Source of the DNA: Rhodobacterales bacterium
Lineage (GTDB): Bacteria > Myxococcota_A > UBA796 > GCA-2862545
Assembly: GCA_009936995.1 (NCBI GenBank)
Contig: JAACDH010000441.1
Span: 1-38,247 of the forward strand
Direction: 5' to 3'
Length of the DNA: 38,247 bases
Under the pieces are notes generated by a model. The model worked only from the letters and a program-made list of their open reading frames with translations, had not been told where the DNA came from and did not search any database. The translations under genes were made by a program, and so were the position numbers. Position 1 is the first letter of the stretch; every line of letters starts with the position of its first letter. This document shows positions 1 to 38,247 of the stretch, in pieces.

Positions 1-1080
1 CGAGTCGTAGTCCTCTTTGAGGATGCTACTTCCGTCAGCGGCGTCGGCGTAGGTGGCCTCGATATCGGGCGTCTTGTTCTACCAATACTTGCCGCTGTCG
101 TAGCCCATGGCCTCCAGATCCATGTCGACCGCTGCGAACAGGGAGATGTTGGACAGCGAGTACTTGGTCTTGCGCAGCTTGCGACGGAGCGTCCAGGACA
201 GGTCGTTCTCGTCCATTAGGCGGCGGAAGGTGATCTCGGGGTCGGCGTTGGAGATGACCACCGGGGCGCTGATTTCGGTGCCGTCGGCGAGGCGAACGCC
301 GGTGACCTTGCCCTTGTCGGTGAGAATCTTCGAGACCGTAGTTTCGAGCATAATGTCGCCACCAAGTGCCTTAATCTCGCGCAGGTAGGCCCTGGGGATC
401 GCTGCAGCCCCGCCCTTGGGGTACCAGCCACCCTTGAAGTAGTGGGCGGCCACTGAGGCGTGGAGGGCAGCGGGCGCTCGGGAGGCCGGCAGGCCGTGGT
501 CGCCGGCTTGAATGGAGAGCACCGCCTTGAGCATGGGGTCGGTGAGGTACTTGTCCATCAGGTGCGACAGCGGGCGCAGACCCCAGCGGGTGACATTGGG
601 CGCGTTGAACGGGAACTTGAGGGCGTCGCGCATGCGCTGCTTCTTGCCCATGCCGGCCATCAGCTCTTGCTGGAGGGCCAGGATGGTGTCCATGTAGCTG
701 TCGATGCCCTTGGACTCGTGGGGGAAGTACGCCTTCAGCCGGTCCTTGAAGACGCCAAAGCCACGGGGAATATCGAACTTGAAGTCGTCGCCGATCCACA
801 CATGGTCGTAGCCATCGGGGTTGAGCTCGAGGAAGGTAAGGTGCTTGGCTAGGCCCATGCCCTCGTACAGCTTGCGCATCTGGCCGCCTTCTTCGAGGGC
901 GCCGATGTAGTGCACGCCGGGGGAGTATTGGTGGCCGCCGAGCGGGAATGAGTGGCACCAGCCGCCGGGCAGGTAGTGTTGCTCGATGATCAACACCTTC
1001 TTTCCGGTGAGCGCGCAGCCGAGGGCTGCGGTGAGTCCACCTGCTCCAGAACCGATCACTACGACGTCGACATCTGCCAT
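1..1080 (-). CDS. CrtI/RetSat-like FAD-dependent oxidoreductase, 3'-partial, with in-frame TAG at 79..81
   Basis: Phytoene-desaturase/retinol-saturase superfamily flavoprotein, a likely redox enzyme on a polyene, retinoid or lipid substrate that cannot be named from sequence. The N-terminus has a Rossmann FAD-binding motif (VVVIGSGAGG, residues 6-15) followed by the family's E-Q-H-Y-x-P-G-G segment. The ATG at 1078-1080 (protein begins MADVDVV) is preferred because AGAGGT lies 7 nt upstream; an upstream in-frame extension would run through the operator palindromes. After 333 codons the frame meets TAG (plus strand 79-81), just after the residues S-G-K-Y-W. The same frame then stays open for 26 codons to the window edge with sensible residues (N-K-T-P-D-I-E-A-T-Y). 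Family members are usually near 500 aa, so the gene should continue. The TAG may be a nonsense mutation or a sequence error; TAG is an ordinary stop elsewhere in the window. Family confidence is high; integrity is uncertain. Confidence 0.85.
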
Positions 1081-1093
1081 TACATACCTCTTT

Positions 1094-1130
1094 ATAACGC
1101 TCGTTATGAACGGTGTATAACGGTCGTTAT
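1094..1130. promoter_or_regulatory. Two tandem 14-bp palindromic operators (TetR-type)
   Basis: Two near-identical perfect inverted repeats, ATAACG-CT-CGTTAT (1094-1107) and ATAACG-GT-CGTTAT (1117-1130), lie 23 bp apart, about two helical turns. They sit 14-50 bp upstream of the start of the leftward FAD oxidoreductase gene. A loose minus-strand promoter (TTGCGT at 1135-1140 and TATACA just downstream, short spacer) would overlap the distal copy. Paired short palindromes on one DNA face are typical of TetR-family repressor sites. No TetR gene is present in the window, so the regulator is unknown. Confidence 0.7.
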
Positions 1131-1316
1131 AAATACGCAACCCCCGGGGACCGTCGGACCCCGGCGGGAATTTCCGTCCAGATTATTTGCGCTTTCCGAT
1201 AAAGCAATTTAGCGCTGCAATTTTGGGCTGTTGTTCAGTGGTGCATCTCCAAAATTCGCTTGCGCCAGCTCCCGATGAAAGTGGTAAGTGAAGGTACCTG
1301 ACCCTTAGAGGCCTCC

Positions 1317-2213
1317 ATGTCACAGCCCTTCTCCACACCACTCTCCCGTCGCCTGGGGCTTCGCTACCCGCTTGTGGCGGCGCCGATGTTCCTGATCTCC
1401 AACAAGGAGATGCTGGTGGCCTGCGCCGAGGCTGGCATGATGGGCGCGATTCCCAGCTGGAATTGCCGCACGTCCGAGGGCTTCGAAGAGATGCTCCGCT
1501 ACGTGAAGGACAAGACGGAGAAGCCGTTTGCCATCAACGTGACGATCGGCCTCACCGACCCCGAGAGGCTCTACCGTGACGTGGAACTGTGCGTCGAATA
1601 CGAAGTTCCCGTGATGATCACCAGCTACGGCAACCCCACCGAGATCGTGAAAGCGGCCCACACCAAGAACATCACGGTGTTTCACGACGTGGTGAACCTG
1701 CGTCACGCCAAGAAGGCCGAGGCCGCAGGGGTAGATGGTGTCATTGGCGTCAGCCAGGGCGCTGGCGGCCACGCGGGCGAGATCAACCCGTACGTACTGG
1801 TTCCGTACCTGAAACAGCACCTATCTACGCCGATTATCGCGGCGGGCTGCATCTCCACTGGCGCACACGTGGCCGCGGCGTTCAGCCTGGGAGCAGAGCT
1901 GGCCTACATGGGCACCAAGTTTATCGCCAGCGTCGAGTGCGGTGCCCAGCCTGAGTACAAGGATATGGTGGTCAACGCCACCCACCGTGACATCGTCTAT
2001 ACGAATCAGGTATCCGGGGTAAACGCCAACTTTCTAAAGGACACCATTCCCGCAGAAACGTCGCCTCTGCGCGAAGATGCCAAGCGCTGGAAGGACATTT
2101 GGAGCGCTGGGCAAGGCGTGTCGCTTATCGACGACGTGCCCACGATCGAGCAAATCGTGGACCAAGTCGCCAAGGAATTCCACGACACCGTTGGGATGCT
2201 GGGCGCCCTCTAG
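1317..2213 (+). CDS. Nitronate monooxygenase / 2-nitropropane dioxygenase-like flavoprotein
   Basis: A 298-aa FMN-dependent TIM-barrel protein of the NMO/FabK-like superfamily. Visible signatures are the N-terminal L-x-x-P-L-V-A-A-P-M strand (residues 15-24), SQGAGGHAG (146-154), which carries the family's conserved glycine/histidine phosphate-binding and catalytic loop (H152), and A-A-G-C-I-S-T-G at the next FMN phosphate site. Length is at the short end of the family. The ATG at 1317 follows AGAGG at 1307-1311 with a 5-nt spacer. It is transcribed divergently from the FAD oxidoreductase across a 236-bp gap and ends 12 bp from the convergent GAPDH gene. The physiological substrate cannot be read from sequence; nitronate oxidation is the family default and an enoyl-reductase-like role is a minor alternative. 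Confidence 0.85.
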   Translation: MSQPFSTPLSRRLGLRYPLVAAPMFLISNKEMLVACAEAGMMGAIPSWNCRTSEGFEEMLRYVKDKTEKPFAINVTIGLTDPERLYRDVELCVEYEVPVMITSYGNPTEIVKAAHTKNITVFHDVVNLRHAKKAEAAGVDGVIGVSQGAGGHAGEINPYVLVPYLKQHLSTPIIAAGCISTGAHVAAAFSLGAELAYMGTKFIASVECGAQPEYKDMVVNATHRDIVYTNQVSGVNANFLKDTIPAETSPLREDAKRWKDIWSAGQGVSLIDDVPTIEQIVDQVAKEFHDTVGMLGAL

Positions 2214-2225
2214 CGACTGTTCTTC

Positions 2226-3662
2226 CTACGGGAACGCCAGGGGCGTGACACCGGCGATCTCTTGCATCAGGCGGACCACCTGGCAGGAATAGCCGAACTC
2301 GTTGTCGTACCAGACGTACAGCACGCAGCTCTTGTCGCGGGCGATAGTCGCCACCGAGTCGACGATGCCGGCGTGGTGGTTGCCGACGAGGTCACTAGAG
2401 ACGAGTTCGGGCGACACCGAGTAGTCGATCTGGGCGTGCAGCGGTCCGTTCATGGCGGCCAGGCGCAAGTGCTCGTTGAGGCTGTCGCGGTCGACCTCTT
2501 TCTCGAGTTCGAGGTTGAGGATAGCCAGCGACACATTAGGCGTGGGCACCCGAATAGCCGAGCCGGTGAGCTTCCCCTTGAGGGAGGGAAGGGCCTTGGA
2601 AGCCGCCTTTGCGGCACCGGTGGAGGTGATGACCATATTGAGCGGTGCGGCCCGGCCTCGTCGGTCCTTCTTGTGGAAGTTGTCGATGAGGTTCTGGTCG
2701 TTGGTGAACGCGTGAATGGTCTCGAGGTGGCCGCGAACGATGCCGTACTGGTCGTGCAGGGTCTTAAGAACGGGCACAATGCAATTGGTGGTGCAGCTGG
2801 CCGCCGAGAAGAGGGTCTCTTCATCGCGGATGTCTTGGTTGTTGACGCCAAACACGATGTTCGGAATGTCGTCGCCAGGAGCGGTGAGGATGACCTTGGC
2901 AGCACCTTTGGCCTTCAGGTGCAGGCCGAGGGCCTCGCGGGTACGCCAGATACCGGTGTTGTCGATGACGACGGCGTTGTGGATGTTGTGGGCCGTGTAG
3001 TCCAGTTCGTCCGGATTGTTGGCAAACAGGACCTTGATCATCGCGCCGTTGGCGATGATGACGCTGTTCTCTTCGTCGACCGTGACCGTTCCGTGGAAGG
3101 GCCCGTGCACGGAGTCTCGGGCGAGCAAGCTGGCCCGTCGTTGCAGATCGGACTTGGCCGAGGGACGAAGAACGATGGCCCGCAGTCGGTACTTGTCGCC
3201 GCCGCCGGTCTTGTTCACCAAGATGCGTGCGACCAGGCGGCCGATGCGACCGAAGCCGTAGAGGACCACGTCCTGGGGCTGGTCGGGCAGGGCGCGCGGC
3301 GCGTCGAACAACGGCTTGAGCGCGTGTTGCGCCCACACTTCGACGTCGGCGTAGTCCGACTTGCCAAACTGAATCAGCAGCTTGCCCACGTCGATGCGAG
3401 CTCGGCCCAGGCTCATCGCCCGCATTCGTTTCAGCAAGGACACCATCTCGGACAAGGAGAGGTCTTGGCCGACGTATCGACCGGCCGCGTTGGCGATACT
3501 GATGATTTGGATCGGTGTCTTTTGTACCAAAGACGTCCCGAAGACGCAGATCACCAGGGCTTGCTCTCGGTAGAGCTTGCCGGCCAGGGGCACGATGGCC
3601 TCCGCCATGGCCTCTTGTAGCTTCCAGGTCTTGAGCGTGCGGTTGGTCATTTGGTCAGACAT
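2226..3662 (-). CDS. gap: Glyceraldehyde-3-phosphate dehydrogenase, long form with N-terminal extension
   Basis: A 478-aa phosphorylating GAPDH (glyceraldehyde-3-phosphate + NAD(P)+ + Pi to 1,3-bisphosphoglycerate). The Rossmann motif GFGRIGR is at residues 136-142 and the catalytic motif A-S-C-T-T-N-C at about 288-294, with nucleophile C290. Usual GAPDHs are near 335 aa; the extra ~130 N-terminal residues match the architecture of the long GapB-type enzymes known in Pseudomonas and relatives. The ATG at 3660-3662 has AAGGAG 5 nt upstream, so the longer possible reading to 3800 is rejected. The gene stands alone, convergent with the nitronate monooxygenase-like gene. Cofactor preference and glycolytic versus gluconeogenic role are not resolved. 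Confidence 0.95.
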   Translation of the reverse strand: MSDQMTNRTLKTWKLQEAMAEAIVPLAGKLYREQALVICVFGTSLVQKTPIQIISIANAAGRYVGQDLSLSEMVSLLKRMRAMSLGRARIDVGKLLIQFGKSDYADVEVWAQHALKPLFDAPRALPDQPQDVVLYGFGRIGRLVARILVNKTGGGDKYRLRAIVLRPSAKSDLQRRASLLARDSVHGPFHGTVTVDEENSVIIANGAMIKVLFANNPDELDYTAHNIHNAVVIDNTGIWRTREALGLHLKAKGAAKVILTAPGDDIPNIVFGVNNQDIRDEETLFSAASCTTNCIVPVLKTLHDQYGIVRGHLETIHAFTNDQNLIDNFHKKDRRGRAAPLNMVITSTGAAKAASKALPSLKGKLTGSAIRVPTPNVSLAILNLELEKEVDRDSLNEHLRLAAMNGPLHAQIDYSVSPELVSSDLVGNHHAGIVDSVATIARDKSCVLYVWYDNEFGYSCQVVRLMQEIAGVTPLAFP

Positions 3663-3787
3663 TCGGGCTCCTTTGGATCCAGGGGTCGCCGTTAGCCGAA
3701 TTGGGCAACGAGTGGGAGGAATTCTAGTGAAAAAAAGCGGTGGGTCTTTTGGTGCGATGACCTCGACCGCGATGCTATGGCTTCCGT

Positions 3788-4996
3788 ATGGCGACAGCAC
3801 CCCAAGTACACGGCATGGTCCAGCCTGGTTTCGAGCCAGTGCGCGAGGCCCTTATCAAGAACTTTACCCACTTCGGTGAGTACGGAGCCAGCGTCTGTGT
3901 GATTCGGCACGGCGAGGTTGTTGTGGATCTCTGGGGTGGATTCGCAGATGTCGAAGAAGTTCGTCCCTGGGAGCGCGACACCATGGGCGTTTTGTTTTCG
4001 TCCACCAAGGGTTTAGCGGCGATCTGCCTGTTGATGCTTCACGATCGCGGCCTGCTGGACTACGACGCCCCGGTCGCCACGTATTGGCCCGAGTTCGCGG
4101 CTCATGGCAAGCAGAACATCACGGTGCGCACCTTGCTTTGCCACCGCGCGGGCTTGATTGCGCTAGAGAAGGATCTCTCCTTGGCTGACATGGCCCATCC
4201 AGAGAAGATGGCGGCCGTCGCTTCCGACACCATCCCCGCTTGGACACCAGGCGAAGCGCAGGGCTACCACGGTGTCAGCTACGGCTACTTCGTGGCGGAG
4301 TTGTTCCGTCGGATCACCGGCGAGAGCGTTGGCACCTTCTTGGCCCGTGAAGTTGCATCTCCGCTAGACGCCGATGTGCACATCGGCCTGGCGGCCGACC
4401 TCGATCACCGAGTGGCCAAGATGTACATGCAGCGAAAGCGCGATGTGATCACCAAGATTCTGCCGCGGATCTTGCTGTCACCGAAGGTCGAGGGCCGCGT
4501 GTACCGCTCTGTCCTGTTCGGTGGCGCCGAGAGTCGCACCCGTCGAGCCTTCGCAAATCCGTCCGCTCTTGGGACGAAAGCTGTGGGCAACTTCAACAAG
4601 CCCGAAGTGCGACGGCTGGAGCTTCCCTGGGCCAATGGCATCGGAAACGCCCGTGGACTGGCACGAGTGTACCAACCCCCCGCGCTGGACGGGTCCCACA
4701 ACGGTGTCCGTTTGGTTCGCGAAGAAGTCGCTCGTTTGCCGATTCCTCGACACAGCTGGTCCTACGATCAGGTACTGCATAGGCCGATGGGATTTACCCT
4801 GGGATTTGTAAAAGAGGAACCGCAGCTGTTCTCTCCCAATCCAGATGCGTTTGGTCACCCGGGCGCCGGTGGCGCGTTGGGATGGGCCGACCCGGTCGAG
4901 GGACTGTCCATTGGATACGTTCTTAATCGTATGGACTTTCGCATCCGGAGCAGGCGCGCGCTGGCCCTTTGTCACGCCCTCTACACCTGCATCTGA
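3788..4996 (+). CDS. Serine hydrolase, class C beta-lactamase/esterase fold
   Basis: A 402-aa penicillin-binding-protein-like serine hydrolase (Beta-lactamase, EstB/LACTB group). The catalytic S-x-x-K motif is S71-S-T-K74; a Tyr-containing segment around residues 160-167 (GYHGVSYGYF) fits the second motif; GHPGAGG near residue 367 replaces the KTG box, as is common in esterases of this fold. No signal peptide is visible, so a cytoplasmic esterase or peptidase is more likely than a periplasmic beta-lactamase. The start is uncertain: the ATG at 3788 lacks a clear ribosome site, and ATG 3815 (MVQPGFE) is possible. It reads away from GAPDH and is separated from the next operon by a promoter and Fur box, so it looks monocistronic. 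Confidence 0.85.
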   Translation: MATAPQVHGMVQPGFEPVREALIKNFTHFGEYGASVCVIRHGEVVVDLWGGFADVEEVRPWERDTMGVLFSSTKGLAAICLLMLHDRGLLDYDAPVATYWPEFAAHGKQNITVRTLLCHRAGLIALEKDLSLADMAHPEKMAAVASDTIPAWTPGEAQGYHGVSYGYFVAELFRRITGESVGTFLAREVASPLDADVHIGLAADLDHRVAKMYMQRKRDVITKILPRILLSPKVEGRVYRSVLFGGAESRTRRAFANPSALGTKAVGNFNKPEVRRLELPWANGIGNARGLARVYQPPALDGSHNGVRLVREEVARLPIPRHSWSYDQVLHRPMGFTLGFVKEEPQLFSPNPDAFGHPGAGGALGWADPVEGLSIGYVLNRMDFRIRSRRALALCHALYTCI

Positions 4997-5034
4997 TCGG
5001 TAATTGGTTCGGTAGGGCGATTTGCCCCGATTCC

Positions 5035-5063
5035 TTGCCAGGGGGAATTCGGTGGATTAAAAA
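5035..5063 (+). promoter_or_regulatory. Sigma-70-type promoter of the iron operon
   Basis: TTGCCA (5035-5040, 5 of 6 to the -35 consensus), a 17-bp spacer, then TAAAAA (5058-5063, 4 of 6 to -10). The predicted start near 5070 falls inside the Fur palindrome, leaving a leader of roughly 60 nt before the ATG at 5129. The call rests on consensus match and position only. Confidence 0.6.
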
Positions 5064-5064
5064 T

Positions 5065-5098
5065 ATTTTCAATTGAAAATGAAATTCATTTTCAATTG
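5065..5098. promoter_or_regulatory. Fur box (extended palindrome)
   Basis: Positions 5075-5093 read GAAAATGAAATTCATTTTC, 15 of 19 matches to the classical Fur consensus. It is the core of a perfect 14-1-14 palindrome (5070-5098) and overlaps a second perfect 16-bp palindrome, ATTTTCAATTGAAAAT (5065-5080). The overlapping hexamers suggest several Fur dimers binding side by side over the transcription start. The genes behind it (imelysin, FecA-like receptor) are iron-uptake genes, so repression by Fe-loaded Fur is the natural reading. Confidence 0.85.
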
Positions 5099-5128
5099 GC
5101 CGAGGCATCCCCTCACGAGGCACCGAGC

Positions 5129-6577
5129 ATGACACGGACTGGGAAGAATACATCATCAACACTCTTTTTCTTGATCGTGTTGATGGCGTGTGGAACGGAT
5201 AAATCGAACATAGATACGGGAGCGGAGTTCATCTCTACCGAGACAGAGGTGCCCGCCTCGTACGACTTCGCCAGTCGCTTCGACGGTGAGTCCTCGGTTT
5301 CGTACAGCGGTCAGGCCTTCCGACACTTGCTCGTCAACGACGTCACGTCCTACATCGGCGGCATCACGGGTCGCATCGACGGCGGAAGCTACTTCCCGGT
5401 TTCCGGTGAGGTGACTGTAGAGCTCGGCTTCTACCTGGCCTTCGACAGCAGCACATCTGGCTCCCTCAACACACTGACGGTCACTGACCCGCCGGCCCTT
5501 CAGGCCACCTACGACGATCTCTCCTCGGACAAAGACCTCCTCGGAAAGCTGGCTGGAAACGACCCCGTTGGCCAGCACGTAGACTGGTCCACCGGCTTTG
5601 TGGGCTGGGACCAGGACGGTGTGACCACGCCACAGTCCCTGGTCGACGTCTGGGTCGCGAAGATCGACGAACAGGCCGTGGGCTGGGTATCCGGCGACCT
5701 GCCCCTCGATCCTCGGGGTGCCCCAGTTCCCGCTGTGTACGTCACCGCCGAGGGTCAAGATCTGCAGCAGCTGATGGACAAGTTCCTGCGGGGAGCCGTC
5801 GCCTTTAGTCAGGGCGCAGACGACTACCTCGACAACGATGAGCCGGGCAAGGGTTTGCTCGCCGACCACAGCGTCGCCGAAGAGGGTAAGAACTACACCG
5901 CGTTAGAACATGGCTGGGACGAGGGGTTTGGCTACTTTGGTGCGGCCCGTGATTACCCGGCCTGGACCGACGACGACATCGCCGATCTGGGCTACCGTGA
6001 CGTCAACCAAGACGGAGCCATCGACTTGTCCTCCGAGATGAACTGGGGCCACTCGGTGAACGCCGCCAAGCGCGACCGAGGCAGCGCGCAGTCTGCGCCC
6101 AACGACTTCACCGCTCAGGCCTGGGAAGGCTTTGTCAACGGGCGCGCGCTGTTGGCCAACACCAGCGGCCCGCTCACCGACGATGAGATGGCCGAGCTTG
6201 TGGTCCACCGCGACCAGGCCCGACTGGCTTGGGAGAACGCCATTGCCGCCACCCTGGTGCATTACATCAATGACGTCCTCCAAGACATGGAGGCCATGGA
6301 CACCGACGAATACAGCTTCGCTGACCACAGCAAACACTGGTCCGAGCTGAAGGGATTCGCCCTGGTTCCGCAGTTCAACCCGGCCTCGCCTCTGAACGAT
6401 GCCGACTTCGCCACCCTGCACGACTTGCTCGACACCCAGCCCGTCCTCGAAGCCGGAACCGAGTCCGAGCGTGCCGAATACATGGACGACCTGTTGCAAG
6501 CCCGGGCCCTCATCGGCGGCGCCTACAGCTTCCACTCTGACAATCTTGGAGACGATCGTGGTCTCAATGGCTGGTAA
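5129..6577 (+). CDS. DUF4856-family lipoprotein of the iron-uptake operon
   Basis: A 482-aa predicted lipoprotein. The signal peptide ends in the lipobox L-M-A-C with lipidated C21. The mature part begins with a YDFASRF-type segment followed by S-S-V-S-Y-S-G-Q, which I recognise as the DUF4856 family, often encoded next to imelysin genes. The biochemical function is not established; a cell-surface or periplasmic part in iron capture is inferred from context. ATG 5129 has ACGAGG 8 nt upstream; a TTG at 5096 in the same frame lies inside the Fur palindrome and is rejected. It is the first gene of the operon, and its 3' end overlaps the imelysin start by 11 nt (ATGGCTGGTAA), implying translational coupling. 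Confidence 0.8.
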   Translation: MTRTGKNTSSTLFFLIVLMACGTDKSNIDTGAEFISTETEVPASYDFASRFDGESSVSYSGQAFRHLLVNDVTSYIGGITGRIDGGSYFPVSGEVTVELGFYLAFDSSTSGSLNTLTVTDPPALQATYDDLSSDKDLLGKLAGNDPVGQHVDWSTGFVGWDQDGVTTPQSLVDVWVAKIDEQAVGWVSGDLPLDPRGAPVPAVYVTAEGQDLQQLMDKFLRGAVAFSQGADDYLDNDEPGKGLLADHSVAEEGKNYTALEHGWDEGFGYFGAARDYPAWTDDDIADLGYRDVNQDGAIDLSSEMNWGHSVNAAKRDRGSAQSAPNDFTAQAWEGFVNGRALLANTSGPLTDDEMAELVVHRDQARLAWENAIAATLVHYINDVLQDMEAMDTDEYSFADHSKHWSELKGFALVPQFNPASPLNDADFATLHDLLDTQPVLEAGTESERAEYMDDLLQARALIGGAYSFHSDNLGDDRGLNGW

Positions 6578-7775
6578 ATTCAACGGCTGGCGTGTGGTGG
6601 GTGGTCTCCTCCTGTTGGTCACGCTACGCCCCATGGCCTGTGCGGCACCCGACGTGGGCAACAGCGGCCTGCCTCCCGAAGTTTCGGCGTTGGTCGCAAC
6701 GTTGTTGGGCAATGTCGGACCCGAAGTGGTACTGCCCGCGCTCGAAGACTACCAAGCCGCAGCCATCCCCCTCGATCAGGCGCTGAATGACTGGGCCTCG
6801 GCGGCGCAGACTGGCGGAGATGCCGTGGCGGCTAGGCAGTCCGCACAAGACGCCTACCGAGACGCCGCCGTCTCCTGGCAGGCCGTCGAGATGCTCCAAT
6901 TGGGACCGGCGGGTTCTTCGCTCACGGTCACCGCCGGCCAAGATCTGCGCGACGAGGTGTACTCCTGGCCCACCATCAACCCCTGCCGTGTCGACCAAGA
7001 GACCGTCGAGGCGGCCTGGGATACGGCTGACTTCTTTACGGAAAACCTTGTCAATAGCTATGGTCTCGACGCCCTCGAGCACGTGCTCTTCGCCGAGGAC
7101 GTCAATGCGTGTCCTGGGCAAGTCGACATCAATGCGGACGGCACCTGGGACGCGCTCGGTACCGATGGCGTGGCCCTCAACCGGGCGGAGTTTGCTGTCG
7201 CGCTATCGGCTGGCGTGAACGAAAACGTCGCGGAGCTGGTGAACGCTTGGTCGGTGAGTGGTGGTGACTTTGGCGCCGATTTGGCTAAATCTGGCGAGGG
7301 TTCATCCTCCTTCGCGTCGATGGAGGACGGATTGAACGCTGTCTACGACGCGCTGTTCTACTTAGAGTTGGTGACCAAGGACCAAAAGTTGGCCAAACCC
7401 TTGGGGCTGGTCGATTGTACAGCGGCAACCTGCCCCCTCGATGTCGAGGGGCTTGCGTCGGATGCGTCAGTGCCGATGATTCGCGCCAATCTAGAGGGCT
7501 TTCGGACGCTGTTTACCGGCGCCGATGTGGAGGGGATGGACGACCTGTTGGTAGCGCTGGGCCACGGAGATCTGGCGGTCGAGATCGTCGAGGCCGTAGA
7601 CGCCGCCATCGTCGCCACCGATGCCATCGACGGCCCTCTCTCCGATGCCGTGGATTCGGTCGAGGCGATGGACTTGCACGATGCAGTCAAGGTCGTCATC
7701 GACTTGGTCAAGGGCGATCTGGCCACCGTGCTCACGCTGCAAATCCCCAACGAAGCAGCAGGCGATGCCGACTGA
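6567..7775 (+). CDS. Imelysin-family (peptidase M75-like) iron-regulated protein
   Basis: A 402-aa exported imelysin-like protein, a helical family found in periplasmic or surface iron uptake. The N-terminus has a hydrophobic stretch and P-M-A-C (C25), a poor but possible lipobox. The family fingerprint region reads GLDALEHVLF (166-175): the usual G-x-H-x-x-E has D168 where His is expected, with E171 retained, so it is a non-canonical variant and peptidase activity is not implied. Two starts are plausible: ATG 6567 (used here) and GTG 6558, which has better spacing (5 nt) from GGAGA at 6548. It overlaps DUF4856 upstream and the hydroxylase-receptor gene downstream (ATGCCGACTGA), each by 11 nt. 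Confidence 0.85.
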   Translation: MAGKFNGWRVVGGLLLLVTLRPMACAAPDVGNSGLPPEVSALVATLLGNVGPEVVLPALEDYQAAAIPLDQALNDWASAAQTGGDAVAARQSAQDAYRDAAVSWQAVEMLQLGPAGSSLTVTAGQDLRDEVYSWPTINPCRVDQETVEAAWDTADFFTENLVNSYGLDALEHVLFAEDVNACPGQVDINADGTWDALGTDGVALNRAEFAVALSAGVNENVAELVNAWSVSGGDFGADLAKSGEGSSSFASMEDGLNAVYDALFYLELVTKDQKLAKPLGLVDCTAATCPLDVEGLASDASVPMIRANLEGFRTLFTGADVEGMDDLLVALGHGDLAVEIVEAVDAAIVATDAIDGPLSDAVDSVEAMDLHDAVKVVIDLVKGDLATVLTLQIPNEAAGDAD

Positions 7776-10700
7776 AGTCTGGACATTGCTGGCGCCGTTC
7801 ACCGACCCCGCCAGCCGGACCCATTGGCTGGCGCTGCTCACGGGTGCGTTGCTGGCCGCTGTCTTCCTGTTCTGGGTTTCGGAACGTCGAGATCTGAAGA
7901 CGCTCGCGAAGATTCCGTCCCAACTGCTTCCCGTGCGATACCTCCGCCATCCCAGCGTTGCCCTCGACGTGCAGCTGCTCATGGCTCATCAGCTGCTCAG
8001 TGTGCTGATCACCGCGCCGGTGTGGGCCGGTAGCTGGTACTTGGCCACCCACCTCACGCGTCTTCTCGATGGCGCTGTCGGCGTGCCGAACCTCGGCGTT
8101 GAGAGCGGTTGGATGCTCTCCATTGCCTTCTCGTTGACGCTGTTTGTGGTCTGGGACGCCAGCCGCTGGGCGCTTCACTGGTGTGTGCATCGGGTCCCCG
8201 CCTTGTGGGCGCTACATCAAGTACACCATTCAGCCGAAGTTCTCACTCCGCTCAGTTTTCATCGCGTTCACCCCCTGGAATCACTGCTGTTTCAAGCCCG
8301 CGCGGCCATCGTCACCGGCACCCTCAGTGGGCTGTTCTTCTGGGCGTTCCGCGGCGCCGCGACCGACATCACGGTGTTGGGCGTGCACGCCATTGGACTG
8401 GTGATGAACCTCACCCACGGGAACCTCCGCCACAGTCCGGTGTGGTTAGGATTCCCCGATGTTGTCGAGCGCTGGTTCATCAGCCCGGCTCAACACCAAG
8501 TGCACCACTCCGCGGACGCCGCCGAGCAGCGGTGTAACTACGGCACCTGGCTCGCCGTTTGGGACCGAATGGCGGGAACCCTTCGCCTCTCCGGCGACCA
8601 ACCTCCAGCCACCCTCGGACTGGCCGCAGGCGAGAGAAATCACGGCAACGACCTGGTCTCAGCATGGTTCGGTCCGCTCCTCGACGTGCTGGGCTTGCGT
8701 CGACTTCTCCCGGTTCTCGCGTTGGTTATTCCCTTTAGCGCCCAGGCGGCAGACGATGAGGAAGCCGCGGAGTTGACCGCCTTGGGCGAGGAGATCATCG
8801 TCTACTCCCCCGACGGAACGCCTCGGGTGGCGGGCTCGGCTCACGTAGTCGACGAGGAGCAGCTAGAGCAGTTCGAGTACGACGACGTGCATCGTATCCT
8901 GAACAAGGTGCCCGGCGTTTATGTTCGCGGAGAAGACGGTTTTGGTCTGCGGCCGAACATCGGAATCCGTGGAGCCAACAGCGATCGAAGCGCGAAGATC
9001 ACGCTGCTGGAAGACGGCGTGTTGCTCGGTCCGGCCCCCTATGCGGCTCCAGCAGCCTATTACTTTCCCCTGGCCACTCGGTTGGTTGGCGTCGAAGTCT
9101 TCAAGGGGCCCGCCGCCATCACCCATGGTCCCCAAACCGTAGGCGGCGCGATCAACCTGCGCACCCGCGACGTACCGACCCAAACCGACGCCGCCTTCGA
9201 TCTGGCCTATGGCATGCGGCGGACGGCTAAGCTGCACGCCTGGACGGGCACCGGAAATGAACGGGCTGGCGTACTTATCGAGGGCGTTCGGTTGACTAGC
9301 GGCGGCTTCAAGGAGCTCGACGGCGGTGGTCCAACCGGCTTCGACCGCACCGAGTGGATGCTCAAGGGCCGGCTGGCTACGGATCCGGCCCTCAAGTTGT
9401 CCCAGTCTCTGGCGCTGAAGCTCGGCTACAGCAGCGAGCGCTCCAACGAGACCTACCTGGGTCTGTCTGTCGCGGACTACGCAGAGAACCCGTACCGTCG
9501 CTACGCCGCCAGCGCCGAGGGCCTGATGGACTGGAAACGCACGCAGGCCGAGCTGGCGTGGAGTTTCGACATCGGCCAAGTCCGGGCCCGCACCGTGGCA
9601 TATCACCACTACCTGACCCGGGGTTGGCGCAAGCTGAACGCTTTCTCCGATGGCACCGATCTGCACGATCTGCTGCAGAATCCCGAGGGCGGCGCTTCGG
9701 CGGTCTACCTGGGTATCCTCCGCGGCGACGAAGACACCGCCACCGATAGCCAGAACCTGCTCATCGGCACCAACGACCGTCGCTTTCAGGCGGGCGGACT
9801 TCAGACCACGGTGAACTGGCAGACCCGGATGGTGAACGGCGTCCAGAGCACCCTAGAGACCGGAGTACGTATCCACCACGACGACGTGAAGCGGCTGCAC
9901 ACCGAAGACACCTACGCCATGATCGGCGGCCGCCTGAATCAGCTCGACGTCCCCACCCAGACCACCCTGGACAGCGACGCCACCGCGACGGCCATCGCCG
10001 CTCATCTCCAGGACGACGTGCAGGTGGGTGCCGTGCACATTCTTCCCGGTGCCCGCGTCGAGTCGATTCATACCGAACGCGTCGATGTGGGAGGTCCACT
10101 GTCGCCCGCGGACCGACGAACCATCCTGTTACCTGGCCTTGGACTGCTCTGGTCCGCCATGGGCGACGTCAACCTGTTCTCGGGCGTCTACCGCGGCTTT
10201 AGTCCGGTTCCGCCCGGCTCCCTCGCGAGCGTCACCCCTGAGACCGCCTGGAACTGGGAAGCGGGCGCTCGGCATGGCGGCTCCGGTCAGTGGCACGGCG
10301 AGCTGGTGGGGTACTACAACGACTACCAGAACCTCAGTGGACAGTGCACGTCGTCTGGCGGCTGCACTCAAGAGCAGCTTGACCAGCAGTTCGATGCCGG
10401 CCAAGTACGGATCGTCGGTCTGGAAGCTGTGGCCGCCCAAGAATTCTTGCTGCCCCATCGAATGCGGCTGCCGATTGAGGCCACCTACACCTACACGTCG
10501 TCCGTATTCATGACCAGCTTCAATAGTGAGTTTCCGCAGTTTGGTTCCGTCGATGCTGGCGACCGGCTTCCCTATGTCCCCAGCCATCAAGGTGCGCTGC
10601 GGGCCTCGCTGTCTCATCCGCGCTGGCGGGTGGGCGCGGTGGCCACCCATCGCTCTGGCATGGATGATATAGCCGGCGGTGGTCCGCCTGAAAATCCCGC

Positions 10701-10884
10701 GGTGCCTGCGCTTACCCAACTAGATGTGGCGGCGGATATGCAGTTGACCAAGCATTGGGCGATGTACACGAACGGCACCAACCTACTGGCCAACCAGTCG
10801 GTGGTGTCCTGGCGCCCGTTCGGCGCGCGCCCTACCGCGCCCTTTCAGGTGATGGTGGGTATCAAGCTGACTCCCCCCGAGTAG
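7765..10884 (+). CDS. Fusion: sterol-desaturase-family membrane hydroxylase + FecA-like TonB-dependent receptor
   Basis: A single 1039-aa frame. Residues 1-300 are an integral-membrane di-iron hydroxylase (fatty acid hydroxylase/sterol desaturase superfamily) with several hydrophobic segments and the three His clusters: HWCVH (138-142), HQVHH (151-155) and HQVHH (244-248). Residues 311-328 then look exactly like a signal peptide (L-R-R, hydrophobic LLPVLALVIP, A-Q-A cleavage site). From 329 follows a TonB-dependent receptor: a TonB-box-like EEIIVYS, a plug with GLRPNIGIRG and a Y-F-P-L segment as in FecA, then a beta-barrel to the end, finishing T-P-P-E rather than a terminal Phe. ATG 7765 overlaps the imelysin stop. 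No stop or frameshift separates the halves. A TTG at 8695 (codon 311) could start a separate receptor, but no ribosome site is visible there. The receptor probably imports ferric chelates; the hydroxylase substrate is unknown. Confidence 0.85.
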   Translation: MPTEVWTLLAPFTDPASRTHWLALLTGALLAAVFLFWVSERRDLKTLAKIPSQLLPVRYLRHPSVALDVQLLMAHQLLSVLITAPVWAGSWYLATHLTRLLDGAVGVPNLGVESGWMLSIAFSLTLFVVWDASRWALHWCVHRVPALWALHQVHHSAEVLTPLSFHRVHPLESLLFQARAAIVTGTLSGLFFWAFRGAATDITVLGVHAIGLVMNLTHGNLRHSPVWLGFPDVVERWFISPAQHQVHHSADAAEQRCNYGTWLAVWDRMAGTLRLSGDQPPATLGLAAGERNHGNDLVSAWFGPLLDVLGLRRLLPVLALVIPFSAQAADDEEAAELTALGEEIIVYSPDGTPRVAGSAHVVDEEQLEQFEYDDVHRILNKVPGVYVRGEDGFGLRPNIGIRGANSDRSAKITLLEDGVLLGPAPYAAPAAYYFPLATRLVGVEVFKGPAAITHGPQTVGGAINLRTRDVPTQTDAAFDLAYGMRRTAKLHAWTGTGNERAGVLIEGVRLTSGGFKELDGGGPTGFDRTEWMLKGRLATDPALKLSQSLALKLGYSSERSNETYLGLSVADYAENPYRRYAASAEGLMDWKRTQAELAWSFDIGQVRARTVAYHHYLTRGWRKLNAFSDGTDLHDLLQNPEGGASAVYLGILRGDEDTATDSQNLLIGTNDRRFQAGGLQTTVNWQTRMVNGVQSTLETGVRIHHDDVKRLHTEDTYAMIGGRLNQLDVPTQTTLDSDATATAIAAHLQDDVQVGAVHILPGARVESIHTERVDVGGPLSPADRRTILLPGLGLLWSAMGDVNLFSGVYRGFSPVPPGSLASVTPETAWNWEAGARHGGSGQWHGELVGYYNDYQNLSGQCTSSGGCTQEQLDQQFDAGQVRIVGLEAVAAQEFLLPHRMRLPIEATYTYTSSVFMTSFNSEFPQFGSVDAGDRLPYVPSHQGALRASLSHPRWRVGAVATHRSGMDDIAGGGPPENPAVPALTQLDVAADMQLTKHWAMYTNGTNLLANQSVVSWRPFGARPTAPFQVMVGIKLTPPE

Positions 10885-10887
10885 CCC

Positions 10888-11064
10888 TCAGGCGGTCGTG
10901 TTGATCACCTGACCTACGCCGTTGAACTGGTTCGACAACAGGGACGACACCATGTCCTTGTTGATCTGGTTGGCCTTCTTCAGCACCGAGATCTGTCGAT
11001 CGGTGTTTTGCTTGGCCTGGGTGAGGGAGGTGCTTGCATTCTGAATTCGCGACAAAACACTCAT
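10888..11064 (-). CDS. 58-aa small protein, possibly YjfB-like
   Basis: The frame starts at ATG 11062-11064 with a strong AAGGAGA 5-6 nt upstream, so this is a credible small gene; a longer reading to 11172 is not needed. The protein is Ser/Gln/Asn-rich and amphipathic, lacks a signal peptide or Cys, and has a central ISVLKKANQINKD helix. That pattern loosely resembles the YjfB-like putative motility proteins, but the similarity is too weak to assert. Its stop lies 3 bp from the convergent TonB-receptor stop; it is divergent from the SRPBCC-like gene at 11186. Function unknown. Confidence 0.6.
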   Translation of the reverse strand: MSVLSRIQNASTSLTQAKQNTDRQISVLKKANQINKDMVSSLLSNQFNGVGQVINTTA

Positions 11065-11185
11065 GTGTTCTCCTTGAACATACTTCTCGACACGGGTTCC
11101 GTTAGAGTTGACCTCTTCGATCAGGAAAGGCGTCCGCGGGGTGATCTCTTTGGTGTAGACTCGCGGCCCCACCTCTGGAGGAATC

Positions 11186-11782
11186 TTGGAGCATCAGGCC
11201 TTTATAGACCGTGTCCTACAACATCTGCCGAGCGGTCAGCCGAGTGGATTCGAGCACAAGGGTTGGGAGCACGCTGGTCGTCCCACCAAAGAGGGCTTCG
11301 GCATCATCGCCATCCCCGGTGTCGATCCGACCAAGGTGATGGACGCCGTTATGGATCTGGACAACTACGTGGGCAACGTCGATCATGTCACCGAGTCGCG
11401 GACGATCGTGGACGCTCGCTTCGAGGCGCCTAAGGCCGTGCGGTTCTACCAACGCGTAGACATCCCCCTGCTGGGCGCGGTTCACCACGAGCTCGCCATC
11501 CACCGCATGGGCGAACTCCAGGGCTTCCAGGTGGCCGCGTGGCATGTACTACGGCCCGAGACGGACGCGTTGTCGTCTAGAAAAGGCTTCCGTAGCGATT
11601 ACAATGTCGGCGCCTGGTTCGCTAAAGACGGCGTGCTTGGCTACGCCCTGGGTAGCGCACCCAAGCGGGGTGACGTGGGTTTCCTAAAGTGGAAAGCCCT
11701 GACCAAGGGCGCGGATGTGGCGGCCAGCCGCGTGCTGAAGACCAACATCGAGGGCATGGCCCGCTGGGCCGCCAAGCGCTAG
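11186..11782 (+). CDS. SRPBCC/START-like protein
   Basis: A 198-aa protein whose middle part (I-P-G-V-D-P-T-K-V-M-D-A-V-M-D-L-D-N-Y) has the look of the first helix of a polyketide-cyclase/START-type lipid-binding fold, followed by alternating strands and a C-terminal helix. No signal peptide is visible, so it is probably cytoplasmic. The start is taken as TTG 11186 because GGAGG lies only 4 nt upstream (11177-11181); the first ATG would remove about 50 residues and most of the first helix. A second START-type gene lies at 33403. The ligand is unknown; assignment rests on fold-like pattern and is moderate. Confidence 0.6.
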   Translation: MEHQAFIDRVLQHLPSGQPSGFEHKGWEHAGRPTKEGFGIIAIPGVDPTKVMDAVMDLDNYVGNVDHVTESRTIVDARFEAPKAVRFYQRVDIPLLGAVHHELAIHRMGELQGFQVAAWHVLRPETDALSSRKGFRSDYNVGAWFAKDGVLGYALGSAPKRGDVGFLKWKALTKGADVAASRVLKTNIEGMARWAAKR

Positions 11783-11850
11783 CCTACGCGATGGCTTCCG
11801 CATGAGGCTCTTTCGCTTAAAGTACCCCTCTGCGGACTCCTGGTTACCGA

Positions 11851-11873
11851 CAACCTGCGCTTAGGGCAGGTTG
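11851..11873. repeat. Hairpin over the end of the selenoprotein gene
   Basis: CAACCTGC (11851-11858) and GCAGGTTG (11866-11873) form a perfect 8-bp inverted repeat with a 7-nt loop that contains the TAA stop of the leftward gene. No T-run follows on either strand, so it is not a standard intrinsic terminator; it may serve as a convergent-gene boundary or a 3' stabilising hairpin. Confidence 0.5.
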
Positions 11874-12664
11874 CTAGAGACCTCGGACTCGCCTAGCCAA
11901 TCATCGGCGTAGAGAATCTCGCCGCCGGCGGCGATGAGCGTCATACTTGGTAGTCCCACAGAGTTGCCCTCGACAAACGAGAACGTTGTCGCCATGCCGG
12001 GATCGGCTACGACAGGGTGGCTCAGGCCTAAGCTATCGGCCCACTCTACGAGATCTGCTTGACTGGGGGATTCGCTTTGAAGATTCTCGCCGATCATGGT
12101 GATCACGATGAAACCTTCGGCTTCGTAACGTTGATACAGAGCTTCCAGCTCTGGGGCTTCCGCCACGCAGCTACCTCACCAAAAAGCTGCTCCAACGAGC
12201 AGCACCTCTCTGTCGCAGAAGTCGTGAAGTCGGACAGTGTCACCGTATTGATCGGTGAGTTCGAACTGGTTTACAATGTCGCCGGGACGGGTTCCTGTGC
12301 CCTCGATATCGTTGCGGCAGTCGCCGATGGCCCAGCCACCCGTGTAGGGGTGGTCGTTTTTCCGGGTTGGGTCGGTGTTGCCGTCGACTTCTTCGCCGTC
12401 GTCCCAGCCGTCGCCATCGGAGTCGGCCAAGTTGGGGTCACTGCCCAACGCCTCTTCTTCCGAGTCGCTGAGGCCATCGCCGTCAGAATCCAGACTGCCT
12501 GCGGCACCACCGCCGTCGACGATGTGTTCGTCGACGAAGTTGTTCCAGAAACCGCCCTCGTTGGGCGCAGTGTTGCCGTCGCTGCCACCAGAACCCAAAC
12601 AGGCGAGCGAGAAGCCCACAGTGCTTAAGACGGCGAATCTAGACAGCAGGTGTTGTCCTGCCAT
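11861..12664 (-). CDS. Predicted selenocysteine-containing thioredoxin/TlpA-like lipoprotein with TSP3 calcium repeats
   Basis: A 267-residue reading with one in-frame TGA (plus strand 12176-12178) read as Sec163. The order is: signal peptide with lipobox S-L-A-C (C22); acidic DSDGDG repeats of thrombospondin-type-3 kind (about 59-100); then a TlpA/AlkA-type thioredoxin fold with D-Q-Y-G-D-T-V-R-L-H-D-F and LLVGAAFW, and the active site W162-[TGA]-G-S-C166 followed by VAEAPELEAL. In homologous folds this site is W-C-x-x-C-x-x-E-x-P-x-L, so the TGA sits exactly at the first catalytic Cys. Frame, fold and length continue past it to TAA 11861, and a SECIS-like hairpin follows. Start ATG 12664 fits the lipoprotein signal. 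It is probably a periplasmic or outer-membrane thiol-redox protein. The alternative is a Cys-to-stop mutation or a sequence error. Confidence 0.8.
12137..12153 (-). promoter_or_regulatory. Candidate bacterial SECIS hairpin
   Basis: On the coding strand CAGAGCT-GGA-AGCTCTG forms a perfect 7-bp stem with a GGA loop inside the reading frame. The loop begins 30 nt after the TGA at 12176-12178. Bacterial SECIS elements are short stem-loops just downstream of the UGA with a G at the 5' side of a small apical loop, which this matches. Chance cannot be excluded, because the codons for E-L-E-A-L readily form such a palindrome. Confidence 0.65.
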
Positions 12665-12763
12665 TTTGAACCCCCACATGTACGAACGCACTGCTGCGCT
12701 CGTCTTGTAAGTATCAGTGAAACAGAAAAACGGCTCAAGAGTTGTGAAAAGAACGCTTGCTGA

Positions 12764-13123
12764 TCAGGTACCGTCTGCGCCGTCGCCGCCACAGTCGTAC
12801 ACGGTGAGGCAGGGGGCGAAGAGTTCTTCGTAGTCGGCACCGGCCGACTTGCACGACGCGTCTAATGCTTTCAAGCACTGCTTTGCCGAGTCTGAGTCGT
12901 AGATGCAAGTGCTGTAGTACTCGTCGTTCTCGTGGAGCAGAGTAATTGTGGAATCGATGCATGCGTCCACGTCGTCGTGGGTGGCCCAAAAGGTTGCGGT
13001 GTCACACCGTTTGGTGAACTTGCAGCTTGATTTTGCGCTGTCTTCGATCCAATTGTCTTCGGACACGCCGCAGCCGACAAGAAGAGCGATGACGAGAGCG
13101 GGCAGGCACAAACGCTGGAACAT
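12764..13123 (-). CDS. Cys-rich lipoprotein of unknown function
   Basis: A 119-aa protein with a classic lipoprotein signal (L-V-G-C, C18) and eight further cysteines spread through the mature part, enough for four disulfides; the C-terminus is Gly/Asp-rich. GGAG lies 5 nt before ATG 13123. It lies upstream of the predicted selenoprotein on the same strand with a gap of about 100 bp. A disulfide-rich neighbour of a thioredoxin-like lipoprotein suggests, but does not show, a redox partnership. No family recognised. Confidence 0.75.
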   Translation of the reverse strand: MFQRLCLPALVIALLVGCGVSEDNWIEDSAKSSCKFTKRCDTATFWATHDDVDACIDSTITLLHENDEYYSTCIYDSDSAKQCLKALDASCKSAGADYEELFAPCLTVYDCGGDGADGT

Positions 13124-13233
13124 GGGGACTCCGGGAATGGGTTTTGGATATCACATGCAGATGTTCAGGACGCGTCATTCCTGACTGATTGGCGTCGCAG
13201 GTCAGGTGACAAGGTCGCCTAAGTGTGACACGC

Positions 13234-13245
13234 TGACATATGTCA
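13234..13245. promoter_or_regulatory. 12-bp palindrome across the flavoprotein start codon
   Basis: TGACATATGTCA is a perfect palindrome with the ATG of the flavoprotein gene (13240-13242) at its centre; a related TGACAC lies just upstream. No Shine-Dalgarno sequence is visible nearby. It could be an operator or simply fortuitous. Confidence 0.3.
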
Positions 13246-14892
13246 ACGAAACGAGAGCCCGCGGGCGATTTGCTCTTTCAGACCCCGCCGGTAGAACCAC
13301 CGCCGCGTTGGGATGGTGTAGTGGATGTGGTGATCGTGGGGCTGGGCGGTGCGGGAGCGTGTGCCGCGCTCGAAGCCCGCGCCAGCGGGGCGTCTGTGAG
13401 GGTGCTGGAGCGTTTAAACGGCGGCGGCGCGACAGCGGTTAGCGGAGGCGTGATTTATGCGGGAGGCGGAACCTCCATTCAACGGCAGGCTGGTTTTGAG
13501 GACACGCCCGAGCAGATGTTTGCCTACCTGTCTCAAGAGGCGGGGGATGCGGTCGCCCCGGAGACGCTGCGGCACTTCTGTGACACCAGCGCAAGCAACT
13601 TGGACTGGCTTGAACAACACGGCGTGCCCTTCGAGGCCAGCCTCTGTCCGTTCAAGACGTCCTACCCCACCGACGACTACTATCTGTATTACTCTGGAAA
13701 CGAGTCGTTTCGGCCGTTTCGAGACCACGCCAAACCCGCCCCAAGAGGGCATAGAGCCCGAGGCGTAGGCATCTCGGGCAAGCCGCTATTCGACGCGCTG
13801 CGCCGCGCCATCGACGACGCGGGAGTTGTCGTTCAACCCCAAAGTCGGGTGGTGGCGTTGGTCCGCGATTCGAAGGGGCGAGTGCTGGGCGTCAAGGTGC
13901 GCGTGGTGCGAGCAGGATTCGCTGCGTGGGTTCACCGACGCGCGGCAGCTGTCGCGGCGAAGTGGTCAAACTACGTACCGGCGATTCGCAAGTGGTGCGG
14001 TCGAGCCCTGTCATGGGCAGAGTCCAAGGGCGAAGACGAGTGGATTCAAGTTCGCCGAGGCGTGGTGTTGGCCGCCGGCGGCTTCATTCGAAATCGCCCG
14101 ATGGTGAAGCATTTTGCGCCGGCGTCACCGAAGATGTTGGCCCTCGGAACCCTGTCTGACGATGGCAGCGGCATTCAGCTGGGACTTGGGGTGGGCGCCG
14201 GCCATTGGAAAATGGAGCGGGTGAGCGCCTGGCGGTTTTATAATCCTCCGCTCGGTTTCGTGAAGGGCCTGCTGCTCTCCAAGGACGTTACGCGAATCTG
14301 TAATGAGGAGCTGTACGGCGCTGCCGTCGGGCGGGCGATGATTCGCTCTGGGTGCAAGGCCTGGTTGATTTTGGACGAGGAGGGCCGGGCCAAGTGCGCG
14401 GACCAAGTGGTCGGTCAGACCATCTTCTTTCAGCGTGCCACGGCCTGGTATTTGCTGTGGAAGGGGCACCGAAAGGCAGACTCATTGAGTGGCTTGGCTC
14501 AGGCGCTGCGCCTCCCCGAGGACACGTTTGTGCAACAGGTCGCTCGCTACAACTCCGGGGTGGCCTCCGGCGATGATGAGCTCGGTAAGTCAGCGGACAA
14601 CCTCGCAGCCATTCACGCCCCTCCGTTCTATGCTTTTGATGTTTCAATCGGGCGGAACCCGTTTTTCCCGACCCCGTCGCTCACCTTGGGAGGCCTGGCA
14701 GTGGAGGAGGACACGGGACGGGTTCTGAGCAGCTCGGGGGTACCGATTGAAGGGTTGTACGCCGCCGGACGAAACGCGGCTGGCGTGGCGTCTGAGGCGT
14801 ATGTGAGCGGGCTCTCTATTGCTGATTGCGTGTACAGTGGGCGACGGGCTGGGAGGCATGTTGCCGGAGGTCTGTGGCGAGACGCAGAGTGA
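13240..14892 (+). CDS. FAD-dependent oxidoreductase, 3-ketosteroid-1-dehydrogenase/fumarate-reductase-like
   Basis: A 550-aa flavoprotein of the FAD_binding_2 family. The Rossmann motif G34-L-G36-G-A-G39 comes after V-D-V-V-I-V; an E-R-L-N-G-G-G-A-T-A-V-S-G-G segment follows as in KstD and fumarate reductase proteins; the C-terminus has G-L-Y-A-A-G-R-N-A-A-G-V and a VSGLSIADCVYSGRRAG region where the isoalloxazine pocket is closed. Family and length fit 3-oxosteroid 1-dehydrogenases and related uncharacterised flavoproteins; the exact substrate is not resolved. No signal peptide. ATG 13240 lacks a good ribosome site and sits in a palindrome. Its TGA overlaps the GTG start of alanine racemase, so the two are coupled. 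Confidence 0.85.
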   Translation: MSTKREPAGDLLFQTPPVEPPPRWDGVVDVVIVGLGGAGACAALEARASGASVRVLERLNGGGATAVSGGVIYAGGGTSIQRQAGFEDTPEQMFAYLSQEAGDAVAPETLRHFCDTSASNLDWLEQHGVPFEASLCPFKTSYPTDDYYLYYSGNESFRPFRDHAKPAPRGHRARGVGISGKPLFDALRRAIDDAGVVVQPQSRVVALVRDSKGRVLGVKVRVVRAGFAAWVHRRAAAVAAKWSNYVPAIRKWCGRALSWAESKGEDEWIQVRRGVVLAAGGFIRNRPMVKHFAPASPKMLALGTLSDDGSGIQLGLGVGAGHWKMERVSAWRFYNPPLGFVKGLLLSKDVTRICNEELYGAAVGRAMIRSGCKAWLILDEEGRAKCADQVVGQTIFFQRATAWYLLWKGHRKADSLSGLAQALRLPEDTFVQQVARYNSGVASGDDELGKSADNLAAIHAPPFYAFDVSIGRNPFFPTPSLTLGGLAVEEDTGRVLSSSGVPIEGLYAAGRNAAGVASEAYVSGLSIADCVYSGRRAGRHVAGGLWRDAE

Positions 14893-16061
14893 TCGCGATA
14901 TCGGTGTCTGTGCCCTATCCACCGTCACCGCTGCACGAGCCCACCATCGACGAGGGCGTACTGCGTCCCACCCACGTGGAAATCGATTTGAGTCGAATTA
15001 CCGGGAATTACCGGTCGATTCAGGACCACGTTGGCGACGCCAAAGTGATGGCAGTACTCAAAGCCAACGCCTACGGACATGGGCTGGTACCGGTGGCCAA
15101 AACTTTGGAAGCCGCTGGCGCCCACATGATTGGACTCGCCTACCTCGAAGAGGGCATTCGACTTCGGCGAGCGGGTGTTTCGGTCCCCATCTTGATTCTC
15201 GGCGGCATCTTGGGGCGGCAGATTCCCTCCTATTTGGCCTACGACCTCACCTTGACGGCCTCTAGCGTCGACAAACTCCTGGCCATCGACGATGCGGCGG
15301 CCCAGGCGGGTGTTCGGGCCAAGGTTCATCTCAAGATCGACACGGGAATGGAGCGCATTGGGGTCCACTGGTATAGCGCAACCCCGTTGCTAGAAGCGTC
15401 GTTGACCTGCAAGAACGTAGATGTTCAAGGTATTTTCAGTCACTTCGCCAACGCCGACGCCCTCGACCTCACCCACGCGCGAATGCAGCTCGAACGGTTC
15501 TTAGCGGTCACGCAATTTTACGCGGATCGTGGACTGAAGACGCCCATGCGGCACATCGCCAACTCCGGCGCGTTGCTGCAGATGCCAGAGGCCCGCCTCG
15601 ATCTGGTTCGACCCGGAATTCTGCTGTTCGGGGTGCACCCATCTCCTGACGTCCGCCGATCCATACGGGTTTGGCCTGCGCTCTCCTGGAAGTCTAGGGT
15701 GGTGTATTTTAAGGTGGTGCAACCCGGACATCCCGTTGGCTATGGGGGCACGTGGACCTCCGACAAACTCACCCGGTTGGTGACGGTCCCGGTGGGCTAT
15801 GGCGATGGCTACATGCGCGCGATGTCGGGGCAGGCTCAGGTCATGATTCACGGCAAGCGGTACCCGGTGGTGGGCCGAGTCTGTATGGACCAGGTGGTGG
15901 TCGATATCGGCTGGGATAGCGCACATAATGGAGACGAAGTGGTTTTGCTCGGCGGAGAGTCTGAGCCCATTTGTGCGGAAGAGATGGCAAACTGGGCGAA
16001 CACGATTTCCTATGAAGTGCTTACAAACATCAACACTCGGGTGCCGCGCGTATACGTATAG
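14889..16061 (+). CDS. alr: Alanine racemase
   Basis: A 390-aa PLP-dependent racemase interconverting L- and D-alanine for peptidoglycan. The PLP-lysine motif is V-L-K58-A-N-A-Y-G-H-G, and the second catalytic region shows PVGYGDGY. The length is typical. The start is taken as GTG 14889, overlapping the flavoprotein stop (GTGA); GTG 14904 is an alternative, and both precede the conserved P-T-H-V-E-I-D-L core. The pairing with a KstD-like flavoprotein has no obvious metabolic logic. A hairpin plus T-run starting within its last codons probably ends the transcript. Confidence 0.95.
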   Translation: MIAISVSVPYPPSPLHEPTIDEGVLRPTHVEIDLSRITGNYRSIQDHVGDAKVMAVLKANAYGHGLVPVAKTLEAAGAHMIGLAYLEEGIRLRRAGVSVPILILGGILGRQIPSYLAYDLTLTASSVDKLLAIDDAAAQAGVRAKVHLKIDTGMERIGVHWYSATPLLEASLTCKNVDVQGIFSHFANADALDLTHARMQLERFLAVTQFYADRGLKTPMRHIANSGALLQMPEARLDLVRPGILLFGVHPSPDVRRSIRVWPALSWKSRVVYFKVVQPGHPVGYGGTWTSDKLTRLVTVPVGYGDGYMRAMSGQAQVMIHGKRYPVVGRVCMDQVVVDIGWDSAHNGDEVVLLGGESEPICAEEMANWANTISYEVLTNINTRVPRVYV

Positions 16062-16081
16062 ATCGCTGTATACGCCTTTTT
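16048..16081 (+). terminator. alr: Intrinsic terminator of the flavoprotein-alr operon
   Basis: GCGTATAC (16048-16055) pairs with GTATACGC (16068-16075) around a 12-nt loop, followed by CTTTTT (to 16081). The left arm overlaps the final codons of alr. Confidence 0.65.
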
Positions 16082-16093
16082 GGGTATTCTGAA

Positions 16094-16110
16094 TTGCGAT
16101 ACTATCGCAA
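16094..16110. repeat. Perfect inverted repeat between convergent genes
   Basis: TTGCGATACTATCGCAA is a 7-3-7 inverted repeat. No T-run follows on the plus strand; on the minus strand an A-run follows, so it is not an intrinsic terminator for the leftward gene. Its role is unknown. Confidence 0.5.
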
Positions 16111-16195
16111 CCGCGCCCTCGACTCCAGCCTAGACCGAGCTGCTCCGTTACCGGGTCCCAGCGACGTAGCATTCGGAATCGTTGGACGTGGACCG

Positions 16196-16681
16196 CTAAG
16201 TAAGCAGCGCCGCGAAGAACCAGTCAAACAGATGTTTGTATGCCAGCGCTACGATACCGGTGGCCCCCAGGAGCACGATGGCACTGACGACCAAATTCGG
16301 GTTCGAGAAGACGCCTTGGATTGGTCGGAAGAGGAACTCGGTGATGCGATTGATGAGACTGCCGACCGCACCGGTGAGCGGAATATCGCTCATGCCCACT
16401 TCGCCTCGCCTCAGGCGCGCCGTAAACAGACCCTCCGCCTCTTTCTCAAGACGCTTGCGTTGTAGCTTGTTTAGGTCGACATCTAGGTAGGGGCGTGGTG
16501 CCGGCGCGTTGTTTTCCTCTAGGGCAGTGGTGTCCAACCAATCGGGCTGCTGTGGGGTCGCAGGTGGAGGGGCCGCGAACATCTCGTTCAGGTCCATCTC
16601 GGGAGGAGGTTGATCAGTATCGAACCGAGCTTTCGGCTCGGGATCGTCTTTTTTGGCACGACGCCAGATCGCCCAGGACAT
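16196..16681 (-). CDS. C-terminally membrane-anchored protein of unknown function
   Basis: A 161-aa protein with a charged, Pro-rich, probably disordered first half (W-A-I-W-R-R at the N-terminus, PPPATPQQP near residues 38-46), a basic helix around 70-85 (L-N-K-L-Q-R-K-R-L-E-K-E), an amphipathic stretch, and one transmembrane segment at about 130-150 ending in FDWFFAALLT. No signal peptide, so the bulk is predicted cytoplasmic with a tail-anchor-like topology. ATG 16681 has a GAGAG-type ribosome site. It is divergent from the lectin lipoprotein gene. No family recognised. Confidence 0.7.
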   Translation of the reverse strand: MSWAIWRRAKKDDPEPKARFDTDQPPPEMDLNEMFAAPPPATPQQPDWLDTTALEENNAPAPRPYLDVDLNKLQRKRLEKEAEGLFTARLRRGEVGMSDIPLTGAVGSLINRITEFLFRPIQGVFSNPNLVVSAIVLLGATGIVALAYKHLFDWFFAALLT

Positions 16682-16772
16682 TATCGCTCTCTGCTTTCTT
16701 GGACGTTACCCCACGAATCCATCGAATCAAGCAAAAATGATGGTATCCTGGTGACCACGGTAGGGAGTTCCT

Positions 16773-17876
16773 GTGCGAATGCTGGTTGTGGCGATGCTGA
16801 TTGCCTGTAGTTCTCCTTTTCCAAAGGACGACTCACAATTCTCACCCAGCTCGACCGTAATTCCCAGCACCTCAACGTCCAGTACGGTGGTCACAACGGG
16901 GGACGCGGCGCAGATCTCTGCCGAGATTGGATCGTACGACTGGGTGACCGAGGTCGGACAACCTGTTCGAGTAGAGGGCGTGGTGTCATCTTCGGCAGGG
17001 GGCGAGGTCGCGCTCAGCTGGTCGTCTGATCTCGACGGCATATTGCTGGAAGAATCGCTGGCTTCTGGCGAGCAGAGCGTTCTGTTGTCATCTAGCCTCT
17101 CTCCAGGTTGGCACGCCCTTACGTTGTACGGAAGCCAGGACGGCCTGAGCGCTCGTGACGAAGTGGATGTTGGCGTCTGCACATGGCCGGCACTCGAGCC
17201 ATTCGACAGCAGCGGCAGTCTTGCGGGCTGGACCACCTTTGGCGACGCCAGCTGGGACCCGGGCGGCTGGATCGAAATCACCGGTAACGCTCCGAGCCGG
17301 TCCGGACAGCTGTTTCGTACCGACGCCAAAGTGAACCCCGGTGACGTCGCCATTGAGTTCTCCATCGCCACCGGAGGCGGCGTGAACGGCGGAGCAGATG
17401 GTTTCGCGGTGTCCGTGATCGCGGCCTACGACGTCACCGAACTAAGCTCCATCGTAAACGCTGCAGGAGTGGGCGGCTGTTTAGGCTACGGCGTTGCCGG
17501 CCCGTGCGGGCCCATGTTGGTCAGCGCCTTCCACGTCGAGTTCGATACCTGGCACAATCCAGAGCTGGGCGACACAACGGTAGATAATCACGTCTCTATC
17601 GCGATTAATGGTGACCCAACGCCGCTGTTTACCGCTGTCGTGCCGTCCCTCGAGGACTTGGCCTGGCGCGACATCCGCGTAGAGATTGTGAGCTCCGACA
17701 TCACCGTTCTTATGGATGGTGCGCTCATCATCGCTGGCACAATTCCCGGATTTACCTTCGATGGCGGGTATATCGGTGTGAGTGGGTCCACGGGTTGGGC
17801 CACCAACTTTCACCGCTTCGACAACCTTCAGCTGTACGACATTTGCGAGATTCCCGGCACCACAAGTACTCCCTAA
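16773..17876 (+). CDS. L-type lectin-like lipoprotein
   Basis: A 367-aa lipoprotein (lipobox L-I-A-C, C12). After a Ser/Thr-rich linker, residues about 45-130 resemble an Ig/PKD-like domain (G-G-E-V-A-L-S-W-S-S-D-L-D-G). Residues about 145-355 have legume-lectin signatures: GGADGFAV, then EFDTWHNPELGD with VDNHVSIAI (metal and sugar-binding loop region), and G-Y-I-G-V-S-G-S-T-G-W-A-T-N-F-H near the end. It probably binds carbohydrate at the cell surface. GTG 16773 is chosen because GGGAG lies 5 nt upstream. It heads an apparent three-gene operon with the CxxCH protein and DUF1501 protein, spaced 17 nt from the next start used here. Confidence 0.8.
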   Translation: MRMLVVAMLIACSSPFPKDDSQFSPSSTVIPSTSTSSTVVTTGDAAQISAEIGSYDWVTEVGQPVRVEGVVSSSAGGEVALSWSSDLDGILLEESLASGEQSVLLSSSLSPGWHALTLYGSQDGLSARDEVDVGVCTWPALEPFDSSGSLAGWTTFGDASWDPGGWIEITGNAPSRSGQLFRTDAKVNPGDVAIEFSIATGGGVNGGADGFAVSVIAAYDVTELSSIVNAAGVGGCLGYGVAGPCGPMLVSAFHVEFDTWHNPELGDTTVDNHVSIAINGDPTPLFTAVVPSLEDLAWRDIRVEIVSSDITVLMDGALIIAGTIPGFTFDGGYIGVSGSTGWATNFHRFDNLQLYDICEIPGTTSTP

Positions 17877-17893
17877 CCCCCGCAGGCCGCGTC

Positions 17894-19540
17894 TTGGTCC
17901 TGTTGGCACTGGTGCGTTGTGGCGCTCCGACGGTCTCTGTGGAAGCCTCGGTCGACCCGGCGCTTGAGGCTGTCCGTGTGTCGATGACGCTGCGGGGGCT
18001 GCGTCCTTCATCGCTGGAGATGCAAGAGGTGCGCGACAACCCCGAGGCGTTGGCGCGCCTCGCGGCGGAATGGGTACAGGAGCCGGCCTTCGGTGAGGCC
18101 ATCATGGGCATGCACGCGGAGCTGCTTCACCTTCGGGTCGAGACGGAGCCCATTCTTCCCAGCATCGGCCCACTCGATGGTGTACCCCGTCGGCAGGTAG
18201 CTCATTCCCTGTCGGCGGCACCACTGCAGCTGATCCGTCGGGTCATGGAGCAAGATCGACCCTACACCGATCTCTTCCAGACCTCCGAGGTGATGGTCGA
18301 CGCCATTACCGCGGACGTCTGGGGGCTGGACTACGCCTCGGATGGTCCCGAGTGGCAGGTGACCCAGTGGAAAGATGGTCGTCCTGCGGCTGGATTACTC
18401 GTCGACAGCAACCTGTGGATGCGACACACCTCTAGTGACACCAACCACAACCGAGGTCGGGCAAACCTGCTCCATCGCGCCTGGTTGTGTGACGACCTAT
18501 CTAGACGAACCGTAGAAGTACTCGGTCTCGACCTCGCGGACGAAGACGCGGTCACCGACGCGGTGAACAACGACCCGAACTGCATGGGCTGTCACGAGGT
18601 CCTCGACCCCCTCTCGGCGAACTTTGCCGCCTTCCGTCGGTATATTATTCGCGGCGAGGTGAGTGATGCCTACGACGCGGGCTGTGTCGATGGCGATCTT
18701 TGTTATCCCCTTCGCCTGTTCCGCCCTGAACAAGTCGACTCGTGGCAGGCCCTGTCGCTTCCGCCTCCAGCGCTGAACGGCCAAGAGGTGGCGGACCTCG
18801 CGGGATTGGGTGCGCAGCTGGGGAGCGACAAGCGACTGGCCCCCTGTGTGGCGCGGCAGTTTGCGGCCTACCTTGGTCAGCAGCCCGGCACATCCGTCGC
18901 ACAGGATGAGGTAGAGCGCTTGGCTCAGGTGTTGGTCGAGTCCAACTGGAACATGCGAAAACTCGCTTTAGAGATCGTTCTTGCACCTCGGTTTTCGGTG
19001 ATGGAGGGCGACGTGGGTCCGTTGTTTGCGCGGCCAGAACAGCACGCGCGGTCCCTCGAGGCGATCACCGGGTTTCGATGGCTCGCCAATCCCAGCGGCG
19101 ACGACTGCACCGACTGCTGGGGCGACGTCGACCTGCTTCGCGATGCGATGTACGGCTATCGCGCGGTCGCTGGCGGAATCGATGGCTATGACACCTTAGT
19201 CGCAGAGAATAGCCCGCAGCCCATGCGTTCGTTGGTCCGAGCGCGCTACGCAGAAGAGGCCGCGGCTTTTCGGGTTGGCCAGGATTGGCTGCTGCCGCCC
19301 AGTCAGCGGCGCTGGCTCGACTTGGTCGACGTCTCCCAGCCGCAGAACACGCCAGTTCGCGCTCAGATCGAGCAACTGCACTACGAGCTCTTCGGCGCCG
19401 TGGTGGCGCCCGCCGACCTCGACGTGACGGACACGGTCTGGCTCTACGAGCAGCTTCGCGTGGACGGCGCTTCCCCAAAGGACGCATGGACGGGTATTAT
19501 GGCGGCGTTGCTGCAGTCCCCCGAGCTGGTGGTGTTCTGA
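17894..19540 (+). CDS. CxxCH-containing protein paired with DUF1501
   Basis: A 548-aa protein from the start used. The only clear motif is C230-M-G-C233-H234 followed by E-V-L-D-P-L-S-A-N-F, the heme-c-like CxxCH-plus-DPL signature of the DUF1588/DUF1592-type proteins usually encoded beside DUF1501 or DUF1552 proteins. The start is unresolved: TTG 17894 has AGG 8 nt upstream but leaves a poor signal peptide, while TTG 17843 would give a basic n-region before VLVLLALV-R-C at the cost of overlapping the lectin gene. Export is likely, since a single CxxCH only gains heme in the periplasm. Its TGA overlaps the DUF1501 ATG (TGATG). Function unknown. Confidence 0.75.
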   Translation: MVLLALVRCGAPTVSVEASVDPALEAVRVSMTLRGLRPSSLEMQEVRDNPEALARLAAEWVQEPAFGEAIMGMHAELLHLRVETEPILPSIGPLDGVPRRQVAHSLSAAPLQLIRRVMEQDRPYTDLFQTSEVMVDAITADVWGLDYASDGPEWQVTQWKDGRPAAGLLVDSNLWMRHTSSDTNHNRGRANLLHRAWLCDDLSRRTVEVLGLDLADEDAVTDAVNNDPNCMGCHEVLDPLSANFAAFRRYIIRGEVSDAYDAGCVDGDLCYPLRLFRPEQVDSWQALSLPPPALNGQEVADLAGLGAQLGSDKRLAPCVARQFAAYLGQQPGTSVAQDEVERLAQVLVESNWNMRKLALEIVLAPRFSVMEGDVGPLFARPEQHARSLEAITGFRWLANPSGDDCTDCWGDVDLLRDAMYGYRAVAGGIDGYDTLVAENSPQPMRSLVRARYAEEAAAFRVGQDWLLPPSQRRWLDLVDVSQPQNTPVRAQIEQLHYELFGAVVAPADLDVTDTVWLYEQLRVDGASPKDAWTGIMAALLQSPELVVF

Positions 19541-20805
19541 TGTGGAGCCGACGTGGATTCATGGCCGGCGTATTGGGCAGTCTCGCTTATCCGGCGTTGG
19601 CCGGCGATTCGAGTACGGGCCGGCTGATTGTGGTCGTCGCCTCTGGGGGCTGGGATCCGTCTTTTGTCCTGGACCCAAAACCAGGTATCGACAGCGTGGA
19701 TGGTCCCGAACCCGACCTCGACCCCACTAACCCCGATGACATCGAATCTGTCGTCAGCCTGGGCGGTCTGACCTACGGCGAGAATCGATTCAAGCGTCCT
19801 TCGGTGTCTGCCTTTGTGGAGAACTGGGGGAGTCAAATGGCGGTCGTTCGGGGGATCTCTACGGGGTCGCTGTCCCATGGTCGCAGCTTGGCCCGGATGC
19901 TGAACGGCGTGGGTGAAGACCAGGCACCCGACTTGTGTGCCCGGGTGGGTGCCGAAGACGCCTACCGCTCATTGGGGTACGTCGATCTGTCCGGTCTGGG
20001 TCGGTTTGGGCCGTACGGAGCCAGCAGCGCGCGCTGGGGACCCCGCGGTCAGGGCAAGGCCTTGGTGAACCCCGCTGTGCACTTCAAGGCGCCGGCTCAC
20101 ACTGCCCTCGACTACCCCTTGCTGCGTCCTGATCCTAACCGGAGAGCGCTCACCGAGTCGTGGTTAGCCCGCCGTATCGACCGATACAGCGACAAACACC
20201 CCCAGGCCTCTGTGGCCGCTGCGGTTCAGTTCGAGGCCCTCGACCGCGCCGCCGCCCTCCGGGAACAAGGGGCGGCCCTGACCGCCTCCATTCCTTGGGG
20301 AGACCAGTTCAGCGTCACCTCCGACATGGATCTGGCCGTCGCCCTCATGCGCGGGGACGCGTGTCGCGCGGTACTGCTACACACCCGCCAGACTTGGGAC
20401 ACCCACACCCATCACGAGCGACAGCACAACTCCTGGAACACCACTTTTCGTGCGCTCGGTGGCCTGATGACAGGGCTGTCAGAGGCCGGTCAGCTCGGCG
20501 ACACGACGGTACTTGTGCTTTCCGAGATGGGACGTACGCCTCGTCGGAACATCCATGGGGGCACCGACCATTGGCCGTTCACCAGCGCTATGGTGCTCGG
20601 TGCAGGCGTGCGCGGTGGCCACATAGGAGGCGGAACCGACGATCTCCTGCAGAGCTTGCCTACAGATCCGAACACGGGTGAGATCGGTGGTATCGGCGAC
20701 CCGCTTACGCCCGACCAGCTGGTGGCGGGTGTGCTGGAGCTGGTGGGCGTCGACGGGTCGGCGGCGTTGCCCGGCGTGTCGCCCTATCGCGGCTGGATGG
20801 CTTAG
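19540..20805 (+). CDS. DUF1501 protein, Tat-exported
   Basis: A 421-aa protein with a twin-arginine signal (SRRGFM, then a short hydrophobic stretch and ALAG). The body is a DUF1501 protein, distantly related to the alkaline-phosphatase/sulfatase superfamily: L-S-E-M-G-R-T-P-R and G-G-T-D-H-W-P match the conserved E-x-G-R-T-P and D-H-W-P segments. Tat export suggests that it folds, perhaps with a metal cofactor, before crossing the inner membrane. ATG 19540 overlaps the stop of the CxxCH gene. It ends 4 bp from the convergent sulfatase-like gene. Substrate unknown. Confidence 0.85.
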   Translation: MWSRRGFMAGVLGSLAYPALAGDSSTGRLIVVVASGGWDPSFVLDPKPGIDSVDGPEPDLDPTNPDDIESVVSLGGLTYGENRFKRPSVSAFVENWGSQMAVVRGISTGSLSHGRSLARMLNGVGEDQAPDLCARVGAEDAYRSLGYVDLSGLGRFGPYGASSARWGPRGQGKALVNPAVHFKAPAHTALDYPLLRPDPNRRALTESWLARRIDRYSDKHPQASVAAAVQFEALDRAAALREQGAALTASIPWGDQFSVTSDMDLAVALMRGDACRAVLLHTRQTWDTHTHHERQHNSWNTTFRALGGLMTGLSEAGQLGDTTVLVLSEMGRTPRRNIHGGTDHWPFTSAMVLGAGVRGGHIGGGTDDLLQSLPTDPNTGEIGGIGDPLTPDQLVAGVLELVGVDGSAALPGVSPYRGWMA

Positions 20806-20809
20806 TCGT

Positions 20810-22171
20810 TTACAGCGACTGGGGAATCATCAGCGGGTACTCGGGCACCAGCGGCTCGGTCTGAAGCACGTAGGGCTTGAGGAACCCCCAAAGCTCTTGG
20901 GTCTTGGCATCTTCGGGGTCGTACAGGTTGTCCTGTTCGTCGGGGTCGACCTGGAGGTTGTAGACCGCTGCACTTCCCGACCAGTTGAAGATCATCTTCC
21001 ACTGGCCAACGATGACCGATTGCACTGCACCTAAACGGGCCACCGACGTGGCGAATCGAGGGGCGTCGGGGTCGCGATCGCCCAGCGGGAAGCCGGTGAC
21101 AGCGTCGGGAATGTCGATGTCCCAGAGCTTCAGTAGGGTGGGGACCAGATCGATGCTCACCGTAGGGTCGGCATGCGAGTCGGGTACGATATTGCTGGCC
21201 CAGAAGATGGCGAATGCGTCGTTCTCTTCTCGGGTGAGGCCGTAGGCGTGGGTTTGGCGTCCGTGCTCCCAGAACTGCTCACCATGGTCGTTGAAGATGA
21301 CCACCAGGGTGTCGTCGAGGAGGCCGCGAGACCCCGCGTCGGCCAGGATCAGTTGGAGCTGGTCGTCCCAGTATTTAACCTCACCCTCGTACCGGATCCG
21401 CAGGTGTTGCTCTAGCAGCGCTCGTTGATCTTCGGGCATCACGCCCCACTGGGCTATCGCCTCGTACTGCTCGTCTTTGTCGGACAGGTCCCACTGCATG
21501 GGGGCAAGCGTCAGCGTCTCATTAATGTAGTTGAGCGGTGGATTGTAGGGCGCGTGGGGTTCCATCAGATGGACGTGCAGGAACCAGGGGTCCTTGTTGC
21601 CATACTGGATTTGGTTCTGCATCGCTACGGCGCCGGCCAGGTAGATGTTAAGGGCGTTGGCTTTGTTTCCCGACAGCGTCGTCTGGTAGCCCTGGGTGTT
21701 GTTCCAGCGGCCGCCGAACCAGGAGTTGCCGCTGTGCAGCAGGGTGTTGTAGCCCGCGTCGCTCAGCCACTCGGCGAGGAAGTCAGCGTCGTTATGCAGA
21801 GGAACTCGAGTATCTTTGGCCAAACGTGGGATAAACCCGTTGTCGACGTTGTCGCCGCCGCGCATGGTGCAGGTCATGCTCGCAAACGTCCAGTTGGAGC
21901 ACTGGGTGTGGTTGTCCAGGGTGTATCCAGCGTCCGCGAGGGCGTTCAGGTTCGGTGTGAGCTTCAGGTTGCCATACCGATCGATGTGGTCCTTGCGGAA
22001 GGTATCGACAGAGATCATCAGTAGGTTCTTGGGCACCGAGCCGTAGAAATCGGGGAGGGTGCCGACTCGGGTGCTCTCGTCGAACACCGGTGGCTCGCCC
22101 TTGACTGCTGGTGGCCCCCAAGCGCCGGGGTCGCAGCTGATGAGCAGCAGGACCACAATCGCCGAGCGCAT
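20810..22171 (-). CDS. Sulfatase-superfamily lipoprotein 1 (non-FGly)
   Basis: A 453-aa lipoprotein (L-I-S-C, C13) of the sulfatase/alkaline-phosphatase superfamily. The first metal-ligand motif is L-L-M-I-S-V-D56-T-F-R-K-D; F-N-D-H-G-E-Q-F-W-E-H-G carries the late metal ligands. Where type I sulfatases have C/S-x-P-x-R, this has W-T95-F-A-S98, so no formylglycine can form and Thr95 is the likely nucleophile, as in phosphoethanolamine or glycerolphosphate transferase relatives. ATG 22171 overlaps the upstream gene's stop (TGATG), so it is the last gene of a three-gene operon. Substrate unknown. Confidence 0.85.
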   Translation of the reverse strand: MRSAIVVLLLISCDPGAWGPPAVKGEPPVFDESTRVGTLPDFYGSVPKNLLMISVDTFRKDHIDRYGNLKLTPNLNALADAGYTLDNHTQCSNWTFASMTCTMRGGDNVDNGFIPRLAKDTRVPLHNDADFLAEWLSDAGYNTLLHSGNSWFGGRWNNTQGYQTTLSGNKANALNIYLAGAVAMQNQIQYGNKDPWFLHVHLMEPHAPYNPPLNYINETLTLAPMQWDLSDKDEQYEAIAQWGVMPEDQRALLEQHLRIRYEGEVKYWDDQLQLILADAGSRGLLDDTLVVIFNDHGEQFWEHGRQTHAYGLTREENDAFAIFWASNIVPDSHADPTVSIDLVPTLLKLWDIDIPDAVTGFPLGDRDPDAPRFATSVARLGAVQSVIVGQWKMIFNWSGSAAVYNLQVDPDEQDNLYDPEDAKTQELWGFLKPYVLQTEPLVPEYPLMIPQSL

Positions 22172-24657
22172 CAGTGATCGCCCTCGATGTAGCCGAGCTC
22201 TTCGAGGAGTGCACGCTCCGCGGCGTCGACGTCGACTTTGGCGCGCAACGCCAGCATTCGGGACATCTCGCTGGGCGGCGGAACCAGGACCGGACCTGCT
22301 TCGACCCGGAGGGCTGCTGGCGTAGAAACGGTGACCGCCGCGGCGTCGACGGCTTGTTCGAACTGCACCCAGAGGACACCGTCTTTTGGGGACGGGCCGG
22401 GGGCGTAGGTGAGCGTGAGGCCGTCGTCGCTGAGTGCGACAGTGCCGATGTCGGCAGGGAGGCGTTTTGGGGTCTCTCCCCATTCGAGGTTGGCGCGATG
22501 GGGAAGCGTGGCGTCGGGGTCGAGCACGTCGGCTGCGGTGGCCTTGGTCGGCAAGGTGACGGTGATAGCCCCGCTGTCGGCTTCAGCATCAACAAACAGC
22601 CGTAGACCTGGTTTGACCGGCAGATGGTGGGCCTCGCCAAGGGCGTTTTGCCATGGGGTGAGATCGACACCTGAGGCGCTAAGGTCGTTCTCTTCGCCCA
22701 CGTCGTCTGCCAGCTTGTACAGCTCTTCGCGACCGGTGCCGGTGGTGAGGATGTACTTATGGCCGTCGAGGACCACAGCCCACGCTTCGCGCTCGTATTG
22801 TAGATACGCTATCGGGATGGGACGAGACCAGTCGCCCTCGTCGGCACCATCGAACCAAGGAACCAAGCTCTTGCCGTCGGTTTCGGGCGCGTCAGACAGA
22901 CCCAATACGCTGTATAGGGTGGGCGCGATGTCCATCAGGCTGGCGGGTGTGGCGACGCGATGTGCGTACTTCAATCCGCCGCCGGGGCGCACCCAAAGGA
23001 CGGTTCGGGTGACCTCATCGTACAGCGTATGGTTGTGCTCGAAGCCACCGTGGTCCCAGAACTCTTCGCCGTGGTCGCTGTGGATGACGACTAAGGTCTT
23101 TCCAGGTAGCTTGTCGAGCTCGGTGAACAGTCGTCCCAGCTCTTGGTCCATGTAGGTCATCTCGCCGTCGTGGCGGGCCTCGATGTGGGCCTTGCGCTGG
23201 TCGGTGGCTTTGTCGGCATGAGACCACTTGTTCACGTCCCACCGGTTGTACTTTGCGGGAAGCGTGTCGTCGGGATCGGTGACGTACATCGACTCGAAGT
23301 CGCCCGGGGCATTGTAGGGAAGGTGTGGGTCCATAAAGTGCAAGAACAGGAAGGTGTCGCGGTCGTTGTGGTTGCCCAACCACTGAAGGGCGAGGTCGAC
23401 TTGATCCTCGGCGTCGTTCTTGCCTTCGTAGTTCCACCAGTCGAAGCCGTGGTCGAAGTCGAAGCGCGGCTGCAGGTGTACATTGGCGACGATGCCAGCG
23501 GTAGCGAAGCCCTGGGCCTGGAAGGTGACACCGAGGTTGGTGGCGCCGACAGCATCGAGGGGCAGGCGACCCGTGGTGGCGCTGCGGAAGCTGGGACGGG
23601 TGCGTGGTGCCACCGACCAGGTGTTCTCAAACACTGCGGATTCACCAGCGATTCGGTCCATATTGGGCGTGCCGCCACCTTCGTATCCGTTGACGCCAAA
23701 GTGGTCGGGGCGGGTGGTGTCCATGGCCAACACAATCACCCGGCGAACGTCGTCCTTCGGGGCGGCCCAGACGGTGGGAGAGCCCAAGAAGGCCCAGTCG
23801 AAGTTGGAGTTTCCGCCAACCTCGGAAGACAGACGGAGCGTGATCTCCTTGCCGGTGTAGGCTGATAGATCTGCAGTAAACTTGACGAAGTTCTTGGTGC
23901 CGGGGACGAGCTTCTTACGGGCGAGCTCGGTGACCTCTGCGCCATTGACCACGGAGACCACAATGGTGGTTCCGTCGGGCTTTGGCGTAGAGAGCGCCGG
24001 TGCCTCGAGGGCGAGCCAGGTCTCGAAGTGCGCCGAGTCGGAATCGGGAAGATCGAGTGTCCAGCTGGCTGTGCTGGGGGCTGGCAGAATCATGCCGTGA
24101 CGAGTGACTTTGTCCAAAGTGAGGTCGTATGCAACGAACTCCTCGGCCGAGAGCCCGGATTCCCGAGGATTGTGGCGCTTGATGCTGTCGCTGATGCCGG
24201 CGTAGCGGACCGTCATCTCTTTGGCGAGAGTCGGGTAAGCCAGCACGATGTGCTTGCCGGCGACGCGCCAGGTGGCGGTGGCGGTCATGGCGGCCTTCTG
24301 ACGAGAGAAGGGCACAACCTCGCCATCCATCTCGATGGTGAGGCCGATGGGAGCAAAGCGCTGGTCTTCGCTGCTGACCGGGAAGGGTAGCTTGGCCCGA
24401 AGAACCTTGAGCTTGCGCGCGACGTGCTTCGGGTTCGGGATCTCCTCGAGCGTCAGCGTAAATGAGTCGCTGAGGTCATCGGGGAGATTGGGCTGGCCGA
24501 GGTCGTATTCGCCGGGAAGACGCGCCAGCGCGAAGGATGTGACCGCCGAGGGGCCCGACATGTCGGGAAAGTCGTCGGCGGTGCCAGTGCCAGGAGAACG
24601 CTGCGCGCCCCCGGTACAGGCCAGCACGAAGGCCAGCAATACGGGAGGCATTCGCAT
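22171..24657 (-). CDS. Sulfatase-superfamily lipoprotein 2, large multidomain
   Basis: An 828-aa lipoprotein (V-L-A-C, C14). Residues ~40-300 appear to be beta-rich domains of unknown type; the catalytic domain (about 304-650) has V-I-V-L-A-M-D313-T-T-R-P-D-H and HSDHGEEFWDHGG; a further beta-rich C-terminal part follows, ending ELGYIEGDH. The nucleophile site is T353-R-P-S356, again lacking Cys/Ser of the formylglycine motif. ATG 24657 lies 3 nt after the DsbA-like stop with AGGG upstream; ATG 24651 is possible. It is coupled to sulfatase-like gene 1. Likely a surface or periplasmic phospho- or sulfo-ester hydrolase or transferase. Confidence 0.85.
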   Translation of the reverse strand: MRMPPVLLAFVLACTGGAQRSPGTGTADDFPDMSGPSAVTSFALARLPGEYDLGQPNLPDDLSDSFTLTLEEIPNPKHVARKLKVLRAKLPFPVSSEDQRFAPIGLTIEMDGEVVPFSRQKAAMTATATWRVAGKHIVLAYPTLAKEMTVRYAGISDSIKRHNPRESGLSAEEFVAYDLTLDKVTRHGMILPAPSTASWTLDLPDSDSAHFETWLALEAPALSTPKPDGTTIVVSVVNGAEVTELARKKLVPGTKNFVKFTADLSAYTGKEITLRLSSEVGGNSNFDWAFLGSPTVWAAPKDDVRRVIVLAMDTTRPDHFGVNGYEGGGTPNMDRIAGESAVFENTWSVAPRTRPSFRSATTGRLPLDAVGATNLGVTFQAQGFATAGIVANVHLQPRFDFDHGFDWWNYEGKNDAEDQVDLALQWLGNHNDRDTFLFLHFMDPHLPYNAPGDFESMYVTDPDDTLPAKYNRWDVNKWSHADKATDQRKAHIEARHDGEMTYMDQELGRLFTELDKLPGKTLVVIHSDHGEEFWDHGGFEHNHTLYDEVTRTVLWVRPGGGLKYAHRVATPASLMDIAPTLYSVLGLSDAPETDGKSLVPWFDGADEGDWSRPIPIAYLQYEREAWAVVLDGHKYILTTGTGREELYKLADDVGEENDLSASGVDLTPWQNALGEAHHLPVKPGLRLFVDAEADSGAITVTLPTKATAADVLDPDATLPHRANLEWGETPKRLPADIGTVALSDDGLTLTYAPGPSPKDGVLWVQFEQAVDAAAVTVSTPAALRVEAGPVLVPPPSEMSRMLALRAKVDVDAAERALLEELGYIEGDH

Positions 24658-24660
24658 GAA

Positions 24661-25728
24661 TTAGCCCTGTTGACGTGCGAGTTCGGCGTCGATGATTTCG
24701 GAGAAGGCCTCGATGGGCTGCGCGCCACCCAGGAACCGACCGTTGATGAAGAAGCCGGGCGTTCCGGTGACCCCCGCAGCGGAACCGGCAGCGGTGTCGG
24801 CTTCGACCATAGCCGTGTACTTACCCTCGGTCACGCACGCGGTGAACTTGTCGGCGTCCAGGCCAAGCTCGGTGGCGTAGCTGGTGAGGTCGGCGTCTTG
24901 GAGGGCTCGTTGGTTGGCGAACAGGACGTCATGGTATTCCCAGAACTTACCTTGATCGTTTGCACACATGCTGGCCGCGGCGGCTTGAGGCGCCCGGTCG
25001 TGGAACGAGAGCGGGAAGTGACGGAAGACCACGGTGACGCTGTCGCCGTACTTCTCTTTCACTTCGTCGATGGTGGCGGCCCCACGGGTGCAGTAGGGGC
25101 ACTGGAAGTCTGAGAACTCGATGATCTCGATGGGGGCGTCCGCATTGCCGTAGCGTGGGCCGTCACCGGCTGCGACGATGATGCGGGGCGGATCGAGCGT
25201 GACCTTGATGTTTGCCTTGGCCTTGAGCTCGTTCACGAACGCGAGGGAGCGATCTTGCTTGGACTTGTTCTCGAGAAAGCCCTTGACCTGGTCGCGCATG
25301 GTGGACAGGTCGCCGCGCATCCGAGCCTTGTTGGTGTTGTAGAAGGCCTCGATTTCGGCGTCGGTTGCAGGCGTGAACTTGGCCTCGACCTCGGCAGCGA
25401 GCAGCTCTTCGGCGGTGACGCCGCGGGACTTGGCCTCGGCATCGTACAGGCGTTCGCTGATGAGGCTGTCGAGCGCGGTGGAGCGCACATCGAAGCGCTG
25501 TTGGTCGACCTTGACCAGGCCGGAGGCGGCGCTGAGGTCGACGTCGGCGAGGGTGATGTTTTCACCGTGAACCGTCGCGACGACCGTGGTGGCGGTCTGG
25601 GCGGCTCCTCGGGCTCCGGCGTCCGCAGGCGTCGCTGCGGCAGCGTCGGTGACGGCGGCACCGTTGGTGGTTTCGTTGCAGCCGATTAGGCCGAGGGCGA
25701 TAGTAAGTGCGAGTGCGCGGGCGAACAT
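24661..25728 (-). CDS. DsbA-like thioredoxin lipoprotein with SurA-N-like region
   Basis: A 355-aa lipoprotein (L-I-G-C, C17). An Ala-rich linker leads to a helical SurA_N-like chaperone segment (about 50-170; E-N-I-T-L-A-D-V-D near its start) and then a DsbA/Thioredoxin_4 domain: F-S-D-F-Q-C210-P-Y-C213 active site and TGTPGFFING with the cis-proline at 324. This combination fits a periplasmic disulfide catalyst or foldase. ATG 25728 has AGGAG 6 nt upstream. It is the first gene of the operon with two sulfatase-like lipoproteins, and sulfatase-like 1 has a C91/C101 pair that it might oxidise; this last point is inference. Confidence 0.85.
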   Translation of the reverse strand: MFARALALTIALGLIGCNETTNGAAVTDAAAATPADAGARGAAQTATTVVATVHGENITLADVDLSAASGLVKVDQQRFDVRSTALDSLISERLYDAEAKSRGVTAEELLAAEVEAKFTPATDAEIEAFYNTNKARMRGDLSTMRDQVKGFLENKSKQDRSLAFVNELKAKANIKVTLDPPRIIVAAGDGPRYGNADAPIEIIEFSDFQCPYCTRGAATIDEVKEKYGDSVTVVFRHFPLSFHDRAPQAAAASMCANDQGKFWEYHDVLFANQRALQDADLTSYATELGLDADKFTACVTEGKYTAMVEADTAAGSAAGVTGTPGFFINGRFLGGAQPIEAFSEIIDAELARQQG

Positions 25729-25836
25729 GTGGTTCTCCTGTGGGACCGCCGGTATGTACCCGGTTTGTTATGGAATTGCCCACACAGCGATTAATCCTGA
25801 CACTTCACGACGGGCGTATGCCGGTTATGGGGCGGT

Positions 25837-27240
25837 ATGCGCCTGAAAAAAACTCTCGGACTCCTGCCATCCCTATGGGTGGCCGTCGCGGCCTGTGGTG
25901 CGCCCCCCCCCCCGACGACAGCCTCGGTCCCCGACGGGCAGCCGCAGCATGTGCTGATCATCTCCATGGACACGGTGCGTGCAGATGCGCTGGGCGCGTG
26001 GGGCTCCACCACGGGCGCCACGCCTCATTTAGACGCGCTCGCAGCGAAATCGGTGGTTTTCGTTCAGCACACCAGCGCGGCTCCAACGACGCTCGCCTCC
26101 CACACCTCCCTAATGACCGGGCGCTATCCACATTACCATGGGGTTCCGCGAAACGAGCATCGAGTCAACGACGCAAACGCAATGCTCGCCGAGCGAATGG
26201 GCGATTCGGGCTTCGAGACGGCGGCGTTCCTAGGCGCCATGCCCCTCGCCAGCCACTCCGGTTTTCTCCAGGGATTCTCTCACGTCGATGCCCGCTTCGA
26301 TCGCCAGCGCGAACCCGGCTTGTTCAACCAGACGGAGCGATCCGGAGATCAGGTGACGGACGCGGTTTTCGCCTGGGTCGATGACGCCGATCGCGCCAAG
26401 CAGCGGTTGTTTCTATTTGCCCACTATTTCGACGCGCACCAGCCCTACCTACCGAGCGCTCTGCGACGGCAACAAGTGGGGGCTACGGGCACGCGAGCCA
26501 CGCTAGATGAAGTTCGCGCGGTGGCGAATGCGCTGTCCCTCGCCAATCCAGACGATCCGCGGGCGGCCGAGCTGCGTGGGTTGTACGCGGCCGAAGTGGC
26601 GGCGGTGGACGAAGAGGTCGGAAGACTCCTTAGTGGGCTCGCAGACCGGGGCCTTACCGATCTGTTGGTGGTGGTCTGGGCCGATCACGGCGAGGGTTGG
26701 AGCCACCCAACCGATCGTTTTTACCATGGCTACGGCGTCTATCAAGAGACGGTTCATACACCACTAATCTGGTGGGAACCTGGTGTTTATCCCTTGCAGA
26801 TCTCCCATCCGGTTAGTTCGGTGGACATCGTCCCCACGCTTCAAGCGCGGTTTGATCTTCCGGCGCTCGCCAGCGATGGCGTCGACATGACACCCCTGGT
26901 GCGCGGAGAGCGGGTCGCCGTCAGACCTCTGTTTAGCGAGGCCACCAAGCCCCTCGATCCCGGCGAGGGCTGGCTAAACGCGAACCGACTCAAGTCCGTT
27001 CGAATGGGCACCCTGAAGCTGATCTGGAACCCCGTCGACGACGCCGTCCAGCTGTACGATCTGGTGCGCGACCCGAACGAGACCCGCGACCTCTCAAAAC
27101 GGCCGGGTCGCCGACCGGACGTGGTCCGTCTACGAGGTCTGGTGCAGACCTGGGCCCTTCAAGCGAATCCGCTTCCGACTCAGCGTGTCGAGAGCGGTGC
27201 GGTACTCGATCAGCTCCGAGATCTTGGCTATCTCGAGTAG
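25837..27240 (+). CDS. Sulfatase-superfamily lipoprotein 3 with poly-C tract
   Basis: A 467-aa lipoprotein (V-A-A-C, C20) with H-V-L-I-I-S-M-D45-T-V-R-A-D, WADHGEGW and the site T85-L-A-S88-H in place of C/S-x-P-x-R; the next residues TSLMTGRYP are typical of the superfamily. It reads divergently from the DsbA-like operon across 108 bp. Directly after the lipidated Cys, an 11-C run encodes P23-P26; slippage there would frameshift the entire mature protein. The C-terminal Q-L-R-D-L-G-Y-L-E tail resembles that of sulfatase-like 2, suggesting shared ancestry. Substrate unknown. Confidence 0.85.
   Translation: MRLKKTLGLLPSLWVAVAACGAPPPPTTASVPDGQPQHVLIISMDTVRADALGAWGSTTGATPHLDALAAKSVVFVQHTSAAPTTLASHTSLMTGRYPHYHGVPRNEHRVNDANAMLAERMGDSGFETAAFLGAMPLASHSGFLQGFSHVDARFDRQREPGLFNQTERSGDQVTDAVFAWVDDADRAKQRLFLFAHYFDAHQPYLPSALRRQQVGATGTRATLDEVRAVANALSLANPDDPRAAELRGLYAAEVAAVDEEVGRLLSGLADRGLTDLLVVVWADHGEGWSHPTDRFYHGYGVYQETVHTPLIWWEPGVYPLQISHPVSSVDIVPTLQARFDLPALASDGVDMTPLVRGERVAVRPLFSEATKPLDPGEGWLNANRLKSVRMGTLKLIWNPVDDAVQLYDLVRDPNETRDLSKRPGRRPDVVRLRGLVQTWALQANPLPTQRVESGAVLDQLRDLGYLE
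25903..25913. repeat. 11-bp poly-C homopolymer in sulfatase-like 3
   Basis: Eleven consecutive C residues lie within the reading frame immediately behind the lipobox. The present length keeps the frame open. Such tracts are prone to slippage and also to sequencing indels. Confidence 0.95.
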
Positions 27241-27300
27241 ATGACGAACGTTACGACGCTTCGCATTAGCGCATACAGAGCACACATTGTGTGGCCTAGA

Positions 27301-28908
27301 TTAGCCCGACGAAATCTGGACGCCAACGGGGCAGTAGTCCAAGTTTCCCTGGGTGCCACGAATGCTGATCACGTAGGTGCCGGTGTCGTCATGACCACTG
27401 CTGCCGGAATAGGTAACGACGCTACCCGGACCGTCTAGTCGGCCGCGCAGACTGTCCCCCACGCCTTCAATGACTACGTCGTAGCGCTGGCCGTCGCCAA
27501 TGCTGACGGCCCGAATGGAGACGTGCCAGCTGTCGACGTTTCCGTCGTGAGCCCAGACGCTGAACTGTTCGATGTCTCGTCGGTCGCGCGAGACCAGGTC
27601 GAGGCGGACGTGGGTAGGCTTGTAGCCAGTGTCAATGCCCAGGAATTGGCGTTTTTTGACGGCGCCGGCCAGGGTATAGGCCTTGGCGTCGTTGGGCTCG
27701 TAGCGGTCGTCGCGTTCTGGCCGTTCTAGGTCTGCGTCGACGTCGCCGTTGCAGTTATTGTCTTTGCAGTCGGGTAGCTCAGTCGCGCCGGGTAAGACGG
27801 TAGCATCGGCGTCGTTGCAGTCGCCCTCCTGCTCTGTTTGGCCATCGCCGTCGTCGTCGTAAGCGATGGTGTTCTCGTCAACGATGCCGTCGCAGTCGTC
27901 GTCGATGCCGTTGGGGTCGGGGTGTTCTTCGGTGGGAACGGCGGGGTTTTGGTCGTCGCAGTCGAACGCACCAGGGGCTTGGGTGACCTGTCCGTCGCAG
28001 TTCCAGTCCAGTTTGGTCCAGGGGTAGGCGCCGTCGCTGTCTGCGTCGGGCGGGGAGACCTGTCCGCCGTAGACCCAAGGGTTGGCGTCATCGCAGTCAG
28101 TGCCGCCCGCCGCCGTGGACTCGGCGCCGTCGCCGTCTTCATCCAGGCCGTTGATACCATCGCAGTTGTTGTCGATGCCGTCGCCTTGCACCTCGGTTTG
28201 GCCGGGATGCACAGTGGGATCCGCGTCGTTACAGTCGCCATCGCAGGCTTGTACACCGTCTTTGTCGAGGTCGACGCAGGGCGGACCGATCACCAGCTTG
28301 TCGAAGCGTGTGTTCAGGGGTCCTTTGGAGCCGTGAACGGTGAGTTGAATGGGGTAGCTTCCCTCGAAAATGCCTACGGGTACCTGGAATGTGGCCTGAA
28401 ATTGTTGGTCGAGTTCGCTGGTGGTCAGAGGAATGTCGCTCAGAGAGACGCTGACGCGCAGCGAGTCAGCGGGACAGTCGGCGACCACAACGACGGTTTG
28501 CGGTGGAACGTCGCCGAATGGTGGGGGTCGCTTAGAGGGCTCGAGCCTGGCGAGAGCGGTGCTGGCGGGAATCTGGATAGTGGCGGTGGCGCTGTTGCCC
28601 AGGAGCGGCGTGAGGGCGACCTGGTGGTTGGCGACGGACTGACCTCGGATCGTGATTTTATGGGTATTGCGAGGGACTTCGAACGTGTGGAGGTAGCCGC
28701 TCTGGTCTTCGATTCGCAGTTGCCAAGAACGAAGGTGACGGGGAACAACCGCGCTCCCCGACCATTGGCCGCAGCCATCTCCCCGAAGATCGGTGAGGGT
28801 GACGTCGCCTCTGGGCAGCTCGGCTACAAAGCTGTCGATGACGCCGGTGCAGGCCAATGAGCTGAGCGCTGCGGGCAGTAGAAGAACGATTGGGTGGAGC
28901 CGCTTCAC
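27301..28908 (-). CDS. MopE-like DxDGDG calcium-motif lipoprotein
   Basis: A 535-aa lipoprotein (S-L-A-C, C20). Residues about 30-200 are a beta-rich region; from about 210 to 400 come repeated D-x-D-x-D-G / D-C-N-D-x-D-P / D-N-N-C-D-G motifs of the 'putative metal-binding' MopE kind, with paired cysteines; a C-terminal beta domain follows. These repeats usually act as calcium-stabilised surface spacers. The start is GTG 28908, 7 nt after the methyltransferase stop, so the two are probably co-transcribed; the ribosome site is weak. It is convergent with sulfatase-like 3. Copper binding, as in MopE itself, is not implied. Confidence 0.85.
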   Translation of the reverse strand: MKRLHPIVLLLPAALSSLACTGVIDSFVAELPRGDVTLTDLRGDGCGQWSGSAVVPRHLRSWQLRIEDQSGYLHTFEVPRNTHKITIRGQSVANHQVALTPLLGNSATATIQIPASTALARLEPSKRPPPFGDVPPQTVVVVADCPADSLRVSVSLSDIPLTTSELDQQFQATFQVPVGIFEGSYPIQLTVHGSKGPLNTRFDKLVIGPPCVDLDKDGVQACDGDCNDADPTVHPGQTEVQGDGIDNNCDGINGLDEDGDGAESTAAGGTDCDDANPWVYGGQVSPPDADSDGAYPWTKLDWNCDGQVTQAPGAFDCDDQNPAVPTEEHPDPNGIDDDCDGIVDENTIAYDDDGDGQTEQEGDCNDADATVLPGATELPDCKDNNCNGDVDADLERPERDDRYEPNDAKAYTLAGAVKKRQFLGIDTGYKPTHVRLDLVSRDRRDIEQFSVWAHDGNVDSWHVSIRAVSIGDGQRYDVVIEGVGDSLRGRLDGPGSVVTYSGSSGHDDTGTYVISIRGTQGNLDYCPVGVQISSG

Positions 28909-28915
28909 GCTTGGA

Positions 28916-29794
28916 TTATGCCCTGTTTGTAAAAAGCGGCGCCAAAATAACCCGAACGGCGTCTACCGATAAGCTGTTGCCGATGAGCGCGTAGGGGCGC
29001 TTCGCAGGAAGGTCGTCTGTGAGTTGAAAGTCGCTTGAAAAACCAAGGAGTCGCAGAATTTCTCGATGGCTGAATCTGCGTATGCCTCTGTGATCTCGCC
29101 AGTAGCTCCCTGCATAGACGGGTGATTTTCCATAAGCAGAGGTGAACACGCATGCGCGGGGAAATGCGCGGGTATCTGAGATCGGCAACGCATCCGCGTA
29201 TCTTTTGAGGAGCGCTGGCGATACCTCCGTTTCCGGAGCCGGCGCCTCATCTAAGTAAGACTCCAATCGGCGCGGGCGAGAGCGGAGAGGCCACCAGTCG
29301 GGGAGGGGATTCAGGCTCGCGATCAGGTAAAATCTGGGTCGTTGCATGGGAATGCCGAGCTCGGTTGGGCACAAGAACCGAGTGCGAACGCGATATCCGG
29401 CCTTGGACAACACCTCTTGAAGCTGAGCATGGGCGCGACTCTCGGCGAAGGGAACTACGTTCTCAAGGGCGATTCGCGGAGGCCGAAGCTGTGGAATCAA
29501 CGTCATCACTCTCTTGAGAGGCTCGCAGCGTCGATCGTCGAGGTCGCGCTGAATCCCGCGGACGGTGAACGGTTGGCAGGGCGGTGACATCCACCACAGG
29601 TCGGCGTTGAGTCGCTCCAGCTTCGAGGCCCACAGGGTGGCTAGGTTCCAGGCCTCGATCCGGTGACCGGGATAATTAGCCTTGTACACGGATCGCGCGT
29701 AAACATTTTGGTCCACCGCGCACACCACTTGCGCACTTTTCGGCAGGGCCTGTGCCGCGCCTCCGATTCCGCTGAACAACTCCAGCACACGCAT
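28916..29794 (-). CDS. Dnmt2-like cytosine-5 methyltransferase
   Basis: A 292-aa SAM-dependent C5-methyltransferase with motif I F-S-G-I-G-G (7-12), motif IV P-P-C73-Q-P-F-T, motif VI E111-N-V, motif VIII Q151-R-P-R and a C-terminal G-N-S-L-S-V-D-A-V. Several features are those of the Dnmt2/TRDMT1 group, which methylates C38 of tRNA: W-M-S-P-P-C-Q-P-F-T then D-D-R-R, E-L-G-I-P-M-Q-R-P-R-F-Y-L-I-A, a C215-V-F-T218 segment before A-Y-G matching the CFT motif, and LLGFSSDF before the final motif. Size is close to the short Dnmt2 enzymes. No restriction enzyme lies beside it. GGAG lies 6 nt before ATG 29794. A DNA target remains the alternative. Confidence 0.85.
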   Translation of the reverse strand: MRVLELFSGIGGAAQALPKSAQVVCAVDQNVYARSVYKANYPGHRIEAWNLATLWASKLERLNADLWWMSPPCQPFTVRGIQRDLDDRRCEPLKRVMTLIPQLRPPRIALENVVPFAESRAHAQLQEVLSKAGYRVRTRFLCPTELGIPMQRPRFYLIASLNPLPDWWPLRSRPRRLESYLDEAPAPETEVSPALLKRYADALPISDTRAFPRACVFTSAYGKSPVYAGSYWRDHRGIRRFSHREILRLLGFSSDFQLTDDLPAKRPYALIGNSLSVDAVRVILAPLFTNRA

Positions 29795-29941
29795 GCCATT
29801 CTCCGTTGTGCGCGGCGGTCGTATCTCAATTGGATACGACTGGACAGTGAGACGTGGCCATCGCGGCGGCGGATGACCTCATCGCCCAAATGTTCGGCGA
29901 ATTGCGCTACGCTGTCGTCCTAGCCTTTAGGGACAAAGCGC

Positions 29942-31513
29942 ATGCGCCAACTGTTTACTACCCTCGGACTCCTCGCTCTGGTCGCCGGAACTACCGGCTC
30001 GTCCATCTCGTATTACGAGGAATCACTGCCTTCGACCATGAATCCACTGTTCGCACGGTCTATGGTCGACCGGCGCGCCCATGAGCTGGTATTCGATCGA
30101 CTGTACTACCGGTCCGCCGTCACCAGCGAGGTCAAGAGTCGTCTGGTCGACCACCATGAGCGCGTCGACGCCGGACTGGGCCTCAAGCTGTACCTGAAGT
30201 CGGGCATCAACTGGCACGATGGCGTCGAGCTCACTGCTGACGACGTCTGCTTCACTATTGAAACACTGCTTTACCCTGAATCAGCCTCTCCGTTGGCCAA
30301 AGTTTATCGCGAAGTTCTCGCGGGCTGTGTTTACAATAAGAAGGAAAATAGCGCCACCATCACCTTCACCAAGAAGTTCTATAATCCCACTGAACGACTG
30401 GGCTTTTCGGTAATGCCCAAACACGTATTTCAGGGCGATCCCAACATCCAACCCGACCACGAATTTGCGGTTCGTCCCATTGGAACGGGTCCCATGAAGG
30501 GCTCCAAGGGGCGTCGAGAGGTCAAGTTCACGGCTACCCCTAACGGGCACCACAACGCGGCAATTGGCGTCATGAGCATGGCCGAGGGCGGCGACCCGCT
30601 GGTTCAGGTCCGCACACTGCTGAATGGCGGTGTTCAAGGGCTGATTAGCGTGGCGCCTCCGCTTCGTTCCGACGTCGCCAGCACCGACGATGTAGCGCTC
30701 AAAGCCTACCAACTTCGCTCTTGGTGGTTCGCTGCGCTGAACACCAATCGGCCGTTGTTGGCCCGCAAAGAGGTCCGCCAGGCCGTCGACGCCACCGTTG
30801 ACCGTTTTGAATTGCGTCGGCTCACCATGGGCTACGACCCCGACGATATCGTCCAGCCCTGCCAGTTTATTAGTGGCCCGTTCATCCCGTCCTCTTCCTA
30901 CTACAATCGTAGCGTAAAGGTTCGTGAACGGTCCGATATAGGTAAATCCCGTGAGATGATGGTCGCCACAGGCGCCGTCGAGCAGCACGGCGTGTGGACC
31001 ATTGATGGCGAGGCGGTGTCGTTGAAGATCGGCATGGCTGCGCCCCTCGATCTCGAGGCCCGCGACCTGCTCAACCAAATCGGTAACCAGCTTCAGAGTG
31101 GTGGATTTGGCCGCCAAGTGTACAAAGTGTCGGCCGACGACTGGAGTAATAAGGCGGTCTCCGGCGAATTGGGCGACTTCGATATTCTCATTGGCAAGTG
31201 GTCCTTTGGTGTGGTCGAGAACGTCAGTCCGCTTTTCGAGACCCGAAAGGACGGCAAGGGCCTGATGAACATCTTCGGCTACTCGGATCCCAAGGTGGAC
31301 GAACTCACCGAGGCCTACGAGGCGGCGAAGACCGACACCGAGGCCCAAGACGCGTACCATGCACTGCATGTCCACTTGGCCGAAGAACTCCCGTACTTGT
31401 TCCTCTGGAAGCTCGACACCCAGAGCGCTTGGCGTCTCGAGGTTCGTGGCAATACGATTACGCCTTACTTCTACTTCACTGAGTTCGACAGTTGGACGTT
31501 CTCCGAGAGCTAG
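29942..31513 (+). CDS. ABC-type peptide/nickel substrate-binding protein (SBP_bac_5), orphan
   Basis: A 523-aa exported solute-binding protein of the oligopeptide/nickel family 5. The signal peptide covers about residues 1-20 (L-F-T-T-L-G-L-L-A-L-V-A-G). The usual family landmarks are visible: S-M-N-P-L-F-like opening (T-M-N-P-L-F), L-K-S-G-I-N-W-H-D-G-V-E-L-T-A-D-D-V, and R-P-I-G-T-G-P. No Cys lipobox, so it is soluble periplasmic. No permease or ATPase gene adjoins, which is unusual for this family. It starts divergently from the methyltransferase with a 147-bp gap; downstream lies a long untranslated stretch ending in an intrinsic terminator. Confidence 0.9.
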   Translation: MRQLFTTLGLLALVAGTTGSSISYYEESLPSTMNPLFARSMVDRRAHELVFDRLYYRSAVTSEVKSRLVDHHERVDAGLGLKLYLKSGINWHDGVELTADDVCFTIETLLYPESASPLAKVYREVLAGCVYNKKENSATITFTKKFYNPTERLGFSVMPKHVFQGDPNIQPDHEFAVRPIGTGPMKGSKGRREVKFTATPNGHHNAAIGVMSMAEGGDPLVQVRTLLNGGVQGLISVAPPLRSDVASTDDVALKAYQLRSWWFAALNTNRPLLARKEVRQAVDATVDRFELRRLTMGYDPDDIVQPCQFISGPFIPSSSYYNRSVKVRERSDIGKSREMMVATGAVEQHGVWTIDGEAVSLKIGMAAPLDLEARDLLNQIGNQLQSGGFGRQVYKVSADDWSNKAVSGELGDFDILIGKWSFGVVENVSPLFETRKDGKGLMNIFGYSDPKVDELTEAYEAAKTDTEAQDAYHALHVHLAEELPYLFLWKLDTQSAWRLEVRGNTITPYFYFTEFDSWTFSES

Positions 31514-31585
31514 CATCGGGCGGTCTGTCCATCGCGCTGCTGCGCGGGACAACATCCTACGGCCGATGTCGTCTCTCTTGAGTTT

Positions 31586-31620
31586 TTCGCTGAGTCTTGG
31601 ACCTCAGCCCTCTCAGCGAA
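31586..31620. repeat. 9-bp inverted repeat
   Basis: TTCGCTGAG (31586-31594) and CTCAGCGAA (31612-31620) with a 17-nt loop. A T-run precedes rather than follows it on the plus strand, so it does not fit an intrinsic terminator for the binding-protein gene. Confidence 0.6.
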
Positions 31621-31789
31621 CGGCCATTCGTGCGCTCTGTTGCCCTATTCCGGCCCTTCTTGATCGAGAATACATCTTACGGGCTCATCTTACGAACGCG
31701 GGATTTGGTGAATTGGGCTGCTAAGGGAGATTTAAAGCGGTCTCGCAAGCAATTCATCGGTCCGTCATTTTCGGCGGGTCTAGCCTGGT

Positions 31790-31819
31790 ATCAGCCCCTA
31801 CATGACGGCTGATTTTTTT
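31790..31819 (+). terminator. Intrinsic terminator
   Basis: ATCAGCC (31790-31796) pairs with GGCTGAT (31807-31813) around a 10-nt loop, followed by seven T (31813-31819). It lies 277 bp after the substrate-binding protein stop and about 100 bp before the next gene, isolating the two units. Confidence 0.85.
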
Positions 31820-31917
31820 AGTTTTCTCCAGGGAACTTGCATTTTCTACACCTATGGAGTTACGTTCGGGCCGCTCGGGATGTACCCGTGAATGCCTACC
31901 GCTGGAGAGAGGCCCTT

Positions 31918-32376
31918 ATGAATATCAAAGTTGTAGCCGCAGCCATCGCGCTCGCGCTCGCTGCCCCGGTCGCACAAGCTGGCTGTGATGGAATCGAAGA
32001 CAAGAAAGAAATGAAGGCTTGTGAAAAGAAGGCCAAGGCGCAAGCCAAAGCCGACGCAAACTCCACGCCATTCGAGCCTTCCGCTCTTGACGCTTCCTTC
32101 TCGAAGTGGGACGGCGACGCCAACCCCTTCGCAACCGACGATTACCGCGTTCGTGTCACGTCCGCTGGTATCGCTTCCGTCGATGAGTACCTCGCCAAGG
32201 CGTATGGCATTCAAGCAGCCGTCGTGTTCGCGGAATACATCGTTGCCGAAGTCGGCGCTGGCAACGCTGACGCCATCGCGGCGGTTCCCACCCTCGCTGA
32301 CATGCTCGACAAGGTTGTCGCGGATGGAGAAGCGCTTGTTACCGAAGGTCAAGCACTTCCCGATAGTCTCAAGTAG
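31918..32376 (+). CDS. Secreted/periplasmic protein of unknown function
   Basis: A 152-aa protein with a clear type I signal peptide (MNIKVVAAAIALALA..., cleavage after A-Q-A) followed by G-C-D-G, a Lys/Ala-rich helical segment (KKAKAQAKADA), and a domain of about 100 residues (F-S-K-W-D-G-D-A-N-P-F to the end). AGAGG sits 5 nt before ATG 31918. Codons end in U/C with abundant GCT, GGT, CGT and AAG, unlike the GCC/GTC/CTG-rich neighbours, which suggests high expression. The Cys after the signal peptide is at +2, so a lipobox is unlikely. It is followed at 21 bp by a small Ala-rich gene with the same bias. No family recognised. Confidence 0.75.
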   Translation: MNIKVVAAAIALALAAPVAQAGCDGIEDKKEMKACEKKAKAQAKADANSTPFEPSALDASFSKWDGDANPFATDDYRVRVTSAGIASVDEYLAKAYGIQAAVVFAEYIVAEVGAGNADAIAAVPTLADMLDKVVADGEALVTEGQALPDSLK

Positions 32377-32397
32377 ACCCTTGAGCCCGCTGACGCC

Positions 32398-32652
32398 ATG
32401 AAGCTTCCCAAGGCTGTTGGCGCGATCGGCGGGGCCGTGGGCGCTGTTACGGGTGCTCTCGGTTCCGCTCCAGACGTCATTAAGGCATTGGGTGCGTTAG
32501 CTGCGGATCCGTCCGCTGCTGCTGGCGCTGCTGCTGGTGTCGCTGCCGAAGCTGGTGCTGCTGCCGCTGGCGACGTCGCTGGCGACGCCGTTGACGCCGC
32601 TGGCGACGCCGCTGGCGAAGCCGTAGAAGCTGTAGAAGCCGTCACCAAGTAA
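32398..32652 (+). CDS. 84-aa Ala/Gly-rich small protein
   Basis: The N-terminal third has a glycine-zipper-like hydrophobic stretch (GAIGGAVGAVTGALG); the rest is a low-complexity helix built from G-D-A-V-D-A-A-G-D-A-A-G-E-A-V-E units, reflecting a GCTGGCGACGCC-type DNA repeat. About 40% Ala, no Cys. The frame uses GCT/GGT-rich codons like the gene 21 bp upstream, supporting it as real despite the lack of a strong ribosome site; translational coupling is likely. Glycine zippers can associate with membranes; a pore, membrane-spacer or phasin-like role is speculative. Confidence 0.55.
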   Translation: MKLPKAVGAIGGAVGAVTGALGSAPDVIKALGALAADPSAAAGAAAGVAAEAGAAAAGDVAGDAVDAAGDAAGEAVEAVEAVTK

Positions 32653-32712
32653 TTGGTGCACATCGAGTGAACAGCGGGTTGCTTATGCGACCTGTCTGTC
32701 CGCTCAATCCAT

Positions 32713-32738
32713 CGACTCGTGGCAATCGCTGCGAGTCG
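32713..32738 (+). terminator. Possible terminator hairpin after the small-protein pair
   Basis: CGACTCG (32713-32719) and CGAGTCG (32732-32738) form a 7-bp stem with a 12-nt loop, followed by CTTGGTTT. The T-run is interrupted, so termination is only possible, not convincing. Confidence 0.35.
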
Positions 32739-32788
32739 CTTGGTTTCGAACGCGAATTGGGTTAGCAGGGCTTCTCTTGGAGGGTCAA

Positions 32789-33346
32789 ATGGCGCACGCC
32801 ATGGAAGAGGTCACCTTCACTCGTGGCTGCCGGGTGGTGCTGATTCCTGATGGGTACGAAATTCCCGTCGAAAACGGCGGTCGTGGCTGGATCACCCAAG
32901 TGTTGGGTGGAAACTACACGATTCAGCTCGACACGGGTCGTTTGGTCCGGCTCAACGCCCGTGACGGCGACGCCATCGGCAAAGAGGCGCTGATCATCGC
33001 TGATGCCAACGAGGTCGACCCCGACGTCAGCGTCGAGCCCGAGACCGTTTGGGCAGCGCTCAAGAACTGTTTCGATCCTGAGATTCCGCTCAATGTGGTC
33101 GACCTTGGCCTCATCTACGACGTCGAGGTGGCCCCGCATGGTGAGGGTGGTCACCAGATCAACGTTATCATGACGCTGACGGCGCCGGGCTGCGGTATGG
33201 GCCAGGTGCTTGCGGACGATGTCGAAGCACAGGTTCGCAACGTCCCCGGGGTTCGCGGAGCGCTCATCGAGTTGGTTTTTGATCCGCCATGGACGCCGGA
33301 TCGCATGAGTGAAGCGGGCCGTCTTGAGCTCGGAATGTTTTTTTAG
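32789..33346 (+). CDS. sufT: SufT-type Fe-S cluster maturation protein
   Basis: A 185-aa protein. The N-terminal part (R-G-C-R-V-V-L-I-P-D-G-Y) fits the SufT-specific extension, and the C-terminal MIP18/DUF59 domain shows D-P-E-I-P-L-N-V-V-D-L-G-L-I-Y-D and TAPGCGMGQVL with the conserved Cys. SufT-type proteins act in the cytoplasm on Fe-S cluster assembly or delivery. ATG 32789 is preferred because GGAGGG lies 4 nt upstream; a TTG at 32777 overlaps that site. No suf genes adjoin, so it is an isolated copy. Confidence 0.9.
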   Translation: MAHAMEEVTFTRGCRVVLIPDGYEIPVENGGRGWITQVLGGNYTIQLDTGRLVRLNARDGDAIGKEALIIADANEVDPDVSVEPETVWAALKNCFDPEIPLNVVDLGLIYDVEVAPHGEGGHQINVIMTLTAPGCGMGQVLADDVEAQVRNVPGVRGALIELVFDPPWTPDRMSEAGRLELGMFF

Positions 33347-33402
33347 CCTCCGACGTAACCAACGAAGGGCTATGGTGCCTAAAACGTTCGTTTGAGGTCT
33401 GA

Positions 33403-34122
33403 ATGCTGCTCGCTTCTCTATTGCTGTCGGCATCCGCGGCCACGGTCGACATAAATCTGGTCGAGAAACGACTGACCGAGGTCGCACCTTTGCGTGCCCA
33501 GCGGTTGTCCCAAGATGCGCCGCCGATCGAGCCGACATTTTATGTGGACGCCGCCAACGGCTCTACCCCCAGTGGGTTGACCGTCGTTCAGGGACACAAG
33601 GCGAAGAAGGCTGTGGCGGTCACCGTGGCCGACGCGTCCATTGGCCAAATGTGGGCGGCCATCAACGATGAGTCGTCAAAGGTATCGTGGACCAAACTTA
33701 GCTACATCGAGGTTTTCGAGGGCGAAAACTGTAAGTCGGGCAGAAAGGTGCTTCAGTATTTACCAGTCTCGTTCGTCACGAATCGTTGGTGGGTAGTGAA
33801 GCAGACGCAGAATCAGCCGTTGTCAGATGCTAGCGGTGGGCGGATGCGGGAGGTGCGTTGGGACAGCATTGACGAACGTCCCACGTCGGCAACCTCACAG
33901 AGTTGGATGTCGTCGGGCATGTCGTTGGCGTTTACCACCGGCTCTTGGTTGCTTATCGATCTGGATGGTGAGCACACCCTGGTCGAGTATTACACTTGGT
34001 CCGATCCCGGTGGCAACATCCCAGCGGGTATGGCGAGTAACTTTGCCGCAGGATCCTTAGCCGATACGCTGGTCAAAATGGGCGAGCTCGCGAAGGCCGG
34101 TTCGAAGTGTCCGGTCGAGTAG
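33403..34122 (+). CDS. Exported START-domain-like protein
   Basis: A 239-aa protein with a short signal-like N-terminus (MLLASLLLSASAA, no basic residue). The body resembles a START/SRPBCC lipid-binding fold: A-D-A-S-I-G-Q-M-W-A-A-I-N-D then strands with F-V-T-N-R-W-W-V-V-K-Q, and a W-S-D-P-G-G-N-I-P segment before the last helix, as often seen in bacterial START proteins. Two Cys are present. TGAGG lies 5-6 nt before ATG 33403. It ends 4 bp from the convergent PilZ gene. The ligand is unknown, presumably a lipid. Confidence 0.75.
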   Translation: MLLASLLLSASAATVDINLVEKRLTEVAPLRAQRLSQDAPPIEPTFYVDAANGSTPSGLTVVQGHKAKKAVAVTVADASIGQMWAAINDESSKVSWTKLSYIEVFEGENCKSGRKVLQYLPVSFVTNRWWVVKQTQNQPLSDASGGRMREVRWDSIDERPTSATSQSWMSSGMSLAFTTGSWLLIDLDGEHTLVEYYTWSDPGGNIPAGMASNFAAGSLADTLVKMGELAKAGSKCPVE

Positions 34123-34126
34123 GCGT

Positions 34127-34807
34127 CTAGCTGCTCATGGTCATTGGACTCGCGGCTTGGATGGCCTCCAAATAGGCCAATAGGCGTTGGAGGTCGTCTG
34201 CCTCGGCGCTGTGGTCGGCGATGGGTTGAAACCGAATTCCCACGGCCGTGGGTTCGCGACGGATAATCATGCCCACCACGGTAGCCTTCTCGTGGTGTAG
34301 GGCTAGATCGATCCTAAGGAGTGTTCCGATGGTCCACTTGGGTGCGGCGCGATCAAAGCAGAGCCGAGCCCCGCCGATGCTTACGTCGCCGACCCAAGGT
34401 TCCCAGATCCCCTCGTTGACGCGGACGAGTGCTCGTAGTTCAGATCCCTTTCCGGCGCGTATCCGAGGATGAGCGCGCATTTCGGCCATGACGCCATGGG
34501 GTAAGCTGAGGGTGACCAGCGTCCTGTCCTGTTCGTGACGTTGATGCACTATGGTGCTCATGAACACGGCGACTCGATGTTGAAACAGGAAGCTGACGGT
34601 GAGCACAGCGCCTGGGGATAAGTCGATTCCGTCGGAGTCGGGCAGCTCGACCACCAACCCGTCCTCGGCGAGCTTGTAGAAGTGTCCGGCCTGTGTGCCC
34701 AATGGACCATGCATTAAAAGGCTGACAGGACTGTGCCGCTGGATGGCCTCGACGAGGACCTGTGGAATTCCGGTGGCCACCGAGGGGCCGAGTTCAATCC
34801 ATCGCAC
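34127..34807 (-). CDS. PilZ-domain c-di-GMP receptor
   Basis: A 226-aa two-domain protein. Residues ~30-105 form a YcgR-N-like beta domain; the C-terminal PilZ domain has both c-di-GMP-binding motifs intact: R111-x-x-x-R115 (R-A-H-P-R) and D141-x-S143-x-x-G146 (D-V-S-I-G-G). It therefore probably binds c-di-GMP and controls motility or surface behaviour. The start is GTG 34807 with AGAGG 6-7 nt upstream. It lies 65 bp downstream of the giant helical protein gene on the same strand, so the two may be co-transcribed. Confidence 0.85.
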   Translation of the reverse strand: MRWIELGPSVATGIPQVLVEAIQRHSPVSLLMHGPLGTQAGHFYKLAEDGLVVELPDSDGIDLSPGAVLTVSFLFQHRVAVFMSTIVHQRHEQDRTLVTLSLPHGVMAEMRAHPRIRAGKGSELRALVRVNEGIWEPWVGDVSIGGARLCFDRAAPKWTIGTLLRIDLALHHEKATVVGMIIRREPTAVGIRFQPIADHSAEADDLQRLLAYLEAIQAASPMTMSS

Positions 34808-34872
34808 GCGATCACCTCTTCAAGTTATTCATCGGTTGTGGTGTATAGAGTTCAAGGGCAGAACGAGACGTA

Positions 34873-37800
34873 TTAGTCCTTCTTGGCGCGGTCCCGAAGC
34901 CTCTGCAGTAGTGCGTCGGCTCCGGTAGTCGATTCGGCACGGTTTGATTTAGGTTCGGGTGCGGAGGCCCCAGACCCTCTAGCGGGCCGAGGGCGACCCT
35001 TGGCCTTCGCGGGTGCGTCGGTTGCCGCGCCTTTATTTTGGCGGACCCATTTCCGGGCTCTTGGCGTGTCAACATCGGGAGCGACGATGGGTTCCGATGG
35101 TGGACCTTCAGGGGATCGGCCTCGCCTCTCGAGGAACCGACGGCGCCGAGCGCCCAGGCGATTGGAGCGATCCTTCGAAGCGTCTTTTGCCTGCATCTGC
35201 TGCGCGTGCGCCTCTTTAGCCAGTTTTTGGGCGGCTTCTTCGCGTCGTTTCGCCTCAAGCTCTTCCTGTGCTTTCGCCCGTCGCTGTTCTTCGTCGACGA
35301 CAGCTTTGCGACAGCCTTGCTCGAACGAAACCACTTTGCCAAGGTGCTCGATGACTTGGTTGAGGTGATTGGTCAGGGCGACGGCGCGAGCACTGGATTC
35401 TGACTTGGACTGGGCGATGGCCTTGGTGAGCGTGGCGCTGTCTTGGGCCGCCTTTTCGGCGGACATGGCGTGCAGAATCACCTCTTTGATGGCGGCCTGG
35501 GCAGGAGCGCCGGGTTGGGCGACCGCGCTAAACCAGGCGCCAAGTTCGTCACTGACGGCCTTGGTCTGAAGCGCGGCGTCACGGATCTGGCGCACCAGTA
35601 TCTGTTCGGATGCATGGGTTGCGGTGAGGGCGATGCGGAGCTGAACCGAGGCTTGGGTGGCGGCTGTGAGGGCGTCGACAGCTTGAATCACATCCGCCAG
35701 CAGCGCATCCGACTCGGTGGCGATGCTTCCGAGCTTGGTTTTGCGAACTCTTAGTGCTTCGAGGTCGTCGATATTTTGATTTTCCGTGCGTTCGATCCGA
35801 GCGTCTTCCGCGCAGGCGGTGGACCGAACGACGGCGGCCTTCAGCTCTTCGTAGGCGTCGACCACTGAGGAGTCGGGAGAGGATGGTAGGTCGCGTTGTG
35901 CGGACTCAAGGAGGCTGGCGGCCTGTGCCGCGGCCCGTATAGACTGCTTGAGGGGCTCGTCGGCGCTGGCGCGGGCGTCCGTGAGCGCTTTGGCTGCCTC
36001 GGCTGCCTCGGCCACGGCTTGTTCTCTGGCGCGGTTGACCAGGCCGCGGATGAACTCTACCTTTTTCTCGATACGTTGGACGGTGGCTCGGCAGATCTGC
36101 AGCAGCCCTTGGGCTTCGTCGGGGTCGCTCTCGTCGGCCATCATGGCGGTAGTGGCCGCGAGCTTGGCGGCCGCGCGCTCGGCGGTCTTGACTTGTTCTC
36201 CCGCATCTCCGGCCAGGGCCTTCCTGCGGTGAATATCTACGTCGAGCTTGAGAATGAACCGCGCTTCTTCTCGGGCTTGGCCCACCAGTTCAGCGGCCAC
36301 TTTGGTCAAGGATGCAGCTTCGGACTGCATTCCTGTGAGTGCCTGGGCGGCCTCGGCGGCGAAGCGGTGGTGATCGAGCACTTTGTGCAGGGCCTCTTCC
36401 GCGGCTTTGGCGGCGGAGATCCCAAGCTCTGCGGCACGCGCAGCGCGGAGATTGGCTTCTTCGGCGCTACCAGCGTCTGGGGCGTTTGCGGCTTCGTCTG
36501 CCGAGGAGAGCGCGGCTTGAACCGCCGCGAGAAGACGCTCGTGGTGCCGATCGGCATGTTGTTTGGCAACCTGTGCGGTTGGGGAGGTGGCCGCTTGGAG
36601 CGCGTCAGCGGCATCTTCTCGTGCGCAGACGCTGCGTTCTACCAGCGCGGTGAGCTGAACCAGGTGTTCGGCGGCTCGTTGGCTGGCCTCACCTCTGGCC
36701 CGAATATCGTCTTCACGACGTTCTTGTGCTTCGCGCTCGGCGGCCGCGATACCTGCGTTTGCGGAATCGACGGCTCGATCGCGGCAGTGGTCTAGGGACT
36801 CGAGTGCGCTGCGAAGACTGGCGAGGTGGGCGTCCGCGGCCTCGGGCGTTGGCGCCTCTTGAACGCCTCGAGCGGCGATGAGCACTTCCGCTGCGTGCCC
36901 CTTGGCTTCTTCCTGGATGGTCGTGAGGGTGAAGCGATGGGTCTCGACCTCGTCCGAGGTCGCATTGTGGTCGATGATGTTTTGTGCCAGACGCAGGTGC
37001 TGTTCGTGAAGGGTCTCACTGGATTCGGTTGCCTGTGACTGCCATTGGTTGGCTCGTTCGATTGCTGCCAAGAGGGCGTTGGCTTGGGCGTCGGCGGTGT
37101 TGATAGCCCGGCGAAGGGCGTCAAGTCGGTCGTCGGCCTGGCTCTTCAGAGCGAGCAGGCTGTGGGCGAGGTGAAGGGCCGAATCGACGCCAGACTGCGC
37201 CTCTTTCACGTCGGTGCTGTGCTGGACCCGCTCGTTGACGGCCTGGAGTTGTTGGTGTTGCTCGTGCGCTAGTGGTTTGAGTTCGGACAGAAGAGCGCAA
37301 GCCCGTACGATGCCGGCGTCGGGTCGGTTGGCGACCGCCCCGCACGCGGCAAAGGCCTCTGTCATGACTTGATGCGCGGCCAATCCCTTTTGGTGTGCCG
37401 ATGCTGCGGCGCTGCGGCGCGCGTTGAGCTCGGCGAGCTGCACGTGGGCGAGTTCTTGCGCCTCGTTTAGCGCTTCGGTGGCTTCGGGGAGGTCTTGGCG
37501 AATGCGTTCGGCGAAGCTTTCGGCGGTGGATGCATGGGCCATGGCGTCATCGAGGTTGTCCTCGTCGGCTGCCCACTTGGCTGAGGCCTCGGCCTCTCCG
37601 GCTTGGAAGAGAGCGATGTCAACAATCTCTTCGGCGGCTGCGAGAAGTTCGAGGACCTTGGGCAGGCCTGTCGACCGGAGCTCCATGGCCTGCTCGGCGC
37701 ACTCGGCCTGGGCCGTGTCGGCGAAGGTGCGGCAGATTTGTGCGGCCTGAATGGCGGACGTAACGGCGCTCTTGAGGGCGGTTTGGCGGGCCTCTTGGGC

Positions 37801-38247
37801 TTTGAGGGCGGCGAGCTCGCCTTGGGCCGCTTGCCGGGCGAGGTGGGTTCGTCGATTTACGAAATCTACGTCGAGAAGCGCTTCTTTGATGGCGGCTTCG
37901 AGGGTAGCGAATTCGACGACCGGGTTGTCGGCGGCCAGTGTGTTTGCGGAAGCCTCGAGGGTGGTCGCTGCGTCTCGCAGGCGCTCGGTGGCGGCGGTCA
38001 CCTCACTGTGCTGTGCACGAGGCGCTGGGCTGCGAATATCCACCAGCGCTGCCGTCAGCTTATCGAGTTGCTGCTGGGCTCGGGTGGCGGCGCGACGGAC
38101 GGACGAAGCCAGCACCCGTGCTTCGCCTCGAAGAGCGTCCAGCTCGCCCACTGCCTAGGCAGCGGCACCGGCTGTATTTAGCACGGGAACGGTGGCTGCT
38201 TGTGCTGCCCGGGCGTGGGACTTTGCGTCTGCTGCGAGTTGCTGCGC
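34873..38247 (-). CDS. Giant Ala-rich helical-repeat protein, 5'-partial, with in-frame TAG at 38155..38157
   Basis: At least 1092 residues from GTG 38151, and the frame stays open upstream to the window edge except for TAG at 38155-38157. The 30 codons before the TAG have the same Ala/Gln-rich helical composition (A-Q-Q-L-A-A-D-A-K-S-H), and GTG 38151 has no ribosome site, so the gene probably begins outside the window. The body (1-900) is almost entirely helical, with recurring two-helix units of roughly 75-100 residues, like spectrin-type repeats. Residues 900-1092 turn strongly basic and Pro-rich (RRRRFLERRGR, KAKGRPRPARG), suggesting a disordered tail that binds nucleic acid or anionic partners. 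No signal peptide seen. Function unknown; a scaffold working with the PilZ protein is inference. Confidence 0.75.

Follow-up and report, generated by a model that had tools for sequence, protein, structure and literature searches.

We found that a single reading frame in a 38,247-nt stretch of DNA (contig JAACDH010000441.1, hereafter the window) runs without interruption from a membrane hydroxylase, through a segment with the signature of an internal signal peptide, into a complete FecA-like TonB-dependent receptor, and that the same fusion is conserved in 31 genomes, the window's own included. We consider it probable that this frame encodes an iron-regulated natural polyprotein, in which the hydroxylase stays behind in the inner membrane, export of the receptor starts at the internal signal peptide, and the chain is cut by signal peptidase I after residue 328. 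The cleavage is inferred, as proteomic or processing data are absent.

The fused reading frame and its relatives

The open reading frame (7765-10884, plus strand) spans 1,039 amino acids and contains no stop codon at any point. Its earliest in-frame start is ATG 7621, and homology starts at about residue 4-8 of the reading from ATG 7765. Its parts are as follows.

7765-8685, plus strand: hydroxylase part, residues 1-307; PF04116 at residues 125-272, three histidine boxes, helical AlphaFold model with pLDDT mostly about 75-96
8686-8748, plus strand: internal signal peptide, residues 308-328; predicted signal peptidase I cut at 328/329 after A-Q-A, from a comparison of 31 fusions with a shuffle control
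8749-8826, plus strand: acidic linker with TonB-box-like EEIIVYS, residues 329-354; net negative in 31 of 31 fusions, IIV motif in the consensus
8827-9150, plus strand: receptor plug, residues 355-462; PF07715, E=2e-13
9151-10884, plus strand: receptor beta-barrel, residues 463-1039 plus the stop; PF00593, E=3e-33, Foldseek top match FecA 1po3

The three Pfam matches (FA_hydroxylase at 125-272, Plug at 355-462, and the TonB barrel at 672-1007) all exceed their gathering cut-offs. The enzyme part is a member of PF04116 both by score (75.6 bits against a gathering threshold of 31) and by its three histidine boxes, and the clusters H138/H142, H151/H154/H155, and H244/H247/H248 are invariant in the 30 aligned fusions; di-iron hydroxylation activity is inferred only. 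The remainder qualifies as a TonB-dependent receptor through its PF07715 and PF00593 domains, its FecA-like fold, and the signal peptide in front of them, with EEIIVYS inferred to be the TonB box. An AlphaFold2 model with 30 fusions as input reached a mean pLDDT of 85.7, with confident predictions for both the helical enzyme domain and the barrel, which are joined by a low-confidence stretch (residues 314-340, pLDDT below 50). Foldseek matched the receptor to FecA 1po3 with a TM-score of 0.85 on the target and 18% identity. An STN domain is absent from the window protein and from each of 30 fusions, so the receptor has a FecA-like fold but is not a FecA-type signal transducer, and the NCBIfam cut-off for FecA equivalogs was not reached (95 bits versus 1,100). 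An earlier note on this DNA, made from the letters alone, had described a membrane hydroxylase with three histidine clusters running in one frame, without a stop, into a FecA-like plug and barrel; the open frame, the domain and structure matches, and the recurrence of the fusion bear out this description in each of its parts.

We searched relatives for the same fusion, a check that the earlier note had suggested, by scanning 379 genomes across the window's phylum and 63 genomes of its order; other phyla were outside the systematic search. Uninterrupted single-frame fusions were found in 31 genomes, counting the window, from nine families (f1, f2, f4, f5, f6, f7, f15, f32, and f49), and identity to the window protein is about 42-57% for the full-length fusions and 58-59% for two MAG fragments. 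Two public MAG contigs, JAERSX010000188.1 (Deltaproteobacteria bacterium BH17, placed by NCBI in Myxococcota) and CALGIB010000182.1, are also fused; they probably correspond to G295 and G309, with which they agree in the length and position of the match, and were counted once. From these records we infer that the window's phylum is almost certainly Myxococcota. Outside this count remain five genomes (G092, G262, G285, G175, and G292) that are probably fused but interrupted by contig ends or frame offsets. Among plasmid records, matches were confined to the receptor and all fell short of 80% query coverage. Long receptor ORFs of 1,000-1,335 aa in other families (L054-L067) were considered as extra fusions and none was counted, because in the three that we read closely (L055, L061, and L063) the receptor begins with its own Met and signal peptide; the extra N-terminal stretch in these is an out-of-frame reading of an adjoining HTTM gene.

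Unfused forms also occur. In G049 (same family), hydroxylase and receptor are separate genes that overlap as GTGA exactly at the junction (L048, about 4183-4190, plus strand), which suggests translational coupling, and in G322 and G312, whose receptors are the nearest to the window's in one tree, the pair is split and the enzyme is encoded at a separate locus. The fusion is thus not essential, since a few relatives are split. Unfused receptors elsewhere generally have their own start and signal peptide, followed by a similar acidic linker. Receptor trees in which uncertain rows were masked require no fewer than five state changes along well-supported branches (in the second tree count G285, the receptor contig of G205, G157, G137, and G292 were masked as contig-edge or unclear), so the fusion has been gained, lost, or both, several times, and the trees cannot tell which. 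We also observed that the split hydroxylase of G312 (L087) bears a signal-peptide-like tail (RRLAVGLPVVWVLSPGPARG), after which the sequence is unrelated; this tail is possibly a remnant of a former fusion.

The junction and the inferred release of the receptor

Residues 308-330 of the window protein read V-L-G-L-R-R-LLPVLALVIPFS-A-Q-A^A-D (RR-LLPVLALVIPFS-AQA^AD at 312-330), and both alternative frames carry stops around the junction. Across the aligned fusions the hydroxylase closes with the C-terminal consensus NHxxxLxSAxxxPxxxAxR. In nearly all 31, basic residues come next, then a hydrophobic core and a small-X-small motif, and lastly an acidic linker whose length varies. As picked, the small-X-small motif is A-X-A in 27 of the 31, and A326 is conserved in at least 90% of the 30 aligned fusions. 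Under a strict test that required A-X-A, a hydrophobic 10-mer at the proper distance, and polar residues after the motif, 26 of 31 junctions passed, whereas 200 shuffles of the same segments gave 1.2 on average and never more than 5. The signal peptide that the earlier note had placed at 311-328, ending in A-Q-A, is therefore supported. For six pairs of fusions, dN/dS was 0.24-0.62 over the hydroxylase tail together with the signal peptide and 0.26-0.66 in the linker; these values are rough, with synonymous sites fairly saturated, but values below 1 in both segments indicate that translation passes through the joining segment in this frame.

These observations bear on three other readings of the locus. 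That the window carries a sequencing or assembly artefact, a stop or frameshift missed at the junction, might be suspected from its source, an incomplete MAG (78% complete, 724 contigs), and from the frame offset at the junction of one relative, G292. In the latter, the enzyme's frame differs from the receptor's, the offset falling in a G-rich stretch, and no start codon is present in the frame of the receptor (L047/L026, around 5170-5260, minus-strand reading), which makes an indel error likely though unproven; a real frameshift remains possible. A shared assembly error is excluded by the presence of the fusion in 31 separate genomes at about 42-59% identity, so an artefact is refuted for the family, and with protein-level constraint acting at the junction as well, we give it next to no credence for the window. 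Neither of two findings that the earlier note said would refute its model has emerged: no stop or frameshift recurs at the junction among relatives, and relatives with two separate genes do not stand alone, because fused relatives are common. We also think it very improbable that the fusion works uncleaved, with the hydrophobic segment as a permanent anchor that ties the receptor to the inner-membrane enzyme and bridges both membranes. Linkers of more than 100 residues in some members could span the periplasm, but A-X-A cleavage motifs are retained in nearly all fusions, and the distance from the motif to the plug region in the window and most members (about 15-55 residues) is too short. The window has about 27 residues between cut site and plug, with a reach of at most about 9.5 nm, and the periplasm is usually deeper than this; we infer that an uncut chain could not put the barrel into the outer membrane, which leaves cleavage after residue 328 as the simplest model.

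A separate start for the receptor is harder to dismiss, although we still hold it to be unlikely. Here the frame would be continuous as observed, with most receptor nevertheless made from its own initiation at GTG 8686 or TTG 8695, and the read-through chain would be minor or degraded. Both codons are in frame at the window's signal peptide, an ATG lies near the signal peptide in 8 of the 31 fusions, and the GTGA overlap of G049, with its likely translational coupling, falls at the same place. Against this, neither the position nor the codon of such a start is conserved, and nine of the 31 fusions (10 before a mis-picked case, L052, was removed by hand) have no ATG, GTG, or TTG in the required stretch, so that ordinary internal initiation could not produce those receptors with their signal peptide. 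Moreover, the hydroxylase has no stop codon, so each ribosome that finishes the enzyme enters the receptor. The earlier note had named initiation at TTG 8695 only as a further way in which its model could fail; the relatives without a start codon speak against this, and for the window genome it cannot be excluded.

We therefore return to the polyprotein model, whose steps are inferred. The ribosome would produce a single chain of 1,039 residues, and the hydroxylase would enter the inner membrane with its catalytic histidine clusters and C-terminal tail in the cytoplasm, a topology taken from its family. The next hydrophobic segment, after the basic residues, would then traverse the membrane from inside to outside as an internal signal peptide, and signal peptidase I would cleave after A326-Q-A328, leaving the spent signal peptide on the hydroxylase as an additional C-terminal membrane helix. 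The freed receptor, comprising acidic linker, TonB box, plug, and barrel, is expected to assemble in the outer membrane as a FecA-like importer of iron chelates. Because one chain would be cut in two, enzyme and receptor would be produced one-to-one.

Iron context and a second fusion partner

The fused gene belongs to a cluster in the order DUF4856, imelysin, and hydroxylase::receptor, whose ORFs overlap and which is preceded by a Fur-box-like site.

5075-5093, no strand assigned: Fur-box-like operator GAAAATGAAATTCATTTTC, a 9-1-9 palindrome matching the E. coli Fur consensus at 15/19 positions
5096-6577, plus strand: DUF4856 protein gene, first in the cluster; PF16148, E=2e-13, same position in relatives
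6399-7775, plus strand: imelysin (M75) gene; PF09375, E=6e-23, ORF overlapping both neighbours

The imelysin stop and the hydroxylase ATG 7765 overlap by 11 bases. The operator-like site is the best match to the Fur consensus in the 38-kb window (the next best reaches 13/19), and sites of this kind lie upstream of the cluster in many relatives, with 14-17/19 in several and 17/19 in L096, while some have no good site; the scores of the window and of these relatives' sites were matched by 0-1 of 200 shuffles. A Fur box upstream of the first gene is thus present in the window as a sequence match, with no Fur binding shown. In many of the window's other relatives in the phylum, imelysin and receptor flank a separate gene that encodes HTTM and VKGC lumenal domains; such an HTTM/gamma-carboxylase-like gene takes the hydroxylase slot in L074, L055, L061, L063, and L068 (tested against Pfam in L074 only). 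In Riemerella, a receptor, a gamma-carboxylase-like protein, an imelysin, and a hypothetical protein were grouped as Fur-regulated under iron restriction (PMC5609570), and imelysin-like proteins have been implicated in iron uptake (PMC3143127). The cluster is probably a Fur-regulated iron-uptake system, and the fused receptor likely imports an iron chelate; neither its ligand nor the hydroxylase substrate has been determined.

Elsewhere in the window we noted a protein with Cu-binding MopE metal-binding motifs (27304-28908, minus strand), a DsbA-like thioredoxin gene amid three sulfatase-family genes (20813-27237), and a glyceraldehyde-3-phosphate dehydrogenase ORF with about 175 residues ahead of the NAD-binding domain (2229-3800, minus strand).

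In three genera of family f28 (G077, G352, and G265), the same hydroxylase instead continues in frame into imelysin (L085 of G077 at 1914-4025, minus strand; L100; and L101). The joining segments GLGVLLLLGGC, ALAAVLLLSC, and GLSVLLCLIGC end in LGGC, LLSC, and LIGC and, judged by sequence, look like internal lipoprotein boxes of the signal peptidase II type. That the C-terminus of the same enzyme is joined to another exported partner supports the view that its C-terminal tail faces the cytoplasm and can precede an internal signal peptide. We incline to a broader reading, in which the hydroxylase makes up, in the window's phylum, the N-terminal half of bacterial polyproteins and internal signal peptides send the other half to different envelope compartments (the outer-membrane receptor via signal peptidase I, or, in a separate lineage, the iron-binding imelysin as a lipoprotein via a signal peptidase II lipobox), an arrangement gained or lost several times, with the spent signal peptide kept as an added helix of the enzyme. 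This second fusion, the DUF4856, imelysin, and Fur-box context, and the unfused and overlapping-gene forms all go beyond the earlier note.

Significance and known systems

Normally, each outer-membrane protein is synthesised as a precursor of its own, headed by an N-terminal signal peptide, and usually it reaches Sec post-translationally. If our model is true, delivery of this receptor would be co-translational, in the wake of an inner-membrane enzyme, with signal peptidase setting it free, and the ratio of the two proteins would be fixed at one-to-one across two membranes. The fusion would then be a recurrent, testable case of a bacterial operon becoming a polyprotein, and it would connect an as yet uncharacterised hydroxylase with iron uptake, at a position that an HTTM/gamma-carboxylase-like protein holds in other bacteria. 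Annotation pipelines based on the N-terminus would mislocalise the fused protein. Literature searches on imelysin with sterol desaturase and on bacterial polyproteins returned nothing about a hydroxylase::receptor fusion. What makes the fusion unusual is that its products belong to different membranes and that a second partner, imelysin, is joined in the same way.

Among solved structures, FecA, the ferric dicitrate receptor (PDB 1po3/1kmo), is the best match to the receptor in both structure and sequence, sharing plug and barrel, but the fused receptor has no STN domain, is only about 18% identical, and carries its signal peptide internally, behind a hydroxylase. With the fatty acid hydroxylase / sterol desaturase superfamily (PF04116) the enzyme shares three invariant histidine clusters and membrane helices, and it matches the ornithine-lipid hydroxylase OlsE weakly, far below the curated NCBIfam cut-off; it differs from these in sitting in an imelysin iron cluster and in being fused to an exported partner. 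The DUF4856-imelysin-HTTM-TonB receptor operons of Bacteroidota such as Riemerella, and of other Myxococcota, have the same gene order and receptor type, but their middle gene is a separate HTTM/gamma-carboxylase-like one, where the window has a hydroxylase fused to the receptor.

The closest precedent is FbcH of Bradyrhizobium, the rhizobial cytochrome b/c1 precursor, in which a polytopic inner-membrane protein, an internal signal sequence, and an exported protein are encoded in one frame and cut after synthesis, and whose partner genes are separate in other bacteria. The window protein meets the same description in that one ORF, in 31 genomes, joins a membrane protein to an exported one by way of an internal signal peptide, with cleavage into two mature proteins inferred. 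An organisation around an internal signal peptide is thus known in principle; what appears to be new is that an inner-membrane enzyme and an outer-membrane receptor are joined. Both FbcH products remain in one inner-membrane complex, whereas here a hydroxylase is paired with an iron-type receptor, which must travel on to the outer membrane.
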